Positions 1 to 64,000 of a stretch of DNA of 64,000 nucleotides are shown here, one piece after another. A program made the position numbers and the translations under genes. Position 1 is the stretch's first letter; every line of letters starts with the position of its first letter. This DNA comes from Elmis aenea (taxonomy: Eukaryota; Arthropoda; Insecta; Coleoptera; Elmidae). Location: positions 5,580,001 through 5,644,000 of the forward strand of contig OX393579.1 in assembly GCA_947652605.1 (NCBI GenBank), read 5' to 3'. A model generated the notes under the pieces. That model was given only the letters and a program-made list of their open reading frames with translations, ran no database searches and had not been told where the DNA came from.

Positions 1-738
1 ACAGAACTATAACTGCAGTTACCAGTTCGCCAATAATTTTGGCTATAACTTGGTAATAGTATTATATTCACTATATTTCTAACCAACACGTTAAGAATTC
101 ACTGCGTTTTATGTTATCAGACGACAACTAAATAAACTTGGTGTCATAGTTCATGTTTGAATGTTATCATGCTTTTTTAATTACGAAAAAGATTTGTAAA
201 TTTACAAGTAATAAATTAAACGAGATTAACATATGGGCCACCAACCTGCAATTTATAAAAATAAGCGATGTTGCGTCATTTTTTACATATTCTGCGTAAC
301 AACTTCGTTTCAGGCAGTAAAAACCATGTAAATAAGAGTATTTATACAGGGTTTCCCTGTTAAGAGTCCTTACTCCTTAGGTCTGTATCTTCTTTATTTT
401 AAAAGATGTAGTTTTGGTGTTTCTCACAAAATATTATGAGAATCACAATATGTTATTATTATAGATTAATCGTACATTCATTTTTTTTAAACCTAATTTA
501 TTTATTTATTTCATTTTTTTTAAAACTCCTGTTTATGAGCAATCTGCCCAAGGGCAATAAGTTTGCGTTGTAGCTTAGTTGACATTTGTAGTTTAGTTCC
601 AGTGAACATCACTACCTAAATGTGTTTTTTTTTTATAGTTATGTCAGTAAACTTAACTACTTATCTATTATTCTGTAGTAGTGGTTGCTGTTGGATAATC
701 TAGACGTATGGGGAGATACATTAAGTAGATATTAATAT
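1..738. other. non-coding, no gene seen
   Basis: AT-rich sequence without a convincing open frame. Near 346 there is a solitary TACAGGG-type transposon end (the same end family as the palindromic elements later in the window), with no partner nearby. Nothing else could be supported. Confidence 0.4.
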
Positions 739-1440
739 AACAAAGACAAAGGTTATGGTTAGAGCGAAAAATCATGAACCAGTTACAATTATGCTGGAAC
801 AAAACAACATAAAGCAGGTAGCAAATTTTAAATATTTAGGAACAATAATTGCAGAGAATCGTAAATTGGAGGAAGATCTGAATAACAGAATAGCGTCAGC
901 GGCGAAGTTTTACTACACCACTAATAAATGTTTGATAAGTAAGAAGAAGATATCAAAAGAAACAAAGACGCGAGTTTTCAATGCAGTGTACGTACCCATT
1001 CTCACGTACAGTTCAGAAACTTGGACACTAACTCAAAAACAAAAACAAAAAATACAGGTACAGGAAATGAGATTCCTGAGAAGAATAGAGGGATGTAGAC
1101 TGATCGATAAAAGCAGTAACGAAAAAATTCGAAATAACCTAGGAGTAACAGATATTAAGAAAAAGATGGGGATGAATCAATTAAGATGGCTTGGACATCT
1201 ACTACGCATGCCAGAAAGTAGATACCCGAAAATAGGATGGAAAATGAAGATGGAGCAAAAAACGAAATAGAGGAAGACGAAGAATAAAATGGCAGAGACT
1301 AGAAGAAAAAGGAGTCATCTGGAGAGATGTGCCACAATTAGCTAACGATAGGCAGGAGTGGAGAAACATAATACAGAAATAGAAAAGCATACCTCGACAC
1401 CGAAAGGTACACGAGGAACCTATTAAGAAGAAGATAATAC
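739..1440 (+). pseudogene. non-LTR retrotransposon, reverse transcriptase C-terminal end
   Basis: This is the 3' end of a LINE-type element: the part of the polymerase ORF just after the catalytic palm. The open frame from about 739 shows the typical order of motifs: TKTKVMV, FKYLGT, a helical stretch, then YSSETWTL, FLRRIEG and LRWLGHLLRMPESRYP. The frame stops at 1270. In another frame the usual Arg-rich tail resumes (RGRRRIKWQRLEEKG..., ending near 1381), so the copy carries a frameshift. The 3' untranslated part runs to about 1440 and matches the start of a reverse-strand copy at 8345-9707, which fixes the element's 3' boundary. The 5' part, including the catalytic DD motif, is absent. 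It is a dead, 5'-truncated insertion. The clade is not certain. Confidence 0.8.
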
Positions 1441-1544
1441 ACCACAACATAGTCATCATGCTAATATCCGAGGTTCTTTTAACAGAAAAACATTACTTAT
1501 GTATCCCTAAATACAAAATATATTTTCCAAACACCCAGACGAAA

Positions 1545-1990
1545 CAGCTCACGGGGAACTGCTATGATCATTCGAGACAATATCCTGCATCATGAAAGAA
1601 GGACAATTGCTGAAGACTACCTACAAGCCACAAGTGTCACCATAGAAGATGAACTAAATACAATAAGCAATAACCGTGTCAGCGGTTTATTGCCTTCTCC
1701 CCAAACACAACAATAAAAAAGAACAATACGATCAGTTCTTTAAAACACTGGGCAATAAATTCCTCTCGGGCGGAGATTATAACGCCAAACATGTAACTTG
1801 GGGTTCAAGGTTAAAGACTACAAAGGAAAGAGAATTGCTTAAGGTCATGACTAACAACAACCTGAAGTACATCTCAACAGGCGAGCCAACATACTGGCCC
1901 TCAGATATAATTTATTTAAAAACCTTTTCGGGAATTCTTACTGAACCACCCTGTTTAAGTATAATAGAAGAATTATTTGTCTACTCGTGA
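1545..1990 (+). pseudogene. non-LTR retrotransposon endonuclease fragment (jockey-like)
   Basis: This is a remnant of the apurinic-type endonuclease domain that nicks target DNA in jockey-group LINEs. The first part reads as RGTAMIIRDNI...DYLQATSV and runs to about 1670. A frameshift follows, then AVYCLLPKHN, the motif GGDYNAKHVTWGSR and a degenerate YISTGEPTYWPS tail. GDYNAKH is the metal-binding GDFNAKH-type motif of this family. The frameshift and the missing C-terminal catalytic SDH-type region show it is dead. No polymerase follows, so it is an isolated fragment. Confidence 0.75.
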
Positions 1991-3044
1991 AAATAATCTA
2001 GAAGTTTTGAGAAAAATAATTGTGCCGCAGAGACTAGAGTCTTGAAACTTGAAGGTATAGATCATCTTCAAAACAATATTGTTCTTCCATATAATAACAA
2101 TATTAATATTTATAATGTGTAATTCTTAAGTAATTTAATTATTTATCAACTAAGAACGGATTTCATAGCACCTATAATATGTGCAATTTTTTATGTAATG
2201 ATTTGCAAGTTTATCCGTTCCAATAATAAAAACACAGCTGGTAATACACACGCTACCTAATTCCTCATTCATGCCATTTCATTGTTTATTCCATTCTTAA
2301 AATACTAAATAGTAAACAATCCTCTTAACTATTTTGTTTGGCTTGCAAAGATAATGAACATAAGGTTTAATCATGTTAGTCATTTACTGTAACTGGAAGA
2401 CATAATTTAATATTCTGCAAGTTCATATTGTTTACGTGTGGGCTGATAGCTCCACGCGATGGATTTTCCAGAGTAAGGTCATGCTACTGTTGATGCTGTG
2501 GTATTCGCTAGATGTGAAATTTTATTAAAGAAAGTTTCCTGTTACGCAAATAGGACAAATAACGTTCTTACTTATGGTCGAGTGTGTTTTTTTTTAAATA
2601 ACTGGATTCATAAGCGAGTGTTTTTCGCGAATTTCTTGAAGATTGCAACAAAAAACTATTTTTAATTTTGTAATGAGCAATTACTAGGTACAATGACGTG
2701 TCCGACCTTACAGGTCTTAAATGTTTTAATTTGGATTTATTGGTTCTTACAAATAACGCTTAAGTAAAGAATGGACAGTAATTATACCACTGCATCTTAC
2801 TTTGTTCCATTAGGTAATCATACATACGGAGCCAAGGTGAATTTGTTGAGACTAAAAACAAGGCCTTCAGATTATGTAGTCATTTAAGGTTTAATAGTCA
2901 AAGTCAAGTTAATCAGAATCTAGTTTATTTTCTTAAAATAGTGCAGTTGACCCGCGCGTATTTTCGGATTATGATTTATCACCATTTTAAAAACGGTTTA
3001 AGCCCTTTTACCTATGATCTACTGAAAAACAAAATTCCTTGAAA
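1991..3044. other. non-coding, no gene seen
   Basis: AT-rich intergenic sequence. I found no supported open frame, paired inverted repeat or terminal motif here. Confidence 0.4.
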
Positions 3045-3441
3045 TACTAACCTTAGCCTGGAGAACAAAAAACATACCTAACGAATGGAGCATGTCTATT
3101 ATACACCCTATATACAAAAGAGGAGACCCAAAAGACTGCAGAAATTATCGGGAAGTATCACTATTATGTACTACACTGAAGCATTTTTGAAAATAAAGTA
3201 AGTAATATAGTAGAGACACAATTGGCAGATGATTAAAGCGGCTTTAGACCAGCTTATAGTGTACATGACACAATACACAATACAGCAAATCATAGAAAAA
3301 TCTCTAAGAAAGGGAGAAAATGTGTATTTAGGATTTATAGACAGGGAGAACGATATGGCGAACAGAGAAAAATGGAACTCCTTGAAGACTAAAGGAGTAA
3401 ATGTTGATATATTGGAGACAGTCAAAAGTTTACAGGAATAA
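3045..3441 (+). pseudogene. non-LTR reverse transcriptase N-terminal palm fragment
   Basis: Two overlapping frames encode a LINE reverse transcriptase just upstream of its catalytic box. The first gives IPNEWSMSIIHPIYKRGD, then DCRNYREVSLLCTTLKHF before a stop. The second begins with SGFRPAYSVHD and, after a frameshift, IIEKSLRKGENVYLGFIDREND and NREKW. In the family this last stretch is the first catalytic motif (FIDL.KAFD); here the second Asp context is altered to REND, so the enzyme could not work. It ends in a stop at 3441. It may belong to the same LINE group as 739-1440, but the two pieces do not overlap, so this cannot be proved. Confidence 0.75.
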
Positions 3442-3525
3442 GTAAACAATTTTATTTTGCCTGAAATATTTTAAAGAGTTCTAAAGAAGAGTGTTATGCT
3501 TTACCGCGAGTGTTATGCTTTACCG

Positions 3526-3690
3526 CGAAAAAGTATCTCCTGATACAGCAGCTTCAACACCCCAGTTTTTTGTTGAAAAAAGATAAAATTACACATTAGA
3601 ACATCCAGTGTACTCACCTGACTTGGAAATGCATGCCTTTGGCTTATTTTGTGGAATTAAAAAAAATTGAGTGATAAAATCTTTTGTCAA
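3526..3690 (+). pseudogene. mariner-type transposase scrap
   Basis: A short degenerate stretch reads DTAASTPQFFVEKR, stop, then LEHPVYSPDLE. The LEHP.YSPDL block is the signature around the third catalytic Asp of mariner transposases (usually followed by AP.DFWLF). Here the following residues have decayed and the frame holds stops. Only about 165 bases remain, so the subfamily cannot be named. Confidence 0.55.
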
Positions 3691-4556
3691 AGTATTTCTT
3701 GTTCAAGTGCAAAACCAGTTTGAAGATTCCTGTCTCTTAACTGCACTGTTATTTATTTTATTTTGAAATAAGATTGCAACTAATATACGGGATTAGCGAA
3801 CTAGTTTTACGGTAATACAAGAATGATTTCCAATAAAACTTAAGTGATTTTTAATTCATACTAGTGAATATATAATTTCCAAAATACTACATTCCTGATT
3901 TTAATACAAAAAATTATTATAAATATCTTGAATTTCTTCCTCGTTCATGCAATAACTTCTATATAGTCAATATCTAAAATTATTACATCATGGTATTAGA
4001 ATAAATGATTTTCTCTCTCTTAATTAATTTAGTGTTATTTTTATAATAATTCTTACACCCAACATAAACAACTGTTTTTCTTATATTTGTATACAACAAT
4101 TTGCAATTAGTAGCCGTAATTATAAATTGTAATTTTGTATAATGCTGAGTTCCCAGCTGATTTATAAACAATACCAGCTGTAATTATTTTGTTAAAATAA
4201 TTTATAAGCAATTATATCTAATGATACGTTTTTTAGAACGTTTAAAACGTGTTTTTCAGTGGAAAATTGTTAAAAATATTGCTGTAGGTTAAGATTAACA
4301 TGAATAGCCGTTGATTTTATGATAATAATAGAAAAATTTAGTAAAATGCTTGAAAGAAATTGACTGTATAATTACAGCTGTTAGAGAAATTATTGTTGTT
4401 GCCAGGTGTTGGAAAGCTGCATAGTTATTTGTTGAAGGGCGTTGAGTAGATTATATGAATAACATTTTTTCTGTTCGTCGTAAGCTTTCTTTATCAGGTG
4501 AACGGGTCCGTTCTTAGCAATTTTATTCTCAGTTGTTGGATTGTATAGGTGTGATC
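3691..4556. other. non-coding, no gene seen
   Basis: AT-rich sequence; the one short minus-strand frame near 4000-4170 has no recognisable content. It ends at the left terminus of a palindromic element. Confidence 0.4.
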
Positions 4557-6458
4557 TACAGGGTGCACCACGACCCTGAGATTCTTCGATAGCTCCTTTA
4601 TTAATGAAAATATCAAAAAATGTTTAATACAAATATTGTGCGAACCTATTTTCTACATAACCTAAAATTATTTTCAAATATACAGGGTGTTTCGTTTGAC
4701 CGGCACATATAAAAATTTAATTTTTTTAAATAGATCACCCTGTATACATTTTTGGATTCCTCTTAAAATTTACTTTCAAAAATGTATAAGGTTATATGGG
4801 TCTTAAGTCAACCGTTTTCGTAAAATTTACATTTTTGTAAAAATTTTGAGCGATACAGCACTTTCATTTTTTTTTACATTAAAGTTATTTAAAAAAGCGG
4901 TAACATTTCTTTTAAAATTTAGATTGACAATAGATTAATTAACACTTTGCGCTAGCTACATTTTAAAAATATTATACAGGGTGTTTTTTACGCTTGGTCA
5001 AACTTGTGAAACTTTAAACATCGATAAGTCATTTTTCTTAAATGCAACACCCTGTATATTTTTACATTTTCTTGTAGAGAATTTAATTGTCTTTCGAAAT
5101 TATTAAGCATGTCCTATACCTAAAGTTAATATTTTTCGAGCTATCTCGATTTTTATTAGTATTACTAAGGCAATTAAAATATTTTAAAGTGGGCCATGGA
5201 TGTAAGTCGTAATTTTTCAAAGAATTTTTAAACAAAAGAATAAAAAGAGCTGCAACTTTAATTTTAGGCTAAAAATGTACCCCATTTTACCGAAAATTAT
5301 CGTATAAATTGTTTAAGATTATGTCCTTGTTCTACGCACAGCCGTAGACCTTGACTGACAGACTCTAGCTCCCTTTATAACATTTCGGGGGTTATACCAT
5401 CAAAAGCAACACGAATCCTGTTCTGCACATCTTCAGCAGTTGTTGGGGGGTCTTGATACACCTGTTTTATGGGTCCCCACAAAAATAAATCTATAGGGGT
5501 AAGATCAGGTGACCTAGGTGGCCAGGAGATTGGTCTACCTCGCCCTATCCATCTATTAGGATATTCTGTGTTCGGCAACTGCATTACTTGCTGTGTTGCT
5601 TTTAATGGTATAACCCCCGAAATGTTATCAAGAGTGCTAGAGTCTTTGAGACAACATCTACGGCTGTGCGTAGAACATGAACAAGGATATAATTTTAAAC
5701 AATTTATACGATAAATTTCGGGGAAAAGGGGCACATTGGACTAAAATTAAAGTTGGAGCTCTTTTTATTCTTTTGTTAAAAAATTCTTTGAAAAATTACG
5801 ACTTACGTCCATGACCGACTTTAAAGTATTTCAATTGCCTTAGTAATACTAATAAAAATCGAGATAGCTCGAACAATATTAACTTTAGGTATAGGACATG
5901 CTTAATAATTTCGAAAGACAATTAAATTCTCTACAAGAAAATGTAAAACTATACAGGGTGTTTCATTTAAGAAAAATGACTTATCGATGTTTAAAGTTTC
6001 ACAAGTTTGACCAAGCGTAAAAAACACCCTGTATAATATTTTTAAAATGTAGCTAGCGCAAAGTGTTAATTAATCTATTGTCAATCTAAATTTTAAACGA
6101 AATTTTACCGCTTTTTTAAATAACTTTAATGTAAAAAAAAATTGAAAGTGTTGTATTGCTCAAAAATTTCATAAAGATGTAAATTTTACGAAAACGGTTG
6201 ACTTAAGACCCATATAACCTAAAAAATTTTTGAAAGTAAATTTTAAGAGGAATCCAAAAATGTAAAAATATACAGGGTGTTCTATTTAAAAAAATTAAAT
6301 TTTTATATGTGCCGGTCAAACGAAACACTCTGTATATTTGAAAATAATTTTTGGTTATGTAGAAAATAGGTTCGCACCATATTTGTATTAAACATTTTTT
6401 GATATTTTCATTAATAAAGGAGCTATTGAAGAATCTCAGGGTCGTGGTGCACCCTGTA
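4557..6458. mobile_element. 1.9-kb palindromic (foldback) element, TACAGGGTG ends
   Basis: The element starts TACAGGGTGCACCACGACC and ends with the reverse complement, flanked by TA. The left arm (4557-5400) and right arm (5605-6458) pair along almost their whole length, leaving a 204-bp unpaired centre. Further internal copies of the CAGGGTG/CACCCTG end motif lie inside each arm (near 4681, 4733, 4977 and 5049 and their mirror sites), so arms are themselves built of nested ends. The centre and the inner arms encode the C-terminal part of a DDE transposase. TA flanks plus this transposase type suggest the Tc1/mariner superfamily. It is non-autonomous. Confidence 0.85.
5375..5734 (-). pseudogene. 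Tc1/mariner-like transposase C-terminal fragment
   Basis: The minus-strand frame reads PNRWIGRGRPISWPPRSPDL, then TPIDLFLWG and a tail including TAEDVQNRI and ITPEML. This is the region around the third catalytic acidic residue of a SETMAR/DUF4817-associated transposase group common in insects. The frame stops at 5375 just after ITPEML. The sequence beyond 5605 encodes the same ITPEML-to-C-terminus segment in the opposite direction (plus strand, ending near 5714), because it lies in the palindrome arms. Both arms therefore carry the transposase tail reading outward. The N-terminal DNA-binding part and the first two catalytic Asp residues are absent. Confidence 0.75.
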
Positions 6459-6533
6459 TACAAATGGGGTAAAAAGAAATTATGATTTTTCGCTAAGAGG
6501 GCAAACTTATAAGTAACCTACCAGTACCAAGCT

Positions 6534-6850
6534 TTGAAAAAAGACACTAGGATAAACAAACATTTCTACATAATAGGGCTCTTAGAGACCGATATATGCA
6601 GATGATGTGGTGACGAAGTAGAAACTCCTCTTCACGTAACATGCCAGTGTGAAGGATTCACACACTATCGGCGTAGACTTCTGGGGATGGATAAAACCAA
6701 CCAAGAAGAGTAATGAAAAACGCCCTAAAGAAAATCCTGAAGTCAAAAACACAGGACTTCTTTAAGGGGCTATCACCAGAAGGTACAATAGGCCAATAGG
6801 TCGCAGTACAGGAACGCGAAAGGAGACCACCTCCGCGGAAATAAAAACTT
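6534..6850 (+). pseudogene. non-LTR retrotransposon 3' end with zinc-knuckle-like motif
   Basis: A broken frame reads GLLETDICR, then a stop-interrupted C..C motif followed by ETPLHVTCQCEGF and YRRRLLGM. This matches the Cys/His finger and following helix at the C-terminal end of LINE ORF2 proteins that carry an RNase H domain. A second piece reads FFKGLSPEGTIGQ and stops near 6799, again typical of the ORF2 end. Several stops and frame changes show it is dead. The family is not certain. Confidence 0.6.
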
Positions 6851-8344
6851 ATTCGTGTCTTCGAAAAAAAAAGACATATTCTCGAAGACAGGAAAAGCCT
6901 TGGTAGTTGGTTTTTTGCTTTTCACGGTAACAAAATTTGCAAAGGCCTGTTTTATCAGTTGTTGTATATTTAAGTAAACGAAACATATTCAAGGTAATTC
7001 CGTATTCTTCGTTGAGTTTTTTTTAACTGGATTGTTCTGTAACGAGCAAGTGATAAAAGTACGTTTAAGTAGCATTAATGCACTTTAGTTATTAGCATAG
7101 AAGTTGATATTAAGAACCAGTCGGTAATGAAAATAAAGTTGTTTGATTAAACAGTGCATTTCTTTTGTCCAAAACGTATAGGGGTTGCTTTTAATATTTT
7201 TAAACAAATTGGTAGTTATACTTTAAGTGATGAATATAATTTGATTCAGTCTATTTTGCCTGTCAACTTAAAGAAATAGAATACATGACATAATCAAAGT
7301 TAAGTATATAAGTATATACATAACTATGCATGTATATAAATAACTGTAGCGGATGCTGTGATTGTTGGTTAATTAGGAAATTTGATTTTAAAATTGTTAA
7401 TCTAACTAACTAGTTGCAACAATTATCTTTTAAATTTTAAATTAGATTTCCTTATCAATTTTGTTAATCTATTATGCGTAATTGACAAGTTTCATTAGAA
7501 ATATTTACCAAGAGCGCGAGCAGGATTTTTTAAATTAATGCTGAGCGCATTTGTACGCTGAACAACAAAGAATTGCTTAATAACTCTTAAAAAGTAATTT
7601 AACCCAAGGTCTGACACGTGGGGTGTAACATACCATGTTGGTGCACTGAAAAGTATTTTTTTAAATCTGGAAATGGCTGTATATAATTTAAAAAAAAACA
7701 GACTCATCTTGAGAAGTTTGTTTTTCATCTTTATACAAAACAAATAAAATTCATTAAAAAGTCCCTATGAAGTTACGAGTATAAAGTGCCATGAAACAAA
7801 AAATATTAGTACTTATTTTACAGAACGTAAAATAATCTACAGTTTTTTTCCCAAAAATATTTTTGTACCATAGAGTATAACCAAGTTTTACCAATAAAAA
7901 AAAAGTACATATTGGTTTTTGTTTATTACCTAGAGTACCATTGAACTTTTTTATAACAGTAAAGCATCACTGAATGGGTCTCAGAAAGGAGAACAGTTTG
8001 ACTAATTTAAACTTCTTTGTAGCTCATACCGTTTACGAAATACCAATATTGACCCTTCTATGTGGATCACCCTGTATATGACGATTCCGAACGTTTATTT
8101 GAGGAGTTTGATTGATGCAATGAACCCTTTTATCCTTAATTTAAGAATCTGTCTGTATGTTTATCAAAGTATGCATAAATACGTGAAAATTAAATTAGGA
8201 TCTATCCCAAATAATTCAATTTAATCGTCAGTTTTTTTTTGCACCGGGGCTTAGTTGCCCGAGAGGTTTTTAAACAGGGGGTTATTGTCTGGGGGGCAAT
8301 TGTCCTGTTACGAACTTGGATATTCGTAAAGGTTAATTTATTTA
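6851..8344. other. non-coding; dispersed repeat and a solitary transposon end
   Basis: No gene is seen. A repeat at about 7826-7950 recurs at 13945-14070. A solitary CACCCTGTA end finishes near 8078 (reverse orientation) without its partner. A short minus frame at 7495-7743 has no recognisable content. Confidence 0.45.
7826..7950 (+). repeat. dispersed repeat, copy 1
   Basis: Shares the core CCCAAAAATATTTTTGTACC and flanking sequence, including a GGTTT.TGTTTATTA-like block about 60 bases later, with 13945-14070. The match spans about 120 bases with scattered differences. No termini or target duplications could be defined. Confidence 0.6.
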
Positions 8345-9707
8345 TTTTCTTCTTCTACTTAATCGGTTCCTTTTTTACCTAACGGTGTCGAAGTATGCTT
8401 TTTTATTTTTGCATAAAGTTTTTCCACTCCTGCGTATCGTTGGCTAATTATGGCATATCTCCCCAGCTGACTTCTTTTTCTTCTAGTCTCTGCTTCACTT
8501 CTAATGCTAATATTAGACGTTGCGATTTTTCTTACAAATCATTTTTCCACAACGCAAATCCAAAAAATCGCAACGTCTAAATGTGCATAGGAAAAAAAAT
8601 CGCAACGGATTTTAAATGTCATAGGATTTTATTCTATTGAACATGCTCTAATTTTTCAAGGTCAAACATGTGTATTTTATTACATTTCTAGTAACTTCTG
8701 GTAATTTTTGTGCCACTATGTTGTCAAAAGGATCACATAACCTACAAAGTATACTTTTTTCTTATTTTTTTAACACGATACATATTTTGCGATTGTAATA
8801 AACAGACCACATTAGTAAAAATGCAGATATGTAGGTTATTATTGGTTATTATGCGGTTAACTGCCGGTTGGCTGTCATTTGCTGTCATTTAAATGTCAGA
8901 TAAATTGTGCAGCGCAGTGGCGATTTCGAATCGTACGCAAAAAAAATCGCAAAGTGTAATAGGGGTCGTGTATTTATTTTACAAGCTGTAAAATATTTTT
9001 CTTACAGATGGAAAAAAATCGTAACGTCTAATATTAGCTTTATTCCCATTTTATTCTGGGTCTTCCTCTATTTCTTTTTCCCTACATCTTTATTTTTCAT
9101 CCTATTTCCGCGTATCTGCTTTCTGGCATGCGTAGTAGATGTCCAAGCCATCTTAACTGATTGTCTTCATCTGTCACTCCTAGGTTTTTTCGAATTTTTT
9201 CGTTACTGATTTTATCCATCAGTTTACATTCCTCTATTCTTCTCAGAAATCTTATTACCTGTGCTTGTATTCTTTGTTTTTATTTTTGTGTCAGTGTCCA
9301 AGTTTCTGAACTGTACGTGAGAATGGGTACGTACACCGCATTCAAAACTTGCGTCTTCGTTTCTTTAGATATCTCCTTCTTGCTAAGCAAACATTTATTA
9401 GTGGAGTAGGTAGTTAAATTTCGTCGCTGCCGCTACTCTATTATTCAGATCTTCCCCCAACTTACCATTCTCTGCAATTATTGTTCATAAATATCTAAAA
9501 TTCGCTACCGGCTCTCTCTTTTTTTGGCCTAGTATAATAGTAACTGGTTCATGATATTTCGCTATAACCATAGCATTTGTCTTTGCTATATTAATATTCA
9601 TATTATATCTACTTAATACTTAATGTATCTGCTCATCCGTCTGGATTGAGTCCTTTTCGCTTCTAGATCAGCACCATATCATCTGCAAAGGCTAGTTCTG
9701 TTAAGGA
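8345..9707 (-). pseudogene. non-LTR retrotransposon, second copy of the 739-1440 family, split by a DNA transposon
   Basis: Read on the minus strand this is the same LINE as at 739-1440. It contains the YADD-box equivalent FADDMVLI (near 9680), followed downstream by the thumb motifs, YSSETWTL, FLRRIEE, LRWLGHLLRMPESRYA and the same 3' untranslated end, which finishes near 8345. Beyond 9707 the similarity to a polymerase ends, so the copy is 5'-truncated. A 533-bp inverted-repeat element (8506-9038) interrupts the Arg-rich tail. In-frame stops are present. The DD motif shows that the family once encoded an active polymerase. Confidence 0.8.
8506..9038. mobile_element. 533-bp MITE-like element nested in a LINE
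   Basis: Both ends carry a 25-bp inverted repeat beginning GCTAATATTAGACGTT; the right copy differs by one base. The subterminal sequence repeats the AAAAAATCGCAACG motif in both orientations several times (near 8570, 8598 and 8941). It lies inside the minus-strand LINE copy, which gives its relative age. There is no transposase, and a target duplication is not clear because about a dozen extra bases flank each end. The superfamily is not assigned. Confidence 0.75.
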
Positions 9708-9734
9708 TGATAATTTATTTATTTATAATTTTAT

Positions 9735-9804
9735 TTTTTGTGGCACACCTGGAGGATGGTCACGGCACACTAACGTGCCGCGGCACATAGGTTGAAAAAC
9801 ACTG
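9735..9804 (-). mobile_element. hAT-type terminal fragment
   Basis: On the minus strand the sequence starts CAGTGTTTTTCAACC and continues with the TGTGCCGCGGCAC block. This is the classic end of many animal hAT elements. No second end or transposase is present nearby. Confidence 0.6.
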
Positions 9805-10794
9805 TTCCAAAAATTTGAGGAACGTTTAGAATATCAAACAACATCATATTTCTTTTGAATTAAAATTTGTTATTTGCACACCAGGGGAGAATTGCGAAAT
9901 TTATTGCTAGACTGCACGTGAATCAGTATTTACTGCAAAAATTTCTTTGCACGTTGAAATACACGAAAATATCTTCTACACAAGCACAATAATTAAAGCA
10001 CCTTGAATTTTAATTAAAAGATAATCAATTCGAAGTTGTGTAATTTTTAAGTCATTGACTCACGGAGGTTACGGGACTCTCACTTTGTTATAGTTCTGGG
10101 TAATAATTCACCAATTCATGGGCACAACAATTTGTTTTAGTTACGCTTATTGCCAAATCAATTAGTACGATTTCCTAAAAATTACTTAGGATATGCGTCC
10201 GCTTTTGATTAAACTTTTTGCCTTGTATCGAAATTTTTTCATTATACGGTAATTGGGTCATAAAGTAAATTATTCACGTTGAAAGTACGAGCTTTTTCTT
10301 CACTAATTTTTAAAAAGTAGCAAATATTTAATGATACCTAAGTTGTGTGTAAAATTTATAATTATCGACGTGGTTAATAATTTTAGTTGTTAATGCGGTA
10401 AACTAATGATCGTTGCAAGTTTGTTGTATGTAAATATTATGCACACGTTTTATAATCACGTGGAAGCTGCATATGACAGGAAACAAATTATTAACCATTT
10501 CTGTAAGATTAATTTTAAATTTGTAATTACTTAACTTTTGAAAACTTATCTGAATGCATAATGAAAAGTATTGTGAGTAATTGACTTCACAAAAAAGTTT
10601 TGTATAAAACCTACGGTGTTTGAGTTATTAGGTAATACTGGTCTAATAGGCCAACCATCAATTTTTTTTCTAATAAATCTTAAAACTAAATACTTAAGAA
10701 CTAGAGTCCATCCATTGATGTCTTCTAGATTGTTCCGAATGTATTGTATGCACTCTCACTCGCGCACTATGCTCTGCTTTTTACACAAAACACA
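9805..10794. other. non-coding, no gene seen
   Basis: AT-rich sequence without a supported frame. Short plus-strand frames at 10616-10944 are antisense to the LINE fragment that follows or lack any recognisable content. Confidence 0.4.
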
Positions 10795-11170
10795 CTACAC
10801 GAGTTCAAAGGACTTGGTCCTCTTCAATCTTCGGACAAGATGTTGGTTGTCCAGCAGTTGAAGAGCTTCTGCATTCTCATGATGGTAGAGTCTGGCTTCG
10901 TGTTTACCAGCAAACCTTTTAATTTCTTCCTTAACAATTGGTAAACCAAGATCTCGATGAAGATCACTGTTGTGGACGTACCATGGAGCGTTTACCATAT
11001 TACGTAGCACTTTGTTTTGGAAAGTCTGGATAGATGTAATATTGCTGTCTTTGGTGCAACCCCAAAGTTGAATACCATAAAGCCACACCGGTTTCAGGTC
11101 CTGTTTGTATATTAGGATCTTATTGTAAATTGATAATTTGGAATATCTTCCAAGAAGCCAGAAGTACTGT
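10795..11170 (-). pseudogene. jockey-like LINE ORF2 C-terminal end
   Basis: The minus-strand frame begins near 11165 with a WLLGRYSKLSIYNKILIYK block. It continues through LKPVWLYGIQLWGCTKDSN, then QTFQNKVLRNMVNAPWYVHN, DLHRDLGLP and a terminal KRTKSFELV before the stop at 10795. This order is the thumb and C-terminal end of jockey-group reverse transcriptases. It is open over more than 120 codons, so this insertion is younger than the other LINE pieces here, but the polymerase core is missing. Its 3' end on the minus strand lies near 10790. Confidence 0.8.
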
Positions 11171-11592
11171 CTGTATTTTACATTATGTTCAGTTTTGTTC
11201 TTTTTAACATGTTTTTTTTTTGTATAAAATAAAACTCTGTTTCTTTACTATACAGTATACATACTATAATACTATCATAATTTTGTTGTGTTGAATAACA
11301 ACTTATTCTCATTTGGTGGTCACACTGGTTTAGTTACCTATGCATATGAATCCCTGCTAGTCCGTCATTATTTAATTGGTTTTTATTGCCTCATGCTTTT
11401 TAATTGCAAATATTTAATAGCCTATTGCCCGCTGGATAATTAATTTTTTTAAATTGTGTATTTTAAAAACTAAATTAAAAAACAACAACCATTTTTATTT
11501 TTCTTTACACCACCAATTAGGATCGAATATTTTTATACGTTTACTTGACTAATTTTATAGTAATTATATGTGCAGTGCATTGGTCTATTTGA
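11171..11592. other. non-coding, upstream region of the next gene
   Basis: No gene is seen. The sequence leads into the TATA box of the small secreted-protein gene. Confidence 0.35.
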
Positions 11593-11599
11593 TATAAAA
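11593..11599 (+). promoter_or_regulatory. TATA box
   Basis: TATAAAA lies 61 bases before the ATG at 11654. This leaves room for a start site about 30 bases downstream and a short leader. Confidence 0.55.
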
Positions 11600-11653
11600 A
11601 CTCTAAATTCACGCTTTCGAATCCATATCAAGATATATAAACTAACTGTAAAA

Positions 11654-13581
11654 ATGTTCTACAAATTACTAATTTTTGCTGCTGTAACCTGTTCAGGTAA
11701 GATTATTGTTATACAGGGTGATTGATTGAGACCGGGACTTAAAAATATATGAAGAATGAAGAAGGGTATTGATCTGAAATTTTGGTTATGACCATAATGA
11801 CATCTGCTCTGTTTATTGAAAATACATTCAATATGGCGACACTTCCGGAAATACCGGAAGTTGACGTCTACTTTCTTATTTCAAATACAATGGTTTATTT
11901 TTTATTGCTTTTTTGGGTTCAAAACGTTATTTTAAAGGGACTTTTATTAACATTCCCTATACCTAAGTTTAGTCATTTTTTAGATTTTTGGACGTTTTTG
12001 AAAATCTTTTGATTTTCATTGTGATGCTTAGAGTACTATCCAACGCCGCCATTTTTGAAGTAATTTATCGATTGTGAAAATTCCAGGATGTACTTTAAGG
12101 TTTCTTCTAGGCATGGTCTAAATTTAAGCGTTTTTTCTTCAATAAATGGGGTGCATCGGCGTCGGCAGATTTTTTTTTAGGGGGGGGGGGCAAAGCATAG
12201 AGACTAATTTTAATATATATAAATTTTAATTTAAGTTTTTAATTTTGATGACTTGCTTTTACAAGTACTATTTTTTACTCGATCCCAGGGGGGAAGTGCC
12301 CCGTTGCCTTCCCCCTCTGCGGACACCCATGATGGGGTGTAATATAATATCGCTGGTGTTCCATGGACAGTTTATCTTCCAAGATATAACATTTTGATAT
12401 TTGATTAGCACGTACAAATTTCTTTAAAACAACACAATATATTCTTACAGTAGTGAAGGTAGGTAAAGCGAAAGAAAATTAGCAAAATATTTACTATTTA
12501 TTTTGAGTTAACAAATTTTTCGTTTTTTTTTTTAAATAATGTTTTTATTGTTTGTCACAGTTATTGCCTACACTGTAAACCAGCCAACGTTATCTCCAGG
12601 TTGGTAAAAATTGCTTACAAAATGACCAAAGGCTGAACTAGCAGGTGTGCCAGCCATTTAGTTCTAATCTCCTGATTAGAAATGGGACTGATAACTAATA
12701 TGAATAAAAACATTTAAAGTATACAGATATCGTTTTATTTTTAGCATTAGTTTGTTACCTGCGTTTTTTGTCAATAAATAAATGCGGAATAACAAGTTAT
12801 ATGTGCAGATTTTTGACTAAACTCAAGTAAATATTATCACAAATTTCTTACAAAACTTGAGCATCTATGGATTTAAACAAAAGAATGCATTCATTTTATA
12901 CTGTGTAAAAACAAATAACAAAATTGGAACAATTACGATAGATCGATAGAGATAATTACATGTACATTTTTATTTAGTTTGGATTATTTTTAACATTAAG
13001 TGCAATGGATTATTCAAAATATGTAAAGCTTCCTGGAGTATGTATACCTCTGTAAGAAAAACCTTTAAATTATGTAATATTATGTAATTTGTTAACTTAT
13101 ATTTACTATTTTTAGGTAAATATTTATGTGTCCTTTGTCGTGGTATTTATTCCTCGCACGTGTTAAAAAACGTAGAAAGTTTTATGAAGGTGGACAGGCA
13201 GTATATTGGCATAATTTATAAAAATATTGAATAACATTTGCAAGATAATTTTGTATGTTGACCGAAATTGCTATTAGGTAATAATTAATCACTTCCGTAA
13301 TGTAGGTAAAAATAAATGTAACTGAAAGCATATTATTGAAAACCCACACAAAAAACGTTTAACCGGTAAATGGTTACTTTATTATTTTATAGTGTGCGTT
13401 GCTTCGTGCTTCATGTAGTAACAGAATTAATTAGAACAAGTGTGACGGTTGATGCTGTTTGACTAAAGCAAGTTTAAAAATGTGTGGCTCAATAGTACCA
13501 ACTTGCACTGGCAGATCGGGCTCTACATTTACTTGGTGTCAAGAATTGCGCAAATTAGTAGCAACAAATGCCATTAAATGA
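11654..13581 (+). CDS. small secreted cysteine-rich protein (spliced, partly tentative)
   Basis: Exon 1 (11654-11696) encodes MFYKLLIFAAVTCS, a signal peptide, and ends at the donor GTAAGA. A strong acceptor (TTTGTCACAG) opens exon 2 (12561-12603), which continues in phase as VIAYTVNQPTLSPG and ends at GTAAAA. These two exons, with the TATA box, are the solid part. Downstream, an exon at 13001-13051 (AMDYSKYVKLPGVCIP) and one at 13473-13581 (KMCGSIVPTC, TWCQELRKL, then TGA) keep the phase. They would give about 80 residues with five Cys after the signal peptide. Their acceptors are weak, so they are tentative. The GVCIPLLKMC block recalls a clip domain, but this is only a resemblance. A secreted defence or cuticle-associated peptide is possible; no function is claimed. 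Intron 1 holds two transposon pieces. Confidence 0.45.
11712..12020 (+). mobile_element. solitary TACAGGGTG-type element end in intron 1
   Basis: The sequence opens TACAGGGTGATTGATTGAG and contains the CTTCCGGAAATACCGGAAG inner palindrome. It resembles one arm of the foldback elements of this window, but no opposite arm follows. The right boundary is arbitrary. Confidence 0.5.
12146..12339. mobile_element. hAT-type MITE with 8-bp target duplication
   Basis: A 178-bp element (12154-12331) is flanked on both sides by the direct repeat ATGGGGTG. Its ends, CATCGGCGTCGGCAG and the complement of CTGCGGACACCCATG, are imperfect inverted repeats. A G-run follows the left end and a C-run precedes the right end. 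The 8-bp duplication assigns it to hAT. It sits in intron 1 of the secreted-protein gene. Confidence 0.8.
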
Positions 13582-13646
13582 TTAAGCACTTTGTTTAATA
13601 ATTATGCATATTCAGAGTGTAAATGCAATCAATTAAATTATACTTG

Positions 13647-14774
13647 TTAACCCTTATGTGAACACCATGGTCTGGCTAGGCCAATTTCAAGTTTGAATGT
13701 ATTTTTATCATGGAAAAAAAACTCGTAAGGACCTCATATTTCATGATATCCGCCACGAACATGTTTTAATGTATTTCGAAACAAAAAAAGCGAAGGGTTA
13801 GACATGCAAGGTTGGTAGTCTGTGCAGTGTGCACCACTGGTCAGGCTGAGCCAGTGTATATTTTGTATATGATTCTTCAAGTTTTCTCACTGATTATCGT
13901 TTTTTTCTGATTGTTTTAGTGTTCCTGAATCACTATTTAATAGTAATGAATAAAATCTACATCTTTTTCCCCAAAAATATTTTTGTACCATCAAATATAA
14001 CCGAGTTATTTACGATTTAAAAAAAAAATTAATTTTGTTTTTGGTTTATTATCTATATATCTTTATAATGTAACTTATTACTAGCCTTTGTGGTGTAAGT
14101 GACACAAAAAATATTTAAAAAAATATGAAACCTGAAAATTTTCAGTTTCAGGTATGGGATTATATGTTCCATTAGTCTCGAACCTCGAAATATTTTTGTC
14201 CCATTAGTCATAAATATGGAAAATAAAACAATGCCTTAGTTAATAATTGTATTTATTTGACAAAAAGAACAGAAATTAGATCACATACTTCAGTTTTAAA
14301 ATTTAATCATAAATTCTGACATTTAATTTAATACGCTAGTTGTACTAGTGGTACAAGTAAAAAACAGCATCCCATAAAATTTTTACAAGCAATTACTTGC
14401 AAAAGGAAATGTTTTATTGTTGTATTTTTACATCTTATTTCTAGTGAACTTTATATTAAATGATAATAATAGATCTTACCTTATTTGATAGCAATATACA
14501 CTATTTATTACTTTTTTCATTAACAATTGACCTTAAACTCTTCACACAGCTGTCAAATGGAAGCCACTGACCGAACGAATTTGCGCGAAATTTCACGTGT
14601 TCACTGCGTTGAATAGGACCTTGCAGACGGTATTGGGACAGTAAATCCCAAACTGTACTTAAAATAGAGGTATTAGTTCTAAGTGAAATTTCTTTGGGAC
14701 ATATTGTCCCATTAGACTAACACTGACTTTCATTCAAATGGTATAAATAGTCCCATTAGGGCTAAAAGGGTTAA
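13647..14774. mobile_element. possible piggyBac-like non-autonomous element
   Basis: The segment is bounded by TTAA (13647-13650 and 14771-14774). It begins CCCTTATG and ends CTAAAAGGG, which matches the TTAA target and CCCT/AGGG ends of piggyBac. The right part repeats TCCCATTAG(T/G) motifs (near 14168, 14205, 14708 and 14752). Inverted similarity beyond the first five bases is weak and there is no transposase, so chance pairing of TTAA sites remains possible. Confidence 0.4.
13945..14070 (+). repeat. dispersed repeat, copy 2
   Basis: Second copy of the repeat at 7826-7950, sharing the CCCAAAAATATTTTTGTACC core. It lies inside the possible piggyBac-like element. Confidence 0.6.
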
Positions 14775-15639
14775 CACCTATAATAAAATATTTGATTTTT
14801 TTACATAAAAGATGTGGCTTCTAATATTATTGAGCATCGAAAAGTAGGAGTAAATATCATTATTTTTCATTTGTTCAGTATTTTTTTCAACATTAAATGT
14901 TGTTACTGATGCACCCGTTAGCTTAAATTAAGTTCTTGCCGGCCTTCGCACAAAAATTGTTTGTGGAATAATATTTCCAATCGTAAATTAAAAGTAATTA
15001 AATTAAACGTGTAAAATTATTCAGGTGAGTAACGATTTGATTATGTGCTAAAAATAGTTAAGTTAAAAACGTTTAATCGCTCTGCCCAACCCCACATAAG
15101 TTGAATGCACCTAGATTTTTTATTTCATGAATTTACCAATAAAACAAACTAACACAACAGCTTTTTTTATGTAACCTTTACATTTTACTAATTGAATCAG
15201 AGATGTATTACTTTAATTTTAACAATATTGCATCACGATTCAGGGACGTAATTACTATTTAAATCGATAAATAAATTTAAATAATCCTACACTATAAGAT
15301 TGTTGAATATTGTCGCCATTTTTATGTGTTTCGATTCGATATTAGAGCTATAGATTTTAAACCTATATTCCAGAATAAAGAATTTACGATAGCGATAAGT
15401 ACATACTAAAGCTGCAAGGTCACAATTAATTAGTTGTTGCGGTTTTACGGTTTTATTATCAAGGAGGCTGTTAAATCACAACAAACAAACTACTTGACAG
15501 GTTGCCGACAGATACATTTTTAATTAGTGTTGGACATGTTAGAAAAGTGTTAAGTGCCGTATTTATTTGATTATTGTAATTGACACATTTCGATAACTTT
15601 CAAGGGAGTAATGTGATAAATAATCAGATCTGGCTAGTT
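14775..15639. other. non-coding, no gene seen
   Basis: AT-rich; no coding, RNA or repeat structure could be supported. Confidence 0.4.
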
Positions 15640-15992
15640 ACTTTATAGGTAACTCGAAAAGTTGAAAAGATTGGTGTTAGGTGGAGCAATATCTGGGTCT
15701 GCTTAGGCTTAAAGTTTATCTAAAACACGTTATTTTGTGTTGACTTCCAGAATATTACAATCTGTCCCAAATGGACATTCGGTAATTTACATGAAGAAAA
15801 TGATAGGTATCAGGTGCTTTTCTTACAGTGTGGGTCTGAGCATTTCCTGAAGTGTTTTTTTAAATAGTTTTAATATTACTGGGAGAAGGCTAATCGGTCT
15901 CTACAATTTTACTTCCTCAGATGGTTTGCCAGGTTTCGGAATCATAATAATATCAGCAACTTTCCACTGAATAGGAAAGTGACCAATTGACC
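15640..15992 (-). pseudogene. jockey-like reverse transcriptase fragment
   Basis: The minus-strand reading begins at about 15990 with FPIQWKVADIIMIPKPGKPS, then a stop, then RPISLLPVILKLF. This is the conserved N-terminal palm block (P..WK.A.I..I.KPGK and YRPISLLP) of jockey-group LINEs. Further downstream the frame decays to scattered motifs. It is a heavily mutated remnant. Confidence 0.7.
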
Positions 15993-16009
15993 ATGTTATT
16001 TAAGCATAA

Positions 16010-17538
16010 CGACGGTGGAAAGCAATTTTGCTGTAAACGCCAAAACTACAACTTTGCAGGAGAGCCAAAAAACAATTTAAGTTTTGGAAAAATAATTCCT
16101 GTTCTTTAAATAATGATTTTATCCAAAAAAGTTTCAAGGAATGTAGGAGTCAAATAATTAAATGAATTTTATTAACACAATAAAAATCGTCCATAACTAT
16201 AAATTAATGGCGTTTTGGCGCTTACAGCAAAACACGCGTTGAAAATGCTGCTCCATTGAAATGTAAACACCATGTCACAATGTTCGGAATTAAATTAGGG
16301 TAGTAATAATGGCCTTCTAAATGTAGTACAGACAAAAAATGTAAATAAACGTATGTTTGGTGGGTTGTAAATGCAACTACATTAACTTTTATATGTCATT
16401 TGTTTTGTCGTATACACAGAAGTGTATGTATGTAATAAGTTGTTTGAAGTATCTACACGGAAAATAAATAATTTACCAATGTTATAATTATAATGCCCAC
16501 AAAAACCACGTTTAAATAAATGATTATAATTGTTAAAGGCATTCAAAGAACAAAAAGAAAGTAATAACAAATAATTATTTTGTAAACTTTAAAGAGTCAT
16601 AAAAAAAACAAATAAATAAGATACTCTATTAAACAAAAACTAGTATAAATGCATGTTGTAACTTCTTTAGGTGGGTAATAGGTATAAAACTAAACCATTT
16701 TAAAGCTTCTATTTGCAATCATCTCCTTCTTGCCTTCCTTTTAATAACTATCTTCTTCGTCTGTATCGTTAAACAATCAGGTATTGTTGAGTTGGTATTT
16801 AAATTTACATACTAATGTGCATCATTCTTTGGTATTATATTTTTTTCCACAAGATTTTTTAGGTCTTTATATTTTGCCTGTGCAATAGGAATTGTTTGAT
16901 TACACAAATTAAAGTTGGGATGAGCACCTTCTAAATCATTTATTGTGTAGATAGATGTGACAAACACCCTTACTTAACACATACGGTCACGTCAATTGCA
17001 CATTGCTTACACAAAGAACTATTATGACGTATCACAACCCCAAAACAATCTATCTTTAGTAATTCGAATTGTATTAACGTTATAAATACAGTATAACTAG
17101 ATCTAGGCAAATGCTTTACAAACAATTTGTTCTTTAATTGCATCCGTATAAATCGCTGTTACAAACCAAATATTCTAAAAAGATAACCTAATGTATGTGG
17201 TAGCCAACATGACTTAAAATACTTGGGCGGCATAAATGCTGTATACGCCACATTTTAAATTAAGTAGTTGCTGTAAACGAAATCGCTTTTAAAGTGAGGA
17301 CAGCATGATTGCTTTATACGCCAACATTAGAAAAAAAAACGATATTTATGGCTTGTACCGCATAATTTCTTTAAATTTGAATAAAATAACAGTACTTTTA
17401 AATAAGCGTTCAGCGTTTATTTTTCGTCGTATATCTTTGAAAAATAGACCATCCGACGCAGAGAAAAAAACTAAGAAATATGATGTAATAATTTTTTTTT
17501 GCATGGTTTGGCGTTTACAAAATTGCTTTCCACCGACG
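16010..17538. mobile_element. 1.5-kb inverted-repeat element with subterminal repeats
   Basis: The ends share an inverted repeat of about 32 bases running from CGGTGGAAAGCAATTTTG to GTAAACGCCAAA; the left copy has two extra bases in the middle. Variants of the GCTGTAAACGCCA motif recur inside (near 16200 inverted, 17237, 17268 and 17303), as in transposase-binding subterminal repeats. There is no transposase and no clear target duplication. A mariner pseudogene begins almost directly after its right end. The superfamily is unknown. Confidence 0.6.
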
Positions 17539-17544
17539 ACAAAG

Positions 17545-18404
17545 AAGTGTAACCCTTGAGTGGGCGTCACGCCTCTTATTTTTACAAAACTTTTAAAAAA
17601 TCTCGTGCCGGGGATGAAAGCCTTGAAGATTAAGAAGATCTTGGACGTCCTTCTGCAATTGACGACAAACAATTGAATCCGTTAGTTTAAGCTGATTCAC
17701 GTACAACGGTTCTAGATCTTTTTCAGGAACTTGATGTAAGTCATCCGACTATTATTGACCAACTGACGCAGCTAGGAAAGTCAAAAAAGCTCAACAAATG
17801 AGCGCAGCACGAATGAAGCGAAAATCAAAGATATCCTCATTATGAAGTGTGTTCTGCTCTTCTTTTGCGCAACAAAAATGACCCATTTTTTGAACGCATT
17901 GTGACGTGCGATGAAAAATGGATTATGTACGACAACCGACGGCGCTCTGCGGTGTTTGGACAAAGATGTACCACCAAAACACTTCTCGAAACGAGAGTTG
18001 CACCAAAAGAAGATCATGGTGAGTGTGTGGTGGTCTGCATTAGGAATAATCCACTACAGCTTCTTGAATCCTGGCATCCTGGCGAAACTGTTACAGCAGA
18101 GAAATACTGTCAATAAATTGACCGAATGCCCAGGAACTGACACTGCTGTAACTAGAATTGGTCAACAGAAAGAGCCCGATTCTTTTGCCTGACAATACTC
18201 GACCACATGCTGCACCACCAACGTTGCAAAAGTTGAACCAACTGGGCTACGAAACTGCCTCGTCCAGCATACTCACCGGACCTTACGCCTACCGACTACC
18301 ACTTTTTCAAGCACCTCGACCACTTCTTACAAAAGAAGGTCTTTAACAATCAAAATGTTGCTGAAAATGCCTTCAAAGAATCTGTTAGCTCCAGAACTCC
18401 CTAA
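17545..18404 (+). pseudogene. SETMAR-type mariner transposase, frame-broken
   Basis: Across three frames the sequence encodes most of a mariner transposase. Near 17590-17690 there is the DNA-binding part (AGDESLED, LGRPSAIDDKQL, then LDVSHPTIIDQLTQLGK). After a stop come ALLLRNKNDPFFERIVTCDE with the first catalytic Asp, VPPKHFSKRELHQKKIMVSV, and LLPDNTRPH with the second Asp. Near 18268 another frame gives PAYSPDLTPTDYHFFKHLDH with the third Asp, ending SSRTP and a stop at 18404. The spacing fits a DD34D mariner. All three Asp codons survive, but at least three frame changes and several stops make it inactive. The extreme N-terminus and terminal repeats were not found. Confidence 0.85.
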
Positions 18405-18919
18405 TTTAATGTTACTGGAATAAACAGGCTTGCTTTTTGTTGGCAAAATGTATACATTATAATGGTTTTTTGTTTCGCTTAATAAAGATTATTATGAGCT
18501 TCTTAAAGACAACGTTTGAAAACCAACATTAATTTCTAACCAATACGTGAATAGTTAAAAAGAGCGATTTTTAATTAAACCTGTTGATTGTAATAAATTA
18601 ATTGCTTCAATATTTAAGCTGCCGAAAGTTATTTTGTTTAATTAGATGATATTAATTTTTTTGCGATCGATTTTAGGTCAAAGGTACTAATACGTTCTTT
18701 AACGAGGTTGTCAATATTAGGATAAATAGGTGGAAAGTGCTGTCCTTTGTAGCACAGAACGTTTAGCAACGATTAAGACACAAATGACTGCACTTGCCTT
18801 CTATTTTGCATGCATTCGAGGACGATGGTTTATGATTTATGATTTTATCAATTTAAACTGAATCATGACAAAAAATGTAGTATAATACCGCGCGAAAAGC
18901 GTGACAAGTCTATTTGATC
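18405..18919. other. non-coding, no gene seen
   Basis: AT-rich spacer between the mariner remnant and the next palindromic element. Confidence 0.4.
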
Positions 18920-20404
18920 TACAGGGTGTCCCAGTTATCTTGAACAGCATGGGGATCTCGTTAACGGTAAGAGATACAGAGTTGGTTAAATGAGTCAAAA
19001 TGATCTATGATTTTAGAGCAATTATTCCATAAAAAAATCTTTAAAAAATTTAGTTTTTGCGTTATTTATTAAAAAAAAAAATGACGTTTTCGATTTTTGC
19101 TTCTAATTTGCTTATTTAAAATCATACCCAAAATATTTTTTGACATTATCAAGACACTTTTTTGCGTAGAATTGAAATTTGTTAATAAATTTTACCTATC
19201 TTCATTTGTTTTTGTTATTTTAACATCAACTTTCTTTTTTTAAATACGGGTCGTAGGCTCGTAGGTGGCTGACACCATTAAATTTTTTTTTCTCGTTTCA
19301 TTAATGTATGGGTTGTTAGGTTTATCCTTAAAAATAAGTAAGTTATTACAATATTATTGTATTTGTTAAGTTTAATCAACGTGGCCATTGAAAAACAAAA
19401 CAAAACAAAACATTACTTAAATAAACTAGCTGTACTTAATTATACACAAAGACACCTAAATAATTTAAGATATTTCTCAAATAACATTATAATTTATGAT
19501 TTTTCAATACTATTACCATTGTATCTAAATAATAACATGTGTTCAATGTGTAGCCTACTCTCCATGGGCAATACAAATTTGAGATCTGCACTTTGTAGAT
19601 AATAATGTTTTCCCAAGCATGTTACTTTTTATTTGATGGAATGTTCTTAAAATAGCTAATCATAAAAATACAGATGAACACAATTAAATAAGATTGGTTA
19701 GTTTAACTTAAGTTTATCAAATAAAAAGAAATACTCTTAGGAAAACACTATTAGGTATCTTTAAAGTGCAGATCTCAAATTTTTATTGCCGATGGAGAGT
19801 AGGCTACACTTTGAACGCCTGTTGTAATTTTAGATTCAATAGTAATAGTAATTAAAAATCATAAATTATTACCTATGTAATTTGAAAAATATCTTAAATT
19901 ATTTAGGTTTCTTTGTGTTAAATTAAGTACAGCTAGTTTATTTATGAGATGTTTTGATTTTCTTTTCCATGGCCACTTAAATTTAACTTAATAAATACAA
20001 CAATATTGCTATGACTTGCTAATTTTTAAAGATTAACAACCCATAAATTAATCAAACAAGAAAAATTCTGTTTAATGGTGTCATAGCTACCTACAACCCG
20101 TATTTAAAATAAGAAAGTTGATGTTAAAATAACAAAAACAAATAAAGATAGGTAACTCTTATCAACAAATTTCAATTCTACGCAAAAAAGTATGTCAATA
20201 ATGCCGAAAAATATTTTGGGTGACTTTAAATAAGCAAGTTGGAAGCAAAAATCGAAAACGTCATTTTTTGTTTTTAATGAATAGCGCAAAAACTATAAAT
20301 TTGCTTAAAGATTTTTTTTATAGAACAGTTGCTCTTAACCAACTCTGTATCTTTTACCGTTTACGAGATCCCCATGCTGTTCACGATAACTGGGACACCC
20401 TGTA
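18920..20404. mobile_element. 1.5-kb palindromic element, TACAGGGTG ends
   Basis: The ends begin TACAGGGTGTCCCAGTTATC and are inverted repeats. The arms continue through the GGGGATCTCG(T)AAACGGTAAGAG block and pair to a centre near 19660, where GTGTAGCCTACTCTCC (left) faces GGAGAGTAGGCTACAC (right). TA flanks each end. No transposase remains. The short frames inside are by-products of the palindrome. Confidence 0.85.
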
Positions 20405-20989
20405 TACTCTAGGTTTTTGCAATAGCAAAATAAAAATTTAGTAGAAACAACACAACTATGGTTAAAATCTAAATTCCACAAAATTGTGTATCAGATAGCG
20501 AGTAACTTAGCATTTTAGCTTCAGCATTTATGACTTATTTATAAAAAAAGATATGGCAAGTTATATCTCATTAAAAAGAGAAGAAGAAAAAAAAGACATT
20601 TAAGCCTACTTGACGACTTGAGAAAAATGGAAGTTAGGGTTATACCTCAAAAATATGATAAAAAAATTAAAACCAATACTTACATTTAATATAAGAAAGT
20701 ATCTTGAGAAAGTACAAATAAAACTGATCTAATTATTAAGACAAAAAAGTTATAAGTAAAATTTTTTGCTATACATTCTGAAGTACGGGGAATTTGGTAC
20801 GTTTAAAAATAGATTGTAGCTCCCCTTACACTCAGGAATAATTTATTTAATTTAAGCAAACCTCTATCTCTTTTGATAAGCGAGATACCCATGCAGGAAA
20901 TGTATCGGGGACACCTTGTATAGTATAGCGGTATAGCTTCATTTAACCAAAACAAATTAAACAAAAAGAATGAATATGTATTCAGTGAA
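20405..20989. other. non-coding with a solitary transposon end
   Basis: No gene is seen. A degenerate end (GGGGACACCTTGTA, finishing near 20919) is related to the right end of the preceding palindrome but lacks a partner. Confidence 0.4.
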
Positions 20990-21319
20990 ACAAAAAATTT
21001 GTGTTGAATTATACATATATAAATATGGCCTAGTTTTAAGTTTTTTTTTTCCTTTTTGTTCTCTATCATCCCCCTCAATGTGTTCTTCGGCTTTGCCCCC
21101 CCCCTTTCTGCGACTTTCCGGATTCCATGTGAATATCCTCCTGCAAAATTCTTTTCCGTTCTTTCTAAGAGTATCCATATTTTTTACTTTCGCCATACGT
21201 GGTATGAAGAAAGTTTTGTGATCGCGAAAATGTTCAAATTCCAGATTTCGAGAGATATAGGTACACGCTTTGAGGTCCCCTGAACCCGTTTTGACTATTT
21301 TCACGATGACGTCCGTGTG

Positions 21320-21350
21320 TGAGTATGCGTGTGTGTGTGTGTGTGTGTAT
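21320..21350. repeat. GT microsatellite
   Basis: A GTGTGT run within the duplicated block. The B copy (about 46540-46572) holds an imperfect GT/GC version. Confidence 0.9.
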
Positions 21351-22576
21351 ACAAAAATCTTTCAACGTTTACAAAATGACAATGATGAAAAATCGTTTTT
21401 GTTCTTGTCATGCAAAATGCGTTTACGTTGGCTTCAGAATGTTTCTGTACCTAAATAAAAAACACTATTCAGTATTCACCATAATTTTATTTAGAAAACA
21501 CAATACTGAACAATTACCATATTCTAAAGAATATACATGATATAAATCAAATATTACATAGTAATAAACTTTTAATATTTATTACCTAAAAGCTAAAAAA
21601 ATGTAAAGATTAGTAATCTACAGAAACAGTATAAAATTTATGTGTTTAATACTTGCAAGCTGTCTTATTTAAAATAAAAACTAACACTTAATAAACAACA
21701 CAGTTTTGAAATAACAGCTAAAATTAATACAAATTTAAAGTATCTACTTATTTTACTGTTTATAATATAAGAAAACTGCTTTCCTTCTTTATAATCTTTA
21801 GTTTTCAACCAAAACAGTTTTCCTCATTACATTAACAACTCAAAAATATGTATAAGAATAACACCACTTGTTGAACCTTTTCTTCTCTTTGTTGCAAAAA
21901 CTATTTAAATTTATACAGGGTGACAAACTTGATTTTTTTTTTTAAATGGCAACCATAATTGGTTATGAGTTTATTAAAAATAATTTTTTTCTCGTCTCAT
22001 TTACGCATGGGTTGTAAGGTTTATTTTTAAAATAAGCAAGATTTAACAACATTATTGTAATTAAGTTTAATCTAAGTGGTCATAAAAAAACATTACATAT
22101 TAAGCTAGCTGTACTTAATTAAAACAAAAAATTTAAAACTTAACTAATTTAAGATATTTTTTACATTTCATAATTATTGGATTTTTCACTTACTGCTAGA
22201 ACTTACTATAAAATACGATTAATAAATATAGAAAATAAAACTGTAGCAAGAAAAAAATTGAATATACTATTTAAAAAATAAATATGTGCTTGACAAAACG
22301 AATAAGTCAGTGATTCTTAATAATAAACACTACAATATAATGATGGTAAATATTAAAGTAATTGACATTCAAAGATAAATTTTAAGTGTTTCGTTAAGAT
22401 ATTACGATGTCATGACTTAAAAATTATTAAAGCCCCTAGTGTGCGTGTATTTTGTAGTAGTTATGATAGTAAAAAAGGATTCGGCCGTAGGACTCGAGCG
22501 CCGTTTCGCTTCTTAGGAACCAAATGCTAAACCAACCACCCATTTACGCTTCAACAAATAGGGAACAAATATTTTA

Positions 22577-23900
22577 TACAGGGTGATTCACGAGAGAGTA
22601 CGAGCCTGCCATTCTCAAAATAGGCAGCCCAACATGCAAATCATGAACTGCTTTGATTTCTAAATTTATATTTAAGCTGTTTTGAATCAAAGACACATGA
22701 CTTATTTAATTGACAGATTAAAAAGAAAGTTTTGTTGCGTAAGTTAGTAGACAATTTGAATTCAAATAAAGCTTGAAATGTATACAAATGACGAAAAAAC
22801 CGACATGATCTTAATTTTTGGGGAATGCTTCAGAAGCTGCAAGATTATATTCACAAAGGTATCCTAACCGCAGGTCCCCAACCGATAAAATTTTCCGAAG
22901 ATTGGAATTAAATTAAGATCATTTCGGTTTTTGGAATTTTTGCAGTTTATACAAATTTTTACTTTTTCGATGAAATGACATATTTCTACCATTTTCGAGG
23001 TCGCTGATTCCAAAAAACTTACTTTAATGGCCCGGAAACCAACCTATCATAGAATTTTTTACAAAAATATAGGTAGAAGTTAACCATAAAAGTTCGTACA
23101 AATCTCCATCTTTCAACAAAATCTTTTATTCAAAATCAATTTCAACATCAAAATCTTCATCAACAGGTTCAATGCAGGAACCAATCCCCAAATAACTAAT
23201 TGCTCGTGAAGTTTCTCCTTATTGGCACACAATAGGGCAATCACGAAGAGAAGCTCATCATGGTGTGTTCACAAGTAGCGCAAACGTAAGAACACAGAAT
23301 ATATGTAGGTTAATGTTTATTGCTTAAAAAAAAAACTTTTACAGACCTCTAACCTGACCCTCTTTTACCGACAAAATGAAGGATGGTCGTAAGAAAGGAC
23401 ATATACACTCTGATTTTAATATTTTCAAGAAAACAAACGGTATTTCTTTGATGCTTACGTTTGCGCCACTTGTGAACACACCGTGATGAGTTTCTCTTCG
23501 TGATTGCCCACAATAGTGCTATATCGTCAAAATTAAGTTCCATACGTGAAAATACAAGTAAAAAATACTTTCCGGGCGATATAAATCACTTTTTTGGAAT
23601 CAGCGACCTCGAAAATGCTAGATATGCGTCTTTTAATCAAAAAATAAAAAATTTGTATAAACTGCAAAATACCCCGGTTTTTTCGTCATTTGTATACATT
23701 TCAAGCTTTATCTGAATTCAAATTGTCTTCTAACTTACGCAACAAAACTTACTTTTCAATCTGTCAATTAAATAAGTCATGTGTTTTTGATTCAATACAG
23801 CTTAAATATAAATTTAGAAATCAAAGCAGTTCATGATTTGCATGTTGGGCTGCCTATTTTGAGAATGGCAGGCTCGTACTCTCTCGTGAATCACCCTGTA
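22577..23900. mobile_element. 1.3-kb palindromic element, absent from copy B
   Basis: The ends begin TACAGGGTGATTCACGAGAG and mirror each other; the arms extend inward past the paired TGCAAATCATGAACTGC blocks to a centre near 23240. In copy B the corresponding site (about 47785-47795) reads straight through, with ATTTTACCTATTAAACG in place of the 1.3 kb. This is consistent with TA-targeted insertion into A after the duplication, or less likely precise loss from B. Confidence 0.85.
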
Positions 23901-25278
23901 TATTAAACGTTAACAGCAAAATTTCACATATTATATGAACTTTTAATAATCTCTAGCAATTATTGCGAAAAAGATATTTTCTAAAAGTGATAGTTTATTA
24001 CAATAATAATTATGAAGCGTAAATATGAAAATGTACACAGATGAATAAAATAACTGTGTAAGAATATTTTGGCATAATGTCACACTGATCTTGGGTAGTG
24101 TATTATAAAACAAAATCATATCACAAGAAATAAACAACAGTGTCAAAAAAGTTTTTAAGCATAATTCATGTAACGAATTACTGAATTTTATTTAACGAAA
24201 ACGTTTATTTCGAAGTAAATTTTGCGTAAGTTATGCACTTTTATTTATTATCAGTTTGTGAATACAGATTTACATTACTATAGTTTTAAGTTTTATGAGA
24301 CCGTGCAGTAGCAGGGTGATCGAAAATGATTGATGCCAAGGGTGTTACGAACTTTGTTCGAACGGATGGTAGGTAACCCATAGGGGAAAACCACTAGTGT
24401 AGGAAAAAAAGTTTGTGTTGATAGAACGGGTAATAATATTCTTCATTTAAATACGACAGCTACAGTTTTTACTGACAAATAGATTTTGAAAGCATTTTGT
24501 TTAAAAGAATTAGCTCCATAAAAACAATTAAGCGAGGCTACCTTAAATCAGTTCCTTTATTAATATGCATACATATGAATGTAAATATTGGTCACACACG
24601 AAATGACAGAACAACCTGAACGCACAGAAAACGAAAAACTGATAACTGATTTTTACGAAAAGATGCAAATTAAAACGAAAAGCTACTAACCGCACACGAA
24701 ATGACAGGTCCACCTGAACGTCAATAATACTACGCCACTGATATCCTAGTTTTACACTGTGATAACAACCAAAACTTGCTTATTTTATTTTCGGTCTGAA
24801 GTTAGCGTGCATCAGTCATTGTTGATCACGCGATACATTGTATCAAAAAATGTGTCCTTAGATGAGGTTCTTATTAAAATTATTTAAATATGATGTAGGT
24901 TTTGATATAAATAAGCTTAAATTAAAATAACTTTTCTTATTTTTTAAGAATTTTTCATCGCAATACAATACCAGATTCCAGTCTCGACTTTTCATCACTT
25001 ACAGTCTTATTTATTTATGTTTTAAAGACAACGATAAGGGATTTTTTAAATTAATCTTATTTATAATCATGAATGAATTACATAAATAAACCAAAAATGT
25101 GTTGTGTAGGTTTATTCCACGTTGCAACGTGGCGGACAAGAATCAAGTTTATTGGCCGCTGTTAACAATGGGCGAAATATTGTCATCAGTTTAAGGAATT
25201 TAAGGCTGATTATTTTATCACGGTGGTGTTGAATGGTGAAGGATTTTATTACTTCGGATTTAACAAGAGGAACTGTCA
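23901..25278. other. duplicated non-coding block
   Basis: Closely matches 47796-49513 in copy B (with the B-only insertion at 48745-49121). It contains two copies of a CACACGAAATGACAG motif (24594 and 24692) and a perfect 16-bp palindrome, CCACGTTGCAACGTGG (25117-25132). The 62-codon frame seen in B at 49327 is broken here by an early stop. No gene is confirmed; a 5' regulatory region or a lost exon is possible. Confidence 0.4.
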
Positions 25279-25324
25279 CGGAGGTCGGAGGTGAGAAGTT
25301 AAATTGGTTTACGGACGAGCAGGG

Positions 25325-25700
25325 CCGTTCACAGAAAATTCGAGCCCCGGGGAAGCAATAGACAACGGGCTCTCATTTTCTATAAGAAAGGTATACATTT
25401 AAGACTCGCGTTTTGAAATAGACAATGTTGATTCTGAATTAAAAATACGAAAAAAAAAATTCAACACAAAATGTTAATATGGTTTAATAACCCAAGTTTC
25501 TAGTTCTTCGGCTGTGGCTACATCTTTTTTCTTTCTTTCTTGTGAGATGCAGATTTATGATGACGTTTCATCTTAATTTTATATCAATCAAATAATCTCT
25601 TATTAAAGGAAACAATAATATTCTATTGTACATAAACAGTGATTAAGATAATAAATAATGTAATCAGGGCCGTCGCGAGCGTATGTGCCTCGGTTAAACT
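25325..25700 (+). mobile_element. hAT-like terminal fragments
   Basis: Two same-orientation CAGGGCCGT starts occur (near 25329 and 25665). The second continues CGCGAGCG and a GCCCCTTTGC stretch, reminiscent of hAT ends. No partner ends or 8-bp duplications were found, so this is a weak call. Confidence 0.3.
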
Positions 25701-26206
25701 TTTCAATGTCGCCCCTTTGCGGTGTTGTCATCAAAATTGATTTTTATCTTAAGATTTCGCATTTATTTAGGTTATTTCGCTTATTTTTGAAAATAGACAC
25801 AAAATATTATATCATTGTAAAGAGAAAAAAATTATCTTTAAATCTAAGTCATCACCTACTACGACTGCTATTTAAGAAAAAGTTGTTTTGTCAAATATCT
25901 CGTACGGTAATTTATTTAAAAAAAAAAATGACTATCGCCATCTTATAAAAAACTAAATTTACAAAAAAAATTTCTATTGACGTTTTTGTGTATTCGCAAC
26001 AATAGCCGAGATATTTAAATTTAAAAATTTTGATCGATTTCGGTTTTTTCGTTATATCACGCAAGCCATGGAAGTTTTAAACAAAACAAGATCTGGTTTA
26101 AAATATACCCCTAAATAGCTAACTTTTGTCCCATTTAACTAACCTTGTATCTATTACGGTTTAAAAAGTTACCCATGGTTAGCCTCAAATTCTGGACACT
26201 CTGTAT

Positions 26207-26963
26207 ACAGTGCGTTCACAATGAAAGGAATAAATTCATTTAAACAATAGCTATTAGTTTGAGAGAAAAACGCTCGGACCCGTCGATTTTTGTTTTTAAA
26301 TTGACATTTTTTAACGCATGTGCCAACCCGATATCACCTCCGGTTTACCCAGAAGTGAAATTAAACTTTGTTATTTTAAATACAACACTCTGTATATTTT
26401 TACATTTTTGGATTCCTCTTTAAGTGTTCTTTATAAAATGTAAAAGGTCATGTTGTCCTTAAATTAATCGTTTTCGTGTAATTTATATTTCCGTAAAAAT
26501 TTTGGGCCGTGCATCACTTTTGAAAATTTGCGATATTTTAAACTTTTACAAATTTAACGAATGAAAAGAGTTTACTAAGGTATTATTTATCGAACTTCAA
26601 AAGGAATTAAGGCTTACTTATCAAAATTTTAAAATATCGCAAATTTTCAAAAGTGATGCACGGCCCAAAATTTTTACGGAAATATAAATTACACGAAAAC
26701 GGTTAATTTAAGGACATCGCGACTTTATACATTTTATAAAGAACACTTAGAGAGGAATCCAAAAATGTAAAAATATACAGGGTGTTGTATTTAAAATAAC
26801 AAAGTTAATGTCACTTCCGGGTAAACCGGAAGTGATATCGGGTTGGCACATGCTTTAAAAAATGTCAATTTAAAAACAAAAATCGACGGGTCCGAGCGTT
26901 TTTCTCTCAAACTAATGGCTATTGTTTAAATGAATTTATTCCTTTCATTGTGAACGCACTGTA
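26207..26963. mobile_element. 757-bp palindromic element, CAGTGCGTTCAC ends
   Basis: TACAGTGCGTTCACAATG and its complement close a nearly complete palindrome whose arms include CGACGGGTCCGAGCG/CGCTCGGACCCGTCG. Nested CTCTGTATA and TACAGGGTG motifs near 26386 and 26776 again show an end inside an end. TA flanks both sides. It is present only in copy A's 3-kb excess region. Confidence 0.85.
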
Positions 26964-27163
26964 TGTTGACATCTATACCTCTATGAATATGCAATAAAGC
27001 CAATCCCATTAAACGTTCTTATGTCATATTAGATCGTAACCACCCTATTAACCTTTTTAAAGCCGAAAAACTCCTTTCTGCCGAGGCAACACTAACAGAA
27101 AGAGTGCATAAAATTTGCAAAATGATTTTTAAAGTGGAGTATATTTCGGCGTTACATTTTTCA

Positions 27164-27872
27164 TACAGTGTGTCCAAAAGGTATGGAATATGCTACTTTA
27201 GAGAAAAATGTTTTGAATAAAATTTGTTTGGTACTTAGTCTCCACCATAAGACAAAATTTAATTTTTTTTTGAATAACATGAGCGCAATCAAAAACAATT
27301 GAATTTTTTTAAATGACAAGATACCCCTCCTCATTTGATAAAGAATTTTTTTCTCTTTTCAATGATGAGGTCACCTTAAAAATAAAGTTTATGCTAAGAG
27401 GCCGGAGAATATCGAAAATTAAAAAGATCATTTTACATAAATTACACCTGAAATGGTTGGGAATGTTATAAACGGGTTTAAAAACCGAGTTTATCATTGC
27501 CAAGCTGTAAATGGTCCACAGTTTGAACACTTATTGTGGATTTCGTCAAAAACATTTACCCAACCTTATGATGTTTTTGTAAGAAATGAATACTATACAA
27601 TTAAAATATTTTAAGAGTATTTTTTTTGCGTTTTTCTCAAAAAGTTGCTTATGTAAGGGTTCTAAAGTTTTGCATCAGTGAAAAGAGAAAAACAATTTTC
27701 TGTCAAATGAGTATAATATAGGGGTATCTTGTCATTTAAAAAAAAATCGATTGTTTTTCATTGCGCTTTTGTTAATCGAAAAAAAAAGTATTCAAATTAT
27801 GGCTTATGGAGGAAAACTAATAAGTATACGAAACAACTTGTATTCAAAACATTTTTTCCTAAAGTGGATATT
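27164..27872. mobile_element. 0.7-kb palindromic element, one end truncated
   Basis: The left end is TACAGTGTGTCCAAAAGG. The arms pair from about 27190 to 27870 around a centre near 27520. The right arm stops about 20 bases short of a matching terminus, so one end is lost or diverged. Confidence 0.7.
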
Positions 27873-27941
27873 TACTGAGATATATAGCTTTTTTGCACTG
27901 GCAGGTACATTTTTGTTTAACTGAAATTTCTTTTGCCATTT

Positions 27942-28064
27942 TAAGGTCAACTCACACCGGCGCGATCTCGACGCGGTCGCGGGCGCGGGCGCGGTCACGA
28001 TAATAAGTAACCTTGGTTTCCAATTATCGTGACCGCGCCCGCGCCGGTGTGTGTGGACCTTTAA
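27942..28064. mobile_element. GC-rich small MITE
   Basis: A 120-bp inverted-repeat unit with ends AAGGTC..CTCACACCGGCGCG and its near complement. The inner arms are GC-rich (GCGGTCACGATAAT/ATTATCGTGACCGC), standing out in very AT-rich DNA. TTAA lies at both borders, suggesting a TTAA target. Confidence 0.65.
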
Positions 28065-28199
28065 TGTCCAAAAATCGATTTCAGATTTAAGCTTTAATTT
28101 TATATCGTCTTTTTTAAATATGTACTTTACTTGAATAAGTGACCATTGAATTTGTATCTTCTCTATAGACTTAGTTAAGATATCTGTAAAACTTAATTT

Positions 28200-28261
28200 T
28201 TTTAAATATCAGTCTTAGGGGGGTAATTACCCCATTTACCCCACCCCTGGATACGCCACTG
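28200..28261 (-). mobile_element. hAT-type terminal fragment
   Basis: On the minus strand it starts CAGTGGCGTATCCAGGGG, a typical hAT end, followed by G-rich sequence. It directly abuts the point where homology to copy B resumes. Confidence 0.55.
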
Positions 28262-28872
28262 GCCCTGGGAATAATTTGCGTATCCCCCTCTGTAGTCGGC
28301 CCGGCGAACGAGTGCGGCAGTTGCTACCAGGAAAATGCAATGGCGGAGCGACATCATCGCTGCGTACGGACAGTGAGCAATATACGAGATTTTAATTAAA
28401 TAATTAAAATAGTTTTGTAATAAAAACATTTAAATTGGTAAATTTTTAGGTATAGAAGAAGTTGAAGTGATGTTAGATATTGTTCCGACAGACAACGAAT
28501 TACTTAATAATCAAAGAAAGAGAATGAATATTTTGAACATGCACATCAATGACACACAAAAGTCGATGGAATTAAAGTGATATTGCGAAGAAATAAGCGA
28601 TTGAAGTTGATTAATTTTAATTATTTCATGAATGTGAGTGAAATATTAACGAATAAATCAAATGAATTGAATAAATATTTTGAATATTTGAGAAAAACGA
28701 AACAAATTTAACGGAAATTCTAATTTATTATGATTTATTTGTTAATATTTTATTGTTTGTTTCTTGTAAAACTCGTGAGTGGCTGTAAGTTATCGATTAA
28801 AGTTAATTTATTTGTTACGTTGGTGACATTGATGAGTTGCGATCACCGGAAGTTCATGTTTTGACGAGACAA
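28262..28872. other. duplicated 3' flank of NACHT gene A
   Basis: Matches 50519-51168. Short plus-strand frames occur (for example ATG at 28338, 18 codons; ATG at 28470, 36 codons), but the second differs in length and sequence between copies, so no conserved gene is supported. Further AATAAA-type signals for the minus-strand gene lie near 28735 and 28750. Confidence 0.4.
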
Positions 28873-28878
28873 TTTATT
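28873..28878 (-). terminator. poly(A) signal of NACHT gene A
   Basis: AATAAA on the minus strand, about 40 bases after the stop codon and conserved at 51169-51174 in copy B. Confidence 0.6.
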
Positions 28879-28918
28879 ATAAACGTCTCAAGACGTTGTA
28901 AGACGATTTTCAAAATAT

Positions 28919-31900
28919 TTAGGATGAATTTTCACATTTATATAACGGATTTAGATAATCACAAACATCTCGACGATTCTCTTCTTTAGCATAATCTAAC
29001 GCTGTATAACCGTATTCATCCTTGATATAAATATCAGCCCCGTGATCTACTAAAAGCTTAACAATGGACAAATGACCATAAAGAGCGGCCCAATGTAAAG
29101 GTGTTGCATTAACATTATCTCTAACATTAATGTCCGCTCCGCAATTCACCAATGAAATCGCTAGATCTAGATTTCCACGAGCACTCGCCAATTGTAATGC
29201 AGTCCAACCATCAAATTGTTTATTTATAATTCGGTTGAATGATTCAGAGTTTTTATGATTAACTAAATTATTTAATATAAATGTCGTGAAATTATTGTAA
29301 TAATTATACGAATAATAATGAAAATATATCTCTAGATTGTTGACGTCAATAATTATTGTTTTATCGTTAAATTTTGATGTAATTTTGTCGGCAATTCTAA
29401 ACGAATTTGTTTTAATTGCGTAATCTAAAGGATAAAACAATAATAAATTGTCTCTAACATGTTTTGCGCATTTAGATAACAAAATTACAACAATTTCTTC
29501 CATGACTAAGTTAGGATCATAATCTAATTGATGTTTCTTCAAATCTATTTCTTCGTTCCATTCTGGCACGGGATGTCTAAGACCCCACGAAGCTGCCAAA
29601 TGCAAAGGCGACCTCCCGCCCTCATCAACGTCATTAACAATGTCAGGAAATAATTTGATAATCGATTTAACCACATGTTTTTTCCTATTGACTATGGCAA
29701 GGTGTAATTGATTGTTTTTTGCTAACATTCTGTCAAAAACGTTACGAACGACATTGTAGTTGGGTTTTAATATTTCTTTGATCAACTTGAGGGCGACGTT
29801 TCGATTCGGACCTCCCTTAAAATTCGCACTAAGCCACTGGGCCACGAAATACTCCGCAAACGTCCGGTGCACGAAATTTATATTAAAGTCGCTGCCAACA
29901 ACTACGAGTCCGTCTTTCTGAACAAGTTTGGTTAAATTTTTAATAAAGGCATTAAAATGTGATAATTCGGTTTCGACGTCCAGTCCGCTTATTAAATCAT
30001 TAGGAAATATAATTTTTAGTGCGTACAAACTTTGATATTCGTTTATTAAATCACCAATTTCCTTATTGTAATGACCAAATTTGGATTTCAATATTTCCAA
30101 TTTTGCGCGAACAAAATTTTCATACAAATAAAGCAAATCGAAACTTTCGCTTAAATGAAGTTCTCCCGTTTGTGCATACTTTTTACAATCATCACTAAAA
30201 ACCTCCGCTAATAGTCTACACTGTAACGGCACGCCAGTAAATTCGTTATCCCAATCGCTTAAATTTTTTTTAGTCAATTCCAACAATTTATCAACAAATA
30301 TTTTTACCCTACCGCGACGATTATTTTGCAAATTATCAATTTCTTGTATAAAATACTTGTTCAAAAACGTAATTTGATCATCTTTACTAAACGGATTTAA
30401 TGCGATACTCAAAGTGTCAAACTTATCCTCGACATGCGCCTGCATTACCGGTCTAGTAGTGAGAATCATCTTATAATTGTTATCGTACAAAGAACTGATC
30501 ATGTCAGTCACCTCCCTTTCATACGTTGTCGCAATTTCGTCAAACCCATCTAAAATAATGAAAACACGATTACGAGCCAACAAACAATTAAATATTAATT
30601 CATTAATTTCTGTACCGCACGAATGATCGGCCATGATGGCTTTATTAAAATGCATTAAATGTTGAGACGGATTTGCATGATTTGTTTTAAATTCGTTACT
30701 GTCGTAATAATCTAAGTAAAGTTTTAAATCTACGAACAACACCCAAATATCTGAAGGTATTTTGTGAGCTATGTAATCCATGAGAGTGGATTTTCCCATC
30801 CCTGGCCCTGCGCTAATAATACAAAGTCTGTTTTGAAGATTATCAACCAAATTAATTGAAGAGGTACTAACGTCAGATTTTGTTTTATATTTTTTGATAT
30901 TTTTAATACCACGTTCGGTCTTAATTAATTCAAAAATGCTTTCATTTTCATTCAAACGCAACGCATGAATGCACTTACTTTGATTTTCTTTAACAATTAA
31001 TTGAAAACAATCACTTTGTGATAAAATGACATTATACTTGCGAATTATTTCTTTAATATTACAGTTAGTTGAATATTTAGCAAAGTTTATTCGTTTTATA
31101 TCCATATTATACTTTTTTACACAATCGTTAAAAATATTTTCGTTCTCAACGACAACTACAAATATATCGTTATTACATTCACTCAGTGCCTTAGGATCAA
31201 TTATTATTTTAGTTAAAGTTTGAGGTACGTAAGAAGGAAGCATTACATTTAACTCATTTCCTATACGAAACTTACTCATGAAAATATAAATTATATCTTT
31301 TACTAAAAGTTTATCTGTAAATTTTTCAATATTAAGTAATTGTTCTAATTTTATTAATTTCCCCTGCCATTTAACCCTTTCTTTTAATATATTTGCTTTC
31401 AAATCCCCCTTTAAAGCCGATAACTTATAAAATACGTTTGGATTTTTATCTAATTGCATATCATCGACAATCTCATTCACTAAAATTAAAACTCCTAATT
31501 TACATTCAGTGTTTTGTAACACATGTAATATCGCCCGATATTCTTCGATGTTATTAGCCCGTAATACTAAAGGTATTTCCCCTGCTAACCACATAACTTT
31601 AAAAATATCCAACAATGTAATGTTATCTGTGACTCCAAATAACCTACGAATTTGGATATCTATTCCTGATCCCTTCAAATTGCCCATAATTTTTTTCTTA
31701 TCAACAGACGTAAAGTTTGTGGTCCAATGTTTAATATAACCAATTTTGCTTACGTCTATATTACATCTTTTATTAATTTTATCAAGCACATACGTAACAA
31801 TAAAATCGTCAATGATATTACTTTTATCGGTTTCAACTAAAATTATTTTCTGAGTTTGTACAATGTCATTCCATGATCCTGTTTCGACAATTTTATGATA

Positions 31901-32863
31901 CTCAAACGCTGTCGAATAAAATTTGTTTATGAAAGGATCTGATAATAATTCAGTCAATTTGTTCAATATTAAGCATCTTGTGATTGTGTAAGGATTAGAA
32001 GCTGTGACACAATTATTTATAGAATTTAAATAATTTTTTGTAATTGCTGTCAAATCATGAGTATCGGAACAAAATTTTTTTATTTCGTTGCTCACAAGTT
32101 GATTCAGTGCAGATTGATCAGACTGGCCACAAAATAAAACTAATTTTTTTAAAAATGTGCCAAAGTTGTGATTATTAAAGTGTTCAGATAAATTTTTAAT
32201 ATCACCTAATATATTTTGAAAATTACTTTTATGAATTGATCGTAAATTAACTAAATATTGGTAATGATAATTTTGTAACTGTTTTTTTGATGAATCTAAT
32301 TTATCATTAAATTCCTGAATTGTTTTTATAGACGAAACAAAATCATGAATAACGTTATATTCATTAATAAACAGTTTATGATCTATGTTATAAATGTCAC
32401 AATCAGTGGTTCTTAGAGCTAATAATTCAGGATTTTCATTTCCTTTTAAAAATGCAAATTCACTATTGACTTTACGGTTTGTAAAAAGAATCAAATGAAT
32501 ATTATCGATATTTGCAACGATGTCTCCTATTTTACCTTGCTTATAATTACTTAAAATATTTTTATAACCCTCGAAATATTTAGTTAAACCAAAGTCCCCC
32601 CCTTTTTTTGCACAAAATTCATCATAACTAATGAGTTTACCTTTTTCTTGATGCTTTGCTTGCACCATGGAGGTCGTCCATGCTCCTCTACGGTATTTCG
32701 TCTTAACCACTAAATCATCAAATGGCAGACAACCTGCCACATTGACTGCCATTTGATAATCTTGAATCTCTTCGTCTTTAAATTGCTGCAGCGCTACAAA
32801 AGCGGGTAACTTGCTTTCGTAATCGCGTCCAACATCGGTTGTTCCGGGTCCTCTTGAGTATTT
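28919..32863 (-). CDS. NACHT-ankyrin STAND protein with nuclease-like N-terminus, copy A (main exon)
   Basis: The exon encodes 1,314 residues in one frame. It opens at a splice acceptor (TTCAG, 32864-32868) in phase 0, 37 codons before the first Met (32752), so a 5' exon is missing from this call. Counting from that Met: FDDLVV (11-16) and QAKH (31-34), with GRDYE 26 residues before the Met, form a PD-(D/E)XK-like set resembling DUF4297/Cap4 nucleases. Residues 60-620 are unrecognised. NACHT has Walker A GPGMGKST (649-656), Walker B VFIILDGFDE (730-739) and sensor MILTTRP (762-768), followed by GVPLQCRLLAE (840-850) and FVHRTFAEYF (960-969) of the winged-helix region. Ankyrin repeats fill about 1016-1270. 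There is no signal peptide or membrane segment, so it is probably intracellular. By family knowledge it should be a ligand-triggered NTPase. A defence role is inference. Confidence 0.85.
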   Translation of the reverse strand, partial: KYSRGPGTTDVGRDYESKLPAFVALQQFKDEEIQDYQMAVNVAGCLPFDDLVVKTKYRRGAWTTSMVQAKHQEKGKLISYDEFCAKKGGDFGLTKYFEGYKNILSNYKQGKIGDIVANIDNIHLILFTNRKVNSEFAFLKGNENPELLALRTTDCDIYNIDHKLFINEYNVIHDFVSSIKTIQEFNDKLDSSKKQLQNYHYQYLVNLRSIHKSNFQNILGDIKNLSEHFNNHNFGTFLKKLVLFCGQSDQSALNQLVSNEIKKFCSDTHDLTAITKNYLNSINNCVTASNPYTITRCLILNKLTELLSDPFINKFYSTAFEYHKIVETGSWNDIVQTQKIILVETDKSNIIDDFIVTYVLDKINKRCNIDVSKIGYIKHWTTNFTSVDKKKIMGNLKGSGIDIQIRRLFGVTDNITLLDIFKVMWLAGEIPLVLRANNIEEYRAILHVLQNTECKLGVLILVNEIVDDMQLDKNPNVFYKLSALKGDLKANILKERVKWQGKLIKLEQLLNIEKFTDKLLVKDIIYIFMSKFRIGNELNVMLPSYVPQTLTKIIIDPKALSECNNDIFVVVVENENIFNDCVKKYNMDIKRINFAKYSTNCNIKEIIRKYNVILSQSDCFQLIVKENQSKCIHALRLNENESIFELIKTERGIKNIKKYKTKSDVSTSSINLVDNLQNRLCIISAGPGMGKSTLMDYIAHKIPSDIWVLFVDLKLYLDYYDSNEFKTNHANPSQHLMHFNKAIMADHSCGTEINELIFNCLLARNRVFIILDGFDEIATTYEREVTDMISSLYDNNYKMILTTRPVMQAHVEDKFDTLSIALNPFSKDDQITFLNKYFIQEIDNLQNNRRGRVKIFVDKLLELTKKNLSDWDNEFTGVPLQCRLLAEVFSDDCKKYAQTGELHLSESFDLLYLYENFVRAKLEILKSKFGHYNKEIGDLINEYQSLYALKIIFPNDLISGLDVETELSHFNAFIKNLTKLVQKDGLVVVGSDFNINFVHRTFAEYFVAQWLSANFKGGPNRNVALKLIKEILKPNYNVVRNVFDRMLAKNNQLHLAIVNRKKHVVKSIIKLFPDIVNDVDEGGRSPLHLAASWGLRHPVPEWNEEIDLKKHQLDYDPNLVMEEIVVILLSKCAKHVRDNLLLFYPLDYAIKTNSFRIADKITSKFNDKTIIIDVNNLEIYFHYYSYNYYNNFTTFILNNLVNHKNSESFNRIINKQFDGWTALQLASARGNLDLAISLVNCGADINVRDNVNATPLHWAALYGHLSIVKLLVDHGADIYIKDEYGYTALDYAKEENRRDVCDYLNPLYKCENSS

Positions 32864-32868
32864 CTGAA
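32864..32868 (-). promoter_or_regulatory. splice acceptor of NACHT gene A
   Basis: TTCAG on the minus strand directly before AAATACTC. The equivalent site in copy B is TTTCAG at 55162. In both copies the exon begins on a codon boundary and the frame stays open into the main reading frame. The tract before it is A-rich, so the call is moderate. Confidence 0.5.
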
Positions 32869-34184
32869 TTTTTTTTTCGAATGTTAATTTACAAAACAGT
32901 AAGTACCATAAAAATTGGCAAAAATTTAAAACTAAAAATATATTCTAAGCGAAAACTGTACCGTGTTCAGGTTTTATTCAATAATTTGGAAACGAATATA
33001 GCATTTAAAAATGTACTTTTTTGGCCTTTATGGGGTATCGTAATGCAATCTCGTTATAAATACTTCATAAAGAAAAGGTAAACCCATAAAAATAAACCGT
33101 TAATAAAAATAATTACTTCACTTAATTTCTGCTAGAGCAATTATAAAGACAAAATATAGATGTCGTCTAATGTCTGGAAAAAAGTTGCGATAACTTCAAT
33201 GACACCCCGATTTTACAGACCACCCTAAAAAAAAGCTCTCATCACGCTTAAAATGTAATAATTGTGGCATTTATGGTATAATAAATATTTACTTTAAGTT
33301 TAGGAATTAAAATAATTTAGGTCACTATGGGGATCTCGCATAATATAAACGATATGGATTCGATTAATAAAGAGAAAAGTTGCATGTAATAGTACTCAGC
33401 GGGTACCGATATTAATTTCTATGTTGTGAAAATGCATAGGCAACTTGATCTAAACAAAAAATTAAATTGTGCAAGTTATCAATTTGTTTAATATAATCTT
33501 TAGTTTAAAAATAAAAAATCTGAATTTGTATGCATTTTTGCATAAGTTCACATTTAAAACAATGTGGTGTGATTAGCTTTTTGATGAAAACCCTACCAAA
33601 CTTTTGATTTTCATTTATGAAAACCATAGTAGTAGATGTTTGCTGGAACAGATAACATCTCTTATTCTGTTTTTAAAGATGTATTACTTGCGTTTTCTTT
33701 TTATAAATGTACAAATGCCAACAACAAAACCTTTTTAAAACCTTTTTTATTGGGTGAGCCATAAACGTTGTCGTTTAGTTTATAAACAAGAAAACAAAAT
33801 GGTCAACCTTCAAAACTGACACATTTGAGTTTATTACAGTGGATTATGAATATTGATATTTGCTTAGATTGTTTTTGATAGCAAAATTGTTTAAACTTTT
33901 TATTTATACGCATCTTTGAAAAGGGGAAAACTCTATCTTACCTTATCTATTTATGTCAATATCTACATAACTTAGTGTGCCATGAAAAACATATAGGTAC
34001 CTACAATGAATCTATTGGGCTTATAAAATTGTCACAATAAACTAAAAATTCAGATTTGTCTTTAAAAATTGGAAAATATATTAAACAATATAAAAGATCA
34101 TATATCATTTTTGGTTTCTATTACGTCAGCTATGCGTTTTTCAAAACATTATAATGTCTCTTTGCTATCTATTGAGCTCTAATA
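32869..34184. other. upstream flank of NACHT gene A, first exon not identified
   Basis: Duplicated at 55162-56461. The 5' exon and promoter of the NACHT gene should lie here or beyond. A minus-strand TATAAATA near 33903-33910 is a candidate, but no ATG-plus-donor combination is conserved in both copies. A fragment of the CACTATGGGGATCTCG transposon motif lies near 33324. Confidence 0.35.
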
Positions 34185-34839
34185 TACAGGGTGTAGACTC
34201 GGATCACGGACCATAGCAATTTCAATGGTAAAAATTTAAAAGTCGTATTCTTGCTCCCCTAATTATTTTAGAAAAAAAGTGCTAATACGTTTTTTGTAGA
34301 GAAAAAAATTCTGTATCCATAAATGTATTCAATTAATATTTTAGTTTTCCAATAACTGAAAATTAAGCAATTAAAAAACGCGTTTTCACAAACAATCTGA
34401 TGTAGTGCCTTGGAATTATGCTATGACAACTGCCCCGCCTAATGTCACTTATACTGTCACTTTGACGTGAAATTTTTATTATATCTTGGAATGAAAACAT
34501 AAGTAACTGTGTAAAATAAATGTTTGATAAAATATAAAGGATAATTAAGAATGAATTTCGCGTCAAAGTGGAAGTATCAGTGAAATTAGGCTGGACAGTT
34601 GTCATAGCATAATTCCAAGGCACTACAGATTTTTGTGAAAACGCGTATTTTAATTGCTTAATTTTAAGTTATTGGAAGATGAAAAAGTATTATTGATTTC
34701 ATTTATGGATACAGATTTTTTTTTCTACAAAAAACGTATTTGCACCTTTTTTCTAAAATAATTAGGGGAGCAAGAATACGACTTTTAAATTTTTACCATT
34801 GAAATTGCTATGTTGCGTGATCCGAGTCTACACCCTGTA
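34185..34839. mobile_element. 0.65-kb palindromic element (copy A)
   Basis: TACAGGGTGTAGACTCGG and its mirror close a full palindrome with TA at both borders; an inner pair is CTTGGAATTATGCTATGACA. The same insertion is present at 56462-57131 in copy B, so it predates the duplication. Confidence 0.85.
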
Positions 34840-34933
34840 TGTAACTTTTGGCTAATTTATCCGAATCCTTATTACTTATATTAAACGAGATTCTCATAGT
34901 GGCCTGAATTAATTGCTCAACCCTGCACATACA

Positions 34934-36839
34934 TACAGGGTGCGCCATTAGTGCGATGAAGTCCATTATTGCCCTTAATGTCAACTTATTAAAAAAAAGT
35001 TTTAAATGAAACTTATAGTATTTCTAGACGTGCATGTTTTAAAATTAGTTTCAAGTATACAGGGTGTTTCTTAAAAGTGGGGCGTCACTAAAGGTATTTT
35101 TTTTAAATTGAACACCCAGTATATTTTTGCATAATCGAATTCAGCAAGAAAATCTCCATATGACAGTATTTTGTTTTTTTCATTTTTTTTGCGACGTTGC
35201 CAATTTATCTCCAAAAATCTTTGAATTTCCAGAAAAACAGGGTACAATACTTGTCAAGAGCACAACGTTATGAATAATAATTGGCAAATGATATTTTGTA
35301 CATACAAAGTCAAAAGGTGTAGTCATAGTCTAAATACATCAAAATTCATTTATATTATACAGGGTGTTTCTTATAGATGTGCCAACTTCCCAATTTTCAA
35401 ACATCAATAACTTTATTTTTTCAAATGGAACACCCTGTATATTATTACGTAATTTTGTTGCAATTTTGTTTTTCTTCAACTTTTCTTAATACTTACCTAT
35501 AGCTAAAGTGAATATTTTCTGAGTTATTTACATTTTACTTATTCTTATAAGCGTTGTGTAGGAATTTCCTAGTTTTCTCGGAGTAGGCCCCGACTTTGAC
35601 AATAGAAACAATAATTATCTGTAGTAACAAATGCCAGAGTAAGTTGCTGTCAATTGTTAAAACATAAATAAATGAGTATAACATATTCAATATGAATTTT
35701 CCAAAAGAAGAATTGATTGATACGGTCTATGTTCAGGGTGGCGTATTTTCGATGTCCATAAAGTACATGAGTAAAAAAATTAAATTTCGCTATCTTATTA
35801 AGAACAAAAAACTATAAAAAAATGTCTAAAGTTTTTCTTTATCTTTTTGTTTAAGCGAGATATTTAACATTTTTGAAAATTGACAAAAACCGGTTTTTGG
35901 CTATATTTCGAAAATTAAAAAAGATATCAAAAATCTGTTTACGACAATGAATTCCTCTCGAAAAAATAAGTTGAGACTTCGCACTTGTTTTTTTTCTATC
36001 TCTGATAATAACCGAGATACTCCCCTGTATGTGCATCGAAAATACGCCACCCTGAACATAGACCGTATCAATCAATTCTTCTTTTGGAAAATTCATATTG
36101 AATATGTTATACTCATTAATTCATATTTAACAATTGACAGCAACTTACTCTGACATTTGTTACTACAGATAATTATTGTTTCTATTGTCAAAGTCGGGGC
36201 CTACTCCGAGAAAACTAGGAAATTCCTACACAATGCTTATAAGAATAAGTAAAATGTAAATAACTTAAAAAATATTCACTTTAGCTAGAAAAGTTGAAGA
36301 AAAACAAAAATGCAACAAAATGACGTAATAATATACAGGGTGTTCCATTTGAAAAAATAAAGTTATTGATGTTTGAAAATTGGGAAGTTGGCACATCTAT
36401 AAGAAACACCCTGTACAATATAAATGAATTTTGATGTATTTAGACTATGACTACACCTTTTGACTTTGTATGTACAAAATATCATTTGCCAATTATTATT
36501 CATAACGTTGTGCTCTTGACAAGTATTGTACCCTGTTTTTCTGGAAATACAAAGATTTTTGGAGATAAATTGGCAACGTCGCAAAAAAAATGAAAAAAAC
36601 AAAATACTGTCATATGGAGATTTTCTTTCTGAATTCGATTATGCAAAAATATACTGGGTGTTCAATTTAAAAAAAATACCTTTAGTGACGCCCCACTTTT
36701 AAGAAACACCCTGTATACTTGAAACTAATTTTAAAACATGCACGTCTAGAAATACCATAAGTTTTATTAAAAACTTTTTTTTAATAAGTTGACATTAAGG
36801 GCAATAATGGACTTCATCGCACTAATGGCGCACCCTGTA
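34934..36839. mobile_element. 1.9-kb palindromic element, full length (copy A)
   Basis: TACAGGGTGCGCCATTAGTG and mirror. Inside each arm are more end motifs (35060, 35361 and 35432 and mirrors) and a central pair containing GGTGGCGTATTTTCGATG. The copy B version (57226-58195) lacks 936 bp of the centre. No transposase frame is recognised. Confidence 0.85.
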
Positions 36840-37008
36840 TTTGTATAAATGATGATACGAACATATTTTTAAAAGTTATCAAATATCTGCGCTTACAAGT
36901 AATAAAATATTTTCGCAATTAGAATGCTACTAAAGTTTGGGGGAAAACGTGACATACTTTTCGTGAAAAGACGGACAACGGTACATAAAGATTAAAAAGT
37001 GCCTGTAA

Positions 37009-40000
37009 TACAGGGATGCGCAAAAGTATGGAAACAGACAAATATCTTGAACACTATTGCAGATATATCAATGATATCAATTTTGTATCTGAGCGTTATG
37101 GTATTTTTGGATTCGATGAAAATATTAAGGTTGCAATGCGACTTCCGGTTCAACCGGAAACGGATTCAAACTTTATAATCTTAAATAGAACGTCCTGTAT
37201 ATTTCTACATTTTTAGAATTCTTTCAAGCTTTACTTTAAAAAATGTATAAGGTTATGTTGGTCTAAAGTCAACCGTTTTCGTAAAATTTATATTTAAATG
37301 AAAATTTTGAGCGATACAGCACTTTCAATTTTTTTTAAAAATTTAAGTTATTTAAAAAAACCGGTAGGATTTTTTTTGGAAACGAGATTAACAATTGATT
37401 AATTAACCATTGGCGCTAGCTACATTTTAAAAATATTATACAGGTTGTTTTTTACGCTTAGTCAAACTTGTCAATCTTTAAATTTAAACATCGATAACTC
37501 GGTTTTCTTAAATACAACACACTATTTGTTTTTACATAGTCTTGCAAAAAATGTCATTGTCATTCAAAACATTAACCATGTTTCATACCGAAAACTAATT
37601 TTTTTCGAGTTATCGAGAATTTATTGTAAATTATTTGGGCAACGTAATATTTTCGAGTAGGCTATGCAGTAGACAGCGGTAATTTTAAAACAATTAAAAG
37701 ATAAAAACAAGAAAGTTACAATATTATTTTTTCCTTCGAATTTTCGAAATTTTTTATGATGTAATTTTACCAATCTTACGTTTATATCGCGTCTCTTATG
37801 AGGGCCACAATATTTTTAATTTTAAAAAAATATTGAGAAATTGTGATCGTTCGCAGTCTTAAAAACCGATTTATAATGTATTGAGTACGCGAAAAAAACG
37901 CTGATTAAACAAGTCATTAACCTGTCTTATTTTTATATTTAAAAAAAAAAAAATGGTTAGGGTTGAAACCGTTTCCGGTTCAACCGAAAATCATACTGTA
38001 GAAACACAAAAAAAATGGTTTATAGAATGTAGTAATTGTCCAATTAATAAATGCATAATTTTAAGAAATCTTGATTTAAATGTAATGCAAAAAAATTATC
38101 GTATACCTTATTAGAAATGTCGAAAATAAGTGAAGAAAAGATACTATTATAATTTTCTTGTTTTTCTTTCAATTGTATCAAAACTACCGCTGTCTATGTT
38201 TATAGCCTACGCGAAAATATTACTTTACCCAAATAATTTACAATACAGGGTTCTCGTTTTTCGAGGGCCACTATAGGGATCTCGTAAACGGTAAGAGTTA
38301 CGACTTCGGTTAAATTAGGGCAAAGTTGTATATTCAGGTGCTTAATAATTTTTAGAACTTATCTTGCTCTTTTAGTTTTTGAGATATAGGGAAAAAAGTA
38401 AAAAAGTGGATTTTTGTTTTTTGCCCGTAACTTTTTCATTTGATGTCGAATTTAATTTCTGTAAAAACTTTTTTACGGCCACTTTTTGCAAGGAATCATA
38501 ATCCCTAATTATATTTTCCGTGCGACGTTTCGTTTTTTTTTTTTAACCATCATCAGGTCATTTTTTTTTATGGACGCGATATCTGATTTTAACGCCAATT
38601 TGTAGAGCATTTACTTCTGAATTCGATAATGTATTTACTTGGGACTTTTTTGAAACAATTGTTGTTAAGAATGGCAAAAACAAATATTTTATTTAAAACA
38701 AGTCGTAATCGGCAAGGTAAATAATTGTCTTGGTCCCTTTTTCCTTGGAAGCAGGTAAGTAAACCGCATAAAACTACTGTTGAAAAGATTTAATTAAAAA
38801 AATAGGTATTAATAAGTATGTTAGGAATGCATTAACATTGTACACTTATTAGCAAATATTTTTATAATATTTTCTTTGGTTAAGTAATAAATTTCTCTAA
38901 AATGTGTATTTAATCCTTATCTGGCATACAATTATTTGTAACAAAAAATAACGAGTTATGCCTTTTATCTGCGTTAATGACTTCTAATAAGCAAAAGCGT
39001 AAACAGATTTCTGGACGTTTTTTGTGAACTATGAACACTCATATTATTTGATTACGAAAATTTTGTTACAAATAATTGTATGTCAAATAAGGGATAAAAT
39101 ACACATTTTAGAGTTTTATACTTAACTGAGGAAAATATTCTAAAAATATTTGCTAATAAGTGAACAATGTTTATGCATTCCTAACATATTTATAAATACC
39201 TATTTTTTAATTAAATCTTTTAAATAGTAATTTCATGCGGTTTACTTACCTGCTTCCAAGGAAAAAGGGACAAAGACAATTATTTACCTTGTAAATAAAA
39301 TATTTGTTTTTGCCATTTTAAACAACAATTGTTTCAAAAAAGTCCCAAGTAAATACATTATCGAATTCAGAAATAAATGCTCTACAAATTGGCGTTAAAA
39401 TCATATATAGCGTTCATAAGAAAAAATTGACCTGATGATGGTTTAAAAAAAAAAACGAAACGTCGCACGAAAAATATAATTAGGGATTATGATTCCTTGC
39501 GAAAAGTGGCCATAAAAAAGTTTTTACAGAAATTAAATTCGACATCAAATGAAAAAGTTACGGGCAAAAAACAAAAATCCTATTTTCAAAAACTAAAAGA
39601 GCTAGATAAGTTCTGTTTGCATCGAATTATTAAGCACCTGAATATACAACTTTGCCCTAATTTAACCGAAGTCGTAACTCTTACCGTTTACGAGATCCCC
39701 ATAGTGGCTATCGAAAAACGAGAACCCTGTATAGTCGCGATAACTCGAAAAATATTAGTTTTAGATATGAAACATGGTGAATGTGTTTGAAAGACAATCA
39801 AATTTTCTACAAGGCTATGTAAAAACAAATAATATGTTGTATTTAAGAAAATTGAGTTAACAATGTTTAAAGTTTAACAAGTTTGACCAAGCGTAAAAAA
39901 ACACCCTGTATAATATTTTAAAAATGTAGCTAGCGCTAACGGTTAATTAATCAATTGTTAATTTAATTTACAAACAAAATTCTACATCTTTTAAACAACT

Positions 40001-40333
40001 TGAATGTTAAAAAAAAATTGAAAGCGCTGTATCACTCAAAATTTTCATAAAAATGTAAATTTTACGAAAACGGTTGACTTTAGACCAACATAACCCTATG
40101 CAATTTTAAAGTAAATTTTAAGAGGAATCTAAAAATGTAATAATACACAGTGTGTTCCATTTAAAATTTTAAAGTGTGAGTCCGTTTCCGGTTGAACCGG
40201 AGGTCGCATTGCAATCTTAATATTTTCATCGAATCCGAAAAATACCATAACGCTCAGGTACAAAATTTGAATGTTATATCTGCAATAGTATTCTAGATAT
40301 TTGTCTTTTTCCATACTTTTGCGCAACCCTGTA
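37009..40333. mobile_element. 3.3-kb compound palindrome (copy A)
   Basis: The ends are TACAGGGATGCGCAAAAG and mirror. The outer arms cover about 37009-37615 and 39732-40333. Between them lie an inner palindrome (about 37615-38243) and a complete second palindromic element (38244-39731). Both carry TTCCGGTT.AACCGGAA motifs. It is present in copy B at 58365-61674 with few size changes, so the compound structure existed before the duplication. Confidence 0.85.
38244..39731. mobile_element. 1.5-kb palindrome nested inside the compound element (copy A)
   Basis: TACAGGGTTCTCGTTTTTCG and mirror, with TA borders. The arms contain the GGGATCTCGTAAACGGTAAG block also found in the element at 18920-20404, showing common ancestry. 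The 97-codon frame at 39497-39790 is palindrome sequence, not a gene. Confidence 0.8.
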
Positions 40334-40673
40334 TGTATACTGACATTTTAAAAATTTAACAGCCTTTAAATTGCAAAATTTTTTAATAGTTGAAAATTAA
40401 TATATTAAAATTAAATAACTTAGAAAAATTAAAATCATTAAAACTTCGGTCTATGATAATGTGCAACATATTTTTTTTAAAAAAATTATTTAAATGTATA
40501 ATCTAACTTTCTATATTCGAGCGAAAACACAAATATACCTACTTTAAATGTCAAGTCAGTGTGTAAAATCAATGAAATTTTGAAAGTTCTCTATTCGAAA
40601 TCACTATGGTTTATTGTATTATGTATAAATAACAAATAATGAGTGTAAAATGACAACTACCCGTCTTGCTCAA

Positions 40674-40773
40674 GCGCTTCAAGTCGCCTGTCAAAGTTAA
40701 CCTCTGGGGGTGTAGCACTGATTTCTCGCTGCTACCCTTTAGGTTAACTTTTTTAACATGCGATGTGAAGCGC
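40674..40773 (-). ncRNA. candidate structured RNA hairpin (copy A)
   Basis: A 100-nt imperfect inverted repeat with three paired blocks: GCGCTTCA..TCGC with GCGA..TGAAGCGC, AGTTAACCT with AGGTTAACT, and GGG..TAGCA with TGCTACCC, closed by an 11-14 nt loop. It is identical base for base at 62009-62108, although flanking bases differ. On the minus strand a TATATAAG motif precedes it directly, and it lies just past the poly(A) signal of the short gene. It could be a small-RNA precursor, a 3'-end element or a tiny foldback transposon. Confidence 0.4.
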
Positions 40774-40795
40774 CTTATATAGCTAAGACAAAATT

Positions 40796-41441
40796 TTAAT
40801 ACGTTTTATTTATGTACATTAATTTTAAAACATATCTAAATACTAACTGAAGGTTGCAAGATTGATGTTGATGTTCCAGGCAACCCTACGGGTGTACGGG
40901 TATATGACAAAGATAAAGTTTTATGATTGAAGGTTTACGATAAATTGCTTGTGATTCTTATCAGCGCAATACTTAACAAAAAAAAAGTGTTAACACTTAC
41001 ACTAGGCTGCAACTTTTCTGTCGATGTTTCGGGTTTTTTTTCGATAGAGTTTGATTGGTCAACAGATCCGTTCCTGGAACAGGATGGTTTCATTGCAGGC
41101 AATTCCTTCTCTGTTGTAGAAATATTTTTAGCAGGTTTTCTTCCACTTTTATCAGTGTAATTTTTTGAACAAGATGGTTCTGTTACGTGCAATTGCATAT
41201 CTCGTGTAGACATTTCTTCAACAGATTTTCTTCCGCCAACAGATTCGCTCCTAGAACAGGATGGCTCCATGCTACATAATTCCATCTCCACCTTAGTCAT
41301 TTCATCGTCGACTACTTTAAATGCTTCCACTATTTTCTTATTAGAACGTGCCAACCTTCGTCCTTCGTTAGCAATTTCTTTTATTCTTGTAGTACATTGT
41401 TTGATGCTGCTCAAAAATACAGTAAGGCTGAGTGCATCCAT
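40796..41441 (-). CDS. short repeat protein with PSCS/GRK repeats, copy A (two exons)
   Basis: Exon 1 (41441-41001, 147 codons) starts MDALSLTVFLSSIKQ and ends at a consensus donor, GTAAGT. A 154-base intron ends TTCAG, and exon 2 (40846-40796) adds 16 codons in phase, with AATAAA at 40805-40810. The total is 163 residues. Residues 1-50 are predicted helical with a hydrophobic start. The rest has three repeats of about 30 residues of the form M.L...PSCS....GRK. There is no signal peptide cleavage site or known domain. The same gene lies at the same place in copy B. Both splice sites are conserved, so it is probably real. The helical start recalls the N-termini of HeLo/SesA-like partners of STAND proteins, but this is only a hint. 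Confidence 0.6.
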
Positions 41442-41555
41442 AATAACTAAATGAATTACTTTACAAAATTTAAACAAGAATTACGAAAAGTTTTTCAATA
41501 AGCGAACTACGACTGCTTTGAAAAAACTTTCAACTACGTGAAATATGAAAAGTAC

Positions 41556-41566
41556 AAATATATATA
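41556..41566 (-). promoter_or_regulatory. TATA box of the short repeat-protein gene (copy A)
   Basis: TATATATATTT on the minus strand, 115 bases before the ATG. It is conserved in copy B (63045-63055) and in the promoter-only fragment (44928-44940). Confidence 0.5.
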
Positions 41567-42943
41567 CATTATTTTATCTTATCAAAGGTGCAGCTATAGG
41601 TTGACCAAATAAAAAATTTTATACTTTATCAATCGTACCTTAATATGAGTTCAAGTGTTTACATAATTTTGCACACGGCAAACACCTAAAAGTCACGTAC
41701 ACAGCGATAAATAATGCATTTAAAAAAACTTGCAATCGATTAAGATACCTACTTATTAAAAATGTAGCCACGTTTTGGCAACATTTATTTTGATGGTTGC
41801 GTAAAGTGTTAATCGAAATTTAAAATACAGATATTCCAATTATTAAGATGTAACTGGTTTTGTTTAGAAAGAGATCAAAACAAAGTAATACCTGGTGTGG
41901 CCACCAAATTTATTTTTGTAATTGTATAAAATTAGAGAGAGGTTAATAAAATCACTTTGTACACATTTGAAGTATTTTATACTCCAAAGAAATTATAAAC
42001 GATTTTGAAAAATCGTATTTTTCGGTTTTTCCCAATTTTTTGATCTATTTTCAATTTTTCTTCGGATTATTAGTTCTCGATAGAGCCTCTAAAAGTATTC
42101 TAGAAAATACTTAATTTTTCAAATAATAACTAATATACAGGTAGGTACAGGGTATTTAATTTAAAACGACAACCCTAAATTACATGAAAACAGTGATAGA
42201 TAAAAAAATTCTGTTTATGTAGGATTGTAGTCTATGTTAGGGTCTATAATAAACACTCATAACTTTTTTTTGGTTATATTTAAAATACGAAATTATTTAA
42301 AATATTCAAAATTTTGAAATAATTTCTCGAAAACTGCTCCAACAATTTTTTTCAAATTTTAGTATGTTAAAGAGTTTTTTTTTTCTTAGTAAAATGCCGT
42401 TTGTCTCAACTCTCTTGAATGCGTGTGAAAAAAGTTATGATTTTTTTAAGAACGCTGTAGTTGTTCATATTCATAAATCTGTGGTCAGCGGGAAAAAGCA
42501 CTTAGATCAAAAAGTGCAATTTTTGAGGAGCAATGTTTTTTTATTTTACTGATTATCATGTGAGTTTTAATTTTACTTGTATGGTATATCTTACCTAACA
42601 TTAAGTATTAAATTATCACAATATATCAACATGATGAAATTATTTAATAAACAGTAAATACTTGACTTAAGCTGGCATGAAATAAGAATTACTTAAGTGG
42701 TTTTTCACAAATGTAAACAAATGGATATATCCAGTTTAACTCGTTCATTCTTAAAAAATATATTTTTTATGTAGAATTTTAAAAAATTAATTGAGGGAAA
42801 CATAAATGCTCATTTTTCAATAACTTTTATTCTCTTTTGATTACACAAAATTTCATTGCAATGGAAATATATTATTAATAAAAATACGTTAAATGGAACT
42901 GAAATTATAAACAGGAAACACGTGTTGAAATTGCAAAAAAACA
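41567..42943. other. upstream flank of the short gene; solitary transposon end
   Basis: 41442-42090 is the upstream region that also occurs at 44813-45430 and 62931-63580. A solitary TACAGGGTATTTAATTT end lies near 42146 (also in copy B, 63643). No gene is seen. The plus frame at 42364-42552 has its end altered by a one-base loss in copy B (near 63916). Confidence 0.45.
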
Positions 42944-43872
42944 GTAAAGTGCCCTAATATGGAATAGTTACTTATTATGGAATACATCAGTTTTATGACA
43001 ATGAATAAGCGATATCTGTTGAAAAGTATATGTACCTGTTTATACATTGATCACACATTCCCAAATGTAAAATAGTTAAAAAATATTCACTAGATTACAT
43101 AACAGTTTCAAATATATTTTTGACGTGCTACTGAGTTTTTAGGCTAAATTTTTCAGTGCAAATTATTATATGGTAGGATAAATGATATAAAATATTTTAT
43201 TGCATGTTTATTTAGCATTATTTAGCATATACATATTTCAATTAAATAAACCAAAATTTTTATTGCGCTTATTTCATGTTTTACATACACCGATTTTTGA
43301 AAAGTCACATTGACTCCTAATATGGAATACCATACAGGTGCCTTATAATGACTATGATTATGGTCACAGGAATATGGGTTCAGTGTCAAAAGTGTCAGAA
43401 ATGGGCACACGAAAAATGTGAAAAATACCCAAAAAAACAATTCTATTGTCCTACCTGTAACAAATAAATAAATTATCAACATTAGTTCGAATGACACTGG
43501 AATTATAATTTAATTTACATATATAACAGAGTTTTGGTTGGGTTTAAGTAATAATGGAAATCAGAAAGAAATAAAAGATTAATCTATGAGCAGTTGTTTA
43601 TTTTAATGTATATTTCCTATATAATTCTATATTCCATATTAAGAACCCCTAGTATTCCATATTAGGTTCCCCGGGAGCTTAATATGGAATAGAAGTAACA
43701 TTAAAAAAAATAGCTATATAAGAAATATCTGCCGTAATATCGTACCAGAATTCGAGTAATGTGTTGCTTATTCAATACAAATTCCTTACAATTTTTTTTG
43801 CAAAATTTTGTTGACTAGTGAATATTATTGCCGAAAACAAAAAAGTATTCCATATTAGGGCTCTACTTATAA
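42944..43872. mobile_element. 0.9-kb element with AATATGGAATA repeats and a PHD-finger remnant
   Basis: The ends carry an inverted GCCCTAATATGGAATA (42950 region and 43845-43865). The AATATGGAATA motif recurs in both orientations inside (near 43320, 43629, 43652 and 43682), as in subterminal binding sites. The interior retains a C-terminal zinc-finger piece at 43369-43467. No catalytic domain remains. Pogo/Tigger-like elements often end in such a finger, so that assignment is possible but unproven. It is not seen in copy B within this window. Confidence 0.55.
43369..43467 (+). pseudogene. PHD-like zinc finger, transposase C-terminus
   Basis: The frame reads IWVQCQKCQKWAHEKCEKY, then FYCPTCNK and stop. 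The pattern C-x2-C-x4-H-x2-C-x10-C-x2-C with WV.C..C..W.H..C is the second half of a PHD-type finger as found at the C-terminus of many insect transposon proteins. The upstream domain is missing, so it is a remnant inside the 42944-43872 element. Confidence 0.6.
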
Positions 43873-44812
43873 GAACATAATAATATGAATGGTATAAGGT
43901 TAATAATAAAAAAATTGCACTTTTTGACTTAAGTGCTTTTTCTCGCCGACCACAGACATTCGCATGAAACGTCATTTTGACAGACGTCATTTACGTCATG
44001 TTGCAGATGTCATTAACAAAAATGAGGTTAGGCAAAATGCCTGGAGCGGCATTTTAAACTTTTTATACCCACTAATACACAAACACACATACGCACATAA
44101 ATACAACATTAATGGCGAGTCATTTGGTGGCCACCAGTTTATTATTCTCATAGTGGCCCGAATTAAGTGATGCACCCTGTACATGCATATTTGTATAAAT
44201 GATGAAACGAATAAATTTTTCTCTACTCATGTATATGAAAGTTGTCATTTTCTCATGAATGAAAGTTTTACTTTCGTCTCTAGTGGCGAAAATAATATCA
44301 ATGTCAAAATCAAATTGTAAAATTTACGATTTTTCTTAGCTTAAACTTATAATAAACTAAAATTGCGTTAATATTTTTAACTAATAATAAAATTTTAATG
44401 TAGCATTTTATATAAAAGCCTAAGAATAGTACAAAAATTATTATTAAATATATTTCGTTTGCAGGTTATAATTTTATTTATGTCAATGTCCGTGTGGTGG
44501 TGTTGCTATGAAAATGAAATGATTAACTAATACTTTAAACAAAAACATTGTCATTTAGTTCGTTTACATAAACTTTCGTTCTATAATAATTTTAATTTCG
44601 TAGAAAAAATAGCATTTACGACTCGAGATGAAATCAGTTGTTTTCGTCCGTAAGATTTGCAAATCTCACCTCACGAAAAAACTGAACTTTCATAACTTGT
44701 TGTAAAATATACTATTAGAACATCTTTTTGTATATGAGCAGTCCATTGTTCAAAGTTGTCGATATTCGACGATACAGCTGAATTAACCTGACTTTGATTC
44801 GTGAGGAATATT
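43873..44812. other. non-coding between duplication copies
   Basis: No gene is seen. A solitary GCACCCTGTA end lies near 44180, preceded by TCTCATAGTGGCCCGAATTA, as at 34890-34915. The rest is AT-rich and without structure that I could support. Confidence 0.4.
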
Positions 44813-45430
44813 TAACTTTGACTGAACTATTTCACGAAATTTAAACAAAAATTATGAAAATGATTTCAATAAGCGAACTACGAATGTTCTTCAAGAAAAC
44901 TTTCAATTTCGTGGAATATGAAAAGTACAAATATATATAATTTTATCTTATCAAATGGGTGCAGCTATAGGTTGGCCAAATTAAAAATTTAATCCTTAAT
45001 CAATCGTATTTTAACACGAGTTAAAGTGTTTACATTAAACGGCAAATACGTAAAAGTCACGTACACAGCGATCAATCATTCATTTTAAACAACTTGCAAA
45101 AAATACTCGTTAAAAATGTGGCCATGTTTTGGCAAAATTTGTTGCATGTTTACATAGAGTGTTAATCGGAACTTAAAATACAGATATATTCCAGTTATTA
45201 AGATGTCAATGGTTTTTTTTGGTAAAAAAAAAAAGATCAAAACAAAGAAATATCTCGTGTACCCACCAAATTTATTTTTGTAATTATAAAAAAATTAGAG
45301 GCAGATGAATAAAACGACTTTTTACACATTTAAAATGTTTTATGCTCCAAAGAAATTTTAAACGATTTTCAAAAATCGTATTTTCCGGTTTTTCTCAATT
45401 TTCACGGATTCCATTTGAGAAATTAAAATT
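44813..45430 (-). repeat. third, promoter-only copy of the short gene's upstream region
   Basis: Matches 41444-42060 and 62935-63560, including the AATAAGCGAACTACGA leader, the TATATA box (44928-44940) and the GGTGCAGCTATAGGTTG block. The similarity stops at the leader: no MDALSLT-type coding sequence follows. Right of it lies a GC/GT microsatellite and a scrap of the duplication's left end, so it marks a junction or decayed third unit. Confidence 0.7.
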
Positions 45431-45469
45431 TCTCTTCGGATTATTAATGAGCACCGAATTTAGCAACAT

Positions 45470-45492
45470 GTGCGCGCGCGCGTGCGTGTGCG
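45470..45492. repeat. CG/TG microsatellite
   Basis: A CGCGCGCG run within GTGCGTGTGCG at the junction between the promoter-only copy and copy B; related in position to the GT run at 21320. Confidence 0.8.
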
Positions 45493-45596
45493 TTAATGTC
45501 TCAACGTTTACAAAATGACTTACGAAAAAAAATCGTTTTTGTTCTTGGCATGCAAAATTCTTTCATTGTTTTTGTTGAATTATATATAAATATGGC

Positions 45597-46248
45597 CAGA
45601 GCTGGGCAAAGCACCGACCCTAAGTGCTTAAAGCACCGAGCATTCAAGCACTTGTGTAAGTGCTTGATCTAATTAAGCAGTAAGTACTTTGGTTTTTAAA
45701 AATGCTTAAAAACATTAAGCAGCAAGCATTGAGCATTTTGGAAATGCTTAAGAGAAATTTAAAATTTAAACAGTCTTGTAGCATACATGTTAAGGATTAA
45801 ATACTATGCAGCAAGCATATATAAATTTAAAAAATGCTATAAAGGCTCCCCCAGACAGAGGCGGTACGGTACGATTCGGGACGATATCTTAATAAGATTG
45901 CGGCATATGGAAGCGCCCACACCAATGATGAGCGCGATATACCTGTTTAGCAATGACAAGCGGGTTTAATTTGTATGTCCGAAATAAGTTTGATTCTTTT
46001 TGGGTAATCTTGTAAGGGTAATCCCCATACCGATTGTATCGTACCGAGCGGTATAACGCGTCTGTCTGGGGGAGCCTTTAAGCACTCTTTCTAAAGTGCT
46101 TAATAAGTAGTAAGTGTTCATGAAAGTGCTTGGTGCTCTAAGCATCGAGCATCTGTTTTAGAAAGTGCTCCAAGCATTGTGCTCGAAGCATTAAAAGTGC
46201 TTAAAAAATTATTGCAAGTAGTAAGCATTCAAGCATTGCCCAGCTCTG
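45597..46248. mobile_element. 652-bp hAT element with 8-bp target duplication, absent from copy A
   Basis: The ends CAGAGCTGGGCAA and mirror are flanked by direct AATATGGC (45589-45596 and 46249-46256). The interior is built of AAGTGCTTAAGCA-type repeats, as in Tol2-like hAT termini. The empty site in copy A reads AAATATGGCCTAG near 21022. There is no transposase. Confidence 0.85.
45841..46079. mobile_element. 239-bp MITE nested in the hAT element
   Basis: A perfect 19-bp inverted repeat, AAAGGCTCCCCCAGACAGA, closes both ends. It is GC-rich compared with its host. A target duplication is not obvious. It is nested in the hAT element, hence younger. Confidence 0.75.
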
Positions 46249-48744
46249 AATATGGCCCAGTTTTAAGTTTTTTTTCATTTTGTTCTCTATCATCCCCCTC
46301 CATGTGTTCTTCGGCTACCCCTCCCCCCCTTTCTGCGACTTACCGGATTCCATGTCAATATCCTCCTGCAAAATTCTTTTACGTTCTTTCTAAGACTATC
46401 CATAATTTTTTACTTTCGCCATACGTAGTATGAAGAAAGTTTTGTGATCGCGAAAATGTTAGAATTCCAGATTTCGAGGGATATAGGTACACGCTTTGAG
46501 GTTCTCTGAACCCGTTTTGACTATTTTCACGATGACGTCCGTGTGTGAGTGTGTGTGCGCGTCCGTGCGTGTTAAATGTCTTTCAAAAATCTTTTAACGT
46601 TTACAAAATGACAATGAAGAAAAATCGGTTTTGTTCTTGTCATGTAAAATTCGTTCACGTTTGCTTCAGAATATTTTTGTAAATAAAGAACACTTTTCAC
46701 TATAATTTTATTTGGAAAACACAATACTGAACAACTACTATATTATAAAGAATATACATGATATAAATCAAATATTACATAGTAATAAACATTTAATATT
46801 TATTACCTTAAAGCTAAAAAAATTTAAACATTAGTAATCTACAGAAACAATATAAAATTAATGTATTTAATACTTGTAAGCTGTCTTATTTAAAATATAT
46901 TGATAAACTAACACTCAATAAACAACACACTTTTGAAACAGCTAAAATTAATACAAATTTAAAGTATCTACTTATTTTACTGTTTATAATATTAGAAAAC
47001 TGCTTTCCTTCTTTATAATCTTTAGTTTTCAACCAAAACAGTTTTCTTCATTACATTAACAACTCCAAAATATGTATAAGAATAACACCACTTGTTAGAC
47101 CTTTTCTTCTCTTTGTTGCAAAAACTATTTAATGGTGACAAACTTGATTCTTTTTTTAAAATGGCCATAATTGGTTATGGGTTTATTAAAAATAATTTTT
47201 TTCTTGTCTCATTGATGCATGGGTTGTAAGGTTTATTTTTCAAATAAGCAAGATACAACCACATTATTGTAATTAAGTTTAATCTAAGTGGGCATTAAAA
47301 AAACATTACATATTAAGCTAGCTGTACTTAATTAAAACAAAAAATTTAAAACTTAACTAATTTAAGATAGAAGTATTTTTTACATTTCATAATAATTGGA
47401 TTTTTCACTTACTGCTATAACTTACCATAGAATATGATTAATAAATATAGAAAATAAAACTGTAGCAAGAAAAAAATTGAATTTACTATTTAAAAAATAA
47501 ATATGTGCTTGACAAAACGTATAAGTTAGTAATTCTTAATAATAAACACTACAATATAGGTAATGATATTAAAGTATTTGACATTCAAAGATAAATTTTA
47601 AGTGTTTTGTTAAGATATTCCGATGTAATGAGTTAAAAATTATTAAAGCCCCTAGTGTGCGTGTATTTTGTAGTAATGATAGTAAAAAAGGATTCGGCCG
47701 TAGGACTCGAGCGCCGTTTCGCTTCTTAGGAACCGAATGCTAAACCAATCACCCATTTATGCTTCAACAAATAGGGAACAAATATTTTACCTATTAAACG
47801 TTAACAGCAAAATTTTACATATTATATGAACTTTTAATAATCTCTAGCAATTATTGCGAAAAAGATATTTTCTAAAAGTGATAGTTTATTACAATAATAA
47901 ATTATTATGAAGCGTAAATATGAAAATGTACACAGATGAATAAAATAACTGTGTAAGAATGTTTTGGCATAATGTCACACTGATCTTGGGTAGTGTATCG
48001 TAAAACAAAATCATATCACAAGAAATAAACAACAGTGTCAAAAAAGTTGTTAAGCATAATTCATGTAACGAATTACTGAATTTTATTTAACGAAAACGTT
48101 TATTTCGAACTAAATATTGCGTAAGTAATGCATTTTTATTTATTATCAGTTTGTTAATATACATTTTACGTTACTATAGTTTTAAGTTTTATGAGACCGT
48201 GCAGTAGCAAGTTTGTTCGAACCCATAGGGGGAAACCAGTAGCGTAGGAAAGAAAGTTTGTATTGACAGAACGGGTAATAATATTTTCCATTTAAATACG
48301 ACAGCTAAATTTTTTACTGACAAAAAGATTTGCAAAGCTTTTTGTTTAAAATAATTAGCTCCATAAAAACAATTAAGTGAGGCTACCTTAAATCAGTTCC
48401 TTTATTAAGATGCATAATACATGTAAATATTTGTCACACACGAAATGACAGAACAACCTGAACGCACAAAAAACGAAAAACTGATAACTTATTTTTATCA
48501 AAAGATGCAAATTAAAACGAAAAGCTACTAACCGCACACGAAATGACAGGTCAATCTAAACGTCAATAATACTACGCCACTGATATCCTAGTTTTACACT
48601 GTGATAACAACCAAAACTTGCTTATTTTATTTTCCGTCTGAAGTTAGCGTGCATCAGTCATTGTTGATCACCCGATACATTGTATCAAAAAATGTGTCCT
48701 TAGATGAGGTTCTTATTAAAATTATTTAAATATTATGTAGGTTT
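46249..48744. other. duplicated non-coding block (copy B)
   Basis: Matches 21024-24895 without the 1.3-kb palindrome and with a 60-base deletion near 48210. No gene is seen; the short plus frame at 46179-46433 is transposon and spacer sequence. Confidence 0.45.
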
Positions 48745-49121
48745 GGTAATTTATGCTTGTTGGAGACCGGCGCGGCTGTCAGGTATTAACGCTATGTTCT
48801 CGTGTTTAAACGCTACGTTCACATGTAAGCGTTTGGGCGTAAAACTCATTATAAAGGTTTTTGCAACCCATTAAAAATTACAACTAAAAAAACTTTCACC
48901 GACCTTTAACCTCATCCTCTTTCGCTTGGACAATAATAAAGGGTCAGGTTAAAGGTTGGTTAAGGTTTTCTGTTTTTTAAACGCATAGGATAAATTAAAT
49001 GAGGGTCATAAATGTGTAATGGGTCACACAACATTCATAAATACTTTTACGCACAAACGCTTACAAGTGAACACAGCGTTCAATAGACAGCACCGCCGGT
49101 CTCCAACAAGCATAAATTACC
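48745..49121. mobile_element. 377-bp MITE with 5-bp target duplication, absent from copy A
   Basis: Its 26-bp terminal inverted repeats start GGTAATTTATGCTTGTTGG and end in GACCGG. They are flanked by direct GGTTT (48740-48744 and 49122-49126). Copy A has the single uninterrupted site TGTAGGTTTTGATAT near 24895. The superfamily is not assigned. Confidence 0.85.
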
Positions 49122-49671
49122 GGTTTTGATATAAATAAGAAAATTAGCTTAAATTAATATCACTTTTATTATTTTTTAAGAATTTTTTATCGTAATACAA
49201 TACCAGATTCAAGGCTCTTGACTTTTCGTCACTTAGTCTTATTTATTTATGTTTTAAACAATGATAAGTAATTTTTAAATAATCTTATTTATAATCATCA
49301 AAGAATCACATAAATAAACCAGAAATGTGTTGTGTAGGTTTATTCCACGTTGCAACGTGGTGGACAAGAATCAAGTTTATTGGCGGCTGTTAACAATGGG
49401 CGAAATATTGTCATCAGTTCTGGAATTTAAGGCTGACCGTTTTATCACGGTGGTGTTGAATGGTAAAGGATTTTATTACTCCGGAGCAGGGTTTGAATTT
49501 TACAAGAGGAACTAGTAAGTAGCGAACGTATTAAATTTATAATGATATTCTTAAAAACACATTTCACCTGGCATATACGCAGCATAGACAGCAGAAATGT
49601 AGATGGGTATAAACTGCAGGCCCATGGGCCTCTTTTAAGAAAATGCCGTCAAATCCCGGTTCGTATAACCA
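49122..49671 (+). other. duplicated block end with a small open frame
   Basis: A 62-codon frame (49327-49515) reads PRCNVVDKNQVYWRLLTMGE, continues to LNGKGFYYSGAGFEFYKRN and stops. GTAAGT overlaps the stop (49513), so it could be an exon. Copy A (25108-25275) has an early stop and a deletion, so it is not conserved. A faint likeness to FLYWCH fingers is too weak to name. The 16-bp palindrome CCACGTTGCAACGTGG lies at 49345-49360. Confidence 0.25.
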
Positions 49672-50345
49672 AGGGGTGGCCAAACTTTTAGACGTTAGGG
49701 GCGACTTTTGAGAGAAAGTGTACCCGCGGGCGACTACATTTTTTGTAAGGTGCTTAGGAATTGGAGTTTTTTAAGGCTTTTTTAAGTATTTACAAATCGA
49801 TGACTTTTTAGAAGATATTTACGAACCGTGTCTTTTTTTTTAAATGAAATTTTAGATACTTACGAAATGACGTTTTTTTCTAAAAGACACAAACTGGTGA
49901 ATACATTTTACTATGACTACTATAAAATTACCGATAAATAACTATTTTCTAGCACTGGTTCTAAATTTTAAAAAGTTAAAAAAAAATACAGGAAAAAAAA
50001 GAAAATTATTGTTTTACAATAATTGTTGTATTGAAATAAATTAAAAGCAAATTTCACAAAAAAACAACAATGGAATTGTTTTATTTTGATGACACCTAGC
50101 ACTTTTGACCAGTTTGTCAAAATTTGGCTCGTATGAACTTAAAATAATTCTTAAACACAATTTCAAATGTCGATCAGATAATTGTGATTGTGACCTATGT
50201 TTAGTTTTTATCCCATTTATGTAGGAAAATGCTAATCTTACAAATATATCGAACCAAAAAAGGCTCAATGCAAAAACTCTCCAAATATTTGGATATTTAT
50301 CCCTGCTTATTAATTTCCAGAAGCTTTCATTTGAAGCCATTTTAA
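49672..50345 (-). pseudogene. hAT transposase C-terminal remnant with 3' terminus
   Basis: The minus frame (50340-50041) reads FWKLISRDKYPNIWRVFALS, then a degraded core, AFSYINGIKTKHRS, LSDRHLKLCLR, SSYEPNFDKLVKS. This is the dimerisation domain at the C-terminus of hAT transposases of the ZBED5/SCAND3-like group. The usual FGSTYLCES block is replaced by out-of-frame sequence. Downstream, AAGTTTGGCCACCCCTTG ends near 49672, the typical hAT 3' terminus. The N-terminal and catalytic parts are missing. Confidence 0.75.
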
Positions 50346-51168
50346 ATGTGTATTTTGTGTATCTATTATTTGCAGAAAATAATTTTGAATTATTTTTTAA
50401 ATTTAAATTTTAAAAAATTGCGTTTAATTCGTCGCTGTTCTCGTAAATTTTAACTGTATTTGTAAACAAAATATTGTGTATTAATTAGGTCGAATCCGGG
50501 CCCCCTTTGCAACACTGTGCCCTGGGAATTATTTGCGTATCACCCTCTGTAGTCGGCCCAGCGAACGAGTGCGGCAGTTGCTACCAGCAAAATGCAATGG
50601 CGGTGCGACCTCCTAGCTGCGTACGGACAGTGAGCAATATACGAGATTTTAATTAAATAATTGAAATAGTTTTGTAGTAGAAACATTTGAATTGGTGCAT
50701 TTTTAGGTACAGAAGAAGATCGAGTGATGTTAGATATTGGTCCGACAGAGAAGCGTCGATTAAAAAAGAAAGAGGATGAACATTTCGAACATGCAAATTA
50801 ATGAAACACAAAAGTCGATGAATTAAAGTGAAACTGCGAAAGAAGAAGCGATTTTAGTTAATTAATTTTAATTATTTCACGAATGTGAGTGAAATATTAA
50901 CGAATAAATCAAACGAATTAAATAAATATTTTGAATAGGTAATTTGAGGAAAACGAAACCGATTTAACGGAAATTTTCTTATTTAATTTGATTTATTCGT
51001 TAATTTTTTATTGTTTGTTCATTGTAAAAGTCGTGAGGGGCTGTTAGTTACCGATTTAAATTAATTTAGTCACTTTAGCGAACTTTGACTGAAATTGATA
51101 AAATTGCGTTACGTTGATGACATTGATGACGCGGGATCACACAGGAAGTTCATGTTTTGATGACACAA
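50346..51168. other. junction and 3' flank of NACHT gene B
   Basis: Homology to copy A begins at 50519. Short plus frames differ from those in copy A (a frame from 50728 has 24 codons here and 36 in A), so they are not supported as genes. Confidence 0.4.
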
Positions 51169-51174
51169 TTTATT
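51169..51174 (-). terminator. poly(A) signal of NACHT gene B
   Basis: AATAAA on the minus strand 10 bases after the stop codon, at the position conserved in copy A. Confidence 0.6.
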
Positions 51175-51183
51175 ATAAACGTC

Positions 51184-54100
51184 TCAAGACGTTCTGAAAA
51201 GTTCTTTAAATCTTTCGAATTTACTTTTATATAACGGATTTAGATAATCACAAACATATCGATGATTATTTAGTTTAGCCCAATCTAACGCTGTTTTACC
51301 TCCATCATTCTTGATATAAATATCAGCCCCGTGATCTACTAAAAGTTTAACAATGGACAAACGACCAAGAAAAGCTGCCGAATGTAAAGGTGTTTTATTA
51401 TATTTACCTCTAACATTTACGTCCGCTCCGCAATTCAATAATAAAATCGCTAGATCTAGTTGTCCACGAAGAGTCGCATAATGTAATGCAGTCTTACCAT
51501 CAAATTGTTTATTTATAATTTGTTTGAACGATTCAGAGTTTTTATGATTAACTAAATCATTTAATATAAATGTCGTGAAATTTTTGTAACGATATTTATA
51601 TATATAATAATAATGTAAACATATCTCTAGATCGTTGACGTCAATATTTACTGTTTTGTCATTAAATTTTGTTGTAATTTGGTCGGCAACCCAAAATGAA
51701 TTTGTTTTCATTGCGTAATCCAAAGGATAAAACAATAATAAATTGTCTCTAACATGTTTTGCGCCTTTGGATAACAAAAGTTTAGCAATATTTTCCATGA
51801 CTAAGTTAGGATTAAGAACTAATGTATGTTTATCCTTATCTATTTCTTCCCCCCGTTCTGGCACGGGATGTCTAAGGCCCCACGAAGCTGCCAAATGCAA
51901 AGGCGACCTCCCGCCCTCATCAACGTCATTAACAATGTCGGGACGTGATCTGATCATCGATCTAACCTCACCGATTTGCCTGTTGACTATGGCAAGGTGT
52001 AATTTATGATTTTTTGCCAAAATTCTGTCAAAAACGTTATGAACGACATTGTAGTTGGGTTTTAATATTTCTTCGATCAACTTGAGGGCGACATTTCGAT
52101 TCGGACGATCATCCTGATAATTTTTACTGAGCCACTTGGCCACGAAATATTCCGCAAACGTCCGGTGCACGAAATTCATATTAAAGTCGCTGCTAACAAC
52201 TACGAGTCCGTCTTTCTGAACTAATTTAGACAAATTTTTAAGAACAACATGAAAATGTGATAATTTGGTTTCAACGTCCAATTCGTTTATTAATTCACTG
52301 GGAAATATAATTTTTAGCGCGTACAAACTTTGATACGCGTTAACTGTATCACTAATTTCTTTATTGTAATGACCAAATTTGGATTTCAATATTTCCAATT
52401 TTGCGCGAACAAAACTTTCATACAAATAAAGCAAATCGAAACTTTCGCTCAAGTTAAGTTTTCCTGTTTGTGCATAAATTTTACAATCATCACTGAAAAC
52501 CTGCGCTAATAGTCTACACTGTAATGGGACGCCAGTGAATTCGTTATCCCAATCGCTTAAATTCTTTTTGGTCAAATCTAACAATTTATTAACAAACATT
52601 TTTACCCTACCGCGACGATTATTTTGCAAATTATCGATTTCCTGTGTGAAATATTTATTCAAAAACGTAATTTGATCATTTTTACTAAACGGATTTAATG
52701 CGATACTCAAAGTGTCAAACTTATCCTCGACATGCGCCTGCATTACCGGTCTAGTAGTGAGAATCATCTTATAATTGTTATCGTACAAAGATCTGATCAT
52801 AACAGTCACCTCGCTTTCATACGTTGTCGCAATTTCGTCAAATCCATCGAAAATAATAAAAACACGATAATGAGCCAACATACAATTAAATATTAATTCA
52901 TTAATTTCTGTACCGCACGAATTCTCGGCCATGATGGCTTTATTAAAATGCATTAAATGTTGAGACGGATTTGCATGATTTGTTTTAAATTCTTTACTGT
53001 CGTAATAATCTAAGTAAAGTTTTAAATCTACGTTTAACACCCAAATATCTGATGGTATATTGTGTGCTATGTAATCCATGAGAGTTGATTTTCCCATCCC
53101 TGGACCTGCGCTGATAATGCAAAGTTTGTTATGAAGATTATCAACTAAATTAATTGAAGAAATACTAACGTAAGATTTTGTTCTATATTTTTTGATATTG
53201 CTGATACCACGTTCTGTCATAATCAATTCAAAAATGCTTACATTTTCATTCAAACGCAACGCATGAATGCACTTACTTTGATTTTCTTTAACAATTAATT
53301 GAAAACAATCACTTTGTGATAAAATGACATTATAGTTGCTAATTATTTCTTTAATATTACAGTTAGTTGAATATTTAGCAAAGTTTATTCGTTTTATATT
53401 AATATTATATTTTTTTAAACATTCGTTAAAAATATTTTCATTCTCAACGATAACTACAAATATATCGTTTTTACATTCACTCAGTGCCCTAGGATCAATT
53501 ATTATTTTAGATAAAGTTTGAGGTACGTAAGAAGGAAGCGAAACATTTAACTCGTTTCCTACACAAAATTTACCCATCAAAATATAAATTATATCTTTTA
53601 CTAAAATCTTATCTGTAAATTGTTCAATATAAGATATTTGTTCTAATTTTATTAATTTCCCCTGAAATTTAACCTTTTCTTTTAATATATTTGCTTTCAA
53701 ATCCCCCTTTAAATCCGATAACTTATAAAATACGTCTGAATTTTCATATAACTGCATATCATCAACAATCTTATTGACTAAAATTAAAACTCCTAATTTA
53801 CATTCAGTTTTTTGTAACACATGTAATATAGCCCGATATTCTACGATGTTATTAGCCCGTAATACTAAAGGTATTTCCCCCGCTAACCACATAACTTTAA
53901 AAATATCCAACAATGTAATGTTATCTGTGACACCAAATAACCTACGAATTTGGATATCTATTCCTGATCCCTTCAAATTGTCCATAATTGTCTTATTATT
54001 GTCAGACGTAAAGTTTGTAGTCCATGTTTTGATATAATCAAATTTACCTACATCTATATTACATCTCTTATTAATTTTATCAAGCACATAAGTAACAATA

Positions 54101-55161
54101 AAATCGTCGATGATATTACTATTATCGGTTTCAACTAAAGTAATTTTCTGAGTTTGTACAATGTCATTCCATGATCCTGTTTCGACAATTTTATGATAAT
54201 CAAACGCTGTCGAATAAAATTGGTTTATGAACGGATGTAATAATAATTCAGTCAATTTATTCAATATTAAGGATCTGGTGATGGTGTGAGGTTTAGAAGC
54301 CAAAACGCAACTATTTATAAAATCGAAATACATTTTTGTAATTGTTGTCAAGTCATGGATACCATAATAACAAAAAAAATTTAATTCATTTCTGACAAGG
54401 TGGTCTATTTTAATGTGGTTAACTTGATCACAAAATAAAACTAATCTATTTAGAAATGTGCAAAAGTTTTGATTATTAAAGTGTTTGGAAAAATCCTGAA
54501 TATCTGCTAATATTTTTTGAAAATTATTTGTATAAATTGATCGTAAGTTAATTAAATATTGCCTGTGATAATCTTTTAGTAGATTTGTTGGTGAAGCCAA
54601 TTTTTCATTAAATTCCTGAATTGTTTTTACAGACGAAACAAAATCATGAATAACGTTATATTCTTTTATAAACAGTTCATGATCTATGTTATAAATGTCA
54701 CTATCTGTTGTCCTTAGAGCTAATAATTCAGTATTGCTATTTTTTGTTAAAAATGCAAATTTACTATTGACAATGCGATTTGTAAAAAGAATTAAATGAA
54801 TACCATCGATATTTGCCACAATGTCTCTTATTTTACTTTGCTTATACTTATCTAAAATATCCTGATAACCCTTGTAATATTTTAATAAACTAAAGTCACC
54901 CTTTTTTGCACAAAATTCATCGTAACTAATGAGTTTACCTTTCTCTTGATGCTTTGCTTGCACCATGGAGGTCGTCCATGCTCCTCTACGATATTTCGTC
55001 TTAACCACTAAATCATCAAATGGAAGACAACCTGCCACATTGACTGCCATTTGATAATCTTGAATCTCTTCGTCTTTAAATTGCTGCAGCGCTACAAAAG
55101 CGGGTAACTTGCTTTCGTAATCGCGTCCGACATCGTTCGTTCCAGGTCCTCTCGAGTATTT
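51184..55161 (-). CDS. NACHT-ankyrin STAND protein with nuclease-like N-terminus, copy B (main exon)
   Basis: Paralogue of 28919-32863, one open frame of 1,325 codons from the splice acceptor TTTCAG at 55162. The frame stays open a little upstream, but its only start there would be a TTG, which is not credible. GRDYE, FDDLVV and QAKH are all present, and the 50 residues after the internal Met (55050) match copy A exactly. Walker A is at 53083-53106; Walker B reads VFIIFDGFDE; the MILTTRP sensor is unchanged. The NACHT core differs at 14 of 161 residues, residues about 150-260 much more, and the last three ankyrin repeats at 26 of 92. The C-terminus is longer (KFERFKELFRTS). Intact reading frames in both copies argue that both are functional. 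Confidence 0.85.
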   Translation of the reverse strand, partial: KYSRGPGTNDVGRDYESKLPAFVALQQFKDEEIQDYQMAVNVAGCLPFDDLVVKTKYRRGAWTTSMVQAKHQEKGKLISYDEFCAKKGDFSLLKYYKGYQDILDKYKQSKIRDIVANIDGIHLILFTNRIVNSKFAFLTKNSNTELLALRTTDSDIYNIDHELFIKEYNVIHDFVSSVKTIQEFNEKLASPTNLLKDYHRQYLINLRSIYTNNFQKILADIQDFSKHFNNQNFCTFLNRLVLFCDQVNHIKIDHLVRNELNFFCYYGIHDLTTITKMYFDFINSCVLASKPHTITRSLILNKLTELLLHPFINQFYSTAFDYHKIVETGSWNDIVQTQKITLVETDNSNIIDDFIVTYVLDKINKRCNIDVGKFDYIKTWTTNFTSDNNKTIMDNLKGSGIDIQIRRLFGVTDNITLLDIFKVMWLAGEIPLVLRANNIVEYRAILHVLQKTECKLGVLILVNKIVDDMQLYENSDVFYKLSDLKGDLKANILKEKVKFQGKLIKLEQISYIEQFTDKILVKDIIYILMGKFCVGNELNVSLPSYVPQTLSKIIIDPRALSECKNDIFVVIVENENIFNECLKKYNINIKRINFAKYSTNCNIKEIISNYNVILSQSDCFQLIVKENQSKCIHALRLNENVSIFELIMTERGISNIKKYRTKSYVSISSINLVDNLHNKLCIISAGPGMGKSTLMDYIAHNIPSDIWVLNVDLKLYLDYYDSKEFKTNHANPSQHLMHFNKAIMAENSCGTEINELIFNCMLAHYRVFIIFDGFDEIATTYESEVTVMIRSLYDNNYKMILTTRPVMQAHVEDKFDTLSIALNPFSKNDQITFLNKYFTQEIDNLQNNRRGRVKMFVNKLLDLTKKNLSDWDNEFTGVPLQCRLLAQVFSDDCKIYAQTGKLNLSESFDLLYLYESFVRAKLEILKSKFGHYNKEISDTVNAYQSLYALKIIFPSELINELDVETKLSHFHVVLKNLSKLVQKDGLVVVSSDFNMNFVHRTFAEYFVAKWLSKNYQDDRPNRNVALKLIEEILKPNYNVVHNVFDRILAKNHKLHLAIVNRQIGEVRSMIRSRPDIVNDVDEGGRSPLHLAASWGLRHPVPERGEEIDKDKHTLVLNPNLVMENIAKLLLSKGAKHVRDNLLLFYPLDYAMKTNSFWVADQITTKFNDKTVNIDVNDLEICLHYYYIYKYRYKNFTTFILNDLVNHKNSESFKQIINKQFDGKTALHYATLRGQLDLAILLLNCGADVNVRGKYNKTPLHSAAFLGRLSIVKLLVDHGADIYIKNDGGKTALDWAKLNNHRYVCDYLNPLYKSKFERFKELFRTS

Positions 55162-56461
55162 CTGAAATTTTTTTTCGAATGTTAATTTACAAAATAGTAA
55201 GTACCATAAAAATTGGCACAAATTTAAAACTAAAAATATATTCTAAGCGAAAACTGTACCGCGTTCAGGTTTTGTTCAATAATTTGGAAACGAATATAGC
55301 AAATAAAAATGTACTTTTTGGCCTTTATCGTAATTCAATGTCGTTATAGATACTTCATAAAGAAAAGGTAAACCCAACAAAATAAACCGTTAATAAAAAT
55401 AATTACTTCACTTAATTTCCGCTAGAGCAATTATAAAGACAAAATTAGATCTCGTCTAATGTTTGGAAAAAAGTAGCGATAACTTCAATGACACTCCGAT
55501 TTAACAGACCACCCTAAAAAAAAGCTCTCATCACGCTAAAAATGTAATAATTGTGGCATTTATGGTATAATAAATATTTATTTTAAGTTTAGGAATTAAA
55601 ATAATTTAGGTCACTATGGGGATCTCGCATAATATAAACGATAGGGATTCGATTAATGAAGAGAAAAGTTGCATGTAATAGTACTCAGCGGGTAGCGATA
55701 TTTCTATGTTGTGAAAATGCATAGGCAACTTGATCGAAACAAAAAATTTAATTGTGCGAGTTATCAATTTGTTTAATATAATCTCTAGTTTAAAAATAAA
55801 AAATCTGCATTTGTATGCATTTTTGCATAAGTTCACATTTAAAACAATGTGGTGTGATTAGCTTTTTGATGAAAACCCTACCAAACTTTTGATTTTCATT
55901 TATGAAAACCATAGTAGATGTTTGCTGGAACAGATAACATCTCTTATTCTGTTTTTAAAGATGTATTACTTGCGTTTTCTTTTTATAAATGTACAAATGC
56001 CAACAACAAAACCTTTTTAAAACCTTTTTATTGGGTGAGCCATGAACGTTGTCGTTTAGTTTATAAGCAAGAAAACAAAAGTGTCAACCTTCAAAACTGA
56101 CACATTTGAGTTTATTAAAGTGGATTATGAATATTGATATTTGCTTAGATTGTTTTTGATAGCAAAATTTTTTAAACTTTTTATTTATACGCATCTTTGA
56201 AAAGGGGAAAACTCTATCTTATCTTATCTATTTATGTCAATATCTACATAACTTAGTGTGCCATGAAAAACATATACCTACAATGAATCTATTGGGCTTA
56301 TAAAATTGTCACAATAAACTAAAAATTCAGATTTGTCTTTAAAAATTGGAAAATATATTAAACAAAATAAAAGATCATATTTCATTTTTGGTTTCTATTA
56401 CGTCAGCTATGCGTTTTTCAAAACATTATAATGTCTCTTTGCTATCTATTGAGCTCTAATA
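55162..56461. other. upstream flank of NACHT gene B
   Basis: Duplicate of 32864-34184. A 60-codon plus frame (55918-56100) is open here but broken by one extra T in copy A, so it is not supported. The missing first NACHT exon was not found. Confidence 0.35.
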
Positions 56462-57131
56462 TACAGGGTGTAGACTCGGATCACGCAACATAGCAATTTC
56501 AATGGTAAAAATTTAAAAGTCGTATTCTTGCTCCCCTAATTATTTTAGAAAAAAAATGCAAATACGTTTTTTGTAAAGAAAAAAATTCTGTATCCATAAA
56601 TGTATTCAATTAATTTTTTAGTTTTCCAATAACTGAAAATTAAGCAATTAAAAAACGCGTTTTCACAAACAATCTGTAGTGCCTTGGAATTATGCTATGA
56701 CAACTGCCCCGCCTAATGTCACTTATACTGTCACTTTGACGTGAAGTTTATTCATAATAATCATTTTTATTATATCTTGGAATGAAAACATAACTAACTG
56801 TGTAAAATAAATGTTTGATAAAATATAAAGGATAATTAAGAATGAATTTCGCGTCAAAGTGACAGTATCAGTGAAATTAGGCTGGGCAGTTGTCATAGCA
56901 TAATTCCAAGGCACTACAGATTTTTGTGAAAACGCGTATTTTAATCTCTTAATTTTAAGTTATTGGAAAATGAAAAAGTAATATTGATTTCATTTATGGA
57001 TACAGATTTTTTTTCTCTACAAAAAACGTATTTGCACTTTTTTTCTAAAATAATTAGGGGAGCAAGAATACGACTTTTAAATTTTTACCATTGAAATTGC
57101 TATGTTGCGTGATCCGAGTCTACACCCTGTA
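56462..57131. mobile_element. 0.67-kb palindromic element (copy B)
   Basis: Same element and site as 34185-34839, with TACAGGGTGTAGACTCGG ends. Small insertions near the centre distinguish it from copy A. Confidence 0.85.
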
Positions 57132-57225
57132 TGTAACTTTTGGCTTATTTATCCGAATCATTATTACTTATATTAAACGAGATTCTCATAGTGGCCTGAA
57201 TTAATTGCTCAACCCTGCACATACA

Positions 57226-58195
57226 TACAGGGTGCGCCATTAGTGCGATGAAGTCCATTATTGCCCTTAATGTCAACTTATTAAAAAAAAGTTTTAAATG
57301 AAACTTATAGTATTTCTAGACGTGCATGTTTTAAAATTAGTTTCAAGTATACAGGGTGTTTCTTAAAAGTGGGGCGTCACTAAAGGTATTTTTTTTAAAT
57401 TGAACACCCAGTATATTTTTGCATAATCGAATTCAGCAAGAAAATCTCCATATGACAGTACTTTGTTTTTTTCATTTTTTTTGCGACGTTGCCAATTTAT
57501 CTCCAAAAATCTTTGAATTTCCAGAAAAACAGGGTACAATACTTGTCAAGAGCACAACGTTATGAATAATAAGCTTATAAGAATAAGTAAAATGTAAATA
57601 ACTCAGAAAATATTCACTTTAGCTATAGGTAAGTACCTATTAAGAAAAGTTGAAGAAAAACAAAAATGCAACAAAATGACGTAATAATATACAGGGTGTT
57701 CCATTTGAAAAAATAAAGTTATTGATGTTTGAAAATTGGGAAGTTGGCACATCTATAAGAAACACCCTGTATAATATAAATGAATTTTGATGTATTTAGA
57801 CTATGACTACACCTTTTGACTTTGTATGTACAAAATATCATTTGCCAATTATTATTCATAACGTTGTGCTCTTGACAAGTATTGTACCCTGTTTTTCTGG
57901 AAATTCAAAGATTTTTGGAGATAAATTGGCAACGTCGCAAAAAAAATGAAAAAAACAAAATACTGTCATATGGAGATTTTTTTGCTGAATTCGATTATGC
58001 AAAAATATATTGGGTGTTCAATTTAAAAAAAAAACCTTTAGTGACGCCCCACTTTTAAGAAACACCCTGTATACTTGAAACTAATTTTAAAACATGCACG
58101 TCTAGAAATACCATAAGTTTCATTAAAAACTTTTTTTTAATAAGTTGACATTAAGGGCAATAATGGACTTCATCGCACTAATGGCGCACCCTGTA
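57226..58195. mobile_element. palindromic element with deleted centre (copy B)
   Basis: Same site as 34934-36839 but 970 bp instead of 1,906 bp. The sequence jumps at 57572-57573 from the left arm (ATGAATAATA) straight into the right arm (GCTTATAAGAATAAG), removing the inner left arm and the symmetrical centre. The remaining arms are unequal. Confidence 0.85.
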
Positions 58196-58364
58196 TTTGT
58201 ATAAATGATGATACGAACATATTTTTAAAAGTTATCAAATATCTGCGCTTACAAGTAATAAAATATTTTCGCAATTAAAATGCTACTAAAGTTTGGGGGA
58301 AAACGTGACATACTTTTCGTGAAAAGACGGACAACGGTACATAAAGATTAAAAAGTGCCTGTAA

Positions 58365-61300
58365 TACAGGGATGCGCAAAAGTATGGAAACAGACAAATA
58401 TCTTGAACACTATTGCAGATATATCAATGAAATTTTGTATCTGAGCGTTATGGTATTTTTGGATTCGATGAAAATATTAAGGTTGCAATGCGACTTCCGG
58501 TTCAACCGGAAACGGATTCAAACTTTATAATCTTAAATAGAACGTCCTGTATATTTCTACATTTTTAGAATTCTTTCAAGCTTTACTTTAAAAAATGTAT
58601 AAGGTTATGTTGGTCTAAAGTCAACCGTTTTCGTAAAATTTATATTTAAATGAAAATTTTGAGCGATACACCACTTTCAATTTTTTTTAAACATTTAAGT
58701 TATTTAAAAAAACCGGTAGGATTTTGTTTGGAAACTAGATTAACAATTGATTAATTAACCATTGGCGCTAGCTACATTTTAAAAATATTATACAGGTTGT
58801 TTTTTACGCTTGGTCAAACTTGTCAATCTTTAAATTTAAACATCGATAACTCGATTTTCTTAAATACAACACACTATTTGTTTTTACATAGTCTTGCAAA
58901 AAATTTCATTGTCATTCAAAACATTAACCATGTTTCATACCGAAAACTAATTTTTTTCGAGTTATCGAGAATTTATTGTAAATTATTCGGGCAACGTAAT
59001 ATTTTCGAGTAGGCTATGCAGTAGACAGCGGTAATTTTAAAACAATTAAAAGATAAAAACAAGAAAGTTATATTATTTTTTCCTTCGAATTTTCGAAATT
59101 TTTTATGATGTAATTTGACCAATCTTACGTTTATATCGAGTCTCTTATCAGGGCCACAATATTTTTAAAAAAATATTGAGAAATTGTGATCGTTCGCAGT
59201 CTTAAAAACCGATTTATAATGTATTGAGTACGCGAAAAAAACGCTGATTAAACAAGTCATTAACCAGTCTTATTTTTATATTAAAAAAAAAAAAAAATGG
59301 TTAGGGTTGAAACCGTTTCCGGTTCAACCGAAAATCATACTGTAGAAACACAAAAAAAAATGGTTTATAGAATGTAGTAATTGTCCAATGAATAAATGCA
59401 TAATTTTAAGAAATCTTGATTTAAATGTAATGCAAAAAAATTATCGTATACCTTATTAGAAATGTCGAAAATAAGTGAGGAAAAGATACCTACTATTATA
59501 ATTTTCTTGTTTTTATCTTTCAATTGTATCAAAATTACCGCTGTCTATGTTTATAGCCTACGCGAAAATATTACTTTGCCCAAATAATTTACAATACAGG
59601 GTCCTCGTTTTTCGAGGGCCACTATGGGGATCTCGTAAACGGTAAGAGTTACGACTTCGGTTAAATTAGGGCAAAGTTGTATATTCAGGTGCTTAATAAT
59701 TTTTAGAACTTATCTTGCTCTTTTAGTTTTTGAGATATAGGGAAAAAAGTAAAAAAGTGGATTTTTGTTTTTTGCCCGTAACTTTTTCATTTGATGTCGA
59801 ATTTAATTTCTGTAAAAACTTTTTCACGGCCACTTTTTGCAAGGAATCATAATCCCTAATTATATTTTCCGTGCGACGTTTCGTTTTTTTAAAACCATCA
59901 TCAGGTCAATTTTTTTTATGGACGCGATATCTGATTTTAACGCCAATTTGTAGAGCATTTATTTCTGAATTCGATAATGTATTTACTTGGGACTTTTTTG
60001 AAACAATTGTTGTTAAGAATGGCAAAAACAAATATTTTATTCAAAACAAGTCGTAATCGGCAAGGTAAATAATTGTCTTGGTCCCTTTTTCCTTGGAAGC
60101 AGGTAAGTAAACCGCATGAAATTACTATTTAAAAGATTTAATTAAAAAAATAGGTATTAATAAGTATGCTAGGAATGCATTAACATTGTACACTTATTAG
60201 CAAATATTTTTATAATATTTTCTTTGGTTAAGTAATAAATTTCTCTAAAATGTGTATTTAATCCTTATTTGGCATACAATTATTTGTAACAAAAAATAAC
60301 GAGTTATGCCTTTTATCTACGTTAATGACTTCTAATAAGCAAAAAGCGTAAACAGATTTCTGGACGTTTTTGTGTAAACTATGAACACTCATATTATTTG
60401 ATTACGAAAATTTTGTTACAAATAATTGTATGTCAAATAAGGGATAAAATACACATTTTAGAGTTTTATACTTAACTGAGGAAAATATTCTAAAAATATT
60501 TGCTAATAAGTGAACAATGTTTATGCATTCCTAACATATTTATTAATACCTATTTTTTAATTAAATCTTTTAAATAGTAATTTCATGCGGTTTACTTACC
60601 TGTTTCCAAGGAAAAAGGGACAAAGACAATTATTTACCTTGTAAATAAAATATTTGTTTTTGCCATTTTTAACAACAATTGTTTCAAAAAAGTCCCAAGT
60701 AAATACATTATCGAATTCAGAAATAAAGCTCTACAAATTGGCGTTAAAATCAGGTATAGCGTTCATAAGAAAAAATTGACCTGATGATGGTTAAAAAAAA
60801 AACGAAATATCGCACGAAAAATATAATTAGGGATTATGATTCCTTGCAAAAAGTGGCCGTAAAAAAGTTTTTACAGAAATTAAATTCGACATCAAAAGAA
60901 AAAGTTACGGGCAAAAAACAAAAATCCTATTTTCAAAAACTAAAAGAGCTAGATAAGTTCTGTTTGCATCGAATTATTAAGCACCTGAATATACAACATT
61001 GCCCTAATTTAACCGAATTCGTAACTCTTACCGTTTACGAGATCCCCATAGTGGCTCTCGAAAAACGAGAACCCTGTATATTCGCGATAACTCGAAAAAT
61101 ATTAGTTTTGAAACATGGTGAATGTGTTTGAAAGACAATCAAATTTTCTACAAGGCTATGTAAAAACAAATAACATGTTGTATTTAAGAAAATTGAGTTA
61201 ACAATGTTTAAAGTTTAACAAGTTTGACCAAGCGTAAAAAAACACCCTGTATAATATTTTAAAAATGTAGCTAGCGCTAACGGTTAATTAATCAATTGTT

Positions 61301-61674
61301 AATTTAATTTACAAACAAAATTCTACATCTTTTAAACAACTTAAATGTTAAAAAAAAATTGAAAGCGCTGTATCACTCAAAATTTTCATAAAAATATAAA
61401 TTTTACGAAAACGGTTGACTTTAGACCAACATAACCCTATGCATTTTTAAAGTAAATTTTAAGAGGAATCTAAAAATGTAATAATACCCAGTGTGTTCCA
61501 TTTAAAATTTTAAAGTGTGAGTCCGTTTCCGGTTGAACCGGAGGTCGCATTGCAATCTTAATATTTTCATCGAATCCGAAAAATACCATAACGCTCAGGT
61601 ACAAAATTTGAATGTTATATCTGCAATAGTATTCTAGATATTTGTCTTTTTCCATACTTTTGCGCAACCCTGTA
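58365..61674. mobile_element. 3.3-kb compound palindrome (copy B)
   Basis: Counterpart of 37009-40333 with the same TACAGGGATGCGC ends and nested structure. It is 3,310 bp long versus 3,325 bp, with scattered substitutions. Confidence 0.85.
59595..61078. mobile_element. nested 1.5-kb palindrome (copy B)
   Basis: Counterpart of 38244-39731, TACAGGGTCCTCG end and mirror. The 115-codon frame at 60784-61131 is palindrome sequence. Confidence 0.8.
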
Positions 61675-62008
61675 TGTATACTGACATTTTAAAAATTTAA
61701 CAGCCTTCAAATTGCAAAATTTTTTAATAGTTGAAAATTAATATATTAAATAACTTAGAAAAATTAAAATCATTAAAACTTCGGTCTATAATAATGTGCA
61801 ACATATTTTTTTAAAAAAAATTATTTAAATGTATAATCTAACATTCTATATTCGAGCGAAAACACAAATATACCTACTTTAAATGTCAAGTCAGTGTGTA
61901 AAATCAATGAAATTTTGAAAGTTCTCTATTCGAAATCACTATGGTTTATTGTATTATGTATAAATAACAAATAATGAGTGTAAAATGACAAATACCCGTC
62001 TTGCTCAA

Positions 62009-62108
62009 GCGCTTCAAGTCGCCTGTCAAAGTTAACCTCTGGGGGTGTAGCACTGATTTCTCGCTGCTACCCTTTAGGTTAACTTTTTTAACATGCGATG
62101 TGAAGCGC
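62009..62108 (-). ncRNA. candidate structured RNA hairpin (copy B)
   Basis: Identical to 40674-40773 over all 100 bases, with the same TATATAAG motif before it on the minus strand. See that entry for the stem blocks and alternatives. Confidence 0.4.
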
Positions 62109-62130
62109 CTTATATAGCTAAGACAAAATT

Positions 62131-62930
62131 TTAATACGTTTTATTTATGTACATTAATTTTAAAACATATCTAAATACTAACTGAAGGTTGCAAGATTGA
62201 TGTTGATGTTCCAGGCAACCCTACGGGTGTACGGGTTTATGACAAAGATAAAGTTTTATGATTGAAAGTTTACGAGTTGCTTGTGATTCTTATCAGCGCA
62301 ATACTTAACAAAAAAAAGTGTTACACTTACACTAGGCTGCAACTTTTCTGTCGATGTTTCGGGGGTTTTTTCGATAGAGTTTGATTGGTCAACAGATGCG
62401 TTCCTGGAACAGGATGGTTTCATTCCAGGCAGTTCCATCTCTGTTGTAGGCATATTTTTAGCAGGTTTTCTTCCAATATTATCAAAAACACTTTTTAACC
62501 AAGATAACATATCTGGTGTAAGCATTTTTTTAATAGATTTTCTTCCGCCAACAGATCCGCTGCTAGAACAGGATGGTTTCATTCCAGGCAGTTCCATCTC
62601 TGTTGTAGGCATATTTTTAGCAGGTTTTCTTCCACTTTTATCAGTATCAATTTTTGAACAAGATGGTTCTGATACGTGCAATTGCATATCTGGTGTAGGC
62701 ATTTCTTCCAAAGATTTTCTTCCGCCAACAGATTCGCTCCTAGAACAGGATGGCTCCATGCTACATAATTCCATCTCCACCTTAGTCATTTCATCGTCGA
62801 CTACTTTAAATGCTTCCACTATTTTCTTATTAGAACGTGCCAACGTTCGTCCTTCGTTAGCAATTTCTTTTATCCTTGTAGTACATTGTTTGATGCTGCT
62901 CAAAAATACAGTAAGGCTGAGTGCATCCAT
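62131..62930 (-). CDS. short repeat protein with PSCS/GRK repeats, copy B (two exons, expanded)
   Basis: Exon 1 (62930-62331) has 200 codons and ends at the same GTAAGT donor. Exon 2 (62181-62131) adds the same 16 codons after TTCAG, with AATAAA at 62140-62145, giving 216 residues. The N-terminal 50 residues match copy A except for one or two. The repeat region holds two extra units: the block GRKPAKNMPTTEMELPGMKP appears twice, so B gained 159 bases (53 codons) and kept the frame. Inserted residues include LSWLKSVFDNI, which has no counterpart in A. No known domain is recognised. Conservation of frame, splice sites and promoter supports a real gene. Confidence 0.6.
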
Positions 62931-63044
62931 AATAACTAAATGAATTACTTTACAAAATTTAAACAAGAATTACGAAAAGTTTTTCAATAAGCGAACTACG
63001 ACTGCTTTGAAAAAACTTTCAACTACGTGGAATATGAAAAGTAC

Positions 63045-63055
63045 AAATATATATA
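63045..63055 (-). promoter_or_regulatory. TATA box of the short repeat-protein gene (copy B)
   Basis: TATATATATTT on the minus strand, 115 bases before the ATG, as in copy A. Confidence 0.5.
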
Positions 63056-64000
63056 GATTATTTCATCTTATCAAGGGTGCAGCTATAGGTTGACCAAATT
63101 AAAAATTTAATACTGTATCAATCGTACCTTAATATGAGTTCAAGTGTTTACATAATTTTGCACACGGCAAACACCTAAAAGTCACGTACACAGCGATCAA
63201 TAATGCATTTAAAAAAACTTGCAATCGATTAAGATACCTACTTATTAAAAATGTAGCCACGTTTTGGCAACATTTATTTTGATGGTTGCGTAAAGTGTTA
63301 ATCGAAATTTAAAATACAGATATTCCAGTTATTAAGATGTAACTGGTTTTGTTTAGAAAGAGATCAAAACAAAGTAATACCTGGTGTGGCCACCAAATTT
63401 ATTTTTGTAATTGTATAAAATTAGAGAGAGGTTAATAAAATCACTTTGTACACATTTGAAGTATTTTATACTCCAAAGAAATTATAAACGATTTTGAAAA
63501 ATCGTATTTTTCGGTTTTTCCCAATTTTTTGATATATTTTTAATTTTTCTTCTGATTATTAGTTCTCGATAGAGCCTCTAAAAGTATTCTAGAAAGTACG
63601 TGCAAATACTTAATTTTTCAAATAATAACTAATATACAGGTACAGGGTATTTAATTTAAAACGACAACCCTAAATTACATGAAAACAGTGATAGATAAAA
63701 AAATTCTGTTTATGTAGGATTGTAGTCTATGTTAGGGTCTATAATAAACACTCATAACTTTTTTTTGGTTATATTTAAAATACGAAATTATTTAAAATAT
63801 TCAAAATTTTGAAATAATTTCTCGAAAACTGCTCCAACAATTTTTTTCAAATTTTAGTATGTTAAAGAGTTTTTTTTTTCTTAGTAAAATGCCGTTTGTC
63901 TCAACTCTCTTGAATGGTGTGAAAAAAGTTATGATTTTTTTAAGAACGCTGTAGTTGTTCATATTCATAAATCTGTGGTCAGCGGGAAAAAGCACTTAGA
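63056..64000. other. upstream flank and end of window
   Basis: Continues the match to 41567-42500 in copy A, including the solitary TACAGGGTATTTAATTT end (63643). No gene is seen; the minus frame at 63801-63995 is not conserved in A. The duplication continues past the window edge. Confidence 0.45.

Follow-up and report, generated by a model that had tools for sequence, protein, structure and literature searches.

Is there, in an insect, a NACHT-ankyrin protein that carries a bacterial-type nuclease at its N terminus, and what would such a protein do? The question is raised by a long open reading frame in the window, a stretch of 64,000 nucleotides from the genome of the beetle Elmis aenea, for which a reading made without database searches (the sequence-only reading) had proposed an animal STAND sensor with a nuclease-type effector. 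Our follow-up makes it probable that the locus belongs to a recombining family of NLR-like (STAND/NACHT) receptors with a PD-(D/E)XK effector, predicted from sequence to act as ligand-gated nucleases.

Gene Model and Tandem Copy

The open reading frame of exon 2 lies on the minus strand (28919-32944) and runs for 1341 codons from stop to stop. Its first ATG encodes M65, downstream of the GRDYE motif; a translation start at this position was rejected because residues 28-64 are constrained, with a coding-like pooled dN/dS of 0.24 (435 pairs), and because an ATG is supplied by exon 1. The predicted two-exon gene (Table 1) would encode a product, P0001, of about 1461 aa. The exon 1 product begins MDALSLTVFLSSIKQCTTRIKEIANEGRRLARSNKKIVEAF.., with a start that, judged by eye, is probably helical, and continues into a Ser-rich repeated linker; no profile matched exon 1 above cut-off. 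With ^ marking the junction, the donor reads CCT AGT^GTAAGT (phase 0) and the acceptor TTCAG^AAATAC, which places the first base of exon 2 at 32863, the very end that had been given for the gene before. Exon-1 homologues lie upstream of both paralogues inspected (L003 and L007), on the correct strand and ending LQPx^GT(A/T)AGT. Among 30 paralogues, all in-frame stops fall at or before residue 27 save those of L020 (residue 341) and L013 (residue 1338, near the end), which fits an exon 2 that is coding from residue 28. Transposase and LINE-type fragments are found in the neighbourhood. The sequence-only reading had included neither exon 1 nor the second copy, and had noted neither the wider family in the genome nor the hypervariability of the ankyrins.

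Table 1. Predicted features of the window, with positions counted from its first letter
Feature	Position	Strand	Details
Exon 1	41001..41441	-	147 codons, ATG at 41441; predicted, from sequence
Intron 1	32864..41000	-	8137 nt, GT..AG, phase 0
Exon 2	28919..32863	-	1314 codons + stop: nuclease-like domain, middle region, NACHT/STAND, ankyrins
PD-(D/E)XK-like, Cap4/LmuA-related domain	32309..32863	-	ORF residues 28-212; G39, E43, D76-D77, Q95, K97, N156
NACHT NTPase	30344..30826	-	residues 707-867
C-terminal ankyrin region	28937..29704	-	residues 1081-1336
Three well-formed ankyrin repeats	28952..29218	-	residues 1243-1331; peak variability at repeat positions 2, 3, 5, 10, 13, 14
Exon 2 of tandem paralogue	51184..55161	-	ORF 82% identical, motifs same
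Exon 1 of tandem paralogue	62331..62930	-	200 codons, longer linker repeat
Second copy of whole gene	51184-62930	-	
Duplicated block	first copy 28257-42506, second copy 50513..64000	.	
More pieces matching duplicated block	21022-25258 and 46249-49485		

Constraint on the N-Terminal Motifs

The genome holds at least 68 NACHT places, 32 of them on a single contig (C4). We compared P0001 with 30 close paralogues (L001-L030), the best-scored 30 of 418 first-look candidates and as such biased toward close, intact copies; since unrelated ankyrin genes may be among the 418, this number is not taken as the size of the family. Ten further members (L031-L040) were picked for divergence among the 68 NACHT places. 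L020 was omitted from alignment A3 because of its in-frame stop, and L033 from the N-terminal alignment because a lipase-like N terminus stands in place of the domain.

The motifs GRDYE, FDDLVV and QAKH, to which attention had been drawn near the start of the protein, do occur there in that order, at residues 39-43, 75-80 and 95-98, spanning 60 residues in all. G39, E43, F75, D76, D77, Q95, K97 and H98 are invariant in the close paralogues (30/30). When the nine diverged members are added, G39, D76, D77, Q95, K97 and N156 are present in 39/39 sequences and E43, F75 and H98 in 38/39, so that the motif order G..YE - D - Q.K is kept (G, D, D, Q and K in all, E in all but one). Given this family conservation, the motif residues are beyond chance. 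Loss of the D and Q.K residues in orthologues had been named in advance as evidence against the nuclease proposal; applied to the 39 paralogues, this check showed no such loss. The dN/dS over residues 28-120 is 0.05 between the two window copies and 0.25 when pooled (435 pairs).

Conserved motifs could also belong to a domain that keeps the restriction-endonuclease fold for nucleic-acid binding or as an oligomer scaffold, with signalling residing elsewhere, for instance in the exon-1 segment. In keeping with this, exon 1 puts a separate segment before the domain, and in one member (L031) E43 is replaced by Q. Cap4, however, itself has Q at this position, so the change in L031 is not plainly a loss, and the predicted catalytic residues D76, D77, Q95 and K97 persist in 39/39 sequences despite a mean column identity across the domain of 74% (30 close members) or 32% (14 diverse ones). 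We regard a purely binding or scaffolding role as rather unlikely.

NACHT Domain and Hypervariable Ankyrin Repeats

The complete NACHT described earlier is confirmed by Pfam (E 8e-11; 42.5 bits versus a cut-off of 26.7), with GPGMGKST, VFIILDGFDE and MILTTRP as quoted, and Walker residues K718, D802 and E803, together with R831, are present in 30/30 close paralogues. The C-terminal ankyrin repeats are equally real (Ank_2, 1.1e-30). Pfam lists no CARD, PYD, BIR or LRRs in exon 2, in agreement with the view that the architecture lies outside the standard animal NLRs.

In the last three repeats of 30 paralogues, repeat positions 2, 3, 5, 13 and 14, a set picked only after the variability had been viewed and which we take to be the one randomised in DARPin libraries, have a mean variability of 2.61 bits versus 0.52 elsewhere (n = 15 and 79 sites), a contrast equalled in 0 of 100,000 permutations. 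AlphaFold2 gave a model of the ankyrin region with a mean pLDDT of 71.9, rising to 83-97 in the last 91 residues and ranging over 51-72 among the five models. Within these three repeats, variability is concentrated at what is likely to be the ligand-binding (concave) surface. Variable stretches are also found at about residues 1089-1097, 1135-1143, 1183 and 1212-1215. Over residues 1081-1336, the pooled dN/dS is 1.14 and dN exceeds dS in 10/10 closest pairs, which share members, although as a test dN/dS is weakened by pervasive recombination. Change at variable ankyrin codons amounts to 1.36, 1.32 and 0.73 bits at codon positions 1, 2 and 3, while third positions of the framework are quiet (0.20 bits). 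This codon pattern gives no obvious hint of a retroelement-type diversifier, and we hold targeted mutagenesis of ankyrin codons to be very improbable.

The paralogues are mosaics in which segments have been swapped between family members. Taken with the copy number and the nearby transposase and LINE-type fragments, this mosaicism would fit a non-immune family, i.e., a selfish or genome-conflict system (toxin-antidote, transposon control) whose ankyrins track internal targets. The domain order, however, is that of the STAND immune receptors of bacteria and fungi, an order shared by those of plants, and we consider a genome-conflict role unlikely. An immune receptor family is the reading to which we hold, and the data suggest that an insect genome holds a standing repertoire of receptors for intracellular immunity. 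Whether it extends further, to dozens or more germline-encoded NLR-like receptors armed with nucleases, among which gene conversion reshuffles nuclease, NACHT and ankyrin segments, diversifying selection acts residue by residue on the ankyrin surface, and the effector is an active DNase, we judge to be evenly balanced.

Profile-Level Kinship with Cap4/LmuA-Type Nucleases

We compared the N-terminal domain with known nucleases by several routes. PADLOC models of defence nucleases (LmuA, the CBASS 'Endonuclease' effector, and SAVED_PDDEXK, which is Cap4) match it in 9/39 members, with a best E of 3.2e-6; the matches fall in 3/30 close and 6/9 diverged paralogues. The LmuA model matches L026, L027, L030, L032 and L038 (3.2e-6 to 2.5e-4) and is unmatched by 27/30 close members. 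Nine of the 30 close members, plus the consensus, were rescanned one by one. No PADLOC model matched the domain of P0001 itself or the family consensus, nor any of six reversed control domains cut to 200 letters (0/6). In hhalign comparisons with 120 Cap4 relatives (the best 120 of 278, with a SAVED domain unlisted for two), the 39 members gave a P of 7e-6 and a probability of 84.4%; omission of the paralogue that had led to Cap4 gave a score of 40.6, a P of 9.6e-5 and a probability of 58.5% for the remaining 38, and the 30 close members alone a P of 0.0056 and a probability of 6.5%. The best of 60 column shuffles reached a score of 20.8 and a P of 0.065. A tblastn search of 72,556 plasmids with one diverged paralogue returned two matches, the better of which (E 1, by itself not significant) is a genuine Cap4 adjoining its cyclase; L032 found no match in the same plasmids. 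When the family was aligned together with 38 Cap4 relatives, only the first 100 or so columns looked meaningful by eye. These comparisons support a profile-level relationship to Cap4/LmuA-type nucleases, from which the fold and catalysis are predicted. The resemblance to DUF4297/Cap4 guessed from the motifs is thus borne out by PADLOC and by hhalign with its controls, but not by Pfam, in which no nuclease model matches the domain of P0001 or of close or diverged paralogues, nor by P0001 taken alone.

Convergence or chance resemblance in a domain of some other fold would account for the lack of a Pfam nuclease match and of a usable structure model, for the weak hhalign signal from close members alone and for weak unrelated Pfam matches. 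Against this, the same motif stretch is covered by several models of defence nucleases and, independently, by the profile comparison, and the reversed and shuffled controls are clean, which makes another fold quite improbable. The unrelated Pfam matches among the 30 close members are to HNOB (haem-NO-binding; in four, best 0.0022) and Cas6_N (in three). Run against the sequences of solved structures, the N-terminal profile found a single match, of no relevance (E 0.26), and AlphaFold2, run on the domain with an alignment of the two window copies only, returned an unusable model (pLDDT 31.7). No homologue of residues 30-330 or of a 29-member alignment was found in a protein database whose insect content is uncertain, a result with no bearing on the spread of the family.

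The only named matches found outside this genome are bacterial. Even so, the chance that a bacterium (Wolbachia, for example) recently donated the gene or contaminated the assembly is negligible, and contamination or phage origin was rejected: the predicted intron is 8 kb long and its splice sites match, dozens of copies lie on contigs of chromosome size, transposon fragments adjoin the gene, and viral contigs and phage records gave no match. An ancient transfer limited to the nuclease domain would still agree with these observations.

A Model for Receptor Action

We propose that a ligand would be caught by the C-terminal ankyrin surface, upon which the NACHT switch would swap its nucleotide and oligomerise, a step modelled on the STAND mechanism. 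Oligomerisation would gather the N-terminal PD-(D/E)XK domains of Cap4/LmuA type, and these could then cut nucleic acid, the invader's or the cell's own, as bacterial NACHT-nuclease proteins do. If so, one lineage of animals or more, probably the insects, possesses a large intracellular receptor family whose effector is a nuclease of bacterial type and whose surface diversifies chiefly at the sites of expected ligand contact. Bacterial NACHT-nuclease defence would be tied to animal immunity through a common domain design, and the family would offer a concrete picture of a diversified intracellular sensor in an invertebrate, with naturally evolved ankyrin binders whose ligands could be fished out. 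Should the full germline repertoire exist, it would amount to a naturally occurring equivalent of a DARPin library, coupled to an active PD-(D/E)XK DNase, and would give animals a nucleolytic analogue of the bNACHT/Avs systems of bacteria and of the NLR repertoires of plants and fungi. The claim is open to direct test by ordinary expression, cleavage and binding assays.

Comparison with Known Defence Systems

The nuclease domain of CBASS Cap4 (SAVED_PDDEXK; solved chains 7yia and 7yib) aligns with that of the beetle family over G..Y(E/Q) - FDD - Q.K. Cap4 senses cyclic oligonucleotides via SAVED and, unlike the beetle proteins, is without NACHT or ankyrins; P0001 and its tandem paralogue P0002 have no SAVED match and are therefore not Cap4 proper. 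Lamassu LmuA, whose PADLOC model matches five paralogues, has no STAND module and is partnered by the SMC-like LmuB. Avs proteins join a nuclease to a STAND NTPase. Short NCBIfam matches to Avs (AVAST) and EruA lie inside the STAND part of the beetle family, but at 15.2 bits versus a cut-off of 2800 for Avs3a and 21.3 versus 1000 for EruA; there is no full-length match to an Avs profile, and assignment to Avs proper was rejected.

Closer in design are bNACHT25 and bNACHT32, which combine an N-terminal PD-(D/E)XK DNase with a central NACHT in one protein, the domain order seen in the beetle family, whose nuclease activity is predicted. According to the available text of PMC12169576, DNA is degraded upon MS2 infection and the active-site Asp D48 is required. 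These proteins differ in being bacterial, in having a C-terminal NCH1 helical domain in place of ankyrins and in lacking an exon-1 segment, and the portions of that paper at hand describe no hypervariable surface such as the beetle family has (PMC12169576).

Among animals, NACHT families exist in arthropods as homologues of the phage WO NACHT (PMC5062602), and a nuclease, the HEPN RNase, is fused to NACHT in HEPN-NACHT (PMC3710099); the parts of these papers that could be consulted describe neither PD-(D/E)XK nor ankyrin hypervariability in either group. In the accessible literature, outside which most subscription papers lie, no animal PD-(D/E)XK-NACHT-ankyrin protein was found, and DUF4297 and NACHT never appear together in one paper. 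The available text of PMC9815663 holds no word beginning 'nuclease', a search that 'endonuclease' would escape.

Fungal ankyrin NLRs resemble the beetle family in uniting NACHT with ankyrins and, as far as the accessible part of PMC4986451 describes them, in a concave ankyrin surface under positive selection (in one such NLR, all positively selected ankyrin sites but one are located there), together with concerted evolution. The effectors listed there are HET, patatin, PNP_UDP, sesB-like and others, with no PD-(D/E)XK named in that part. Variation is found among repeats and alleles in the fungal receptors (PMC4986451), whereas in the beetle it is found among paralogues.

A Predicted Two-Exon Gene

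The sequence-only reading's NACHT-ankyrin protein at 28919..32863 is real, but it is predicted to be only the second of two exons of a minus-strand gene. The frame containing it (P0001, whose residue numbers are used here) has an acceptor, TTCAG, at 32863/32864, which places the start of coding at residue 28, since all but two of the in-frame stops in 30 close paralogues sit at or before residue 27. The predicted exon 1 runs from an ATG through 147 codons to a phase-0 GTAAGT donor, giving a product of 147 + 1314 = 1461 residues, and the second gene copy has the same exon. Homologues of exon 1 (about 30% identity across 56-66 residues) lie upstream of both further paralogues checked, on the correct strand and with the same type of end. 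The predicted introns of the two window genes are 8137 nt and 7169 nt. Their first exons, of 147 and 200 codons, differ by 14 nonsynonymous and 4 synonymous changes and contain a Ser-rich repeat (PSCS..) of unequal copy number. Fragments of a mariner-type transposase and a LINE-type endonuclease elsewhere in the window are indirect support at most for an insect host.

Coordinates of features in the window and of selected NACHT places in the host genome (G000)
Feature	Location	Strand	Remark
P0001 ORF	28919-32944	-	
Exon 1	41001-41441	-	predicted
Exon 1, second copy	62331-62930		
Compared duplicate segments	28257-35280 vs 50513-57572		
Mariner-type transposase fragment	17905-18192	+	Pfam Transposase_1, 4.9e-14
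LINE-type endonuclease fragment	1667-1990	+	Pfam, 6e-11
Reverse-transcriptase-like ORF fragment	725-1270	+	by eye; Pfam scan, no match
L031	C7:27980100-27985100		
L033	C5:30523900-30528900	+	ORF 1085-4999
L032		+	ORF 1125-5000
Two adjacent NACHT matches	C4:5151900-5152889		
Three NACHT places	C8:27084632-27145154		about 61 kb

A Cap4/LmuA-Type Domain Is Predicted at the N Terminus

The GRDYE, FDDLVV and QAKH motifs, read earlier as a PD-(D/E)XK-like pattern, are kept family-wide. In an alignment of 39 members, 30 close and nine diverged (26-47% identity to the domain of P0001), G39, D76, D77, Q95, K97 and N156 are invariant, and E43 and H98 are present in 38. In the diverged member L031, position 43 is Q rather than E, a residue that Cap4 has there too. 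Searches with nuclease profiles succeeded among the paralogues with PADLOC, but Pfam matched no nuclease model to the domain (best weak match among close members: HNOB, four members, 0.0022), and its cut-off was reached nowhere in the first 700 residues of P0001. The PADLOC LmuA model matched L032 (3.2e-6), L030 (3.3e-5), L038 (3.8e-5), L027 and L026, including 3 of the 30 close members, and the CBASS endonuclease effector and SAVED_PDDEXK models matched L031, L034, L035, L037 and L038 (1.8e-4 to 0.018). Two type II restriction models, a CARF model and PDC-M63B each matched one close member (0.0066 to 0.033). A nuclease model was matched by six of the nine diverged members, with none for L036, L039 and L040, and six reversed domain sequences gave zero matches. 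Because these LmuA and CBASS nuclease models match paralogues, the domain can be tied to defence nucleases.

Against 72,556 plasmid records, tblastn with the L032 domain gave zero matches and with the L031 domain two, the better of which (E 1) spans the motif stretch of a Deinococcus protein adjoining a nucleotidyltransferase gene. PADLOC scored this protein as SAVED_PDDEXK (1.8e-161) and its neighbour as an oligonucleotide cyclase (8.7e-138), which by sequence identifies it as a true Cap4. We compared the 39 members with a Cap4 profile built from the best 120 of 278 relatives of this seed, using hhalign, and obtained P 7e-6 (probability 84%, 112 columns). The comparison gave P 9.6e-5 (58.5%, score 40.6) without L031, 2.2e-5 for the eight other diverged members alone and only 0.0056 for the 30 close members alone. 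Control scores were at most 20.8 for 60 column shuffles, 9.8 for a reversed profile and 20.5 for Cap4 without its first 170 columns. The proposed likeness to Cap4 is therefore borne out at profile level, and the motifs, PADLOC matches and controlled hhalign comparison together allow us to assign, confidently though short of certainty, a Cap4/LmuA-type PD-(D/E)XK domain, as a predicted fold and a predicted nuclease. Solved structures exist for Cap4 relatives (7yia, 7yib).

Hypervariable Ankyrin Repeats and a Possible Mechanism

Pfam places the NACHT domain of P0001 at residues 707-867 and ankyrins at 1224-1331, and residues 213-690 have no domain assignment; Walker K718, D802, E803, and R831 are present in 30/30 close paralogues, and the AlphaFold2 model of the ankyrin region has block pLDDT of 83-97 over the last 91 residues. 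Over 435 pairs, residues 28-120 have a pooled dN/dS of 0.25, NACHT 0.32 and residues 1081-1336 1.14; the corresponding values between the window copies are 0.05, 0.24 and 1.34. Because pairs recombine and have sequences in common, these ratios describe rather than test. Across the last three repeats, positions 2, 3, 5, 13 and 14 average 2.61 bits (n 15) versus 0.52 elsewhere (n 79), a variability equalled by 0 of 100,000 random five-position sets; elevated values also occur at positions 10 (2.33 bits), 16 (1.46), 1 (1.38) and 4 (1.0). The five are those randomised in DARPin libraries, a match made after the variability had been seen. Framework third codon positions are quiet (0.20 bits), and variable codons differ chiefly at positions 1 and 2. 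Earlier variable stretches lie at about 1089-1097, 1135-1143, 1183 and 1212-1215.

From these findings, the likeliest working of the protein is that the ankyrins would bind a ligand, the NACHT would then switch and oligomerise, and oligomerisation would gather the nuclease domains, which would cut. Among worked examples, bNACHT25/32 comes nearest: there, a PD-(D/E)XK domain joined to NACHT degrades DNA during MS2 infection, an activity abolished by the D48A mutant (PMC12169576). Two further sources describe surface diversification of this kind in fungal NLRs (PMC4986451) and HEPN-NACHT fusions in animals, a precedent for nucleases on animal NACHTs (PMC3710099).

Segment Exchange and Family Diversity

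The two window copies lie inside a duplicated block. Their identity is 93-100% per 150-nt window on the 5' (intron) side (32907-35156) and 96% over 36235-42506, but the ORF (72-97% per 150-nt window; dS 0.197) and the 3' side (83-94%, 28257-28856) are less alike, which is not the pattern of a simple duplication. It looks as if either exon 2 and the 3' side had been swapped with those of other paralogues or the 5' side had become homogenised. Across the 30 close paralogues, distances obtained from different domains show almost no correlation (Spearman coefficients from -0.07 to 0.27), and the closest relative shifts along the gene, which indicates that paralogues have swapped segments.

Searching the host genome (516 Mb, 302 contigs) with P0001 gave 418 first-look candidates, which may take in other ankyrin genes; all 35 that were scored matched. 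A NACHT model found at least 68 places, all above cut-off, at least 32 of them on the window's contig (C4), and 53 of the 68 are in open frames of 1200-1500 codons. Ten diverged places were read individually. In L033, a class-3-lipase-like start (GHSLGAW; Lipase_3 E 0.0016, below Pfam's cut-off) replaces the nuclease-like domain, which hints at effector exchange on a common scaffold. Ahead of its nuclease-like domain, L031 has a stretch that weakly resembles ankyrin repeats (Ank_2 0.0042, below cut-off), and the middle region of L032 includes ENANLKS-type heptads in a long tandem array that stays in frame. The two adjacent NACHT matches on C4 share a single 1452-codon open frame, perhaps a double-NACHT protein. 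The three places on C8, one of them read partly (L034), have unusually long frames of 2068-2323 codons.
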